Assembly (NCBI GenBank): GCA_963971285.1 | Contig: OZ020245.1 | Span: forward strand, 25,434,983-25,498,982 | Origin: Astropecten irregularis | Lineage: Eukaryota; Echinodermata; Asteroidea; Paxillosida; Astropectinidae | DNA length: 64,000 nucleotides | Direction: 5' to 3' | Part shown: piece after piece, positions 1-64,000 of the stretch | Position numbering within the stretch: position 1 is the stretch's first letter | Layout: the number at the start of each line of letters is the position of its first letter | The notes under the pieces: generated by a model | What the model was told of the DNA's origin: nothing | What the model saw: only the letters and a program-made list of their open reading frames with translations | The model's database searches: none | Program-made: the position numbers and the translations under genes

Positions 1-1260
1 AAATGATAATGGCCTCCAAGAGTGCTTTCAATCGGCGTACAGAGAGATGCACAGCGTCGAAACGGCCCTCCTACGAGTTCAAAGTGACATTCTCAAAGCA
101 ATGGACAACGGGAAGGTCGTCGGTCTCATCATGCTGGATCTGAGCGGAGCGTTTGACACTGTCGACCACAACACCCTGCTGAACAGATTACATCACATTG
201 GCATCGGTGGAAGCGCTCTCCAGTGGCTCAGATTGTACCTCTCTGTCAGATCCCAGGCTGTATGTATACGCAATGCTACCTCAAAAGCAATTAATTTGAA
301 CTTTTCTGTTCCCCGGGGGTCAGTCCTTGGCCCTCAGTTGTTCAACATTTACACTCTTCCACTTCATGAGATCATCAAGAAACACCATTTAGAGTACCAC
401 ATGTCAGCATGTACGCAGATGATACACAGTTGTATTTCTCGTGCCCTCCTGTACACGCTGAAATCGACAAGTGGATCGATCGAACTGAAGCTTGCATCAA
501 CGACATCAGAAGGTGGATGAAAGAGAGCTACCTGAAATTGAACGACAACAAAACCGAGTTTCTCCTGTTGGGATCAAGGCAGCAACTCGCAAAGGTCAAA
601 GTCGACCGTGTGAATGTCGGCACTTCATCTGTCTCCTCAGTCGAAAAGGTCAGAGATCTCGGAGTTATCTTCGATTCCAATATGACGCTGGAATCCCACG
701 TGTTCAGCTGCGTGAAGCGTGCATACCACAGCCTTCGTAATCTCCGCTCCATTCGGAAGTTTCTCACACAGAAGGCTGCAGAGCAGCTCATACATGCATA
801 TGTTACATCACGGATTGACTGTTGCAATGCCTTACTTTACGGTCTCCCCAATTGCCAGCTCCAAAAGATACAACGCGTCCAAAATGCTGCTGCCCGTCTG
901 GTAACTAACACACGGAAATTCTCTCACATCACCCCAATCCTGGAGCGTCTTCATTGGCTGCCTGTTGAACATCGTATAACCTACAAAATTCTTCTCATCA
1001 CCTTTCGGGCACTTATATCATCCTCCCCACATTACATCAACTCCCTAATCCCAGTCTATAAACCATCTCGATCAGGTCTTCGATCATCAAGCGACTTTAA
1101 TCTGGTTGTCCCAAAAACAAAAAGATCATGGGGCGACAGAACATTTGCAGCAGGAGCTCCCCGCCTATGGAATAGACTTCCAAAACATATCCGAACATCA
1201 ACGACCCTCAAAGAATTCAAGAACAAACTGAAAACACACCTGATGAGAATTGCATTCTAG
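1..1260 (+). mobile_element. Broken CR1-group LINE, 3' half (reverse transcriptase and C-terminal region)
   Basis: The 3' part of a non-LTR retrotransposon ORF2, cut by the window start. Visible RT landmarks in order are AFDTVDHNTLL (palm), a PRGSVLGPQLFNIY block in place of the usual PQGSVLGP, and YADDTQLY (catalytic). They are followed by the C-terminal part with DLGVIFDSNM, RVQNAAARLV, LHWLPVEHRI and the typical ending LKTHLMRIAF before a stop at 1258-1260. The RT palm and the YADD motif lie in different frames. An 8-bp insertion (TCAGCATG) near 400-408, just before the YADD codons, explains this, so the copy is dead. After the stop comes an AT-rich tail with ATT repeats to about 1420. The block order and the ending fit the CR1/L2/Rex1 group; the exact clade is not resolved. 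It probably lies in an intron of the TMX1-like gene, whose last exons follow. Confidence 0.9.
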
Positions 1261-1796
1261 ATTTATTGTATTTTCTTTTGTTACTGTATTATTATTATTA
1301 TTATTAATCATAGTTTGTGGTAGAATTTTTTTTGGGGGGAAGGGGAAACATAGTTGAATTTATCATTTTTATTTTGAATGCGCGTTGAAATAAATTCCTG
1401 TCTTTACCTTTTTTTTTAGAATGACTGTTGTCTCACTCATATTCCAGTTGTCCATGAAAGTCAGAGTAAGTATATAGACCATATATATGATTACCGGTAC
1501 TGATTACACATTTTTGCATGAAATTGTCTTTTATCCAACGTTTTGGCCCCTGAAATAGATGAAGTGTCCATTTGCTGACTTGTATTATTCAGAGTAAAAT
1601 GCCTGAAGCTAGATAAAAGATCACTGTTATGGAGGTGACAACATCATAACCAACCACACTCAGGTTGGACTTGAATAGTAGCTGGTGGTCAATAATTCAT
1701 CACTGGATTCATATGACTCCTTCTTTGTACTCTTACCATTCCAAATCCACCAAAATCTATTACCAGTATGATCGTAGGATTTGGAAGGAATCAGAG
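1261..1796. other. Non-coding spacer (LINE tail, presumed TMX1 intron)
   Basis: AT-rich sequence with an ATT run near 1290-1310 and T and G runs near 1328-1345, probably the LINE 3' UTR. I see no exon with good splice sites here. Confidence 0.5.
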
Positions 1797-1933
1797 GTAG
1801 ATTTCACTAAACTCATCATAACTTACTATCAGTCGTAGGACTTGTGATGCATAGCAGCCATACGTTGGATGCAATGGGTTATCCTTTGTATCTCGAGTTA
1901 TGGTCGATTGTATCGCTTCGTGAAATCAACCCC
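1797..1933. repeat. Palindromic MITE family P, copy 1
   Basis: About 137 bp, from GATTTCACTAAACTC to CTTCGTGAAATCAACCCC. The ends are imperfect inverted repeats of GGGGTCGATTTCACAAAGC. The interior contains ACTATCAGTCGTAGGACT and a CTCGAGTTA stretch shared with copies at 7376, 51119 and 62981. No coding capacity. It is a small non-autonomous DNA transposon; the superfamily is not determined. Confidence 0.7.
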
Positions 1934-2372
1934 AGGTCACTTATCTTCAAGGTACAGGGACTTGACGATTCATTTCCAGATTATGAAGCTGTTCGATTGT
2001 TCTGTCAGATGGCCGTTTGCAAAGATGACAAGTGGATGAGGGTTAAAGTTTGACACACTGTTTTGACCATAGGAACATGAAAAGCTAAATAGAGTGTAAT
2101 CTACCTCCACACAGATCCTTTTATTCACCTGTCATCAGTCGTTCAAGTTATCGAAATTCATTCAGGGCACAACGGTTGCCCATGGCATGTTTGGAGGTGT
2201 GCCAAAAGTGCAACTGTCTCCTGTTATTAAACATTTGGCAAATTTTCAATTGGGCTTGCCTTTGCTTTGTACCTGATGAAATATTTCTCCATAATACTCA
2301 TTGACACATGTTACTTGCATATCATCAGTGCAGTTTATTGATGCATTTTCAATAATTGATTCTCCTTGGCAG

Positions 2373-2991
2373 ACCTTTCATTTGATTATGACAACTGAGT
2401 ATGGTTTCCCCGCCTGGAGTGTGTATGGATTCTTTGCTGTATGTACAGTGCTCATGGGTCTTATGCTGGGAATGGTATGTACATTGTTTCAATATAACAA
2501 ATCGTATTGTATGTGGGTTGATTATCATTTTGTTCATAACATGCATGTTTAAAACTTGAGACCTTTAGTTTTTCCAGAACCACTTCAGATTGTTTATCCT
2601 CATCACTTAACTCTCAAGATGTCAATCAAATGCAGAGTTTGTAAAGAAAATATTGGAGCTGAATTAGGCACGTAGGACATGTCATACAAACAATCTGCCA
2701 AATATAACTTCCTAACTTCCTACCTCCCCTGTTACCCCCTCTCAGGTTTTGGTCTTTATCACTGATTGTGTGTGTCCCACCCGTCATCCCACGAGGCCCC
2801 TGCCACCACCCAGCCCCGCCCCTGAGGAGGGACAGGAGGAACCCGTTGACACTAAGAAAGACGAGGTAGAACAGGATGAGACCCAGGATGCAGCAGCTGC
2901 ATCCGCTGAGAGCGAGGCCACCGAGGAGACAGGAGACACCTCCCTCAGGAAAAGAAAGACGGACACAAAACCCAGCGAGGACGAAAACTGA
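2373..2991 (+). CDS. TMX1: TMX1-like thioredoxin-related transmembrane protein, last two exons
   Basis: Two exons, 2373-2474 and 2746-2991, joined in phase 0. Acceptors are TTGGCAG and CCCCCTCTCAG; the first exon's donor is ATG then GTATGT. The first exon carries the single membrane segment (about VYGFFAVCTVLMGLMLGM). The second starts VLVFITDCVCPTR, matching the VADCLCPSKR junction after the membrane segment of vertebrate TMX1, and continues into a very acidic cytosolic tail ending KPSEDEN. TMX1 is an ER membrane oxidoreductase acting on membrane-bound clients. The thioredoxin domain with its CxxC site must lie before the window. No upstream exon is visible between 1 and 2372. TMX4 is less likely from the DCVCP motif. 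Confidence 0.8.
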
Positions 2992-4518
2992 GACAGTCAG
3001 TACAGGCGCCCCTTTCAAGGATTGGATCCTACGTGGAATTGTGTGGAATGAAATGCGAAGTTGCAACAACTCTTTATTTTGTATGAAATACAATGCCTTC
3101 CAGACGCAGCTGTAACGACTGTCATTTGTGTGAAGTTTTGATGTATAAAATTGACAGCAAGCATCTCTGAGTGACCGCAAAACTGATGTTATACCTTCCT
3201 CCTCTGATTACTATGAATGAATGCATTTTGTTATTAAGTTACTAATTCTGCAAATTTGTTTTTCTAGCCAATTGAAGTGATGAAACCTTCAGAGTGGAGT
3301 AGTCCCCCAGAATGCTGATATATGATTTGCTTAGCCAGCAGGTTGGAACCTTTCCATGCTGACTGCCCCAAAGTCTTCATGCTCAAACTTTCCAGAGTTC
3401 ATAGTGTGTTTGAATTTTGCAGGAAGAGAGCAGATGGCTTGACTTGTGGAAACCTGATCTTTTGTTGCAAGCTTGACTCTTCTGCCGCATCCCGCAATGT
3501 CTGGCTTGACTATTTGGGGACTCTATCAAATTCCGTGCTGTTCACCTTGATTGCCGTAATATTAAGCCATTCATTATCATCATTAAGACTGAGAGACTGC
3601 ATAAAATAGGTCACAGGTCATATTTTTTATTAAATTTTCTTCATTTGCACTCGTTTTGCTGTGAATACAAAATTACAAACCCGTTTCCTTTTTTTTAAAT
3701 AGTTTTGGTAGTGGTATTTTTGTAGTATTGGTGCAGCATGCAGTGCAATATTTGGGTTTAAATTTCTAGTATTTTCACGTATGGGAAGATTTTTTGGATT
3801 CTGCATTCCAGGAGCACCATAGGTCACCATATAAGCCTGTTCCTTCGTGAGGATACAGTCATGAGTGACTTTAAGAAACAGCGTGTCAGCTAGCTTCTAA
3901 AGAAGTGAGTTCTGAACGAAACCAAAGGTACTAGCCATGAACTCAAAGTCATGATGTCTTGGAAGGTGATGGCAAAAGGGTTATGAATTTGTATTAGCTA
4001 TCCCTTTGATGCAAAAGGTACAATTTAAGATTTTTTTCTTTGAATATAAGATAACATTTTTAATATCAAATTGAAGCTTTTTATTTCCTCATTTTGTTGA
4101 TCGGGGGAAATTTATGCATTGTTAAAAACGTTTCTAATAATAGACTTTCTATATATAAAAAAAAAATATAAATTGAAATTAATACACGCAAGATCTGCAC
4201 TGTGCCTGAGCTTTTTTAAGTGTGTAAAAAGGACATCATGCGTTTTTGGATTTAAGAACTATTCACTATCCTGTAACTTTAAGTCGACGTCAAACAGCAA
4301 GCATGTGCAGCAACATCAAAGTGCCAAGATTTAATTCGATACAGTTAGATATCTAATCTATGTGTTGATAACATTACAATGAGACCATTCTCTGTAGGTC
4401 GCTTCCAAATAATCAACTTGACTAGTTCAACCACGGCCACTGATCTATACCACGGACCGACTAGACAGGGTTTAGGCCAATAGTCTTGAATGATTGCCTT
4501 TTTACCAATCCTCAGTTT
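2992..4518 (+). other. 3' UTR of the TMX1-like gene and spacer
   Basis: No further exons are seen after the stop at 2991. An AATAAA at about 4857-4862 and another near 6238 are possible polyadenylation signals, but neither can be assigned. Confidence 0.35.
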
Positions 4519-4735
4519 TTTGTCTCCCGATTCGGCTCTATGGGGGTTTACGCAACTCGGTCTCAGGCTCCAGCTCTGACATCTATTTCATTGAGCTTCA
4601 TCTATGTTATCCTTTTCAAACTAGAGAATCTACTTCCGAACTGCAGCCAAAAGCGTCTATTTTGATACCCGTTATTTCAGAATGGAATCACGAAATGGAG
4701 CCGGAGGCTGAGACGGAGCCTGAGTTTCCGTTTCG
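4519..4735. repeat. MITE family G (GGCTCCGGCTC ends), diverged copy
   Basis: Both ends carry inverted CTCAGGCTCCAGCTC / GGAGCCGGAGGCTGAG motifs around a core with AGAATCTACTTCC and TTTTGATACCCGTTATTT. The same core and ends occur at 46242-46476 in better shape. No coding capacity. Confidence 0.6.
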
Positions 4736-5550
4736 TAAATGCCCTATGTCTCACTTCACTGATGATTTTTTAGACACAGGTGTCAAATTCACAAAGTGCA
4801 GGCTTTGAATGCGGTTTCGAAGTAGGTAGAACCCAAGTTTCAACTTTCAACATGAAAATAAAGCTATAACTTCAACGAAAACCGCAAGCCCGGTATTTTC
4901 ATTTTTTAGTGGATGAGTGATAAAGCCCGAATGGAGGGGTTCATTAAGAGCAGTATTCTCGATTGTACTTGCTCTTGTGTAAAGGCTGCCTTAGCTGGGG
5001 GCCATAGCATATACTGACTATATACACGGTACACAGAAGACTGGACATAATCACAGAATGGACAAAAATGATATGCGCGAAATTTTAATGAATTGTATAC
5101 TTGGTTATTTCATGTATAGTTTCATTTACAGTGTTTTGTTATTTGCAGGTTAGAGACGTGTTACTCCGTAATGTCTTGAAAATGAATCAAAAATGATAAT
5201 TTATTAAGTTAATTATGAGTAAATATCATTGGGGATTCTATCAATGTTGGGAATATTGTTAATTTTGTTTCAGACACATTTTGATCACGATTCATATTTT
5301 TTCCCTTCGTTATTTAACAGTGATGTAAAACCATTTAAAAGTTTCTTTTTTCATTCTTCTCAACCTTTTTTTTTTTACAGTATTTGCACTAGTATGCTTT
5401 TTCTAATCTCAAAAGGTTTTATACAAAGTTTATACATGTAGGTTTAATAGGGATGGGAAATTATGTTACAATTTATATCTCCTTGATTGCAATGATTCTT
5501 TGTTTGTAATGGGTTAAGGGAAATAATCTTTGTTTGAATGTTTGCTTTGA

Positions 5551-6129
5551 GGGGCCACTCAAAATTTTTAATGTTTTTGAATTTCGAATTTTTTTTTTCG
5601 AAATAGAGGGTGGGTGGGTCAAGGAAATAAATTGAAGTAAATTGTTAATCGAAATTAACTTTTTGTATTAACATTCAGAATTTTTAATTGATGGCTTGCC
5701 TGAGAAAATACATGTATCCATCGCGCGCGCCGCACCAGCGTTCCAAAAGTGCAATATTTTTCAACTTTGTTTCCATATACAGACTGTGCGATACATTATT
5801 GTGCACATTGTGTGAAACATCATGGAAGGAGGTGGTTTTTACTCGTAGACTTGGAAGCCAAGCGCTTGCAGCCGTGACCAATATGCCACGTAAATGTAGC
5901 AGGGTACTAGGCGTATTTAGCCTAACGAAACACATTGAACACCAGTTGCTAATAACGTGAAATATTCATCATTTTTAATCAAAGACATTTGAATTTATAT
6001 CAAATGTACAATGTACTTGATGAAAAATCAGGGTTTTTTTTAATCGAAATTGGGGGTAGGTGGGTGTGTCAAAACAATTTGGAAAAAAAAAATCGAAATT
6101 CAAAAACATTGAAAATTTTGAGTGGCCCC
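5551..6129. mobile_element. Non-autonomous TIR element, 579 bp
   Basis: Begins GGGGCCACTCAAAATTTT and ends in its inverse, AAAATTTTGAGTGGCCCC. The inverted repeat runs for about 45 bp with few mismatches and continues into a GGGTGGGTG / CACCCACCTACC block. The interior has short ORFs only. No clear target duplication is visible (flanks TTTGA and TTACA). Confidence 0.75.
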
Positions 6130-7375
6130 TTACAATGTTAATTAAGGTGCATTTTCCACAGCTTTCCCTCTAATTAGTTATCTTTATTTCAGTGAGAATC
6201 TGCCAATGCCCATGTGATCGATTCGTCACACACAGTCGCAATAAAGACACAACATTTTGACGAACTCGAGAATCATTTGTGTCATTTATAATAGACTCTC
6301 CGTACACACCCCTTCCCAATATCGAAAGGAGTTTGGATATGGGTTGGGTGCCCTACTGTATACTATTAAATGTAATATTATACTTTTTGTTTCTTTTTTC
6401 TTTTTTTTGTGAAAGAAATACATACCCGTGAGCAAATGATTACATCAAGAAAGATACAGTACCAGTCATCTGTGAAATTTCTAGACCCACACGGTGCTCA
6501 CGTTTGGGGAAAACGTCCACATTATTTGTTCAAATCTTGTCACTGTTATTTTTCATCTTTTCAAAAAGGTTGTTTTTGGTCATCGGTTTTACTCTGTTCT
6601 GGATAAATGCAATACTAAGGTCAGGCAGAAAAATTATAATGGTATGTTTCTACCATCACCATCTATATACTGTGTTTATCCTCTGTTTCGGTTTGCTACC
6701 AAAGTATGATACTATACCTTTAAGGTGAAAGATTGCGAATTTTGGTAACCTTTTAATCATGATATCCAATAATAATATTAATTTCAGCCACAGTACGATG
6801 GTCAGTACCCGGTGATTCTGGTGTTCTATATCGCCACTACTATTAGGCCTAATGAAAAATCCATAGAAAGATTTTATCTTTAATAATGAACTCCTCCGCC
6901 ACAAACGAAACCCAGCATGATCAAAGAGAAAGACATTTTTTTTAGAGAAAATGAAGTAAAAACAAAGCTCATTGATTTCGAGTACCAAGAAGCCAGCATT
7001 GTGAACTGTTCGAAGTGTATCCTCCCATGAAGAACTTAACCCATCGTCCAGTTGTCCATTGGCAGGAATACGTACATGTATAGGTCCCTATGCACATAAT
7101 TTGGTGTTACTAGTTTTTCCAAAAATAGAAATATGCGAGCGTTTCTTTTCCCAAACTATTGTCTAATCTCAATTATGACTTATGAATTCAGAAAAGTGCT
7201 GCGTATATTTGTCCTATTCCTTTTTATAAAGTATGGAATGTTGGAATTGTTTACTGAATCCATACATTACAGAAATTTACGGCAGCAAAGCAGATAGGGC
7301 GCAACTGTGCTTAAATTTATATACCAGTGCGCACCCGCTATACGGGCACTCATCTCTCTTCAATATGGCCCGCCC
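6130..7375. other. Spacer with a degraded copy of repeat family T
   Basis: About 6440-6725 matches family T (see 49262-49612 and 61022-61566), including GTCATCTGTGAAATTT and GCTACCAAAGTATGATACTA, and ends in ACCTTTAA. The rest shows no gene. Confidence 0.5.
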
Positions 7376-7526
7376 GGGGTCGATTTTACCAAACTCTTCG
7401 TAATTTACTATCAATCGTAGGAATGTTGATGCATTGAAGCCCAATGCGTGGGATAGGCCCCCTACGACGGGTTATCCTTCGTAACTCGAGTTACGATCGA
7501 TCGCAAGGCTTTGTGAAATCCACCCC
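7376..7526. repeat. Palindromic MITE family P, copy 2
   Basis: Best-preserved ends of the family: GGGGTCGATTTTACCAAAC at the left and GGCTTTGTGAAATCCACCCC at the right, imperfect inverses. The core includes ACTATCAATCGTAGGA and GTAACTCGAGTTAC. Confidence 0.75.
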
Positions 7527-7669
7527 TGGGTTCGGTCCAAGCTTGGGTCATAATAATGAGTAAGCTATGCGTCAGTGGCTCTTGCTTTATACGAAATACT
7601 TAATCGGTAGATATTTAGCAAATTTATTAATATACACTGTAAAAATGGACTGCACATCATGCACCTGTG

Positions 7670-8300
7670 CACTAGCACGTATTTGTCCCAAAATCATGAA
7701 CACATGAGGGTTCTGAATACATACACTTGAGGCAGTTGAGGTGCTAGTGGGAAGCCCACTAGCACATAAAATCCACTAGCACGTCTTTGTCCCAAAATCA
7801 TGAACACATGAGGTGCGCTTACACCTCAGGTACATGAGGTGTTTGTAAAATATGATTATGTGACTTACACATGGACTGCATGTATGCTTTCACTTCAGCT
7901 GAGTATGTGCTTACACTTGAGACGTTTATGGGAAGTTCACTAGCACATGAAAAACCACTAGCACATAAAATCCACTAGCACGTCTTTGTCCCAAAATCAT
8001 GAACACATGAGGTGCGCTTACACCTCAGGTACATGAGGTGTTTGTAAAATATGATGATGTGACTTGCACATGGACTGCATGTATGCTTTCACTTCAGCTG
8101 AGCATGTGCTTACACTTGAGGCGTTTATGGGAAGTTCACTAGCACATGAAAAACCACTAGCACATAAAATCCACTAGCACGTCTTTGTCCCAAAATCATG
8201 AACACATGAGGTGCGCTTATACACCTCAGGTACATGATGACTTGTCATGGATGCTTTCCTTTCAGCTGAATATGTGCATGTACATCAGGTGTATAACACT
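7670..8300. repeat. Left subterminal tandem repeat, about 199-bp period
   Basis: The block CCACTAGCACGTCTTTGTCC starts at 7773, 7972 and 8171, with a variant at about 7671. Each unit has AACACATGAGGTG, CTCAGGTACATGAGG and CACTAGCACATG motifs. Confidence 0.85.
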
Positions 8301-9730
8301 GGTATCCGAGGCATTATGGTTTAAACTGCTGGACTAACACCTCAGCTGCTGAAGTGGAAAATCACCAGTGCTGGCGCCTAGTATGTGATATTGTACACAT
8401 GAACAATAGCACATGGGCCAACTATGAACACATGAGGTTGTTTTTGCAATCAACAGATAAATTGCTTGCATGCAAAAGATCTTGTTTCCAAATTTCCTGG
8501 CCTGCTTTTTGCCTCTTACACTTGTACATCTGTTACATAATGCCTCGGATACCTCGGCTGCTTGCTCTGGAGAAAAGGTAACAGAAAAAAACAATAATGT
8601 AGAATTATTCTGTCTGAAATTATTTCTATTCTCTCATCTTTAATCATGAATTTGTAAACATCAAAATATAATCTTTTGAATTACAATGGCAAGAACTGAA
8701 AATTACTCAGCAAAATACTGAAGCAACAAGACCATCTTGCATGTATAATGAATCACTTTTTAAAATTCAATTTCAAAAAGAAAACATTTAAACTCAAGTT
8801 TGTTTGTGTCAATTTTGCCTTAAACCTGTTTGAAGTCTAAATCATGTATCTTAATTTTGATATAATTCAAAGTTTGAATCTGACCCTTCTTTTGTCATGA
8901 CCACAAACTCTGGAAATAAGTATGGCCGTATGCTGGTATGCTTTCCTTTTGGGGCGTAAACCGTGATACTGCTATACATCATCAATGCAGTTTATATGAG
9001 AATGATGAACATTTAAGAATGAGATATAATATTCGAATCAAAAGCCTGCTCATTATTAGGACATCCTATTTACCTCAAACTGATCTAACGTTTTCATAAA
9101 ACTGTCATGAAGTAATCATTCCTATGCAGTGACGATGACAAACCTCAGCAATGATAATTACCTTGACTCTTGAGTAAGAACAGAGATTATTAAAAATATA
9201 AAATACTAATCAAAATATTTCACCTTAAACATGATAATACAAATGTAATATGTTCTTAAACAGTGAATCCAAGTTGAATTCTAAGCAACTTAAAACAAAA
9301 AATAATGGGTGACCCGATTTTTTTTTTATTGCAAATAACAGCTGAATGCTTGAATTCAAAATCCCCCCTCCCAATTGTAATCTTTTAATTTACTCCATTT
9401 TAAAACTTCAAAAAACAAAAACAAGTACAGTTTTCTGAGGATATAGGTTATTGGATAATGGTGCTTAGTATATAAATTTAAACCTTGTCAATGCCGGTTT
9501 TGGTTGCCACCGTTTTGATGGATTTGGGAAGATCCTTCAGGGATTTCCCCAAAAAGTAGGACTCCAAGAACTTCAATGTGATGTTCGAACATGGTGGATA
9601 ATTTAAGTCACTGATAAGATACACTGCCAATTAGCAATAGCAGGCAGCGCATAAAGTGAGATCATCACCTGTGATTTGACAGAGGGATCGACCGTATGCA
9701 GTTACATGGGCACAGGTTGGCTGATCTACA

Positions 9731-10910
9731 TCATCCATGGACCATGATGAATATCATGTTTGGAGCAGTTGATTTTGAGACCACCTCCTGAAGAGCTTCT
9801 GTTCGTGATGATTCTTGTACCTGAGAAACATTGAAAAGACATGCTATATTCAACATTTGAAGCAAAAGAAATGGTCTTTATATATGGCTAATGCAAGAAA
9901 AGTCAACAGGCAGTGAATTTCCTCAGCACCATGACAACCCAATAAAAGACCTTATGGGTTTGACATCACTGAGGTCATATCACACTGAACTAAACTTAGC
10001 AATGCAACAGGTTTGCCACTGTCATGGTTTACATTAGTTGAGTTTTGATCTCTAATACCTTCAGTCAAAATACCTGATGTTCTTACCTCAAACACTCTTA
10101 TCAGCTCCACATTCTTGTTCCTGTTATTGAGCATCTTGTCTACTTGTTGTATGACTCCAAGTTGATCATTATCCGACTGTGGAAAAGGTACACATGTTCC
10201 ATTTATATTCACAAGCTCAATAAACACCACTGCAATTACATGATGCTTCCTGCCTTTAATCTATTAGGAATACTAACAGAGTCGAGTTGAAAACCAGTGT
10301 TAGGCCTAGGCCATAATTATGCTTAGCATGCTAAGTCAGTAAGTAGGCCCTACCCCCTAACCAACAAACAAGCAACAGTGAATTGTAGGCCTAGGCCAAA
10401 TATAGCCTGGATGGACTATAGGCCTAAGTAAACTACTGTAACGTGTGTAGGCTTGTCATAATCAGTTAACAGCATTGGTATCGAGCTGACATGTAGGTAG
10501 GCCTACGTATCGTGTGACGCTAAAGCCTGTGTAGGCATTGTTATACGGGTGTACAGTACATGCATACTGTACACCGTACGTACACAGCCATGTACATGTA
10601 CATACATGTAGTACATTGTAAGCCTATTGATTGTAGTGCATACATTGTATAAGTTCAATGCCAACATGCATAATGCAGGCTCGGTATGGTTGGCTGTATG
10701 CCTAACGTTACATGAAAATCACCACACGGAACACAACACAACACAATCTCATAAGTAAATGAGATTACTGACAAAATTACTCGAATATCAAAATTGACTG
10801 TAGGCCTACTTACCTTTGAATTTCAGAGCAATCTCCTCATCGATCCCGTTTTCACGGATAAATTTCGAAAGATCTTCACATGAACAATTACTGAGTGTTG
10901 AGGACGCCAT
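9731..10910 (-). CDS. Small three-exon gene, unrecognised (109 aa)
   Basis: Exons 10814-10910, 10087-10229 and 9731-9820 have consensus GT-AG borders (AAAG/GTAAGT, GAG/GTAAGA, TTGCAG, TTTCTCAG) and lengths of 97, 143 and 90 nt that keep one frame to a TGA. The product is 109 aa. It starts MASSTLSNCSCEDLSKFIRE, and the segment to KFK resembles the first helices of SAM-like domains (DLSKFIRENGIDEE), but the rest of a SAM domain is absent. The second exon gives VVFIELVNINGTCVPFPQSD, which I do not recognise. A further coding-like stretch (FLESYFLGKSLKDLPKSIK) lies downstream at about 9485-9640 behind a possible acceptor and may be an alternative last exon. The gene sits between the two subterminal repeat arrays, so it may be transposon cargo, an accessory element gene or an enclosed host gene. 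Confidence 0.55.
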
Positions 10911-11289
10911 GCTAACAAGACACAGACATCACGTGATTACGCTATACGTCAAAACTCATCCGCTCAAAATAGTCCTGTGTAACTTCAAAATTGATGTTTA
11001 TTACCGACAAATTTTGTAAAGGAAAAAAGACAGATAATTCAATTAGATTTTTGTATGCCAACAGTCGTGCATATTTGTATCTTGTACTAATTTACACTTT
11101 GACATAAAGTAAAAACTTAAAACGGTATTAAAGATCCTTCCGCCTGTAAAAATTCCCCTGAATGGAAGCGCGCACGTACGGCACTACTTTCGGCGGGAAA
11201 TACTGCCTCGTGTGCATGAACCCATGCACATGGAATCGAAGTACAGTATAGGGGGCCTATTCGTCAGTACATCCTATATTGCACAACAT

Positions 11290-12800
11290 GTAAGGGTTCA
11301 ATTTGTTCATTTGTACATCTTGCATTGCACCTCATGTGCATCACGTGACGGTAAAGTTTGTTTGATTGTACCTCAAGTACATGAGGTATTTCTAAATACA
11401 TCTTGCATTGCACCTCATGTGCATCACGTGACGGTTCAGTTTGTTTGATTGTACCTCAAGTACATGAGGTATTTCTAAATACATCTTGCATTGCACCTCA
11501 TGTGCATCACGTGACGGTAAAGTTTGTTTGATTGTACCTCAAGTACATGAGGTATTTCTAAATACATCTTGCATTGCACCTCATGTGCATCACGTGACGG
11601 TAAAGTTTGTTTGATTGTACCTCAAGTACATGAGGTATTTCTAAATACATCTTGCATTGCACCTCATGTGCATCACGTGACGGTAAAGTTGGTTTGATTG
11701 TACCTCAAGTACATGAGGTATTTCTAAATACATCTTGCATTGCACCTCATGTGCATCACGTGACGGTAAAGTTTGTTTGATTGTACCTCAAGTACATGAG
11801 GTATTTCTAAATACATCTTGCATTGCACCTCATGTGCATCACGTGACGGTAAAGTTGGTTTGATTGTACCTCAAGTACATGAGGTATTTCTAAATACATC
11901 TTGCATTGCACCTCATGTGCATCACGTGACGGTAAAGTTTGTTTGATTGTACCTCAAGTACATGAGGTATTTCTAAATACATCTTGCATTGCACCTCATG
12001 TGCATCACGTGACGGTTCAGTTTGTTTGATTGTACCTCAAGTACATGAGGTATTTCTAAATACATCTTGCATTGCACCTCATGTGCATCACGTGACGGTT
12101 CAGTTTGTTTGATTGTACCTCAAGTACATGAGGTATTTCTAAATACATCTTGCATTGCACCTCATGTGCATCACGTGACGGTAAAGTTTGTTTGTTTGTA
12201 CCTCAAGTACATGAGGTATTTCTAAATACATCTTGCATTGCACCTCATGTGCATCACGTGACGGTAAAGTTGGTTTGATTGTACCTCAAGTACATGAGGT
12301 ATTTCTAAATACATCTTGCATTGCACCTCATGTGCATCACGTGACGGTAAAGTTTGTTTGATTGTACCTCAAGTACATGAGGTATTTCTAAATACATCTT
12401 GCATTGCACCTCATGTGCATCACGTGACGGTTCAGTTTGTTTGATTGTACCTCAAGTACATGAGGTATTTCTAAATACATCTTGCATTGCACCTCATGTG
12501 CATCACGTGACGGTTCAGTTTGTTTGATTGTACCTCAAGTACATGAGGTATTTCTAAATACATCTTGCATTGCACCTCATGTGCATCACGTGACGGTTCA
12601 GTTTGTTTGATTGTACCTCAAGTACATGAGGTATTTCTAAATACATCTTGCATTGCACCTCATGTGCATCACGTGACGGTAAAGTTTGTTTGATTGTACC
12701 TCAAGTACATGAGGTATTTTTAAATACATCTTGCATTGCACCTCATGTGCATCACGTGACGGTAAAGTTTGTTTGATTGTACCTCAAGCACATGAGGTGT
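11290..12800. repeat. 83-bp tandem array, about 18 units
   Basis: The marker TCACGTGACGG recurs every 83 bp from about 11341 to 12752. Each unit has the near-palindrome ACCTCAAGTACATGAGGT, the motif GCACCTCATGTGCA and a canonical E-box CACGTG. Units differ after CACGTGACGG as TAAAGTTTG, TAAAGTTGG or TTCAGTTTG types. Units 7-11 and 12-16 share the order of the first four types, which suggests a five-unit higher-order repeat of 415 bp. Diverged units continue to about 13040. Confidence 0.92.
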
Positions 12801-13067
12801 TCATATATGCATGCGTACTGCACATCGAGAGCAGGAGTGCATCTGAAATGGTTAGGACAAAAATTATCGTTTCACTTCAGGTGCATGAAGTAATTAAAAA
12901 TACAAATCCGTTGTGCCTCAAGTGCATGAGGTTACCATTAACCTCACTTGAGGTATGTGTACAAACACATGAAGTGAGTATATTACCCATCCTTTCTACA
13001 TCAGGTGCATCAGCCTAGTCCATTCATGTGCATGCAAGTGCATGAGGTGTATTCACTTTTTACAGTG

Positions 13068-13629
13068 TAGGCTTGCCACTCACCGACTGCATACTCAGCG
13101 ATTTTGAATGTACATGGGAATTTGCATATAATTCTATCATCACTCCTACGAAAAGTCGATAATAACAAACGGTAGATACAAGAATTGAATTATAAATAAA
13201 CACGCCATCCACCATATGTCTATTGGGACAACTGCATTAATAATTCAAAGATTACGGACATAAACTACAATTGAAATTACTAGTGGAAAAACATGAGTTG
13301 GGGAATTTTGTTTGCTACATCAACTTGTATACTTCAATTGACTGGTTGAAAATGCGTGCGTGTCCAAGATTGGGATGCCGAGGGGAAGCCTAATTAATTG
13401 TTTCGGCATCCCTAAGAATGTTCCAGGGGGAATCGAACGGACGGAAAGCCGTTCTTTGAAACATCTTGAAGTTGTTATAGGAGTCCCGAGGAACGTTCGA
13501 TCTTCTCGGTTTATTTTGTCGGGCTCTCTGTGTTGGGGCGTGGTTTCACCAACATACTGTTGCTGATTTCTGAGGCCCATCTGCATTATTGATTTATTGT
13601 CAAATACACCCGGCCCCATTTTATCAATA
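13068..13629. other. Spacer downstream of the glycosyltransferase-like gene
   Basis: No gene assigned. An AATAAA on the minus strand at 13593-13598 lies 32 bp past the stop of the minus-strand gene and could be its polyadenylation signal. 13360-13560 is open on both strands, but no homology is recognised. Confidence 0.35.
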
Positions 13630-15559
13630 TTAATGTGAATTCTTCATGAACTCTGGATAGAAACTATTCATGTGCAGTAATGGCGGACAAGTAAAACCGA
13701 TATTCATTTCTGCAGGTACCCTTTCGACAGCCCACACCCTTTTAAGACTGAAATCATACAGGCCTCGTTTGTAATATTTGGCAACATTTTGAAAATGCGA
13801 TTCGATGATTTCAGCACATTTTTTCCTCAGTGGTTTACCAGCGCACCAGCCACTGCCGCTAACTGGATCGTTCCAGGAATGGTACATAAGCAGTTGCTTG
13901 TCCGTTTCATTCTCAAAGGCTTTACACGTTGGTATTAACTGATCAACATGACGCAAGGCGATGCAATATCCCTGCTCAAAGGGACTCAGGCTACGTCCCT
14001 GTAAGCGAAAGTAAGGCTTATGAACGATGATGGAAACATCTGGTATGATTTCTTCGGGTTTGATGAAACCTGGCGAGAAGTACCTCTTGTTGTAACTGGC
14101 AAGCTGGCCTTCGTCGACGTTGATGTGCCAGTCGTACCTATCGTATTCAAAGTGGAAGGCGTAGCTCAGTATGACAGGGGCTGGGTAGGCGTACTGGTGC
14201 TGGTGCAATTTCAAGAAGGCCTCTTCAAAGCGGCTAACCTGCAAATTGATACCATCGGAAATTTTCAGGAATTAGCATCTAAAAACAGACATCACTAGTC
14301 TTTTTTTCTGTTGCAAACTTAAATAACATGTCATTCTCAAGATACAGATTGGTGTTGTAGGCGTGGTACCGTCCGCAGGTATAATCTTACGCTGTATAAT
14401 ATGCATATGCCTGTTCAATGGTTGTCAATTAAGGGCCTGTTTGTTTCGGACGAATCCTGCGGATCCGGATCCCATTTTTCGGATCCACCTCCTATGCAGG
14501 GTACGCTAAAATGGGATCCGGATCCGAAGGATTCATGATCCTTTGCGTGAAACAAACAGGCCCTAAGTCGTTATGAACACTTGAACCCATATGGTCTTAT
14601 GCAAAAATAACGTAGTTCACAGGCGAAAGTAGAAATATTTAAATCAAATGAATTTTCGATTTTCCGAGGCTATGCAAGGACGAATAACTGACAGAATGTT
14701 AGAGATAATTACGTTTACTCACGTTGAGATATTTGAGGATGTAATTTCGGCAGTTGGTCACAGTGTCTCTCCAGATATACGTGGGAAAGTAGCCCCAGTT
14801 TGCGACTAGCTCCTTTCCAAATGCAATGTGTGTGGCTTTGTTTAAATCACTGTATTCCCATGTGATTTTACCGTAGACTCTCAGCTTGTCCCCGTTGAAG
14901 ATATTCTCTGGCGTTACGGGCGAGGTGAACATGATGTCAGTATCCATCCAAACTATAACTGGAGTGTCTACGTAGAGATCTAGGAAGTAACCATTCCATA
15001 TTTGTCTCTGGTAGCCATACCCTCTGTGTTTCTTCCAAGGTAAGTCGAGTATCGTGGGATCTACTGGTAAAGGCTGGAACTTCATGTCAAACGCAACGCC
15101 CAGCGTGTCTTCTTGAGCCTTCAGAGCAGCAGCAAAGTCGTGGTCCTGTTTAGATTCAGCGTCGAATATCAGAGTGATGGAACCGTATCCACGGGGCCAG
15201 AAGACAGCAGCAGAACGCAACAAGATACAGAAGAGTCGCCTAACTAGTGAAGGTTTAGAAGTCATGTGGATAGCCATTGTCATGCCACGACCTCGGGTCA
15301 GACTGGTATCAGCACTCACCCTCGTCGTGTGAACGGAATGACTCCTGTTACCGATGGTGACCATACGATTCATTTGATCCATGCTGTAACTCCGTGTGAA
15401 ACTGACACCGTTTCCCAGTCGCCCGGTTAAAAGGCGGCCAGCTCCTTTACTATTGTAAAACAACAGGCAGGCACACACCAGACTCGCTGCAGCCAGCAGA
15501 CACACCTTCAGACACATTTGTTTCCTTCTTGACATGATGACACGATCCGAACAAAACAT
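13630..15559 (-). CDS. Type II membrane glycosyltransferase-like protein, two exons (481 aa)
   Basis: Exon 1 is 14723-15559 (279 codons; donor AAC/GTGAGT) and exon 2 is 13630-14238 (202 codons plus stop; acceptor TTTGCAG), phase 0. A short cytoplasmic basic stretch (MSRRKQM, residues 9-15) precedes one membrane segment at about residues 16-34, a type II Golgi-like anchor. The lumenal part contains VIVWMDTDIMF with a DxD motif (D206, D208), typical of GT-A fold sugar transferases that bind a nucleotide-sugar through a metal. The preceding YGYQRQIWNGYFLDLY fits an acceptor or fold region. Cys-rich pieces (GWCAGKPLRKKC, FTCPP) near the C-terminus suggest lumenal disulfides. The family may be one of the poorly described DUF-type glycosyltransferases; donor and acceptor are unknown. 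The start at 15559 is used, but Met9 at 15535 is equally good. Confidence 0.7.
14433..14563. repeat. PIF/Harbinger-type MITE, 131 bp, in the glycosyltransferase intron
   Basis: Starts GGGCCTGTTTGTTTC and ends GAAACAAACAGGCCC, flanked on both sides by TAA (14430-14432 and 14564-14566). The interior has GGATCCGGATCC repeats that also pair with each other. The 3-bp TAA duplication and GGGCCTGTTTG ends are those of Tourist/Harbinger MITEs. Confidence 0.85.
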
Positions 15560-16890
15560 GAATCAATCAATCAATTTACAAGAACAAAAAAGAGAGCTGA
15601 AACAAAAGCGAAATTTGCCAAAGACGCTCATGCATGCATTGCAAACACCGGGAAGATTTTGATGGCACAAAACAAGAGTTACCTGGAAGACTCCATCGAA
15701 AACACGGCTAAAACAATACCTCGTCACCGGCAATAGTACAAATCCGAATTGGAGGACACTGCGTGCGTGGCACATCTACATGTACGGGAGGGTAAAATGT
15801 CTGGACAGAGCGACAGGCCTTTATCAAGACCAACCCCATCGCATATATTAAATGCATGCGTACCATGCGCAAAAAGGCACTGATGAAGTGATGATGCTGG
15901 GGCTAATTTTATATCGATCGGTCAATAATTCCTCGAATTGAATAAATGAAATCAATTATTGTTAGGTCTAACTAATTTGCCTTACTGATTTTTCTCTTTA
16001 CCCGGTGTTTTGTTTTATGTGCATATTAATTATCCTATCAGAAATATATATTCATCAAATTCGCATCACCCGTGGCTTTTAAACGTTATTCACAGGTGCG
16101 CAGATTCTGATATTATTATTAAGATTTATTATGGTGTTGTTAAGTGGATACTGAATATTAAAATGGCACAGTGTTAAAGAACACTCGTAATCGAGGAACA
16201 ACTATTTGTTATCTTCAATCGTCACCCAAGTGGCAGATGTAGTTGTGTGGGGCGGTATGGGTTGCAACCACGCCCTCCCTTCCAGCCGCAGACCAATGCT
16301 TGATTATATCGGTAAAATGGTGGGGGGAGAGAAAAAATTGGAATTCATTGATTCCAGTGTATTTTTCAAACCAATATTATCATTTACATCAAAAGAATGG
16401 AGAAAAGACAAAAAACCACATCCTTTAACCAAATCATTGATTCCAGTGCATTTTGTCAAACCTTTTTTCACACCTGTGATTTTATTGTTTTCCATTCATG
16501 CTCTATAATTTGCGAAGAAAACGAATAATTGGAGGCCGTGCAGAATGCATACAAGCCATTATACGTGGACATCGATCAGTTATGAGGCCCACTTCTTATG
16601 ATTACAAGTTACAGACAAACGTCGATGATTGCATGGTGATCATCATATCTCAGATTTTTATAGGCCTAAGGATGCAAATTATTGGAAAACAACAAATTTA
16701 AAGCGATTTTTCAACTGCAAATCGTCCGATTGCTTTAGGGACTTCATTTTCGTGTGGATTCTTTGTGGAGTTCCATGCTCAATCTCTTCATGACTGATAG
16801 TACATTTTATTATATTTCGCCCTCAGTCCCTATAGCCTAGGTATATTAAACAACAGCAAGTAGCTCGGCTGCACCAACATAATTATGTTG
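15560..16890. other. Upstream region of the glycosyltransferase-like gene and spacer
   Basis: Contains the putative 5' UTR and promoter of the minus-strand gene. No other exon, tRNA or clear transposon is seen. GTGTATTTTTCAAACC and TGCATTTTGTCAAACC blocks near 16360 and 16450 are a short imperfect direct repeat. Confidence 0.3.
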
Positions 16891-16894
16891 TTTG

Positions 16895-17074
16895 AAGCTT
16901 TCTCTCGCTCCACTGTGAGATTTTCACTTTCCAATTGCAGTGCAATCTTTCGGCATCGTTCGGCGTCCACAGCGGCTGCTATAGCTCTCTGGTCTGCTCG
17001 ATGTGGGCCACCGGGCAAAGGAGGAAGCTCTATCCAGGGTCGGGGTGAAGAATGTCACTGGCGATTAACATCAA
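16895..17074 (-). pseudogene. Decayed copy of exon F of the duplicated membrane-protein gene
   Basis: Closely matches exon F at 39510-39803 (shared GGTGGCCCACATCGA-type stretch, AIAAAVDAERC core). A CTTCCAG acceptor at 17075 is kept. The sixth complete codon after the CAG, which is CGA in exon F, is TGA here (17055-17057), and the match is lost beyond about 16905. It lies downstream of the stop in exon D', so it is a relic of a tandem block duplication or part of a 3' UTR. Confidence 0.8.
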
Positions 17075-17400
17075 CTGGAAGAACAGACACACGGAAAAAA
17101 ATCCAGGTTTCAGATAACTATTCATGTTGGTGATGAGTGGATGGAGTGTCTGTATAGTGTCTTTGGGTTTAATAATAGATGTCTTACACGATAAGCGCCT
17201 CGATGAGTGCCTCCTTTTATTATTTTTTTTTACAGATGTCATAATCGTTTTATTTAAAATATGTATCTGCTCAGTCTTGGTATCGTAATGATTGTTATAA
17301 CTAATTGTTACATGTCATTATGAGTATAAAAGTGAAAACAAATATCGTTTGATTTTCAAATTGGTAGGTCTGTTCTACATTTTGAATCAGCAAAATATAA

Positions 17401-17545
17401 TGGGAGACTTTTGGAGAATCGGTCTTGAGTCAACAGCGCACGCGCAAACCATGCTTGCGCAATTGTGAGCATGCGCGCGTTGTTTTGCGCGTGCATGCGT
17501 GCGCTTGCGTTGTTGACTTTAGACCGGTTCTCCAAAAGTCTCCCA
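17401..17545. repeat. MITE with ATAA target duplication, 145 bp
   Basis: Ends TGGGAGACTTTTGGAGAA and its inverse TTCTCCAAAAGTCTCCCA, with ATAA on both sides (17397-17400 and 17546-17549). The inverted repeat extends inward through GGTCT and GTCAACA to a GC-rich core of GCGCGCGT type. It sits between the relic exons E' and F'. Confidence 0.8.
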
Positions 17546-17639
17546 ATAACCAGTGGGGCTTCGTTGACCATAAGTAAGCCAAAAGGCCAGTTCCTACACT
17601 TGGTAGGCCTATGCAAAGTCTTAATTGGGGGAAGAAAGT

Positions 17640-17798
17640 GCAATATTTACTCAAAGAATTCCTTTCAAAGCTGCAGATGGTGCTGACTCCATGGCTTTTC
17701 TCTCCCAGCTAATCATGAACTTGCTGATAAATCATCTAGATTTGATGAAGGACCACAAACTCCGTCACGATTCTGCGAAGCTGCAGTTTGTCTCCAAT
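17640..17798 (-). pseudogene. Decayed copy of exon E of the duplicated membrane-protein gene
   Basis: Aligns with exon E (40089-40277), best in its 3' half and donor area (GGAATTCTTTGAGTAAAT against GGAATTCTGTGTAAAT). The frame is not kept. Its order next to D' and F' is the same as D-E-F in the intact block. Confidence 0.65.
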
Positions 17799-20700
17799 TC
17801 AGCGTCTTGATTGACGAACTTGATTCAGTCGAACTTCTGCATTGTGCTGAAGCACATACTGCCTAAGAGTGACTGTTCAAATGACATAAACAAGAGACAA
17901 GAAATAATTGGCTTTTTCGCGGAAGCGAAAAGCCTTTGTTTTTGTTCTGTTTTTTTTTTTTTTTGGCTTTTTCGCGCAAGCGAAAAGCCTTTATTTCTGT
18001 TCTGTTTTTTTTTTTTTTTCTGCCTCTTCTTCCTCTTCCTCTTCTTGTCGCTTGAGTTACCATAGACTTTTTCTCGGTGGCACTTTGGCTACTATTAAAC
18101 TGCCGATTTTAACCAAACTTGGTCTGAAGGAAGTCTATATAGGGTAGTTGTCTCCCGAAACTTTTCGACATCATGACATCATGACTTGATTTTATATGAA
18201 TTTTTAAATATTTCTCACAGCCCGTTAACTTTGTACACAGATTACGTGACAATATGGTCGTGTACAAAACATATGATGCTCGAATGACTCTACTCTCCCC
18301 ATACGTGTACACTGCATTGTACGTACTCATTCACTGCACTGTGTGTATGGCATTCATAATAATGTCCGCGGATTACGTGACTCGATCAAAACTTCGTTTA
18401 TAATCTTTCCATAGACATTTTCATGTAAGACTTTTTATATATCGTTAAATACCAGCACCAAAATATCGAAATGCTATCGATGTAGGTTGCCGTATTTTAC
18501 GTCATTTTATGGGTCGCGTTAATATTAGCTATACATACGTGTAAAACTTAATACTTGGGAAGAGTTGTATGGAAAAGTGCAATGGTCCATAATTTTTTTT
18601 TTGTACGTGGCAATAATGATAATTTTTACACATGAACAAATTAAATTATGTCACGCCATTTCCCCTTGAATTCAGTGTCATCAGAGTGATTTCATGTTCT
18701 TGATATAATTTTGTATAAATATTCTATTCCGTAGGCCTATTTCAATGCAAAATACAGTCGGCTGGACGACCGTTGTTAGTACACGGTGGTCCGTTTGAAA
18801 CGGCTGTTTCATATGTGGCAACCACTATGCACCGGCGAACCACGGTCGGTGGATGGGCGGCGTGCCGATACCGCTTTGCCGCTGCTGAACCGCCGGCGGG
18901 CGGGGACGTGATGTCTGACTCAAAACTATATTTTCCCAAATAGACAATGCACGTACGTCTTTTTTTATATCATTTTCAAACAATTTTAATAACATATAGA
19001 AGGAACGGCCGATCGCCTCAAAAATGTGTATGTTTAGGAAATAGAGGTTGGCGATTAATAATGAAGTCATGACAACTTAATCAATTAATCTTTTATAAAT
19101 TGTTCAATCTTTCCCACGCTACCCGATTGACATGAAAAAAATGATCATAGTAACATACGATGTGATGCTCGATTGACTCAATTTCCCAAAACATGTGTAA
19201 AACATTGTTTACAGTATGTAAAACTTACATGTTCATTGTCGAATCCGTATGTCTGTTGACTTTTCAGAATTATTCACAAAATGTTTGGGAGTTGACGTAA
19301 TGTTTGTGAGTTGACGTAATGTTTGTGAGTTGACGTAATGTTTGCGAGTTGACGCAATGTTTGTGAGTTGACGTAATGTTTGCGAGTTGATGCAATGTTT
19401 GCGAGTTGACGTAATGTTTGCGAGTTGACGTAATGTTTGCGAGTTGACGTAATGTTTGCGAGTTGACGCAATGTTTGTGAGTTGACGTAATGTTTTCGAC
19501 AAAAGTATTTTGAGGGCATGATCGATGAAACAATTTTCGAGGGACCAAAACGATTTCCACATGAATACACAAAACATAATTTCGAGAATAACACAAAAAG
19601 ATTTTGATGGCAGATAATGATGTTGACGTAATGTTTGTGAGTTGACGCAATGTTTGCGAGTTGACGCAGTGTTTGCGAGTTGACGTAATGTTTGCGAGTT
19701 GACGCAATGTTTGCGAGTTGATGAAATGTTTCAAGTTGACGTAATGTTTGCGAGTTGACGTAATGTTTGCGAGTTGACGCAATGTTTGCGAGTTGACGTA
19801 ATGTTTGCGAGTTGACGTAATGTTTGCGAGTTGATGCAATGTTTGTGAGTTGACGTAATGTTTTCGACAAAAGTATTTTGAGGGCATGATCGATGAAACA
19901 ATTTTCGAGGGACCAAAACGATTTCCACATGAATACACAAAACATAATTTCGAGAATAACACAAACAGATTTTGATGGCAGATAATGATGTTCATGTATG
20001 ATGTACAAGAAAAGCCAACTTGCAGGCCGCGAGGTCTCGCATCAAAAATGCTACACGTACGGGGTGCGTGGACCGCACTGGTTATCACGGGCCCATGCCT
20101 CGGGCTGAATGCGTCGCAAGCCCCCACATGCTGTGTCTCCAGAGGATGTAGGGCACGTACCCGCATTTACTGGTCTTTTACAAAATTCCGAATTTGGCAT
20201 GTAAACGTTACTTTATCGCGTTGGAAATTCTTAATTTTAAAAAGGAAATACTCAGGTCGAACTGCTAGCTTTGGCTAGCTTTGGTAAAAAGAAGAACTAG
20301 CGATTAAACAAAAAGTTATATACTCAATTTTGTATAGTAAAAAAAGTGAAACTAACGCATGATCGCGTGGGGTTGCTGAGTCAAAAATTTGACTCAGAAA
20401 ACCCACGTCACGGTTTTCCGTGTTTATCATGAAAACGGCTAAATTATGCCGTTTATTTGTGTAAATATGTTCTATTCTACTTTTGAAAGACCTTTCCAGT
20501 CATGATGAAGGCATGTATTGGCGCCAAAGAAGCGCCCACTACTAACGAGACCGGCGTAAACCCTTTAGCTTATAAATATTTATTTATAATAATTTTCGTA
20601 TGCGGAAAAGCCTTATGTGCTGTTTTCAACAGACATAAACTCTAGTTGGCTTTTCCGATTTTAATCGGAAAAGGTATTGTTTTTGTTCTGATTTTTTGGC

Positions 20701-23700
20701 TTTTCCGATTTTAATCGGAAAAGGTATTGTTTTTGTTCTGATTTTTTTTTTTTTTCTTCTTCTTGTCGTTTGAGTTACCATAGACTTTTTCTACGTGGCA
20801 CTTTGGCTACTTTTAAATTGCCGATTTTCATCATACTTGGTCTGGAGGAAGTCCATATAGAGTAGTTGTCTCCCGAAACTTTTCATTGTCATGACGTCAT
20901 CAGGTGTCACGTGACAGTGTCTTAAAGGGGCAAACTTCAGACATCAATTATGAACGAACCCTAAGTCTGATTGAGTTGAAACTTGGTATGTATCTAAGTC
21001 GGGAAGTGTTATATCGAAAATTTGCAATGACGTCATGATGACGTCATTCACAGATTTTTTATGATTTATTGAAATTTTGGGTCATTAAAGTTCTTTTAAC
21101 GATATCTAGTAAACGAAACAAGATATCTTTGAATTTCTTTTTGATAATTCTTCAGCATACACCATAGATGAACACTGCATAGACAAAAATTATGTGACGT
21201 CATCATGACGTCATAAAAAATGCGATTTTTATAACACATAGTAGGAACGGCCGATCGCCTCGAAAATTGGTAGGTGTGGGATTTGGAGGTTGGGGATCGT
21301 AATTATGAAGTTACGTCAAGACAGCGTGATCATTTGATTTTTTATGATTTTTTAAAATCTTTTTCACGCTAGCCCATTGACTTGTACAGAGCTAGCTCTG
21401 TACGTTGCATGTGCAACAATTTACTTAGACCGCTTTCAATGCATGGCGCCCTCTTTAGACGCTAGCTCATTGACTTGTACAGAGCTAGCTCTGTACGTTG
21501 CATGTGCAACAATTTACTTAGACCGCTTTCAATGCATGGCGCCCTCTTTGGATTAAAACAAGAAACTGCGGTGGTGTCAGTACGTTATTTAAAAAAATCA
21601 ACAAAAACGCTTTGAGATATTAAGTTGATTCTTTCACCAAACGTGATTATTATGCAGGGTGTTTCTGAGAGACACATTGCTTGACATCTATGACCTCTAC
21701 TTCCGGTCAAACAGGAAGAAGCTCCTCATATCAAAGTGGTAAATCTCTTTTATGATTTTAATTCAATAATCAAAATCTTCAAAAATCAACACAAAATCAA
21801 CGGTTTGAGATATTAAGTTGATTCTTTCACCAAAAGTGATTGTTAGGCAGGGTCTTTCTTTGTGACTCACTGCTTGACCTCTGTGACCTCTACTTCCGGT
21901 CAAACAGGGAGTAGCTCCTCATTTAAAAGTGGTAAGAGCTAGGATCATGATTCTTTCACTAAATATCAATGTTAGGCAATGTCTTTCTTTGTGACACATT
22001 GCTTGACCTCTGTGACCTCTACTTCCGGTCAAACAGGAAGTAGCTCCTCATTTAAAAGTGGTAAGAGCTATGATCATGATTCTTTCACCAATAGACAATG
22101 TTAGGCAAGGTCTTTCATTTGTGACACAATGCTTGACCTCTGTGACCTCTACTTCCGGTCAAACAGGAAGTAGCTCCTCATTTAAAAGTGGTAAGAGCTA
22201 TGATCTTGATTCTTTCACCAAAAGTAAATGTAAGTCAAGGTCTTTCATTGTGACACAATATTTGACCTCTGTGACCTCTACTTCGGGTCAAACAGTTATT
22301 AACGGGAAGTAGCTCCTCATTTGAAAGTGGTAAAACCTATGATCATGATTCTTCCATAAACCCTGCAACTAAATGGGTTAAACTTAAATGTTCTATATTG
22401 AAATATGATACTTTTTATAAAGACCATATGTCTTCATAACAAAAAAATAAGATGTGTATTAATTTGTGAAATATTTTATGTATCATATATGCGGAAAAGC
22501 CATGTGTTCTGTTTTCAACAGACACAACCTCTAGTATTTTTTTTGAGTTTGTTCTGTGGCCCATAGACTTTGTACACAGATTTTTCTGCGCGGCACTTTG
22601 GTTACTTTTAAACAGCCGATCTTAACCAAACTTGGCCTGAATGAAGTCCGTATAGGGTAGTTGTGCCCCGAAACTTTTCATCATCATGACGTCAAAACTT
22701 GATTTTATATGATTTTTTAAAAATATTGTATAGCCCGTTCACTTTGTACACAGATTACGTGAACGTGGTCGTTGTTCAAAACATAAAGCTCGATCAATTT
22801 CCCATACACTATGTACAGTGTACATGTAGGCCTATGTACGCAATTCACTGTGATAACATACAATGCACATGTCCGATTCCGTGACACAAAACGTCGTTTA
22901 CAACTTGCCATAGTTTGCACGTAATTCCTTTTATATATCATTAAATACCAGCACCAAATCTTAATCGAAATGCTATTGATGTAGGTTGCTCTGTACGCGA
23001 AAATATTGGTCATTAAAAAGAACATACGATGTCAACAACATAAATACAAGGCGCGTTCAGATGTTTGATAGCCTGGATTATATATGCCGCTTTTTCATTT
23101 ACTTCCTTATCATAGTTGCCAGCAAAGCAGCGTAAATGCTGATTTTGACCCGTGTTTTGACCAGACAACCACGCACGCGCAGCAATCTACTTATACCGTT
23201 TTCAGTACGTAAGGTTGCACCCAAGTAAATAAACTCCCGCGGACAACAGTGATAAATCCCCAAACTTCAAAAATCGTTGAAAAATATACAGAACTCTCAC
23301 AGCTGTTCAAGTTGCACAGAAAAATGATGATGAACATGTAACCTTTCATTTTCTTTTCATTTTATGGTAGGGTGACGGTTGAATTTTTCAGTTATACTCA
23401 TTCTCAGCTGACCACCCCTAAAACAAGGTACGGATCACTCCAGTCAAAGAAGCCATTTAAAAAAAAACATCCCTCTGCAAAGCGGCTGAAATAGACCCGC
23501 TTTCTCACCCAATTGCATCAAAAATGGTCACAAATGGAAGCCCAGACACCAGGCAGGAGGTCCAGTGCCGTATTTCTTCAATCCTTCATTTTCATAGCTC
23601 TCACAACTCTCTTATTTCAAATATATTGAGTGCTTAACTTTTATTCATGAGCTCGGCGGACCCATTTAATTGCCACTACATGTATTTACTTGGCTGCACC

Positions 23701-26700
23701 CGTAATGCAGGATTCAGTTTTCCGAGCGCACGGTTTTGAATAACGCCCTCTTTTGATTAAAACGAGAAATCATTTCCCGAAGACGATATCATTTATTTGC
23801 TGAATTAAACAACATCAGCGATGTGTATTTAATTTGAGAAATATTTTATATCATATGCGGAAAAGCCATGTGTTCTGTTTTCAACAGACACAACCTCTAG
23901 TTTTTTTTTTCTTCTTCTTGTCGTTTGAGTTACCATAGACTTTTTCTACGTGGCACTTTGGCTACTTTTAAATTGCCGATTTTCATCATACTTGGTCTGG
24001 AGGAAGTCCATATAGAGTAGTTGTCTCCCGAAACTTTTCATTGTCATGACGTCATCAGGTGTCACGTGACAGTGTCTTAAAGGGGCAAACTTCAGACATC
24101 AATTATGAACGAACCCTAAGTCTGATTGAGTTGAAACTTGGTATGTATCTAAGTCGGGAAGTGTTATATCGAAAATTTGCAATGACGTCATGATGACGTC
24201 ATTCACAGATTTTTTATGATTTATTGAAATTTTGGGTCATTAAAGTTCTTTTAACGATATCTAGTAAACGAAACAAGATATCTTTGAATTTCTTTTTGAT
24301 AATTCTTCAGCATACACCATAGATGAACACTGCATAGACAAAAATTATGTGACGTCATCATGACGTCATAAAAAATGCGATTTTTATAACACATAGTAGG
24401 AACGGCCGATCGCCTCGAAAATTGGTAGGTGTGGGATTTGGAGGTTGGGGATCGTAATTATGAAGTTACGTCAAGACAGCGTGATCATTTGATTTTTTAT
24501 GATTTTTTAAAATCTTTTTCACGCTAGCCCATTGACTTGTACAGAGCTAGCTCTGTACGTTGCATGTGCAACAATTTACTTAGACCGCTTTCAATGCATG
24601 GCGCCCTCTTTAGACGCTAGCTCATTGACTTGTACAGAGCTAGCTCTGTACGTTGCATGTGCAACAATTTACTTAGACCGCTTTCAATGCATGGCGCCCT
24701 CTTTGGATTAAAACAAGAAACTGCGGTGGTGTCAGTACGTTATTTAAAAAAATCAACAAAAACGCTTTGAGATATTAAGTTGATTCTTTCACCAAACGTG
24801 ATTATTATGCAGGGTGTTTCTGAGAGACACATTGCTTGACATCTATGACCTCTACTTCCGGTCAAACAGGAAGAAGCTCCTCATATCAAAGTGGTAAATC
24901 TCTTTTATGATTTTAATTCAATAATCAAAATCTTCAAAAATCAACACAAAATCAACGGTTTGAGATATTAAGTTGATTCTTTCACCAAAAGTGATTGTTA
25001 GGCAGGGTCTTTCTTTGTGACTCACTGCTTGACCTCTGTGACCTCTACTTCCGGTCAAACAGGGAGTAGCTCCTCATTTAAAAGTGGTAAGAGCTAGGAT
25101 CATGATTCTTTCACTAAATATCAATGTTAGGCAATGTCTTTCTTTGTGACACATTGCTTGACCTCTGTGACCTCTACTTCCGGTCAAACAGGAAGTAGCT
25201 CCTCATTTAAAAGTGGTAAGAGCTATGATCATGATTCTTTCACCAATAGACAATGTTAGGCAAGGTCTTTCATTTGTGACACAATGCTTGACCTCTGTGA
25301 CCTCTACTTCCGGTCAAACAGGAAGTAGCTCCTCATTTAAAAGTGGTAAGAGCTATGATCTTGATTCTTTCACCAAAAGTAAATGTAAGTCAAGGTCTTT
25401 CATTGTGACACAATATTTGACCTCTGTGACCTCTACTTCGGGTCAAACAGTTATTAACGGGAAGTAGCTCCTCATTTGAAAGTGGTAAAACCTATGATCA
25501 TGATTCTTCCATAAACCCTGCAACTAAATGGGTTAAACTTAAATGTTCTATATTGAAATATGATACTTTTTATAAAGACCATATGTCTTCATAAAAAAAA
25601 ATAAGATGTGTATTAATTTGTGAAATATTTTATGTATCATATATGCGGAAAAGCCATGTGTTCTGTTTTCAACAGACACAACCTCTAGTTTTTTTTTTCT
25701 TCTTCTTGTCGTTTGAGTTACCATAGACTTTTTCTACGTGGCACTTTGGCTACTTTTAAATTGCCGATTTTCATCATACTTGGTCTGGAGGAAGTCCATA
25801 TAGAGTAGTTGTCTCCCGAAACTTTTCATTGTCATGACGTCATCAGGTGTCACGTGACAGTGTCTTAAAGGGGCAAACTTCAGACATCAATTATGAACGA
25901 ACCCTAAGTCTGATTGAGTTGAAACTTGGTATGTATCTAAGTCGGGAAGTGTTATATCGAAAATTTGCAATGACGTCATGATGACGTCATTCACAGATTT
26001 TTTATGATTTATTGAAATTTTGGGTCATTAAAGTTCTTTTAACGATATCTAGTAAACGAAACAAGATATCTTTGAATTTCTTTTTGATAATTCTTCAGCA
26101 TACACCATAGATGAACACTGCATAGACAAAAATTCTGTGACGTCATCATGACGTCATAAAAAATGCGATTTTTATAACACATAGTAGGAACGGCCGATCG
26201 CCTCGAAAATTGGTAGGTGTGGGATTTGGAGGTTGGGGATCGTAATTATGAAGTTACGTCAAGACAGCGTGATCATTTGATTTTTTATGATTTTTTAAAA
26301 TCTTTTTCACGCTAGCCCATTGACTTGTACAGAGCTAGCTCTGTACGTTGCATGTGCAACAATTTACTTAGACCGCTTTCAATGCATGGCGCCCTCTTTA
26401 GACGCTAGCTCATTGACTTGTACAGAGCTAGCTCTGTACGTTGCATGTGCAACAATTTACTTAGACCGCTTTCAATGCATGGCGCCCTCTTTGGATTAAA
26501 ACAAGAAACTGCGGTGGTGTCAGTACGTTATTTAAAAAAATCAACAAAAACGCTTTGAGATATTAAGTTGATTCATTCACCAAACGTGATTATTATGCAG
26601 GGTGTTTCTGAGAGACACATTGCTTGACATCTATGACCTCTACTTCCGGTCAAACAGGAAGAAGCTCCTCATATCAAAGTGGTAAATCTCTTTTATGATT

Positions 26701-29700
26701 TTAATTCAATAATCAAAATCTTCAAAAATCAACACAAAATCAACGGTTTGAGATATTAAGTTGATTCTTTCACCAAAAGTGATTGTTAGGCAGGGTCTTT
26801 CTTTGTGACTCACTGCTTGACCTCTGTGACCTCTACTTCCGGTCAAACAGGGAGTAGCTCCTCATTTAAAAGTGGTAAGAGCTAGGATCATGATTCTTTC
26901 ACTAAATATCAATGTTAGGCAATGTCTTTCTTTGTGACACATTGCTTGACCTCTGTGACCTCTACTTCCGGTCAAACAGGAAGTAGCTCCTCATTTAAAA
27001 GTGGTAAGAGCTATGATCATGATTCTTTCACCAATAGACAATGTTAGGCAAGGTCTTTCATTTGTGACACAATGCTTGACCTCTGTGACCTCTACTTCCG
27101 GTCAAACAGGAAGTAGCTCCTCATTTAAAAGTGGTAAGAGCTATGATCTTGATTCTTTCACCAAAAGTCAATGTAAGTCAAGGTCTTTCATTGTGACACA
27201 ATATTTGACCTCTGTGACCTCTACTTCGGGTCAAACAGTTATTAACGGGAAGTAGCTCCTCATTTGAAAGTGGTAAAACCTATGATCATGATTCTTCCAT
27301 AAACCCTGCAACTAAATGGGTTAAACTTAAATGTTCTATATTGAAATATGATACTTTTTATAAAGACCATATGTCTTCATAAAAAAAAATAAGATGTGTA
27401 TTAATTTGTGAAATATTTTATGTATCATATATGCGGAAAAGCCATGTGTTCTGTTTTCAACAGACACAACCTCTAGTTGGCTTTTCCGATTTCAATCGGA
27501 AAAGGTATTGCGTTTGTTCTGATTTTTTTTTTTTTTTCTTCTTCTTCTTCTTCTTTTTCTTCTCCCCAAGTCTATGAGAATTTGTACACGATTGTTCTAC
27601 GCTCCACTTTGGTCACTTTTAAACAGTCAATCTTAACCAAACTTGGTATAAATAAAGTCCATATAGCATAGATGTGCCCGCGTAAAATTCATCATGATGA
27701 CGTCATCAGGTGTCATGTGACCAGCGATTTGAATTTAATAATCAAAATCTTTAAAAATCAACAAAAAATCTACCGATTGAGATATTAAGTTCATTCTTTC
27801 ACCAAATATCAATTTTAGGGAGGGTCTTTCTTTTTTACACAATATTTGACCTCTGTGACCTCTACTTCCGGTCAAACAGGAAGTAGCTCCTCATTTAAAA
27901 GTGGTAAGAGCTAGGATCATGATTCTTTCACCAAAGGTCAATGTTAGGCATGGTCTTTCTTTGTGACACATTACTTGACCTCTGTGACCTCTACTTCCGG
28001 TCAAACAGGAAGTAGCTCCTAATTTAAAAGTGGTAAGAGCTATGGTCATGATCCTTTCACCAATAGACAATGTTAGGCAAGGTCTTTCATTTGTGACACA
28101 TAACTTGACCTCTGTGACCTCTACTTCCGGTCAAACCGGAAGTAGCTCCTCATTTAAAAGTGGTAAGAGCTAGGATCATAATTCTTTCACCAAATATCAA
28201 TGCTAGGCAAGGTCTTTCTTTGTGACACATTACTTGACCTCAGTGACCCCTACTTCCGGTCAAACAGGAAGTAGCTCCTCATTTAAAAGTGGTTAGAGCT
28301 AGGATCATGATTCTTTCACCAAACATCAAAGTAAGGGAGGGTCTTTCTTTGAAACACATTGCTTGACCTCTGTGACCTCTACTTCCGGTCAAACTGGAAG
28401 TAGCTTCTCATTTAAAAGTGGTTCGAGCTAGGATCATGATTCTTTCACAAAAAGTGAATGTTAGGCATGGTCTTTCTTTGTGACACATTGTTTGACCTCT
28501 GTGACCTTTACATCCGGTCAAACCGGAAGTTAGTTCTCATTTAAAAGTGGTTAGAGCTAAAATCGTGATTCTTTCACTAAATATCAATGTTAGGCAAGAT
28601 CTTTCTTTGTGACACATAGCTTGACCTCTGTGACCTTTACTTCCGGTCAAACAGGAATTAGCTTGTCATTTAAAAGTGGTAAGAGCTTTGATCATGATTC
28701 TTTTACCAAATGTAAATGTAAGGGAAGGTCTTTCTTATGACACAATTCGATCTGATTGACAAGCAATTGATATCATATGCGAAAAAGCCTTATGTGCTGT
28801 TTCAAACAGCCATAAACTCTAGTATTTTTTTTTGAGTTTGTTCTGTGGCCCATAGACTTTGTACACAGATTTTTCTGCGCGGCACTTTGGTTACTTTAAA
28901 ACAGCCGATCTTAACCAAACTTGGTCTGAATGAAGTCCATATAGGGTAGTTGTGCCCCGAAACTTTTCACCATCATGACGTCAAAACTTGATTTTATATG
29001 ATTTTTTAAAAATATTTTATAGCCCGTTCACTTTGTACAGAGATTACGTGAACGTGGTCGTTGTACAAAACATAAAGCTCGATCAATTTCCCATACACTA
29101 TGTACAGTGTACATGTAGGCCTACGTACGCAATTCACTGTGTATAACATACAATGCACATGTCCGATTGCGTGACACAAAACGTCGTTTACAACTTGCCG
29201 TAGTTTGCACGTAATTCCTTTCATATATCATTAAATACCAGCACCAAATCTGAATCGAAATGCTCTCGATGTAGGTTGCTCTGTACGTGAAAATATTGGT
29301 CATTAAATAAAACATACGATTTAAACAACATAAATACAAGGCGCGTTCAGATGTTTGATTGCCTGGATTATATATGCCGTTTTTTCATTTACTTCCTTAT
29401 CATAGTTTCCAGCAAAGCAGCGTAAATGCTGATTTTGAGCCGTGTTTTGACCAGACAACCGCGCACGCGCAGCAATCTACTTATACCGTTTTCAGTACGT
29501 AAGGTTGCACCCAAGTAAATTAAACTCCCGTAGACAACAGTGATAAATCCTCAAACTTCAAAAATCGTTAAAAAATATAGAGAACTCTCACAGCTGTTCA
29601 AGTTGCACAGAAAAATGATGATGAACTTGTAACCTTTCATTTTCTTTTCATTTTATGGCAGGGTGACCGTTGAATTTTTTAGTTATACTCATTCTCAGCT

Positions 29701-32700
29701 GACCACCCCTAAAACAAGAGTACGGATCACTCCAGTCAAAGAAGCCATTTTCCAAAAAAAAAAAAAACATCCCTCTGCAAAGCGGCTGAAATAGACCCAC
29801 TTTCTCACCCAATTGCATCAAAAATGGTCACAAATGGAAGCCCAGAGACCGGGCAGGAGGTCCAGTGCCATATTTCTTCAATCCTTCATTTTCATAGCTC
29901 TCACAACTCTCTTATTTCAAATATATTGAGTGCTTAACTTTTATTCATGACCTCGGCGGACCCATTTTGCCACTACATGTATTTACTTGGCTGCACCCGT
30001 AATGCAGGATTCACTTTTCCGAGCGCACGGTTTTGAATAACGCCCTCTTTTGATTAAAACGAGAAATCATTTCCCGAAGACGATATCATTATTTTATTTG
30101 CTGAATCAAACAACATCAGCGATGTGTATTTAATTTGAGAAATATTTTATATCATTATGCGGAAAAGCCATGTGTTCTGTTTTCAACAGACACAACCTCT
30201 AGTATTTTTTTTGAGTTTGTTCTGTGGCCCATAGACTTTGTACACAGATTTTTCTGCGCGGCACTTTGGTTACTTTAAAACAGCCGATCTTAACCAAACT
30301 TGGCCTGAATGAAGTCCGTATAGGGTAGTTGTGCCCCGAAACTTTTCATCATCATGACGTCAAAACTTGATTTTATATGATTTTTTTAAAATATTGTATA
30401 GCCCGTTCACTTTGTACACAGATTACGTGAACGTGGTCGTTGTACAAAACATAAAGCTCGATCAATTTCCCATACACTATGTACAGTGTACATGTAGGCC
30501 TACGTACGCAATTCACTGTGATAACATACAATGCACATGTCCGATTCCGTGACACAAAACTACGTCGTTTACAACTTGCCATAGTTTGCACGTAATTCCT
30601 TTTATATATCATTAAATACCAGCACCAAATCTTAATCGAAATGCTCTCGATGTAGGTTGCTCTGAGTACGTGAAAATATTGGTCATTAAATAAAACATAC
30701 GATTTAAACAACATAAATACAAGGCGCGTTCAGATGTTTGATTGCCTGGATTATATATGCCGTTTTTTCATTTACTTCCTTATCATAGTTGCCAGCAAAG
30801 CAGCGTAAATGCTGATTTTGAGCTGTGTTTTGACCAGACAACCACGCACGCGCAGCAATCTACTTATACCGTTTTCAATACGTAAGGTTGCACCCAAGTA
30901 AATAAACTCCCGCGGACAACAGTGATAAATCCCCAAACTTCAAAAATCGTTAAAAAGTATACAGAACTCTCACAACCTTTCATTTTCTTTTCATTTTATG
31001 GTAGGGTGACGGTTGAATTTTTGAGTTATACTCATTCTCAGCTGACCACCCCTAAAAGAAGGTACGGATCACTCCAGTCAAAGAAGCCATTAAAAAAAAA
31101 AACATCCCTCTGTAAAGCGGCTGAAATAGACCCACTTTCTCACCCAATTGCATCAAAAATGGTCACAAATGGAAGCCCAGAGTCCAGGCAGGAGGTCCAG
31201 TGCCATATTTCTTCAATCCTTCATTTTCATAGCTCTCACAACTGTCTCATTTCAAATATATTGAGTGCTTAACTTTTATTCATGAGCTCGGCGGACCCAT
31301 TTGGCCACTACATGTATTTACTTGGCTGCACCCGTATTTTCCGAGCGCACGGTTTTGAATAACGCCCTCTTTTGATTAAAACGAGAAATCATTTCCCGAA
31401 GACGATATCATTTATTTGCTGAATCAAACAACATCAGCGATGTGTATTTAATTTCAGAAATATTCTATATCATATGCGGAAAAGCCTTATGCGCTGTTTT
31501 CAACAGCCATAATCTCTAGTATTTTTTTTGAGTTTGTTCTGTGGCCCATATAGACTTTGTACACAGATTTTTCTGCGCGGCACTTTGGTTACTTTAAAAC
31601 AGCCGATCTTAACCAAACTTGGCCTGAATGAAGTCCGTATAGGGTAGTTGTGCCCCGAAACTTTTCATCATCATGACGTCAAAACTTGATTTTATATGAT
31701 TTGTTAAAAATATTTTATAGCCCGTTCACTTTGTACACAGATTACGTGAACATGGTCGTTGTACTAAACATAAAGCTCGATCAATTCCCCATACACTATG
31801 TACAGTGTACATGTAGGCCTACGTACGCAATTCACTGTTTGTAACATACAATGCACATGTCCGATTGCGTGACACAAAACGTCGTTTACAACTTGCCATA
31901 GTTTGCACGTAATTCCTTTTATATATCATTAAATACCAGCACCAAATCTTAATCGAAATGCTATCGATTTAGGTTGCTCTGTACGTGAAAATATTGGTCA
32001 TTAAATAAAACATACGATTTAAACAACATAAATACAAGGCGCGTTCAAATGATTGATTGCCTGGATTATATATGCCGCTTTTTTATTAACTTCCTTATCA
32101 TAGTTGCCAGCAGAGCAGCGTAAATGCTGATTTTGAGCCGTGTTTTGACCAGACAACCACGCACGCGCAGCAATCTACTTATACCGTTTTCAGTACGTAA
32201 GGTTGCACCCAAGTAAATAAACTCCCGTAGACAACAGTGATAAATCCCCAAACTTCAAAAATCGTTAAAAAATATACAGAACTCTCACAGCTGTTCAAGT
32301 TGCACAGAAAAATGATGATGAACATGTAACCTTTCATTTTCTGTTCATTTTATGGTAGGGTGACCGTTGAATTTTTGAGTTATACTCATTCTCAGCTGAC
32401 CACCCCTAAAACAAGGTACGGATCACTCCAGTAAAAGAAGCCATAAACAAAAACATCCCTCTGCAAAGCGGCTGAAATAGACCCACTTTCTCACCCAATT
32501 GCATCAAAAATGGTCACAAATGGAAGCCCGGAGACCAGGCAGGAGGTCCAGTGCCATATTTCTTCAATCCTTCATTTTCATAGCTCTCACAACTCTCTTA
32601 TTTCAAATATATTGAGTGCTTAACTTTTATGAATGAGCTCGGCGGACCCATTTGGCCACTACATGTATTTACTTGGCTGCACCCGTATTTTCCGAGCGCA

Positions 32701-35700
32701 CGGTTTTGATTAACGCCCTCTTTTGATTAAAACGAGAAATCATTTCCCGAAGACGATATCATTTATTTGCTGAATCAAACCACATCAGCGATGTGTTTTT
32801 AATTGAGAAATATTCTATATCATATGCGGAAAAGCCATGTGTTCTGTTTTCAACAGACACAATCTCTAGTTGGCTTTTTCGATTTTAATCGGAAAAGGTA
32901 TTGCGTTTGTTCTGATTTTTTTTTTTTTTCTTCTTCTTCTTCTTCTTTTTCTTCTCCTCAAGTCTATGAGAATTTGTACACGATTGTTCTACGCTCCACT
33001 TTGGTCACTTTAAAACAGTCAATCTTAACCAAACTTGGTCTAAATAAAGTCCATATAGCATAGATGTGCCCGCGTAAATTACGTCATCATGACGTCATCA
33101 GGTGTCATGTGACCAGCGATTTGAATTTAATAATCAAAATCTTTAAAAATCAACAAAAAATCAACGGTTTGAGATATTAGGTTGATTCTTTCACCAAAAG
33201 TGATTGTTAGGCAAGGTATTTCTTTGTGACACATTACTTGACCTCTGTGACCTCTACTTCCGGTCAAACAGGAAGTAGCTCCTCATTTAAAAGTGGTAAG
33301 AGCTAGGATCATGATTCTTTCACCAAAAGTGAACGTTAGGCAAGGTCTTTCTTTGTGACACATTACTTGACCTCTGTGACCTCTACTTCCGGTCAAACAG
33401 GAAGTAGCTCCTCATTTAAAAGTGGTAAGAGCTACAATCATGATTCTTTCACTAAATATTAATGTTAGGCAAGATCTTTCTTTGTGACACATCGCTTGAC
33501 CTCTGTGACCTCTACTTCCGGTCAAACCGGAAGTTGCTCCTCATTTAAAAGTGGTAAGAGCTAGGATCATGATTCTTTCACCAAAAGTGAACGTTAGGCA
33601 AGGTCTTTCTTTGTGACACATTACTTGACCTCGATGACCTTTACTTCCGGTCAAACCGGAAGTTGCTCCTCATTTAAAAGTGGTAAGAGCTACAATCATG
33701 GATCTTTCACTAAATATTAATGTTAGGCAAGATCTTTCTTTGTGACACATCGCTTGACCTCTGTGACCTCTACTTCCGGTCAAACCGGAAGTTGCTCCTC
33801 ATTTAAAAGTGGTAAGAGCTAGGATCATGATTCTTTCACCAAAAGTGAACGTTAGGCAAGGTCTTTCTAATGACACAATTCTGATTGACAAGCTATTTAT
33901 ATCATATGCGGAAAAGCCTTATGTGCTGTTTCAAACAGCCATAAACTCTAGTATTTTTTTTGAGTTTGTTCTGTGGCCCATAGACTTTGTACACAGATTT
34001 TTCTGCGCGGCACTTTGGTTACTTTAAAACAGCCGATCTTAACCAAACTTGGTCTGAATGAAGTCCATATAGGGTAGTTGTGCCCCGAAACTTGTCACCA
34101 TCATGACGTCAAAACTTGATTTTATATGATTTTTTAAATATATTTTATAGCCCGTTCACTTTGTACACAGATTACGTGAACGTGGTCGTTGTACAAAACA
34201 TAAAGCTCGATCAGTTTCTCATGCACTATGTACAGTGTACATGTAGGCCTACGTACGCAATTAACTGTGTATAACATACAATGCACATGTCCGATTCCGT
34301 GACACAAAACGTCGTTTACACTTGCCATAGTTTGCACGTACTTCCTTTTATATATCATTAAATACCAGCACCAAATCTTAATCGAAATTATAGTCGATGT
34401 AGGTTGCTCTGTACGTGAAAATATTGGTCATTAAATAAAACATACGATTTAAACAACATAAATACAAGGCGCGTTCAGATGTTTGATTGCCTGGATTATA
34501 TATGCCGTTTTTTCATTTACTTCCTTATCATAGTTGCCAGCAAAGCAGCGTAAATGCTGATTTTGAGCCGTGTTTTGACCAGACAACCACGCACGCGCAG
34601 CAATCTACTTATACCGTTTTCAATACGTAAGGTTGCACCCAAGTAAATAAACTCCCGCGGACAACAGTGATAAATCCCCAAACTTCAAAAATCGTTAAAA
34701 AATATACAGAACTCTCACAGCTGTTCAAAATGCACAGAAAAATGATGATGAACATGCAACCTTTCATTTTCTTTTCATTTTATGGTAGGGTGACGTTTGA
34801 ATTTTTGATTTATACTCATTCTCAGCTGACCACCCCTAAAACAAGGTACGGATCACTCCAGTCAAAGAAGCCATTTTCAAAAAAAACATCCCTCTGCAAA
34901 GCGGCTGAAATAGACCCACTTTCTCACCCAATTGCATCAAAAATGGTCACAAATGGAAGCCCAAAGTCCAGGCAGGAGGTCCAGTGCCATATTTCTTCAA
35001 CCCTTCATTTTCATAGCTCTCACAACTCTCTTATTTCAAATATATTGAGTGCTTAACTTTTATTCATGAGCTCGGCCGGCGGACCCATTTTGCCACTACA
35101 TGTATTTACTTGGCTGCACCCGTATTTTCCGAGCACACGGTTTTGAATAACGCCCTCTTTTGATTAAAACGAGAAATCATTTCCCGAAGACGATTATCAT
35201 TTATTTGCTGAATCAAACAACATCAGCGATGTGTATTTAATTTGAGAAATATTTTATATCATATGCGGAAAAGCCATGTGTTCTGTTTTCAACAGACACA
35301 ACCTCTAGTATTTTTTTTGAGTTTGTTCTGTGGCCCATAGAATTTGTACACAGATTTTTCTGCGCGGCACTTTGGTTACTTTAAAACAGCCGATCTTAAC
35401 CAAACTTGGTCTGAATGAAGTCCATATAGGGTAGTTGTGCCCCGAAACTTTTCACCATCATGACGTCAAAACTTGATTTTATATGATTTTTTAAAAATAT
35501 TTTATAGCCCGTTCACTTTGTACACAGATTACGTGAACGTGGTCGTTGTACAAAACATAAAGCTCGATCAATTTCTCATGCACTATGTACAGTGTACATG
35601 TAGGCCTACGTACGCAATTCACTGTGTATAACATACAATGCACATGTCCGATTCCGTGACACAAAACGTCGTTTACACTTGCCATAGTTTGCACGTAATT

Positions 35701-38700
35701 CCTTTTATATATCATTAAATACCAGCACCAAATCTTAATCGAAATTATAGTCGATGTAGGTTGCTCTGTACGTGAAAATATTGGTCATTAAATAAAACAT
35801 ACGATTTAAACAACATAAATACAAGGCGCGTCCAGATGTTTGATTGCCTGGATTATATATGCCGTTTTTTTATTTACTTCCTTATCATAGTTGCCAGCAA
35901 AGATGCGTAAATGCTGATTTGGACCCGTGTTTTGACCAGACAACCACGCACGCGCAGCAATCTACTTATACCGTTTTCAGTACGTAAGGTTGCACCCAAG
36001 TAAATAAACTCCCGTGGACAACAGTGATAAATCCCCAAACTTCAAAAATCGTTAAAAAATATACAGAACTCTCACAGCTTTTCAAGTTGCACAGAAAAAT
36101 GATGATGAACATGTAACCTTTCATTTTCTTTTCATTTTATGGTAGGGTGACGGTTGAATTTTTGAGTTATACTCATTCTCAGCTGACCACCCCTAAAACA
36201 AGGTACGGATCACTCCAGTCAAAGGAGCCATTAAAAAAAAACATCCCTCTGCAAAGCGGCTGAAATAGACCCACTTTCTCACCCAATTGCATCAAAAATG
36301 GTCACAAATGGAAGCCCAGAGACCGGGCAGGAGGTCCAGTGCCATATTTCTTCAATCCTTCATTTTCATAGCTCTCACAACTCTCTTATTTCAAATATAT
36401 TGAGTGCTTAACTTTTATTCATGAGCTCGGCGGACCCATTTGGCCACTACATGTATTTACTTGGCTGCACCCGTATTTTCCGAGCGCACGGTTTTGAATA
36501 ACGCCCTCTTTTGATTAAAACGAGAAATCATTTCCCGAAGACGATATCATTTATTTGCTGAATCAAACAACATCAGCGAAGTGTATTTAATTTGAGAAAT
36601 ATTCTATATGCGGAAAAGCCATGTGTTCTGTTTTCAACAGACACAACCTCTAGTTTCTTCTTACTCTTCTTCAGCCAAATTTCGTATAGACTTTGTACAG
36701 GGGCATTCTACACGCCACTTTGGTCACTTTTAAACAGTCGATCTTAACCAAACTTGGTATGAAGGAAGTCCATATAGGGTAGTTGTCTCCCGAAACTTTT
36801 CGTCATCATGACGTCATCAGGTGTCACGTGACAGTGTCTTAAAGGGGCAAACTTCAGACATCAATTATGAACGAACCCTAAGTTTGATTGAGTTGAAACT
36901 TGGTATGTATCTAAGTCGGGAAGTGTTATATCGAAACATTTCAATGACGTCATCATGACGTCATCAGGTGTCACGTGACAGTGTCTTAAAGGGGCAAACT
37001 TAATACATCAATTATGAACGAACCCTAAGTTTGATTGAGTTGAAACTTGGTATGTATCTAAGTCGGGAAGTGTTATATCGAAAAATTTCAATGACGTCAT
37101 CATGACGTCATTCTCTGATTTTTTATGATTTATTGAAATGTTGGGTTATTAAAGTTCTTTTAACGATATCAAGTAAACAAAACAAGATATCTTTGAATTT
37201 CTTTTTGATAATTATTAAGCATACACCATAGATGAAAACTACATAGACAAAAAATCGGTGACGTCATCATGACGTCATAAAAATTGCATTTTTTATAACA
37301 CACAGTAGGAACGGCCGATCGCCTAGAAAATTGGTAGGTTGGGGAAATGGAAGTTGCGGATCGTAATCATGAAGTTACGTCACGACGGCGTCATCACTTG
37401 AATTTTTATGATTTTTAAAATCTTTCTCACGCTAGCCCAATGACTTGTACAGAGCTCTGTACGTGAAAATATTGGTCATAAAATGAAACATACGATTTAA
37501 ACACCATTCATGCCAGGCGCGCGAAAGGTTGTTTGCCTACTTTATATATGCCGTGTTCTCCTTTTTTTTTCCTTATCATAGTTGCCTATAGCGTAAATGC
37601 TGTTTTTGACAAGACAACCACGCACTCGCAACAATCTACTTAGACCGTTTTCAGTAATGCATGAATCGGTAATCCGAGCAGACGGTTTTGAATGGCGCCC
37701 TCTTTTGATTAAACAAAGTACATAGTTGCTTGTTTTGATCAAAAGAGGGCGCCATTCAAAACCGTCTGCTCGGATGACTGTTATTCGTTAGGCCATGCCA
37801 GGGGTGCTTTGTTTTCAGACAGCAGTGTTTACCCGTTTGCATCTATATGGCACACAGTCGCACTTAGTTTTATAAAACCACTTTATGTGGCCAAGACACG
37901 TGACGTAAGATTAAAGGTGCACACTTCAAAACTCCAAAAGTGATTTGTTTAACTCAAGTTTTCTACATTTAGATACGGTCACTTTTAAACCATCTGTCTC
38001 AATCAAACAAAATAAGTGATGTGTTTTAATTGGAGAAATATTTTATATCATTATGCGGAAAAGCCATGTGTTCTGTTTTAAACAGACACAACCTCTAGTT
38101 TTAACTTTCGATTTTGTAAAATGTATTTATGGTTGAACGAATCTTTTTCTTATAATGTGCTTCATTCTCCGGACCTTGATGATATTGTTATCCTGGCAAA
38201 ATGATGAAGATGCTGCGGTGGTTCTGATCTTTGCTGCAGCTAACATTACTGACACTGACAGCGATGATCATAATTATGCCATGATCATGGGGATGTTGAT
38301 GAGGCTGAATATGATGAGTGAAAATGATACAAACATACCACGCTTGAAATGGTGCAAAGTCTGTCGCCGTGCATATTGTCGTGGCAGCTGATCTTGGTAT
38401 TTTTGTTGCATCAGCCGCTCAGCTTGAGTAATCCTATCCAGCCAAGATTGTCTTTCTGTTACGGCTTTGGCTTTCCTATAGACCAGTAGAGGTGTTCCTA
38501 TCATCAGGGGAGACTTTTCGTTTCCAATTACGTGTCTTGGTCGAGGAACTTGATTCAGTCGAACGTCTGCATTGTGCTGAAGTACATACTGTCTAAGAGA
38601 GACTGCTCAAATGAGATGAAAAAGAGATAGGGGGTCATTTTTACTTTTGATTTATTTTCTTTTATAGTTGAATGAATCTATTTTCAACAATATGCTTCAT

Positions 38701-41700
38701 TCATCATGTATTGAAATGTCTGTCCTTTAGAATAGAGAATTAATCATTTCTTGGCTGTTGCAAAAATTATAGGGTGCAGTTGTGACTGTTCAGGTTGTTG
38801 CTCAATACGTTAATGGTGATGATGAGGGTTATGGTGAAAGATCGTGGTCATGATCAATACCATCAACACTAATGTCACCATGAATATGACAAATCAGGAT
38901 GGAAACAAACCTTGCATCTGTTTCTCAACTTCAGCCATCCTTTCAAGCCAATAGTTTCTGAGTGACTCGGGTTTAGATCGGTGGTGGGGAGGCTTTTCTT
39001 CATTTTCGCGTTTCTTCTCTTTGCATACCCTGTCTGGTTGTTGAACCGTTGATTTCTCCTGAGTCGTAGAAATATCAACCTGCAATTGAGGTTGCACTGT
39101 CCTCCTAGATCCCAGAAGATCCGATATGTCTTGATCTCCAGTTTGACTCTTTTCAGCGCCATGGGACATTTGGAAGGATAGTCCCTGCAGACCCTCTACT
39201 TCTGGACTCGCTAGGCTCGGGCGTGACAGAAGCGGTGCGTTTATAGTTGCCCTGGACGCCGAAGAGAATTCTTGATTTTCACTTTCCCCATTGTGAGTGT
39301 GTTGTTTAAGAGGAGGATTGCAAACATGGTTTTGTTGTTTTGCCAAGACTTCTGCATCATTCATATCTCCAGTAATCCTCCTATCTTGAAAACTCGGAGC
39401 AACACAATCTGTGAATTCAGAGGTATTACAAACATCATGAAATAGGGACACGAATTAAACTTGCTATCCAGTGTCGGTGAAGAAACAAATCATGAAATCT
39501 TATTATAACCTTGTTTGTTCTTGTGGGTTCTTGGTGGAGTTTCATGCTCAACCTGGAAGACTGGTTGCCCGGTTATCTTGAAAAGTTCATTATCCAAAGG
39601 CTTGAGTCTTCCATCCTCAACATCAGGAGAGTCAAGTAGTTCAGCGAGATTTTCACTTTCCAACTGCAGTGCAATCTGGCGGCATCGTTCGGCATCCACA
39701 GCGGCTGCTATAGCTCTCTGGTCTCCTCGATGTGGGCCACCGGGCAAAGGAGGAAGCTCTATCCAGGGTCGAGGTGAAGAATATCGCTGGCGATTGATGT
39801 CAGCTGGAAGAGCAGATCGTCAGTATTATAGATTTAACTTAAGTCAGTGATATAATGCAGACGGACTTGTAATTGGACTTAATTGCACATCCAGAGTCCC
39901 GCATTGCGTCTTTAGCCGTCCATCGTACATGATTAGTGCATACTTCAGTTCAGAGATTGCAGAATCACCAAATGTACTACACGTACCTAAAGCTGCTTCT
40001 CCTTTTTTTTCAATAAAAATGTCCGTGGTTCCTTAACTTTAATACAACATCCATGGTGAGATGAAGACTCAGAAAAAGCAATATTTACACAGAATTCCTG
40101 ATAAAGCTGTGGATGACTTTGTCTTGGTGCTGCTTCTTTTCTCGCCGATCACTGATTTGCTGACTATTTCTTCAGAGGGATTGTTGACGATGAAAGCAGT
40201 TTCCAACAAAGATGCGTCGTCTGCAAATCGCACCGATCGCCTTCTGGTCCCGTCCCCTGCAAAGGGAAGTGCGCCCACTGTCCCGAAATAAATAGACAAT
40301 TAATATCCCATCGACTTATTCTTAACTAATGTATTTCGAAATATTTCAAAGAGGAATTGCTGCATACCTTTCCGTCGCTGTTGTGTAGGCTTCTTTTGAT
40401 CAGACTCTTGCTGAAGCTCATTTTGTTGCATGCGGCACTGAGCTTCTGCCATCCTCTGCAACCAAGGTTTGTCCTGAGACTCGGCTTTATCTTGATGGAG
40501 TGATGGTTCTTGGTGATGGCTTTCCTTTCCTCCTTGATGTAGCCTTCCTGGAAGTCGACTTATTGAGTTCGATTTCTCCTGCCTAGTGGGAATGGAGACC
40601 ACCGCTTGAAGTTCTACTCGCCTCCCATCTCGATCAACAGGCTGCTGTTTGGTTTTCTTAACAGCTTCTGGATTTGTTTCTCTTCTTGATTTAAGACCGG
40701 AAGGCCCACGATCTGCCAGGACGGGCTGATTGTCTCCATTGTCGGGTCTTGATTGACGAATTTCTTTAAGTCGACGTTCTGCATTGCGTTGGAGTACATA
40801 CCGTCTCAAAGAGACTGCTCGAAATAATTAAAAAGAAAGGGAAACAAATTGCTGTCATTGATTTGTTCTTTTGGATTCCTTTCCAATTATTTTCTACAAC
40901 AATTTATACACTGACATGTTTACTTGCAGAATACAGAATAAATCGATTCTCATCATTTTAATCACGTGGTGGTCATGGGGATATCAAATTATGATTGTTA
41001 CGTACTTTGCTGTCGTTTCTGGGGAGGCTTCTGACGAGCACATTGTCGTCGACGCTGATCTTGGCTTTTGTGATCTTTCTGACAACCAGCTTGAGCCATC
41101 CTGTCAAGCTGAGGTTTCCTCTGTGACTCGACTTTGGCTCGATTTTGTAGTTTTGAAGTTTTAGGTTGATGAGGTACCTCTTGTGGCCTAACTAATGGTT
41201 GGGGATCTGATTTCAACTGCTGAGCAGGAGACATATCAACCTGCACTTGAGCTTGTACTCTCCTGCTAGTATCTACAGGCTGCTCTTTGGATTCCTTTTC
41301 AGCCTCTTGATGCTGTCTGACAGCGACTGCTTGATTGTCAAGGTGATTGGGGATATCTTGAGAATCCTGAGGATGGTCTAGTTTCTGGCCAAGATCCAGT
41401 TTCTTCCGATCCCCAGTTTGAATCTTCTCATCATTGGACATGTGATGGATGCACATATCGTCCTGAACCTCTTTTGGTATGTCTGTTTGGTTCCAGTGTG
41501 ATAGACACGTTGCAGTTCGCATGGTGTTGGATGAAGGCTTTTCCAAAGAAAATCCTCCATTTTGATGTTCTTCAAACTGGTGGTGCATTTGTTGCTCAAG
41601 AGGAGCGCTGGGAAGATGATTTTGCTCCTTTTGCTGGACATCTGCCTCATTAATATCTCCATCAATCTTCCTCTCTTCACTTTCTATCCTTCTGTTGCTA

Positions 41701-43389
41701 TCATTTAGTCTTCGTTCAGCGCAATCTGTGAAAAAGGAGTATTGAAATATTAGTCTCTGTCGTCAAAAACAGAGAGGTGTACTCCATTCCAGTGGCAAAA
41801 TTGCATTTTATAAAATCATTAATACCTTGTTCACTTGTGGAACCTTTCGTGTGTGAAGAGGAGTAATTTATCCAGCTCGTCAACAGGCTAGAGAATCTAC
41901 TTGGAGCATGGTAGAAGTGTAGCGAAATTGATAAGAGCCAAGTCTTGTAGTTGAAGATCCGAGACATACACATCAATACCCACTGCATATTGGTCCCGTG
42001 CCTACAAAATAAATTCAAACCGATTCAAAGAAGTTGTTAGAGAAATGTAAATCGTCGTTATGTTTTAAAAAGTACAATTGACATGCCTTAAAATCCACAG
42101 ATCGTTTTCCTTGTACAAACATATGAATCCCGACCCACCTGGATGTTGTGAGGTGAAATTTCCGTTTTGTTCGTCGCTGGAGAGACATGCCGATATACAT
42201 CAGTAGGAAACTCAAGCACAGTGCTGCTGCCACTGCAATGTAGCCCGGCCTTCTTGTGACAGCTGACAGGGACGATAGGCTAAGGTCGATTGCAATTTGG
42301 TGCAGACATTCGGCGATGGTTTGGAGGTATGCTGACCACTTTACAGACGATACACTGGATCGCCAAAAGTCCATAAAAACGGTGGAGTTGCTATACATGA
42401 ACCAGGTTCCTGTACCCATAGCATATAGGCATCCTACTCGTAGCGTCATTCCAACGAGTAGCCAAATTAAGGACAGCCAGAAGTTGACAATCCAAGACAA
42501 GCTTCCCATTGCCCTCTGCACACAGTTCTTGTGACTATAGATGCAGTGTGAATTAGACAAAAGTAAATGAATCGTCATCTTTTATTGTGTCTCGAGTCCG
42601 ACTCCTGAAAAAAAAAACTCGAGTCGGACTCGAGTCCGAATCCGAGTCACACAAGTCGGATATTCGGGTAGTTTTAAGCAAAATAAAGAAGGAAAAACAT
42701 AGCTCATGAAGCACGCTCGATCGTGGGCCTGTTTAACCTTCTCGAAATAAAACAACAAAAGACACTTCTAAAAGTTTCTGTATAATACTCGACATCCCAT
42801 ACCTGGTTGCTGTCAGGTGAAATTTCCGTTTTGTTCGTCGCTGGAGAGACATGCCGACATACATCAGTAGGAAACTCAAGCACAGTGCTGCTACCACTGC
42901 AATGTAGCTTGGCCTTCTTGCGATAGCTAACAGGGACGACAGGCTCAGTACTCGGTGCGACAGTTCGACTGCAAGTTGGTGCAGACATTCGGTGATGACT
43001 TGATACCAAGTAACTAGAGGAATCAGTGCTGCTTCAACATCGGGACAAACCCAACACGAAGGAAGGATACTAGCAGCATCTGAAATGAAGCTCCTCAGTT
43101 GGTCGATGGTAGAATTCCATGTACTTGGTGGTAGTATTTGCTTCAACTGGTGGAATATATCCACCCTAGCCGAAGAGAGTCCTTGATATAACTTGAACCC
43201 TTCATCGGTGAAACGATCAATGGTATCTAGTATAAAGACACCGCCTGGAAGCCAAGATGTCATGAAGGCATACAGGCACGGCATAGGGCTCGGAGAATCC
43301 CCGATCACCCAGCCAAACAGGTACAGACTGCTGTACCACCCTAAGATGACTATTAACAAGTAGAACAACTTGCCAACTACGGAATACAT
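17799..43389 (-). CDS. Unrecognised multi-pass membrane protein with duplicated exons (model of 10 exons, 1,214 aa)
   Basis: Exons, 5' to 3': 1, 42803-43389; A, 42139-42534; B, 41826-42001; C, 41006-41725; D, 40368-40814; E, 40089-40277; F, 39510-39803; G, 38911-39408; D2, 38339-38602; D', 17799-17872, ending in TGA. All borders are GT-AG and phases agree throughout; the sum is 3,645 nt. Exons 1 and A are paralogues: each ends with a membrane span like YIAVAAALCLSFLLMYIGMS and then QRRTKRKFHLT. About four to five membrane spans (first at residues 8-29) are followed by a long Gln/Lys/Glu-rich, probably cytosolic tail. C and G are paralogues (GDxNxAxV, then QPxLQVD-like blocks). D, D2 and D' share a start SLRxYVLQxNA; D and D2 also share a WLxRMxEAxxxMQQ block. 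The last intron holds the 20 kb HINE array. Exon A could instead be an alternative first exon (ATG at 42509). The family and function are unknown to me. Confidence 0.65.
17908..20645 (+). mobile_element. HINE unit 1 (diverged, with 19-bp minisatellite)
   Basis: Two successive 5' ends (TTGGCTTTTTCGCG at 17908 and 17963), each followed by the inverse GCGAAAAGCC, then a T/C-rich tract and the shared GTTACCATAGACTTTTTCTC block. The 3' end is GCGGAAAAGCCTTATGTGCT, a hairpin and ACTCTAG. It is the most diverged unit and probably the founder insertion. Confidence 0.75.
19275..19990. repeat. 19-bp minisatellite in two blocks with a duplicated spacer
   Basis: GTTGACGTAATGTTTGCGA units run at about 19275-19497 and 19621-19862. 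Each block is followed by the same about 127-bp sequence starting TTTTCGACAAAAGTATTTTG, so the whole is a 367-bp higher-order duplication. Because 19 is not a multiple of 3, all frames stay open as a 19-residue repeat; this is not evidence for coding. Confidence 0.9.
20646..22534 (+). mobile_element. HINE unit 2, type A
   Basis: Two tandem 5' ends (20646 and 20697), each a perfect hairpin TTTTCCGATTTTAATCGGAA. The body carries five perfect TGACGTCA sites, a duplicated 93-bp block with the palindrome GTACAGAGCTAGCTCTGTAC, and an about 130-bp minisatellite at 21660-22330. Ends with the hairpin and CCTCTAG. Confidence 0.85.
22535..23900 (+). mobile_element. HINE unit 3, type B
   Basis: Starts TATTTTTTTTGAGTTTGTTC without the usual 5' inverted repeat. 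The body has CTGCGCGGCACTTTGG, AGTGTACATGTAGGCCTA and a CAGCTGACCACCCCTAAAAC block. It has no minisatellite. The standard 3' end is present. Confidence 0.8.
23901..25688 (+). mobile_element. HINE unit 4, type A (1,788 bp)
   Basis: Almost identical to unit 2 over its whole body, but its 5' end begins directly at the T-run and CTTCTTCTTGTCG. Minisatellite at about 24815-25485. Confidence 0.85.
25689..27476 (+). mobile_element. HINE unit 5, type A (1,788 bp)
   Basis: Same length as unit 4 and differs from it by only a few visible substitutions (for example AATTCTGTGACG against AATTATGTGACG). This indicates very recent tandem duplication. Confidence 0.85.
27477..28822 (+). mobile_element. HINE unit 6, type C
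   Basis: Full 5' end TTGGCTTTTCCGATTTC with hairpin, a CTT-repeat tract, a short body, then seven minisatellite repeats of about 130 bp. Ends TATGCGAAAAAGCCTTATG, a hairpin and ACTCTAG. Confidence 0.85.
28823..30202 (+). mobile_element. HINE unit 7, type B
   Basis: Same start and body as unit 3, with small indels such as a longer A-run near 29750. Standard hairpin and CCTCTAG end. Confidence 0.8.
30203..31519 (+). mobile_element. HINE unit 8, type B
   Basis: Type B with a deletion after ACAGAACTCTCACA near 30970 relative to unit 7. The 3' end is of the TTATGCGCTG hairpin subtype ending ATCTCTAG. Confidence 0.8.
31520..32869 (+). mobile_element. HINE unit 9, type B
   Basis: Type B. Ends with the TGTGTTCTG hairpin and AATCTCTAG, directly followed by a type C unit with a complete 5' end. 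Confidence 0.8.
32870..33951 (+). mobile_element. HINE unit 10, type C
   Basis: 5' end TTGGCTTTTTCGATTTTAAT (one change breaks the hairpin match), a CTT tract, then five minisatellite repeats at about 33180-33870 and a TTATGTGCTG-type hairpin end. Confidence 0.85.
33952..35308 (+). mobile_element. HINE unit 11, type B
   Basis: Type B, especially close to unit 12. Both have GAAATTATAGTCGATGTAGG where other B units have GAAATGCT(A/C)TCGAT. Confidence 0.8.
35309..36653 (+). mobile_element. HINE unit 12, type B
   Basis: Type B, close to unit 11 by shared variants (see unit 11). Ends with the TGTGTTCTG hairpin and CCTCTAG. Confidence 0.8.
36654..38098 (+). mobile_element. HINE unit 13, type D
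   Basis: Body related to type A but with a tandem duplication of the GTGTCACGTGACAGTGTC region and more TGACGTCA sites. 37674-37775 is a near-perfect palindrome with arms GAGCAGACGGTTTTGAATGG and inverse. The final CCTCTAG at 38092-38098 borders host intron sequence. Confidence 0.8.
38099..38338 (-). other. Host intron between exon D2 and the HINE array
   Basis: The start, TTTTAACTTTCGATTTT then GTTGAACGAATC and TGCTTCATTC, aligns with the intron upstream of exon D2 at about 38640-38705. The same intron continues across the array at 17873-17907. Confidence 0.7.
42590..42660. repeat. GACTCGAG-type palindrome
   Basis: CTCGAGTCCGACTC and, after an A-run, ACTCGAGTCGGACTCGAGTC form a hairpin in the intron between exons 1 and A. 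Confidence 0.6.
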
Positions 43390-44397
43390 TGTTTCCGAAG
43401 AATATCAAATAGTCGGTAACTCACATAAAATCGCTTTATACGCTGACAATATCGCACGATAACTCGCTCAGAGAAACGCTGAATACGATCTGAAAGTACA
43501 CGATACGTCTACTGCACAAGAAACATTAGCTCATTTGCATACAAAAATCAACAAAACGCGCCAGAACGCATTGCGTGACGTCATAATACAACACTGGCGC
43601 ATTTGCGCTTGAAAGAAACGCGCATTATTAATGTTTCGTGCACAGAGTTAAATAATTTAACTCTATGGTTTCGTGTGGTAAATGCATTCATAAAATTTGG
43701 TGACCGAGTGCCGAGACATAGCCTACGTCAGTGCAGTGCTTGTATATGCCCAGTTATCTTGTTGGGCAGACTTGGCGATCAATGCTTGGGGATTGGTAGG
43801 TACATGAAATGCGACAGGGTGCTTGGTAATATAATGGCAAGGGGAGAGGATTGCTGGGGCAGAGCGGACCACCGAGACACCGAGTCGGCTACACTAAAGA
43901 AGTCCGTGGGCCCTGCAAGCGCCGAGTGTAACCGCCACACCCCTTACCAAAATTATAAGGGAGTTTGGATATGGGTGGGATACTCTACTACATTGATCGG
44001 GGTGATAATAATTTCAGAAACAGTATAATGGTCGGTAAAATAATAATCGAAACTCAGAGACGGTGTTGTATATAACTTCTGCCTTTTAATGAAACATTTT
44101 CAAGCTTTCAAAAAGCAATTCTGGTTTAATCAAAGAAAGAATCCCCCGAAAAGAGTTAGTGACACATTCAGAGACAATGATGTATGAAACTCAGACAATA
44201 ATGATGTAAGAAACGTGGTCGGCCTAAACTACATGGAGAGATGTCATTCAGAGAGATCTCTCACTCCTAGACACTGGGTGGTCAGTTGAAGAGGCAGAAG
44301 TGGCAGCTCAAGACCGGTCCATTTGGAAGTTTTTCTCAAGTCAGGCAGCAAGTGCAGAAAATGCATGAAGCCTTCCAGTTATAGGCTATAGTTAGAT
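43390..44397. other. Promoter region of the duplicated-exon gene and spacer
   Basis: Upstream of the minus-strand ATG at 43389. 43603-44028 is open on the plus strand, but no homology is recognised. No other feature is supported. Confidence 0.3.
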
Positions 44398-44405
44398 GTA
44401 AGAAG

Positions 44406-44729
44406 CAGGCGCGGTTCTAGAGTCAAAAGTTTGGGGGGCTCGAAGATCCATTTTTTTTTCTTTTTGGGGGGGGGGGGGGGGGGCTAGAAGACCCAATATT
44501 TTGGGTAGCTAACACTCGCTTCTGCTATGTCTTATTAGGGGTCGAAAAACATGCACATTATAGCCCACACAACGCGTTTTTTATGTAATTGGCGCTTAAT
44601 AACTGAATAAATCCAGTATTTTCAAGAATTTTTTTTTCACTTGCATTTTTTTGGGGGGGGGCTAGACAAAACATTTTTGGGGCTACAGCCCCCTAGGCCC
44701 CCCCCCCCCCCCCCGTAGAACCGCGCCTG
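44406..44729. repeat. hAT-type MITE, 324 bp, with perfect 8-bp target duplication
   Basis: Starts CAGGCGCGGTTCTA and ends TAGAACCGCGCCTG. The 8 bp GTAAGAAG flanks both sides (44398-44405 and 44730-44737). The interior has long G and C runs and two GGGGGGGCTAGA blocks. An 8-bp duplication with CAG...CTG ends is diagnostic of hAT. Confidence 0.92.
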
Positions 44730-44892
44730 GTAAGAAGTTTTCATATTAGTGCTAGTCTATTGAATAAGATCACCATGCAAGGAGATCATCTTTGAAGTGT
44801 GTCATTCCATATACAGTATGTTTCCTGAAGAACTCGACCCACTGCTCAATTGCCCATTGGGCAGATGGACTACGTGTATCTACGTAATTATT

Positions 44893-46927
44893 CTACATGT
44901 ATAAGTTATCAGTAAAAGCCTCAAATCGTGGTTTCGCAATGAATTTCCCGCTTGTTTCGTCCCTCGTCACTTTATCCCATGGATATACTCTGCCGTTCAT
45001 GGCGACAAAAACACCGGGCTGGTTGAGGCACTGCAGGGCCCCAAGTGCAACCCCAACATTGAACTCGGCATCGGAGTCTTTGAAGGTAGCAGGCAGAAAC
45101 GCACCCGTCAGGACGACGATCTTTTGGAGTTGTGGTGTTCTCTTGGCGAGGTGGGCAGCAGTGTGGTTCATTGTGTCCGTGCCGTGAGTGATAAGGATAC
45201 GGGTTTGAAATGCTTCTTGACATGCTTTCCACAGGAGCTCTCTGCAATTGCCAAATCAATTCATACGAAATAACGATTAGTTGGTAAGGTGGTGACTCAA
45301 TCTTCCTCAAACCATTTTTCCCACAGCATGCTTGTTTCTACACAAATACCAGATTCATAATCATTCCAAAGATCATTCCAAGTACAACATTCTAGGGAAG
45401 AATTACTGAATCACTAAATGCATTTTTAGAATTGGTTTTTAACTGGATCATAAACATAAAATGCAAAAACAAAAAGGGAAAGTTATCCTCAGTCAATCTT
45501 AAACCTTAAATCTTAAATTATTCAATCTATTTCACCTGTCATCCTCCACAATATCCTGACTGTCCTTTCTGCAAATTGTCTGATATACAAACTCCACATC
45601 AGGCTGGATTCTCTGCATCATGGTAACTACGGCAGACTGTCCGATCTCGAAGGCATAAGCTCCCTTGCCTTTAGGGTAGTCCTTATCTATAGTCCCTGGA
45701 TAGAGAGAAATGAAGACAGGAATACAGTGACGTATTAAGCCTCATCTACCAACTTCATGCCTGCATTCATGACGGTTTACTCCTTCCTTTTGCAAAAGTT
45801 CGTCCAGTAGGTAGAGAAGCTCTATGGTTCGCCTATGGTTTGTCGGGAGGAAATCTGCAGAGCCGTTTAACTATACCTTTTGGTATTTTGAAATGACCAG
45901 CCTGTCAAATCATCAGGTCGACTGGTGGCTGGTCTAGGCTTAAGTTCGTGGATTATTATCTTGGATGATAACATACGGTCGCCCTGATTCTAAGCAGTCT
46001 TTGTGCAAAACATGTAGGCCTAACACAGCAAAACTTGCAATAGGCTACACTATAATTGGCACAATTTTCGGAATGGACTAGTAAGGAGCAACAAGTAAAG
46101 GCCCTATATCGTCCGACTTCCTGAGATCCCAAAGCATTTATCTCAAGCTGATGATATCCTAAAAGATGTCGACATCTCGCGGAATTGCCTGGATATTGGA
46201 ATTGTAAATGTGAGGACAATGAAATTCAGGATGACTTGGGCCCTTTTCCAAACCTCGGCTCCGGCTCAGGCTCCAGCTCCAGCTCAGTCATGCATATGCT
46301 GAAAATATAGGTTGTGGCTTTTCATTGAGGCTGAATCTCTAGTTTTCTTGTTCAAAATAGAAAATCTACTTCCAAACCGTAGCCAAAAGCCTCTATTTTG
46401 ATACCCGTTATTTAAAAATGGATTCACAAAATGGAGATGGAGCCGGAGCCTGAGCCGGAGCCGAGGTTTGGAAAAGAAATGTGTGATGTTGAGGCCCCAT
46501 CCGCCTGTGTATATAGGGTCGGTAGGCCTATGAAGTTGCGAACTGCGTCATACAAAATCTGCATGGAGTATTCGTTCTCCTACTTCAAGTTCAAGGCCTG
46601 AATCATTTCACGAGTACCTCGAGGACGCAGTCACCCCTTAGCGCGGGATGCCTTCATCTTGAATGACTAATTAATTTACCAAAGTGATAGTCACGTGGCT
46701 CTTCCAGAGCTCCGTAACTGCAGGTGCACATAGTACTGTGCATGTAACTGTAAACTGCGCGTGTTACTACATGTATAGTCAACCATGTAATGGAAGAATA
46801 CCGGTAAGCGCTCTTCCGAGTTCTGTGCTACAACCGGCATATAGGCACGGTCTAATTTGGACTGTACAGTGGAGGGTCCATACGTACCCCCTGTTTGCAG
46901 CACCAGAACCTCTTGTAAAATATCCAT
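44893..46927 (-). CDS. Short-form L-asparaginase domain protein (182 aa)
   Basis: Three exons, 46888-46927, 45536-45695 and 44893-45241, sum to 549 nt in one frame with phases 1 and 2 and good borders. The N-terminus MDILQEVLVLQTG joins GTIDKDYPKGKGAYAFEIGQ across the first intron, creating the TGGTIDK nucleophile motif (Thr12). ITHGTDTM gives the second active-site pair (Thr88, Asp89). Asparaginases hydrolyse L-asparagine to aspartate and ammonia. At 182 aa it covers only the N-terminal catalytic domain of the usual about 330 aa enzyme. NGRVYPWDKVTRD at the end has Arg where type II enzymes have the VTK lysine, as in short bacterial asparaginase-domain proteins. No signal peptide is seen, so it is probably cytosolic. 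Intron 1 holds a family G MITE. Activity is inferred, not shown. Confidence 0.85.
46242..46476. repeat. MITE family G, well-preserved copy
   Basis: Left end CTTTTCCAAACCTCGGCTCC and right end GGAGCCGAGGTTTGGAAAAG are exact inverses, extended by CTCAGGCTCC / GGAGCCTGAG to about 40 bp. The core matches 4519-4735. It lies in intron 1 of the asparaginase gene. Confidence 0.85.
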
Positions 46928-47990
46928 GCTGACGGCCGGCCACCTCTATGAAGCCGATTACCGACTAGGCCTCGACAGATAGATGGAATTTTATAACCGG
47001 ACTGTAGGCATTGTAAAGTTTACATGACAGATACTGCTAGCACTGTTTAACAACGGGGCACTTCCTCATATCTTTTATACCCAATGTATATGGAGCTATT
47101 AATAGTTCCATTGTGTACTGTATAACCCACATGATCATACATGGGTGTTAGCGCGAAACATACGTACACGTATTAATATTAGTATGATAAAGATAGAAGG
47201 TAGGCCTATACAATATACATACAGGGCCTATACCATTCATTCCGAGTCATAGTGAAATATTTTCCAAGGGATGGTGTAACTTGATGTAAACTTTTCAACC
47301 GATTTATTTACTGTATACAATGTATTAATGAAACGTTTCAGTTTCAGGGGTCCATTAATAGTGAGCTGCTAATGATCATTGTTATTATTATGATAATTAT
47401 TAGTGGTACATCGATGCAGAGTAATAGTTAAACATTAATTGGATAATTCGTTAATTACTCCCTCTTCTATCCCTTTTATAATGAAATTATGCCGATGTAG
47501 GACAATGACTGAAAAGAATGTTAATTCTTGCTTCTAAGCCCCACCCCTCAAACATTTTCGGGATCCACCCATGGTACCTACTGTTTAGAGCTTGATAACA
47601 TCACAGTTTCACTCATGAATATTCAAAAACTTGCAATTAGTAAACAAAACTGAGAAAGAAAATGTTATCACCACGACACCCGTTATAAACCATGGTAACC
47701 ATCAGAAACCCTTGGTTTTGAGTTTGGATACCAGATGTTCTGTTCTGAATGCTATAAACAAGCATTCTGAAATTCCTGACCAGTAAAATAAGTCACTCCC
47801 CAGCAGTTGCCCTCACAACAGTGGAGGCTGTCATAAAATTAAAGGGCACTGTCGCCCTCAGACAAATGTGAATTATATTTAGGTTTGCACAGGCATTTGG
47901 TCGTTACTGCATACAAACAGAGACCATACAATAATATTAGTTCCATTAAAGTTCAGTTTTATTACACATAATGAAACACACTTCTTTCAT
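46928..47990. other. Spacer upstream of the asparaginase gene
   Basis: Presumed promoter side of the asparaginase gene. Simple AT-rich sequence with ATTATTATTATGATAATTAT near 47380. No exon is supported. Confidence 0.3.
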
Positions 47991-48400
47991 TACCAAAGGG
48001 AAAGTGAAAATACCATTGCATCATAGGCAATACATTGTATCATACTTTGGTAGCATACCGAAACAGAAATCTTCACAGATTTACCTATGAACTTACATGG
48101 TATAAAGATGGTGATGATAGAAACATACTGCCAAAATCGTTCTGCCTGAAATGATGTATTTATCCAGAAAAGAGTAAAACCAGTGACCAAAATAATTTTT
48201 GATCTTTTAAAGATCAAAAATAAAAGGGAAAATACTTTCTAAAATGCTGTGGCAGTTTTTCACTGTTTTCTCAAAAATAGGGCACCGTGTGAGACTGAAC
48301 TTTTCACAGATGACTGTTTCTGTATCTTCCTTGATATTTTTGCCCATGAATCTGGTGTATGACATTACCTGCAATAGTATTGCTAAGGATATCACATAAC
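47990..48400 (-). repeat. Repeat family T, copy 2
   Basis: On the minus strand it matches 61040-61566: shared CATGGGCAAAAATATCAAGG-like start, GTCATCTGTGAAAAGTTC, a GATCTTTAAAAGATC hairpin, and the end GGTATGCTACCAAAGTATGA. The right border is unclear. Confidence 0.65.
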
Positions 48401-49261
48401 ACAGAAATAAGTTTGTAATAACAAATTAAATGCTCCAGCTGTCTTGAAGGAAATTGTCTGAGTAACTTCACAGTGGGAATGCTCCAAGCTTCCAATAGGT
48501 TACGTAGAAAAGAAAATAGCCAGGTAATTACTACAATCATATAATATAAAATCTTTACCAAGGTGTGAGTGTACAGCACATGATGTAGATAATCTAAGGT
48601 TTCAATATTCAGAATGGTGCTGGTAAGGAAACCTAAATTTGAGGTTTGTGAACCAGTTTGAAGTTTTAACAAATACTTCAAGGCCTAATTAATAGTCTAC
48701 CGGTATACATTATACATGTACTTACAATGAGGTTTTGCTTTGCACTGTCCTAAATGTGCCATAATCCAACTGTTTATTGTGGTTCTGAAAAAATAAATCA
48801 CTTGGTCCATGGTTTGAAATATGCCCGAGCTCATACATACTGTCAAAGTATGGTTTTTAATTCAATTGAAGTATCAGTAGACAAATCCTACCATGCCTTA
48901 ATGCCATAGCTGTGCGCATTGCATTTTTTAATACCTTTTATCTATAGATTATTTGCAGTCATCTAAAATATGAGCAAACAGTGTATGATGGCCCCCAGCT
49001 ATGGCTGTCTGTAATAAGGCTGAGCCAGATGTTTCTTTAATATCTGGGAGAGAACTACTGTAATACAAAAGTGCATAATTATGTGCATCTATCAACAGTG
49101 ATTATAGTCATTATACACAATCCACTGTGTGAGTTTGAGGTTTATACTTGATCAGCAAAAATACAAATGAGGATTAAAACTGTATCTAATTACAGTCAAT
49201 CATATAAAAAATATGCAATTATATGTAAACCATACATTACATCCAGAAATTGGGTGTATTA
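48401..49261. other. Spacer between repeat copies
   Basis: AT-rich, downstream of TAF6L. No gene or further structure is seen. Confidence 0.3.
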
Positions 49262-49612
49262 TAAAAGGTACAGTACAGGATTGGTAACATACCCGAACAG
49301 AAATGTTTACAGATTTACGTATAACATTCAGGGTATGAAGATGGTGCTGGTAGAAACATACTGTTAAATTATTTCTGCCTGGAAAGGTGTATTTATCCGG
49401 AAATTAGTGAAACAAAGACCGAAAACAGTTTTGATCTCGGGATAAGATCAAAACCATTCTTCATATGGGGTTTCACTATTTTGTCGTGGCTCAGATGTCC
49501 GATTGTGCTCAAACTTTCACAGGATTATTATTTTATGTACATGCTGGATCAGACAAAGTGTGGGTGCTCTTCTGTGACCTTTACCAATCATGTACTATAC
49601 CTTTATAAGTAA
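49262..49612. repeat. Repeat family T, copy 3, with AAAGGTAC ends
   Basis: Starts AAAAGGTACAGTACAGGATT and ends AATCATGTACTATACCTTT, imperfect inverses of about 25 bp. The core has TTTTGATCTCGGGATAAGAT. Close to copy 4 (57955-58323), with which it forms a subfamily. Confidence 0.75.
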
Positions 49613-49674
49613 AGTTCCAGTTTGCTGTGGGCTGTTAAAGAGTTGAGAGACCAGTCAGAGCACTATTATCGTAA

Positions 49675-52600
49675 TTACAGAAATGCGTGTAAGTCACTCA
49701 ATGCCCTGTGGTCATGGCCAGTATTGGGATTGGTAAAGGGTGCCTTTGTAGCAGTCCTCTTCTTCCCAAAGACTGGCATCCTCATATTAATCTTCCAGAC
49801 ATCCGAGTTTCCCACCAGCCAAGCAGGTGTGACAGTGCTGCTCTTTGAGTTACTGTCTTTGCTCGGCAGACTCACCAGCCTCCCCGGAATGTTCAGTTGA
49901 GTCGTGAAATCAGACTTTTGTATCTTGATGGTCTTGGCCAGAGGGAAGGCATCTTTGAGGCTAGCCGCCCTGCCGCGGATCTTCTTTGGGGTCTTGGTGT
50001 GGCGAGGACGCAGACCCTCTCTACCAGTCCCTCCGGAGAGCAGACGGGGTCTGTTTGGATATTTCTGCTTTGTTACAGTTTGCAACCCGCCATGATAGTC
50101 GTCTCTGTAATGGGAGTCATTGTGGGTATCAGCGTCCAAGAGCTGCTTCAAATCGAGTGTCCTTGGAGGGTCGGAGACCTCTTTACTCGACTCACAAGGG
50201 AAGTACATCCGGAGGGTAAGACTATCTCCAAGGTATTCATACAGCTGAGTGTATGTTTCAGCAATGGTCCATCTCTTGGGTTTCAGAGCGACAGTCTGGT
50301 CTGCACTCCCGGATATCCCGCTGCCGCTGAGGTGCATGAGGTGACTGGCTGTACCAAAAGCAAACTCGGCCTGATGATCAGGACTGATGTTGGGTGATTG
50401 ATCCTGGCTGGGTGATTCTGCTTCTTCAATGATGGACTGATCCTGCTTGGCCTTCAGTAGCATCTCAGCAGCAGTCTGTAAACACAACAATATCATTGAA
50501 TAATGCAATAGGCCATGTTTTTGCACTAGAGAGGTTGTTGTATTCAAGTCATCTTTGGAAGGTTTATTAAATTGTTTTAAAACATTGCAATAATGTATTA
50601 CATTCAAGTAATATTTTAATTGATTCTAATTTCATCTGATACAGCACTTTTCAAAGTCTTCATTTTAGACCAGTATTAAGGAAGAATCTTTTTGGATAGG
50701 GAACCTTTCAGAATCCATCATAAATCGTTAACTAAGCAGTATCAGTTTTGCTAAGCCCAAGCTGTACCAGCAAGCATCGAGTTATGGTGCCTGGATCCTT
50801 GGACTCAACAATCCTGACACACTTTGGATAGATTTCAGCAAATTTGGAATAGTTTGATGCTTACAATTATGATATTGTCTTAAGTCAGCCAATCAATAAT
50901 CTAACTACATGTATTTCATAAAATCACTGGAATGAAACAGATTATCAATAATGAAAAATGACAGTCAAACTCTTTCAAAGGCTATATAATCATTCTTCTA
51001 TCTTCCAACATGGCACAAACAATTCTCATTGTCTCTGTTCTGCTGGTAATTGACAGCTAGTGATGTCGTGAATGCATTAACCGGTACACTCATTTTCCAC
51101 AACATCATTGTCATATCAGGGGCTGATTTCATGAAGCCCTTCGATCGATCGTAATTTGAGATACGAAGGATAACCCATACTAAGGGCCTAGGGCCTATCC
51201 TACGTAGGACTGCAATGCATCATGAGTCCTACGATTGATAGTAAGTTATGACGAGATTAGTGAAATCGACCCCACATCACATATCCAAAGAATCATTAGG
51301 TATAAGAGCCATCTGTTATGATAAATATAATGTAATGCCGAACCCATAACACCCTTAAAAGCTAACTTGGTATTTTATGATGGCATCGATATCACAAACA
51401 GAAATGTTCTCGTCCTCTGCCATCAACTACGATTATTAAAAGAATTGTTTTTTTACCAGAATTGCTCCGTGTACTTTGTGTCCGTCCTCTTTGACTTGAG
51501 AGTTGGAGATGGACGTGTCTTCTAAGACTTGGTGCAAAATGGGCCAGTAGCTGGTCAACTGGCTGACTAAGACTTCCTCCACAGCCTGGGTGTAAGTGGG
51601 GAGAGGTCAGAGATAAGATAAATACATGTTAGAAACAGTTGGAGTCTAGAATTTGAATTAACGCTTTCAGACACACAACTGTTTAGTTAATGCTGCACCA
51701 TTTGTCTCTTTTGAGAATTTAGGAGGTTCTAAAAAAGGTACTGGGCCAGATTCTGGTCAATCACCTGGATCTTGTCTTTAACGTGAGGTGCATACAAGAT
51801 ATCTAAGATGGAGCTGTGGTCCTGATCAGGCCCTCACATGAAAGAGAGGGATCTTTGCTCCACACAATCACTATATGGCTAGTCATAAACCGTTTTTGAG
51901 TCTACATGTATATGAAGCCATTGTCTGTGGCTCTGCAATCAACAATAATCAATGGTAGCTAGCAGCTGCCGTAGGTGCATATGACATTTGCAGCCATAGC
52001 CTGAAATTCAGGACACAGCTTAATAAGATGTCCTGTCATTTTTTCAAAAGTGCACATCTATATCATCATACCCACAACTAAGCAGTTATGAAGACATACA
52101 AGAGGGGTCCAGATGAAACAGCACTGTTATGCATTAGATTTCCTACATGCATAACTCATGGAGATCACTTGGGAAGTCGTTATAAGCCTGAGACAGTAAC
52201 AGGCCTCTGATGCACTGAACCTATGCAGTGATTTGATGACACCAAGTCAGATGATAAGATTGTATCAATAGGGGTTCCTCACCCTGGTCCCTAGGGCACA
52301 TAGACCCACGACAGCACCGTAATGGGAGCAAAGTGGCCTGGCTGGGTCACCCAGGACCTCCTTCAAAGTAGCCATGAGCTGATGTTCAAACTTCCCCTTT
52401 ATCTCACTCGATGATCTGAAATTTGAAACAAAATTCATTGGCTGCTCAAAAGTATAACAAAGTATAGTTGACTTTTCTGCATTTGAAAAGATGCATTCAT
52501 GAAACAAAGAAAAGAAAAGAAGACATTTGTACAGTGTGTAACAGTCTGTAAGAAACTACTTGTATAATACAAACTTTTCAAACACATGTACAGTCAGCGT

Positions 52601-55600
52601 TATTCAGCATCATAAGAAATGCACTGTCAAGGACCTAACTCTGAAATCAACTAAGCACAATCCCTGATGCGTTTTTTTCCATTTTCCTGACAACCGTTTG
52701 AGTTGAAAACTCTTAGTAGTCTTACATAATGAAATCAGATAAGCAAACCGAAAAAGAACTGAAACAAGAAAATGCACAGATATGCAAGGTATGCTTGCCT
52801 GCCATTAGTCCTGTGTATTTAATTTTTCTCCAGCTCATCATATTTAAAAATGTCTTCCAGTGGAGTTTTTAATGTTTCAACTACAGTTCCTTTAAGGTAC
52901 AGTACCTGAGGATTTGAGAAAGAAGTCTGGCAGCGTAGTCCCTCAATGCCCAGTGATCATTCAGTGGATTGATAGAAACTGCAAGAGGCTCCAGAATGCA
53001 GTACATCACTGTGGAGATCAGATTCACCAGCTATGTAGGGAGAACATTGACAAACTCATGGCATAGGATAAAGGAACAAAATTTCTACTGTCCTCACAAA
53101 AATCTTCAGTTGAAAGTAATCTTGGAACTTTTAAACGTTGGCTTCGTATTGTAGCGTGTAAGGAAGACAATATTTTTGTCCCCTAGATTTGTATTGAAAA
53201 AACATTCGATCTTCTCTGAGCATAGCAGAAACAATTACTGCAACCATTTCAATCCTCAATTCCTTATAATGTGGAGGCAGAAGTTAAAAAAGGTCATCAG
53301 TTCACACAGGTCTTTGTCTCCAATAAATAATGACAAAGGTTACCATCAGAATCACAAAGGGGCATTCTCTATAAAGCGAAGCACAACAACGACAAAAACT
53401 TCCAAATTCCTAAAGGTCCATACTCACAAAAGGGCCGAGGAACATGGCCTGGTTGTGAATCAATGCATCCACCATGTGCATGAGTCGCATTAATTGGCAC
53501 AAATCGTGACTGACCATCTTGACACCGCACGACACAAAGTTGACAAAATAAGGCAGGAGCCCGGAGACTTTGGTGTTCTTACTCAGGTCATTGAGAGAAA
53601 CCTGCTGTCATCACAAATAAAATAAAAATGAGAAACCGAAAATATTACCATTAATAGCACATTGCCTACCATGGTACTTGTATATGAAGAAATAAGCCTT
53701 TCTCTTCACAGGTAATACCTTGGGACAATGATCTCACCTCAACCAGTTGGCTGTCAGATTCCAAGATGGCCTTGGTGACACCTTTGTAATACTGCTGAAG
53801 ATCTTCAGACAAGGTCTGCATTTCATGGGTATAAATCCCAGCTTTAAACAAAAGATACAAATTGAAATGTAGTAACGAAACAGAAAACAGTAAAAAAATT
53901 CACAAATGTACCACATATTCAAATGCAAGGAACTATTTGATACCAGAATTCCACAGCCACCAGCAGTCATTGAGTTAAATAAAAAACTAGAGTGAGCACT
54001 CTGCGCGTGATACATTTGACCATGGCCAGCACCATTGTCTAAGAAAAACGCCCGCATCCCGTTTAAAATTGTATGTACATTTGTACCCTTGTTCGTACGC
54101 GTAGCCAGTCAAGTGAATTAACCGGGCAGGATGGTTTCACACATTGCGTCTCCCGTTGTGTCATGCACAGTGCACGTAGTTGAGTAACATCCGGGTATTT
54201 GAACCCTACTGCGGCTGCTCAGTCCCCCCACTAAAATGGCGGTTGTGCATCCATGTCGGAGTGCCGACAACACGCACGTTAAATACGAAGTGTGCACACT
54301 AGTTTTTTAGTTAACTCTGTGCCAGCAGTATATCACTGACTGTGTCATGGTTGGTTTGGCTTGCATCACTGTCAGAATTTATATGGCAAGAAATGATGTC
54401 AACAAAAAGACATCTATTGTCATTAGTCTCATTACCTACTCCTCCCTGAGAAGAAGACAGTTTCTGAATTCCCTCAATAGCAACCCAAGATGCTGTAAGA
54501 AATGGAGACACGAATAGAGCTCAATTACATGGACATTATATTAACAGCAGGTTTGTTCAACTCAAAGCAGTATAAATAAGACTTGAAGCTATGCATGGTG
54601 GAAGTACTAGAAGAAAGTAGCTTTCCGGTGACACCATGTAATCTCTTCTGTGTGTGTGGTCCTGAGAAGAACCATTGGTTCTCAGAACTAGATTACATGG
54701 TGTCACCGCAAACCTACCTTCTTTCAAAGCAGTATAAACTATTGTTTGCATGGTGCAAATTTAGCTGGTTATGGATCAGTCTAAATAATTAAAGGTCACA
54801 TAATTGAAAGTAATTTGTAGTTTAAGATCTCCACTGCCACTTAACAAGAAATCAAAAGGCCATGTTGCAAAGACCATGGCTTATGTATCTGGTTGTGGCC
54901 TTCTTACAATTGAAAATGACCTTGTATCTTCAAGACAGGGTCATGTGATTGTGAATGATCTAGGGGGTCAGCGAAGACTGAACTGGGAAAGTGGGAGTTG
55001 AACCACAGACATCTCAATCACTGTACTACTATAATACTAGCACTCAACCATCTGGGCTATCTAGTCCGAGTTACGTGATCATGGGGCCTCCCTATTGTAA
55101 AAGATCTTTGCTCAAGGTGCTAGACTTGAGCTTATTTTATTTTATTGCTATATTACAGTTACAAAGTTACAAACCTCTAACTGATGTTGCTTTAGACCCA
55201 GATTGTACTTTCCCATCTGTTGCAAGATCTGCCAAGTTGATCTCCTTATCCTCCGTGATGAACATGTCTGAATCCTTGATTGGTATGAAGGCCAAAGGAT
55301 CATGGGATCCATAGCCATGCACAGGCTAAACAACAAAAGAGTATCAATCACAGACAGGGTTAACACAGGTCATACATATAGGTTAACGCAGGTTGATAAA
55401 AGCTCAACATATAAAGGAGGAGAACCATTTGTTATTACAGTAAAAACATATTACAGTGCCATTAGCCTTCGACCAATGCATGGATTATTCTTTTGCTTAT
55501 TATGTACAGTACATTTTTGTGTTTCCTTCATTCTAAGTTCAGTAAAGCTTGAATGATCAATATGAATCCTTATTAATTATCTAGATTTTCACCAATAAAT

Positions 55601-56462
55601 AAAAGAACTTGGAAAATTTGGAAACAACAAACACGCGGGGTTAGTGTAGTTTACGCCACCCATATTATTTTCAGTATTTATTTACCTTCTTCTGTTCCAA
55701 AATGAGATTCGTTACTTAAAGCAAATTTATTCATGGGTCCTGAAAACCCTAAAATGAGCTCGTTTCGGCAATATTTCAGTGAAAACAAAACAGTTTCTTA
55801 CCCAAATAAACACTGAAAATAATATGGGTGGCGTAAACTACACTAATGCCAAACACGCTATAAAGATTCAACCATAAACTCCATAAAACATTTTAATAAA
55901 ATTGATAGGCCCTAGGCATGATAAATCAGTCATTCAGTGTTTATTCATTCAAAATGTAAACACCGCCCATTTCTTTCCAGGCTCCAAATAAATATATTCA
56001 CCTCAACATCACTCCACCTCAGAGCCTTGTTAAAATCCTCAGTATTCAGACGTTTGCGCTTAGCATGTTTCATAAACTGAGTGCTGGCCTGATGACAAGA
56101 AAAGACACACACACAAATAAATACTAAAAATAATATGGGTGGCGTAAAAGACACTAATGCCAAGTTTTTTATTAACTTTATTGTTAGGGGGCCAATCAAG
56201 TAACGATTATACATTCGTCTTAATTGTTTTGCATCACACATGATTAGATGTTCAAACCCCCTTATGTTCTGAAGCGGTCCTCGGGCCTCGGACATCGACA
56301 TGGCTTTGCTTTGCTTACTTGGGTAACTTCCCGTAATCTGTAGCACACATCTTCGGCAAGTATTCCAGCAATCTCATCTGATAACCCACTTATACCCGCC
56401 GAATCGCCGATACTTCTGACAGAATCCGTCGATAGCATGGCAAACTTCTTATCGTCACTCAT
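49675..56462 (-). CDS. TAF6L: TAF6L: histone-fold TAF6-like subunit of a SAGA/PCAF-type complex (634 aa, complete)
   Basis: Ten exons: 56319-56462, 56002-56088, 55175-55325, 54436-54492, 53738-53841, 53428-53601, 52906-53030, 52283-52415, 51457-51585 and 49675-50475. They sum to 1,905 nt with matching phases. The N-terminal histone fold (residues about 6-75: LSTDSVRSIGDSAGISGLSD, LAEDVCYRLREVTQ, NTEDFNKALRWSDVE) is followed by the TAF6 HEAT-repeat region with INPLNDHWALRDYAARLLSQ, DPARPLCSHYGAVVGLCALG and KEDGHKVHGAIL. The C-terminus ends ALSDLHAFL, like ALSDYSLYLPL of vertebrate TAF6L. The length is close to the human protein (622 aa). TAF6L pairs with TAF9 in the histone acetyltransferase coactivator. 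A short exon reading ASWVAIEGIQKLSSS resembles TAF6 itself. Exon 3 uses a GTTTGT donor. Introns contain a family P MITE and a foldback hairpin. Confidence 0.92.
51119..51273. repeat. Palindromic MITE family P, copy 3 (TAF6L intron)
   Basis: Starts GGGGCTGATTTCATGAAGCC and ends TTAGTGAAATCGACCCC. The core is inverted relative to the other copies, with TCCTACGATTGATAGTAAGT. Confidence 0.8.
54580..54735. repeat. Foldback hairpin family H, copy 1 (TAF6L intron)
   Basis: GTGACACCATGTAATCT and AGATTACATGGTGTCAC form the arms around a short loop containing GGTCCTGAGAAGAACC. It is the shortest of three related copies (others at 60390 and 62190). Confidence 0.8.
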
Positions 56463-57058
56463 TTTGAAGGATTTCAGACAGCATTAGCAAGGAAAAGTCA
56501 CTTCAAATTTGTGTGGACTGTTTTGGTCCAACTTCGTCCATGGAGGCGGCCATGTTGTTATATCTGGACGAAACGATTTGTATAATAGGGCTTCCTTCAT
56601 TTGAGTCAAGATAATGACAACTAAGAAAAACAACCGTGCAGAATATCATTAACTTAATTTAATTTACTTAATTCTTAAAATATTGCAAAACGTTATTTAA
56701 CATATCTTCAATTATCCAGTGATATCATTTTTCCCAATTAAGTTTCAAACATGAGATTGATTTTCCCCTCTTCTGTAATGGGGAAAACCAAAAACTCTAA
56801 CAATAGAGGGCGCTACACAGACTTTCGAGTGTTTATGTTGTGCACGTGCTAAGTTACTGTGAAACTGACAGCAGTAGGCCCACCTACCAATGAAAAGCAG
56901 TAGGCCTGGCCTAGTTTTTAGTTTTACCTAATCTTTTGATACGCCCAGCTAAATATTATTGATATTTCACTTTAGTTCTGCAAGCTGGTCCCATGTTAGA
57001 AGTAGCCAACGTTCCTTCAAGTTCGGGAGTGAACAGATATCATCTTTGAAGCAGGAAA
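56463..57058. promoter_or_regulatory. Presumed bidirectional promoter between TAF6L and TAF1A
   Basis: The 596 bp between the TAF6L start (minus) and the proposed TAF1A start (plus). It contains AT-rich tracts and one GAGGGCGCTAC motif; no TATA box is well placed. The promoter role is inferred only from the head-to-head layout. Confidence 0.45.
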
Positions 57059-57064
57059 ATGAAG
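57059..57064 (+). CDS. TAF1A: Possible first coding exon of the TAF1A-like gene (Met-Lys)
   Basis: ATGAAG followed by GTTCGT would join in phase 0 to the exon at 59282. The donor is weak and the exon is tiny, so this is only a candidate start. Confidence 0.25.
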
Positions 57065-57954
57065 GTTCGTTTTAATCGCTTAAGTTTAGTAAATGAAAAG
57101 TATACATAACCATGTCAGATGTGTACGATCTTGGATGTGCCAAAATTATAAACCAAGACTCAAACAACAAGCATGCACGAGAACCTAGGCCTACTTACCT
57201 CAGGCTCAGCCAGCAGCAGCACTCAACATCACATTAGCTGTACATGTACTGTAGTTGCGATCATCGTAACACTGGGTCTGACTTATAATTAGGTCCCTGA
57301 CCGCGACCCCCATGTCAGACCAAGGGAGGGACCTTAGGTCCCTGACCACATGTCAGATCAAGTGTTACGATCATTGCAACTATAGGGGTACAGCTTTGGG
57401 CTCTTGGCCTCTTTCCACACGCAGTGCACTTGTAAGTTAACGTTGAATTAACATTGATGTACAATGTACATGTACCTGGAAATATATTTTGCTGACTAAA
57501 GTGATGGAGATGGAGATGTGCACTGCAATGCATCTAGTCTGAATACTAGTCTTTTTTAAGGTGATACATAATTTCCCCATGAGGCATCCACATTGTCACA
57601 ATGATGCCATAATTGTCATGATCATATGGTTATGTGTGAAACAAATGAAGCTAGGATTGCAAAATACTTTTTGCAAAATCAAAGCAGACGGGCATGACTT
57701 CCCTGACCATGGTCTAGTACTCAAATTTAAAAGTGGAAACTGTCAAGTTGCAATGATTTTATGCCCTTGATTTGTCATGGTGACAAGGTCCGTGTTACCA
57801 TGACGAACCAAAAAGTACAATCATTGCAACCAAAACCTTCTATGAAATTCTTTCAAAACTAAAGATGCATGATCTTAATAAAACTAGAAAAAAATGACTG
57901 ACAAAAAGTCAGTTCTACTAACTTAACTGTATGACATTTTTGTGAAATTGTTAG
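57065..57954 (+). other. First intron of the TAF1A-like gene, 5' part
   Basis: No exon is seen. ACCATGTCAGA / GGTCCCTGACC-type short repeats occur near 57290-57360. Confidence 0.3.
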
Positions 57955-58323
57955 TTAAAGGTACAAGGCAGTACAGAATTGGTAACATACACAAACATAA
58001 ATATTCACAGATTTGCGTATACCTTTCAGAGTATGAAGATGGTGGTGGAAGAAACATATACTGTTAAAATATTTCCTCCTGAAATGGTGTATTAATCCAG
58101 AAATTAGTAAAACAAAGACCGAAAACAGTTTTGATCTCAGAGTAAGATCAAAACCATTCTTTATGTTTTATAAGAACAATTGAGTCGGGTTTTCGTTATT
58201 TTCTTGTGACTCAGATGCCTGATTGAGCTCAAATTTTCACAGGTTTATTATTTTATGTACATGTTTGATCAGACAAAGTGTGAGTGCTGTTCTGTGACCT
58301 TTACCAATCATGTATTAAACCTT
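57955..58323. repeat. Repeat family T, copy 4, flanked by TTAA
   Basis: Left TTAAAGGTACAAGGCAGTAC and right CATGTATTAAACCTTTAA. TTAA flanks both AGG...CCT ends, as in piggyBac-like elements. The core has TTTTGATCTCAGAGTAAGAT. Confidence 0.75.
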
Positions 58324-58405
58324 TAACTCAAGAGAAAGCTGCAGAGAGCTGCTAAAGTAGAAAAGTCACACATTTTGATTTTTTGAAAAGTGAACAAAGA
58401 AAAAT

Positions 58406-58478
58406 TGACTGGAGCGGGAATCGAACCAGCGACCACCTGAATACCGTACAGGCGTTCTACCAACTGAGCCATCCAGCC
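58406..58478 (-). ncRNA. tRNA-like sequence in the left palindrome arm
   Basis: Read on the minus strand: GGCTGGATGGCTCAGTTGGT with an A box TGGCTCAGTTGG. The B box here reads GGTTCGATTCC rather than GGTTCGAATCC. The 3' TCCAGTC pairs with the 5' GGCTGGA. The anticodon loop lacks a normal U33, so it is a tRNA-derived sequence rather than a working tRNA. Confidence 0.6.
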
Positions 58479-58767
58479 CTACGTTGGTTGTGACCCCAAT
58501 AGTCAACTATCTTTGTTCGTTTGGCAGTCAGAAGCCATGAAACCACGCACACACCGCCACACCCCAGGGATCGTTTCAATGATACACGCAGCAATGCTGC
58601 AACCTGGGAACGGCGCATGGGGGATCACTCAAAGAGGATACGGTTGCAGCATTGTTGCGTGTATCATTGAAACGATCCCTGGGGTGTGGCGGTGTGTGCG
58701 TGGTTTCATGGCTTCTGACTGCCAAACGAACAAAGATAGTTGACTATTGGGGTTACAACCAACGTAG

Positions 58768-58840
58768 GGCTGGATGGCTCAGTTGGTAGAGCGCCTGTAC
58801 GGTATTCAGGAGGTCGCCGGTTCGAATCCCGCTCCAGTCA
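58768..58840 (+). ncRNA. tRNA-like sequence in the right palindrome arm
   Basis: A box TGGCTCAGTTGG, perfect B box GGTTCGAATCC, acceptor pair GGCTGGA / TCCAGTC, T stem CGCCGG... / CCCGC partly paired. The anticodon arm CCTGT-ACGGTAT-TCAGG has one mismatch and C33. It could be transcribed by Pol III. Confidence 0.6.
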
Positions 58841-58925
58841 ATTTTTCTTTGTTCACTTTTCAATGACTTAAAAAAACTCAGTCAGTTTCCCCTGTGGTTA
58901 TTTCACGAATATATTAATTAAAAAG

Positions 58926-59188
58926 CCGTATCCTCTTTGAGTGATCCCCCATGCGCCGTTCCCAGGTTGCAGCATTGTTGCGTGTATCATTGAAACGATC
59001 CCTGGGGTGTGGTGGTGTGTGCGTGGTTTCATGGCTTCTGACTGCCAAACGAACAAAGATAGTTGACTATTGGGGTCACAACCAACGTAGGGCTTGATGA
59101 CTAAGTTGGTAGAGCGCCTGTACGGTATTCAGGAGGTCGCCGGTTCGAATCCCGCTCCAGTCAATTTTTCTTTGTTCACTTTTCAATG
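58926..59188 (+). repeat. Family R copy with inverted loop
   Basis: 58926-58965 is the 40-bp loop of the palindrome in reverse orientation, followed by a copy of the right arm (from 58966) and the same trailing TGACTTAAAAAAACTCAGTC. Its tRNA-like part (59091-59163) has a degraded A box, TGACTAAGTTGG, and an intact B box. Confidence 0.85.
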
Positions 59189-59281
59189 ACTTAAAAAAAC
59201 TCAGTCAGTTTCCCCTGTGGTTATTTCACAAATACATTTTGATTTTGTTATGACTTTCTTTGAATTTATTTACATACATAG

Positions 59282-62200
59282 GAGGAAGAGGAAGAATCTG
59301 GCTTGCTGCAGTCTGATTCTGACCAGAATGACTTGACCGACTCTGAGTCTGGTGATGATGATGAGGCGGAGAAGACATCTGATGAGGAAAAGGAGGATGA
59401 AGCAATTGATGACAACAGAGAGGAGGAGGCTTCTGGTGATGAGGAGGGAGAGAATGGATCTGGCGATGATGATGAAGTTGAGGCATCTTGTGATGACAAG
59501 GAGGAAAAGACATCCTCTGATATGGAGGAGAAGGTATCTGATGATGAGCGGGGCTATGCTTCTGGTGACGATGAGGAGGAAACCTTATCCTCTGATGAGG
59601 AGAAGATGTCCGGTGATGACGACAAACAGAAAGCAACTGGTGATGGGGACGGGGGTAATGTGTCTGATGACAATAAAGAGGAACAAGCATCTCGTGATGA
59701 AGATAATGATGATGAAAAGGCATTGTCTTTTGAGGAGGAGGCATCCGATGATGATCAAGAGAAGGAGGCATCTCAATACTACCTGAATGAGTCACTGGCA
59801 GGTCTTGGGGAATATTTACATCAGCATTGTAAGTCAAGAAAAACTTTTGAAATCTAAAATCTAATTCCCATTTTACACAGCTTTGCTTTTGAGCGTGATC
59901 CAAAATCCAAAAACATGAAATAAAATTCCTTCAACACCCTTAAAAATTACTTCTTTTCACTAAGAAAGGACAATATTTTTTTAATACAAAAGAAATTTCT
60001 TACACAATTTAATTAACCAAAGTTGAAAATGTTTCCAAGTTTTAATAAAAAAAAAAAATCTGTACACTCAGGTGAAGGCAGTGATTTTTATTGATGTCCG
60101 TCCCTCACGCCCTAAAATCTTCTTTAAAAAAAAACCCAAAATAGACAAATTGAAAATGGCATGTGGCCAACTTGCACTGGCGTCAGGGCTAAACATTCAC
60201 ATGTTTTTTATTGACAATAAGTATTCAAGAAATCTTTGGCGAAGCAATTAATGCATTGATGTCCGTCCTTCATGTGAGGGACGGATTTGGATCACACTCT
60301 TTTCCCATTTAATTTCATCAATTCAAATTTGTTTTTTTGGCCGTTCAGTTTTGCAATTTCATTTGTTTCTTTCATAAGAATAGATAAGACATGAAGCTAT
60401 GCATAGTGGAAGTACTAAAGTATGGTAGGTTTGCGGTGACACCATGTAATCTCTTCTGTAAGAATGTGTGGTTCTGAGAAGAACCGATGGTATTAACTCG
60501 ACGTTCTGAACAGTGTGCTCTGTTCGTCCTCAGAAGAGAATCAATCTCTGAGCCTGAGGATGAACAGAGTACACTGTTCAGAACGTCGAGTTAATACCAT
60601 CAGTTCTTCTCAAAACCACACATTCTCACAAGAGAGATTACATGGTATCACTGCAAATTACTTTCATAAGAATGTTGGTTGAGGAGCAGTATTTTCCGTA
60701 ATGTGAATATACTTTTTGTTTTCATTTGCTAGTCGTCACGACCGAGGGTTCAGGGTTTAGTTTGTTGCAAGCTTGCCTGAGAGATTGCATGTTGGCTCAT
60801 CGCTGGCAAGAAGCCAGCCAGGTTCTGGAGATCATGTGTCTGTATCCAGCACATCAGTCTGATGACTATCTCTGGAAGGTATGACAGTAACCCAAAATAT
60901 TGGGAATTGTAAATTTCCTACCTCAAGTTTTATACCACAAACCGAACTGTTTTCTACACTAAAAGCACTGTGAATTCACTGTTTGGCATCTGAAAGCAGT
61001 CATCTTTAAAACCCATGCTGTTATTCAAGGTAATGTCATACTTTGGTTTTTGTCAAAGAAATGCAGATTCATGGGAAAAAATATCAAGGAAGATACATGT
61101 CCAGTAACAGTCATCTGTGAAATTTTCAGCCCTATACGGTGCCCACTTTTTGAGAAAACATTAAAAAACACCCAGGCCTTGAATTTGGTTCTGAAAGGGG
61201 CAAGGCCACTTTTCCATTGCAAGGGGCACTTCCATTGGAAAATCATAATGTCTATGGAAACATTTGAAGGGGGCACGAAGGCCAATAACAAGGGCAACAA
61301 AGGCCATGGCCTCCGTGGCCTCCGTTAAATTCAAGCCTTGAATGCCCTCATTTCTTATTTTTTTTCACTGTTGTTTTTTATCTTTAAAAGATCAAAATTG
61401 TTTTGGGTCATTGGTTTTACTCTTTTCTCGATAAATACAGCATTTCAGGCAGAAAACAATTAATGGTATGTTTCTATCACCATCTTTTTACCGTGTAATT
61501 AGTTATAGGTAAATCTGTGAAGATTTTTGTTTCGGTATGCTACCAAAGTATGATACTACCTTTAAGCCATTTGCAAGTTAAATCTGAATAGTATCTTGTA
61601 CACAGACCTCATTTGTTGCAAATAATTTTGAATTTCCCAGACTAAAGGCTTTTGCTATGGCCACATCATTTGAGGCAAGCTTTTTCATGGGGGTATCCAT
61701 CTCCGGAATGGACTGGTTTCTTTGTGCCATTCTTATCCATATGAATAGTGCATATTGCTGCAAGACGTCTGTTATGTTACTAAGAAAAAGCTTGCCCCAA
61801 ATCACGTGATATAGCAACAGTCTTTAGTCTGGAGAATTCAAGTTTTGTTGTTTATGTACAGTGAAAGAATTCAGTGTGTCGCATAGTAGTGTCGCATATT
61901 GTTCAATATAAACTCGCGAAGGGCTTATTCTGCCAATGTTTTTTTAAAGTAAAATTGTTGGCTCTCATTTTGCACAACAAGATTCATATATGGTAAGCAA
62001 ATGACAGAAAACATACACACAATAACCTTACAGTTGGCTTTGTTTTTATCCCTGTCAGTGTGGCATGGAAGTACTGTACAATCATCCCAACTCAGACCCA
62101 GAGACAATAGAACACTTCTCGAGGTGAGTTATATTTAGTTTGAGACATTGGTAATTATGTTTGAAAGTAGAGATTAGTTGGATTTGGAGTTTTGCATGGT

Positions 62201-63878
62201 GGAGAGACTAAAATTGAGTTACACTTGCGAAGACACCATGTATAACACTCTTCTTGGAAGTGGTCCTGAGAAGGACTGATGAGAGTAAGTTCGCGATGTG
62301 CTGACCAGTGTGCTGTGGCCATCCTCAGGAGAGAGAGGATGGCCAGAGCCGTCCTGAGGATGGCCAGAGCACACTGGCCAAAACGTCAATATATTCTCTC
62401 TCACCGGTCCTTCCCAGGACCACATTCCTTCCAAAAAGAGTGTTATGCATGGTGTTTCTGGAAGTTTAGCCAATAGCGCTCCGCACTTACGCTAAAAATA
62501 GCACCGGATCTCAGAAAAACATTGCAACCATGCACGTGCGTGGGTGTGCCCGTCCATGTACACTACGCGTGTGAGACAATGTTTAGTGCGGAGCGCTATT
62601 AAAGTAAAAATTTGCTTTTTATTGCTGAACTGCAGCCATAATGACAGTCCACTATTTGTGTGTTGCTCATCACATTCATGAACCTTTTGCAATTGACAGA
62701 AAAGTACCCTACACACGCTTATCTTTTGGAATTTTGCAACTCTGTGGGTTGAAAGGAAAACATTACTGTTGAAAAATCTATTTAGGAGATCCCAGATTAA
62801 CCTAGAAATTCTCTGCTAACAGATTAAGCACCAAAAGTCTTACTTACGGATTCCATGAAATAGATTTCACGCATAGCTGTACCCGTAAGCATGAAAAAAG
62901 TTAATAGCCAATAACAGAAATTGGGCCCAGATCATTGCTTCAGTGTCACAATGACCCTGATTATTGCATTTAGTGCCCCTGGGCCCAATGTCACCAAACT
63001 CATTGTAACTTACTATCAATCGTAGGACTTATGATGCATTGCAGCCCTACGTAGGATACAATGAGTCATCCTTCGTAACTTCTGTTACAATCGATCGTAG
63101 GGCTTTGTGACATCTAGCCCAGGTCATGGTGACCCTGTTCATACCTTGATTTCCAGACCAATATGAAATTGCCATTCTAACAAATCCACAGAATGAATTT
63201 TAAATGATTTTGGTTGTCAGATAGATAATATGCAAATTAGGCTTGCCCTTCACCGACGTGGATGAGCACTGTATACTAAAAAAAAAAAATCATGTGCTGG
63301 CTCAGGTGGGATTCAAACCCACGACCTCCTGCCTACTAGTGCAGATGCCATACAACTAGGCCACCGAGCAAAATCATTTAATATTCATGATTAACTGTGG
63401 TACCCGCTGCGATATTAGATTCGATTCACCCCGCTGACCCCAGCTAGCTCGGTGGCCTAGCGGTATGGCAAATGCACTAGTAAGCAGGAGGTCGTGGGTT
63501 CGAATCCCACCTGAGCCAGCACGTGATTTTTTTCACGTACAAACACAAGCACTTAGTATACAGTGCTCATTCACGTTGGTGAAGGGCAAGCCTAATTTGC
63601 ATAAAATACATAGCAACAAGATTGATGATCAGACTGACAAGATAGCTATGTGACCACCATACTCCATTTGGTGCAGGGCAGTTATTGCTGCTCTTGTCTC
63701 CAAATTACTCTTCCATATCCCAACTGATGAATGTCAACTGGTTCACAATTATCCACTGTCTTCTGTATATTGCAGGAAGTTGGATGGTATTTATGTTCAC
63801 AGAAGGAGAAAACGCCTAGAGCGAGCTTTTTATCTTCTGAGCAGAGGACAGAGGAAGGATGCTGAAGTTGCAATGCAG
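59282..63878 (+). CDS. TAF1A: TAF1A-like Pol I TBP-associated factor, partial (runs off the window)
   Basis: Exons 59282-59828, 60733-60878, 62059-62123 and 63776-63878 keep one frame (phases 1, 0, 2, 0) with good GT-AG sites. The first is a long Asp/Glu/Ser-rich segment (SGDDDEAEKTSDEEKEDEA type), unusual compared with the short acidic start of human TAF1A. The next exons give ACLRDCMLAHRWQEASQVLE, then WKCGMEVLYNHPNSDPETIE, then RRKRLERAFYLLSRGQRKDA. These align with [40 protein letters not shown] and LKISLQHALYLLHHGMLKDA of human TAF1A. TAF1A belongs to selectivity factor SL1, which places Pol I at rRNA promoters. The 3' half lies beyond 64000. The start codon is not certain (see 57059). 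Confidence 0.8.
60390..60665. repeat. Foldback hairpin family H, copy 2 (TAF1A intron)
   Basis: Near-perfect hairpin at about 60437-60652. Arms include TGACACCATGTAATCTCTT, GGTTCTGAGAAGAACCGATG, TTAACTCGACGTTCTGAACA and their inverses. Confidence 0.9.
61022..61566 (+). repeat. Repeat family T, copy 5, with an insertion
   Basis: Matches copies 1 and 2 at both ends (ATCAAGGAAGATACATGTCC, GTCATCTGTGAAATTTTCAG; TACCAAAGTATGATACTACC). The middle, 61170-61340, is extra and has an imperfect inverted CAAGGCC / GGCCTTG pair. Confidence 0.65.
62185..62470. repeat. Foldback hairpin family H, copy 3 (TAF1A intron)
   Basis: Arms AGACACCATGTATAACACTC and GAGTGTTATGCATGGTGT, with GGTCCTGAGAAGGAC against GGTCCTTCCCAGGACC. 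The centre has GGATGGCCAGAG and CCTGAGGATGGCC repeated. More diverged than copy 2. Confidence 0.8.
62981..63120. repeat. Palindromic MITE family P, copy 4 (TAF1A intron)
   Basis: TGTCACCAAACTCATTGTAA to GGGCTTTGTGACATCTAGCC, with core ACTATCAATCGTAGGACTTA and a CCTACGTAGGATAC palindrome. Confidence 0.8.
63298..63369 (-). ncRNA. tRNA-like sequence, left arm of family S
   Basis: Minus strand: GCTCGGTGGCCTAGTTGTAT with a B box changed to GGTTTGAATCC. Probably inactive. Confidence 0.5.
63447..63518 (+). ncRNA. tRNA-like sequence, right arm of family S
   Basis: A box TGGCCTAGCGG, perfect B box GGTTCGAATCC, T stem GTGGG / CCCAC, acceptor side CTGAGCC then A. The anticodon arm does not fold well. 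tRNA-derived. Confidence 0.55.
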
Positions 63879-64000
63879 GTTAATAATTATATTTAGTAAA
63901 CAGTACCCGTATACACAACATGAAGATGAGACTATTTGAAAGCAATGCAGATCAATCTTATCATTCATACAATTAACAGTTCATTCATTTCTCTTGATTG

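Follow-up and report, generated by a model that had tools for sequence, protein, structure and literature searches.

Head-to-tail chains of Helentron-type elements in the starfish Astropecten irregularis, with one unit family seen only without its 5' end

Introduction

The published routes by which a rolling-circle transposon becomes a tandem repeat are bypassed termination, circles and insertion preference. Helentrons insert into T-rich targets without target duplication (Thomas, Vadnagara and Pritham, 2014, PMC4067079). The HINEs and Helentrons described there have palindromic subterminal inverted repeats 2 bp from the 5' end, a hairpin near the 3' end, a partner with Rep, PIF1 helicase and endonuclease, an S in the Rep signature RG-S-PHxH and tandem repeats within some units. 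The elements analysed here are alike in all these respects and in their T-rich target without duplication, but differ from what that account describes in forming long mixed chains and in including one family of which every copy seen lacks a 5' end.

Three other systems are close. The FoHeli composites (Chellapan et al., 2016, PMC5148889) are described with short (<200 bp) stacked 5' termini, ascribed to self-insertion, and with reversed ORF orientation in some subgroups, both of which have counterparts here; however, they have several 5' termini and one 3' terminus, whereas here 5'-less bodies each follow a 3' end. Plant tandem Helitron arrays (Xiong, Dooner and Du, 2016, as summarized in the review PMC12628747) are likewise head-to-tail arrays of rolling-circle transposons, many of which combine several 5' ends with one 3' end; the present array, in contrast, has many 3' ends, few 5' ends and mixed families. 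Finally, the oyster element Cg_HINE (PMC7492417) is reported to have central satellite-like repeats, comparable to the 129-bp repeats of units A and C below, but these lie inside one element, whereas here whole elements are chained as well. Published precedents therefore exist for stacked 5' ends, for ORFs in reversed orientation and for Helitrons in tandem; in the portions at hand of the published work on Helentrons, Helitrons and tandem arrays, we found no 5'-less HINE family.

Results

Thirteen units are arranged head to tail

We analysed a stretch of 64,000 nucleotides, termed the window (assembly GCA_963971285.1, contig OZ020245.1, positions 25,434,983 to 25,498,982). Its positions 17908-38098 contain 13 head-to-tail units, all on the + strand and each closed by the same 3' hairpin and CTCTAG (13/13), in the order 1-A-B-A-A-C-B-B-B-C-B-B-D. 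This agrees with the first-pass annotation, which had claimed that order and about thirteen units in one orientation with the same hairpin and CTCTAG.

17908-20645, +, unit 1: stub 17908-17962, complete 5' end at 17963, CTCTAG at 20645, internal 19-bp minisatellite
20646-22534, +, unit A1: stub 20646-20695 identical to the 50 bp from the complete 5' end at 20696, 129-bp repeats in the centre
22535-23900, +, unit B: 5'-less, begins TATTTTTTTTGAG immediately after CTCTAG
23901-25688, +, unit A2: 5'-less, begins within the A oligo-T tract, 99.9% identity to A1
25689-27476, +, unit A3: 5'-less, 99.8% identity to A2
27477-28822, +, unit C: complete 5' end right after CTCTAG, 129-bp central repeats (7.4 copies)
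28823-30202, +, unit B: 5'-less
30203-31519, +, unit B' (B variant): 5'-less, closest relatives on C15, C10 and C18
31520-32869, +, unit B: 5'-less
32870-33951, +, unit C: complete 5' end right after CTCTAG, 129-bp central repeats (5.3 copies)
33952-35308, +, unit B: 5'-less
35309-36653, +, unit B: 5'-less
36654-38098, +, unit D: 5'-less, start within a pyrimidine tract, right border of the array formed by its CTCTAG
38517-38700, +, paralogous empty site: array-free host repeat in which sequence like the left flank (from 17787) runs straight into sequence like the right flank (from 38099)

The hairpin, CTGTT...AACAG, ends 13 bp from the terminus in all 13 units. The motif upstream of it, CGGAAAAGCC, is exact in 12/13; the unit ending at 28822 carries CGAAAAAGCC. 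A 14th CTCTAG, at 46337, lacks the hairpin. Searched with up to two mismatches on both strands of the whole window, the opener TTGGCTTTTCCG gives 24 matches (5.3 expected), a number reached in none of 100 shuffles; chance clusters of motifs are ruled out by these window shuffles, and reversed-pattern genome controls gave 0, 46 and 0. Only four units have a complete 5' end (17963, 20696, 27477 and 32870). The common opener proposed for complete units is present at all four, except that those at 17963 and 32870 read TTTTTCG, not TTTTCCG. No 5' end is found in the other nine units (six B, two A and the D unit), and the first two units carry an extra 5' stub of 50-55 bp.

With 13 3' ends, four complete 5' ends and two stubs, the array does not show the plant pattern of several 5' ends and one 3' end. 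Satellite DNA made of one repeated monomer was rejected because five unit types are interleaved, and monomer concatemers derived from a circle because the three perfect junctions in the window (CTCTAG/TTGGC, the slash marking the border) each join different unit types: 1 to A, A to C and B to C.

The paralogous empty site supports the proposed outer borders and indicates insertion of the whole array at a T-rich/TT site without target duplication, as judged from this one site, whose flanks are about 86% alike. A third host copy at 40730 was rejected as a second empty site, since its joined flanks score 133 and shuffled controls reach 142. Exon-like repeats on the minus strand flank the array. 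A Pfam scan of eight flanking ORFs gave no match in seven and a sub-threshold reverse-transcriptase match in one, so that no host gene was named and the 'gene intron' setting of the first-pass annotation is not established.

The array shares its ends with Helentrons of the same genome

Rep-domain matches number 149 genome-wide, and 94 of them lie in stop-free frames of 3000 or more residues. Five large elements of 19.1-22.9 kb with both ends read (two on C11 and one each on C14, C20 and C18) share the ends of the array. In both ORFs scanned (C18 and C14), Rep, PIF1 helicase and a fused endonuclease are found in one long uninterrupted frame (PF14214, PF05970 and PF03372, plus OTU). Rep motif 2 is of the Helentron type, with S between G and P and Y/F-x-R upstream, and reads YFYR...VEFQQRGSPHTH in all eight Rep ORFs read. 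The Rep gene lies antisense to the hairpin orientation in 5/5 elements with both ends, as is also reported for Helentron-Da-40 (PMC4067079). Genomic copies with other termini, or the lack of any Rep/helicase element with the array's ends, had been named beforehand as grounds for refuting the HINE/Helentron assignment; neither check refuted it, and the genome contains Rep/PIF1/endonuclease elements with the same 5' and 3' ends.

The palindromic subterminal inverted repeat consists of GGCTTTTCCG at the 5' end, present only in the four complete units, and its inverse 3' copy described above. The 5' repeat begins 2 bp in and folds alone (z of -5.2 and -3.3 for the two folded). The 3' repeat has its near edge 33 bp and its far edge 43 bp from the terminus in 13/13 window units and in 4/4 Helentrons measured; for mite HINEs a distance of about 38-60 bp is given, with no edge named alongside it, and the HINE palindrome is placed about 8-35 bp from the 3' terminus (PMC4067079). 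Across 13 distinct 3' ends (a 14th sequence, L044:4533-4565, had wrong coordinates and was left out), 98.5% of hairpin cells are paired, compared with at most 46% in slid controls; two of the 10 pairs have changed on both sides and eight are invariant. Thomas et al. place a HINE in the subfamily of its partner at 80% identity or more over the last 60 bp (PMC4067079). Nine of the 13 units reach this (48/60) against the C11 Helentrons; the best scores of the others are 47/60 for unit 1, 39 and 41 for the two C units and 44 for B'. Over the last 45 bp, seven of the 13 are identical to the C11 Helentrons (45/45). A canonical Helitron (Helitron1; 5'-TC, 3'-CTRR, A/T target) was rejected, because the array starts with TT at a T-rich site and the partner's Rep signature is of the Helentron type; the array end CTAG does resemble CTRR.

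The shared ends and the proteins of the partner elements support the classification of the units as non-autonomous Helentrons (HINEs). From these ends, and from Rep/helicase/endonuclease ORFs that run long and uninterrupted in this genome, we infer that the units were most likely moved by its autonomous Helentrons.

Chains are common, and their 5' ends are stacked at a T tract

Perfect CTCTAG/TTGGC junctions number 245 in the genome (reversed-pattern control, 0). Neighbouring 3' ends less than 3 kb apart are on the same strand in 39/40 cases. In sampled loci, picked partly by similarity and with unit D counted as body and L043 and L044 left out, 52 of 55 3' ends abut another element, two run into unrecognised DNA and one lies at a sequence edge. 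At L043, body sequence follows directly on three of four 3' ends, and beyond the last lies unrecognised DNA. Chains are common in this genome, and chains of mixed units are not exceptional among the loci sampled. A ratio of 5' to 3' ends from the genome-wide counts (1251 and 2404) was rejected as invalid, since the strict 3' pattern misses ...AATCTCTAG variants.

Among the first 100 listed 5' ends, 35 are in stacks of 44-57 bp (search range, 40-70 bp between 5' ends); they form 20 pairs, where about 0.01 would be expected (the associated p-value treats pairs as independent). Five more same-strand pairs, 97-212 bp apart, were left out of this count. The openers have an oligo-T tract at +39 to +61, with which the spacing of the stacks agrees, and a T run at this position is present in 22/22 openers without a close follower. 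The elements thus seem to carry their own landing pad, and the stacks seem to result from landing there.

With a stub defined as a 5' end that lies 40-70 bp ahead of the next opener, nine were sampled, and they are 45-59 bp long. Compared with the following opener over 42 bases, three are exact, one is one base off and four are 2-3 bases off. Slippage duplication of an element's own 5' end, rather than insertion, also accounts for the exact stubs and the one with a single difference. The four more divergent stubs fit it less well, as do the L008 stub, which comes from another subfamily (21/42 mismatches), and L006, where an A/C-type opener lies ahead of 1-type openers; we therefore consider it improbable that the stubs are slippage products instead of insertion remains.

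Unit B follows 3' ends throughout the genome

Unit B has 125 exact starts in the genome, and an exact genome search found none with a complete 5' opener. Among 100 listed starts, 83 follow an exact CTCTAG, and the five exceptions that were read (5/5) all follow a decayed CTCTAG, so that 88/88 starts checked occupy this position. B starts after CTCTAG are distributed over at least 17 contigs.

The closest relatives of B' (30203) are on other chromosomes: it shares 99.7-99.8% identity with three C15 units, 99.3% with a C10 unit (over 1184 bp) and 97.0% with a C18 unit, but only about 93-94% with the units of its own array. Several B and A units of the array start at the same truncated base, which the first-pass annotation took as a sign of local growth; for B this argument falls, given the cross-chromosome relatives of B' and the spread of B starts over contigs. 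The same two findings, together with the interleaving of several families, speak against growth in place from one or two founders by unequal crossing-over, in which a single local event would have been copied to give the shared truncated 5' bases. The cross-chromosome copies of B' contradict such growth as the only process, and we regard it as unlikely, although the following similarities speak for it. Units A1, A2 and A3 are 99.8-99.9% alike. On C11, a 20.6-kb aligned block at 99.7% identity covers a Helentron and a B unit, the next unit differing between the copies, and the repeats of a 5,437-bp block are 100% identical; this block is satellite-like and could be an assembly duplication. Local duplication occurred in addition to the spread of units, and the claim of growth by local copying holds to this extent, resting on the A units and the C11 blocks and not on the shared truncated base.

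Near-identical B units on C8, C10 and C15 are mostly found beside different neighbours. The upstream flanks of B' are in the range of unrelated pairs (control maximum, 0.84) in 9/15 comparisons and related in six (0.84-0.98); the flank of the window copy is in the unrelated range against four of the five other copies. This bears on rolling-circle read-through, in which replication would start at the first 5' end, skip hairpins and stop at a later 3' end, and composites would transpose as a block. Such a process would fit the four complete 5' ends against 13 3' ends, and the tandem Helitrons of bat and silkworm are ascribed to a bypassed termination signal in PMC4067079. However, a block shared across chromosomes should contain the upstream unit bearing the 5' end, and the flank of the window B' does not bear this out; moreover, no window unit except B' has a C15 match above 97% among its best five matches, and read-through alone leaves body starts in a T or pyrimidine tract unexplained. 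We consider read-through a doubtful source of the array.

In the 40 bp before B', the window is 38-39/40 alike to both C15c and C18 (C15a scores over these 40 bp were not used because of a one-base offset), so that recombination within the shared 3' end is possible for these two pairs. More generally, ectopic recombination or unit-length extrachromosomal circles could shuffle units via their near-identical 3' ends of about 45 bp, and B would need no transposase; the 45/45 identity of seven window units to the C11 Helentrons is perhaps enough for homologous exchange. Where the upstream 3' ends are of different types, on the other hand, as in the window and C10, the switch falls within about 7 bp of CTAG/T, the expected Rep cut, although the copies are few. 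This explanation appears to us possible but rather unlikely.

Discussion

We favour, with a probability of roughly two in three, a reading in which chains arose by nested insertion into T tracts, blocks were then multiplied locally, and B spread without a 5' end between CTAG/T termini. A newcomer would land in the oligo-T tract about 39-61 bp inside the 5' end of a complete opener. The tract would set its orientation, so that it comes to lie on the strand of the host element, and the insertion would split off 45-59 bp of 5' stub on the upstream side, while the body, now 5'-less, would directly follow the CTCTAG of the newcomer. Repeated rounds would yield head-to-tail chains of mixed subfamilies, blocks of which may later have been multiplied by unequal exchange or segmental duplication. 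B, finally, would spread bounded on both sides by a CTAG/T 3' terminus, the simplest route being that the Rep protein takes the 3' terminus of the upstream neighbour as its left cleavage site.

Several observations complicate this reading. Since the window has nine 5'-less units and only two stubs, nested insertion in place was not the sole builder of the array. We found no arrangement of stub X, complete Y and body X, and the 13 units contain 26 further T runs of 6-10 bases, none of which was seen hit. The left neighbours of B' could have been altered later by newcomers at that boundary.

That B is truly one-ended, all its copies having lost the 5' end and the upstream Helentron's 3' terminus serving as the left end, is a tentative part of this reading that we hold to be questionable; cleavage at the neighbour's 3' end is inferred. 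If it were true, each CTAG/T would be both the terminator of one unit and the origin of the next, and Helentron chains would propagate themselves as strings, a 3' end being all that a member needs. If B moves without a 5' end, the minimal Helentron substrate would be a 3' end plus a neighbour.

This genome combines many chains with Helentrons of uninterrupted long ORFs, in a polarity opposite to that of the plant reports. It suggests a geometric cause, a T-tract landing pad within each element that would fix the place and orientation of the next insertion. The finding bears on how rolling-circle elements become tandem repeats, and some links of these chains seem to cross chromosomes without a beginning of their own.

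Anatomy of the array

The array comprises 13 units, all on the plus strand within 17908-38098 of the window (G000:C8:25434983-25498982), in a genome of 476 Mb and 168 contigs, and a hairpin followed by CTCTAG closes each of them. The unit order proposed in the first-pass annotation, 1-A-B-A-A-C-B-B-B-C-B-B-D, was borne out by self-comparison and by comparing unit with unit. A complete 5' end, termed opener, is found in four units (at 17963, 20696, 27477 and 32870), two of which are preceded by an extra short 5' stub (17908-17962 and 20646-20695). The other nine (six B, two A and D) lack a 5' end, and each directly follows the CTCTAG of the preceding unit. Unit 1 contains an internal 19-bp minisatellite with a 368-bp higher-order repeat (19280-19992). 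The middle of the A and C units contains 129-bp repeats, reminiscent of oyster HINEs, which have satellite-like repeats at their centre:

21819-22353, 129-bp repeats
24974-25508, 129-bp repeats
26762-27296, 129-bp repeats
27793-28744, 129-bp repeats
33183-33868, 129-bp repeats

Large Helentrons share the ends of the units

Of 154 candidates for the Helitron Rep domain PF14214 in the genome, 150 were scored. This gave 149 matches, some being pieces of one gene, and a stop-free frame of at least 3000 residues surrounds 94 of them; none of 14 control genomes gave a match. The analysis covered 200 kb around five places. Five large elements possess both ends, opening with TTGGC and closing with the hairpin and CTCTAG:

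C11, two near-identical elements, 19.1 kb each
C14, 20.5 kb
C20, 20.4 kb
C18, 22.9 kb between ends

Both ORFs scanned (C18 and C14) encode OTU, DUF6570, Rep, PIF1 and Exo_endo_phos domains, and YFYR...VEFQQRGSPHTH, present in all eight Rep ORFs read, agrees with the Helentron signature in an excerpt of PMC4067079. Ahead of Rep, the Helentron ORF (L039:450-9983 and L033:1143-9998) encodes an OTU protease domain and also matches PF04843 (herpesvirus tegument N-terminal family). In all five elements the Rep gene is antisense to the hairpin orientation, as is known for Helentron-Da-40; reversed ORFs are also described, in an excerpt of PMC5148889, for a zebrafish Helentron, a Chlamydomonas Helitron2, and FoHeli4/5 relative to FoHeli3.

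Compared with the C11 Helentron, the last 60 bp of the units have, in window order, 46, 50, 50, 50, 50, 39, 58, 42, 48, 41, 50, 48 and 57 identical positions; nine of the 13 are at or above 80%, the four below being unit 1, the two C units and B' (a B variant, 30203-31519). Across 13 distinct ends, paired changes have preserved the 3' hairpin: 98.5% of cells are paired (slid controls, at most 46%), and two of the ten pairs have changed on both sides while eight never vary.

Rep genes also occur in same-strand clusters, spaced by about 19-51 kb, so the large Helentrons too may be chained like the HINEs:

C11:16209717-16385913, same-strand Rep cluster
C20:6831088-6905268, same-strand Rep cluster
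C14:10534956-10650730, same-strand Rep cluster
C15:21488695-21604724, same-strand Rep cluster

Chaining is common in this genome

In the fetched DNA, 52 of 55 3' ends adjoin another element: 20 B bodies (units without a 5' end), 17 pyrimidine-tract bodies (16 identified by script, plus unit D) and 15 complete 5' ends. Two of the remaining three enter DNA without a recognised element and one lies at an edge. Because the fetched loci had partly been picked by similarity, place lists were also used. The first 100 strict 3' ends listed all lie on C1; for 62 of them an adjacent 3' end is on the same strand and no more than 3 kb away, and 39 of the 40 close pairs share a strand. Stacks hold 35 of the first 100 5' ends listed, with 20 pairs at 44-57 bp (spacing searched, 40-70 bp; about 0.01 expected) and five further same-strand pairs 97-212 bp apart. 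Perfect CTCTAG/TTGGC junctions number 245, compared to 0 in the reversed control.

The T tract as a proposed landing pad

If elements insert into a T tract, newcomer and host should share their orientation, with a stub left upstream and a 5'-less body after the CTCTAG. Twenty-two openers that have no close follower each contain a run of T between +39 and +61; one of these, the L006 opener at 1406, has just five T, and a decayed opener comes after it. The nine stubs are 45-59 bp long and end in or just at the T tract, and none of 26 other T runs (6-10 bases) in the units was seen to be hit. Over 42 bases, three stubs differ from the next opener at no position, one at 1, four at 2-3 and that of L008 at 21; in L006 an A/C-type opener stands ahead of 1-type openers. 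That the stubs are slippage duplications strikes us as improbable. Chains were likely begun and lengthened by T-tract insertion. Self-insertion had already been proposed for stacked 5' termini by Chellapan et al. (PMC5148889, in excerpt). Since the window holds nine bodies and two stubs, in-place nesting is not the whole story.

Unit B: no 5' end by exact search

Exact B starts number 125. The 100 listed are spread over 17 contigs, and an exact CTCTAG precedes 83 of them (the hexamer alone being checked); a decayed 3' end precedes all five starts read among the other 17 (one in L042, four in L045-L048). No complete opener occurs within 30-60 bp of any B body by exact pattern, which a diverged opener could escape. 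B has one break point, whereas other families break at varying points in their pyrimidine tract. Either main 3' end type can precede B: upstream of the window's B starts it is the ACACAAC type in three cases, the CCATAAA type in two and the CCATAAT type (of B') in one.

B' is 99.7-99.8% identical to three C15 units, 99.3% to a C10 unit over 1184 bp and 97.0% to a C18 unit, but about 93-94% to units of its own array. Measured against 200 unrelated pairs (mean 0.74, maximum 0.84), the 300-bp flanks of the six B' copies lie in the unrelated range in nine of 15 upstream comparisons (six related, 0.84-0.98) and in 13 of 15 downstream (two above, 0.98 and 0.89); for the window copy, four of five upstream flanks are unrelated. 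Between the window and C10 copies, which have differing upstream 3' end types, the change-over occurs at most about 7 bp from the CTAG/T junction, the expected Rep cut. B appears to spread as a 5'-less unit, its distribution being directly observed; more tentatively, and at less than even odds, we infer use of the neighbour's 3' end. For B, the strongest competing explanation is ectopic recombination via the 3' ends that units share.

Local multiplication and recent movement

Identity among the three A units is 99.8-99.9%. C11 carries a four-unit block, in which the 3' end of one unit is altered, repeated with zero differences, as well as a 20.6-kb Helentron-B block repeated at 99.7%:

G000:C11:16338853-16349726 (L025-L026), 5,437-bp HINE block, repeated at 100% identity

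These identities show that local duplication multiplied blocks, with assembly error possible for the 100% block. The 5,437-bp repeat forms a satellite-like higher-order repeat built of HINEs. Places on C9 and C30 match a 335-bp piece of A at 100% identity, indicating that the family moved recently.

The insertion site

The left flank (17787-17897) has a copy with 86% identity at 38517-38627. When joined, the left and right flanks align with the sequence from 38517 onward across the joint (score 223; left flank alone, 158; 200 shuffled right flanks, maximum 178), and thus the window itself contains a paralogous empty site. The insertion point is a T-rich ATTTT, with no sign of a target duplication. 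A third flank copy near 40730 failed as an empty site (score 133; controls reach 142). The array is surrounded by repeated exon-like host segments on the minus strand, and two scanned ORFs among the three in the host flank had no Pfam match:

17787-17897, minus, exon-like segment
38517-38627, minus, exon-like segment
40730-40836, minus, exon-like segment
38894-39451, minus, ORF
40300-40809, minus, ORF
40998-41588, minus, ORF

Outside the array are an 83-bp tandem repeat (11314-12798; 17.9 copies, 98% match) and, at the left edge, a reverse-transcriptase-like fragment (409-1260, plus strand; PF00078, E 1.5e-4, under the curated cut-off).

Discussion

Earlier work has described HINEs, stacked 5' ends, tandem Helitrons and reversed ORFs. 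In the literature we searched on tandem Helitrons and Helentrons, no HINE family lacking a 5' end came up. Many plant arrays, according to an excerpt of a review (PMC12628747), combine multiple 5' ends with a single 3' end, and the polarity seen here is the opposite. Taken as a whole, T-tract insertion, local block duplication and 5'-less spread of B would explain the array with a probability of roughly two in three.
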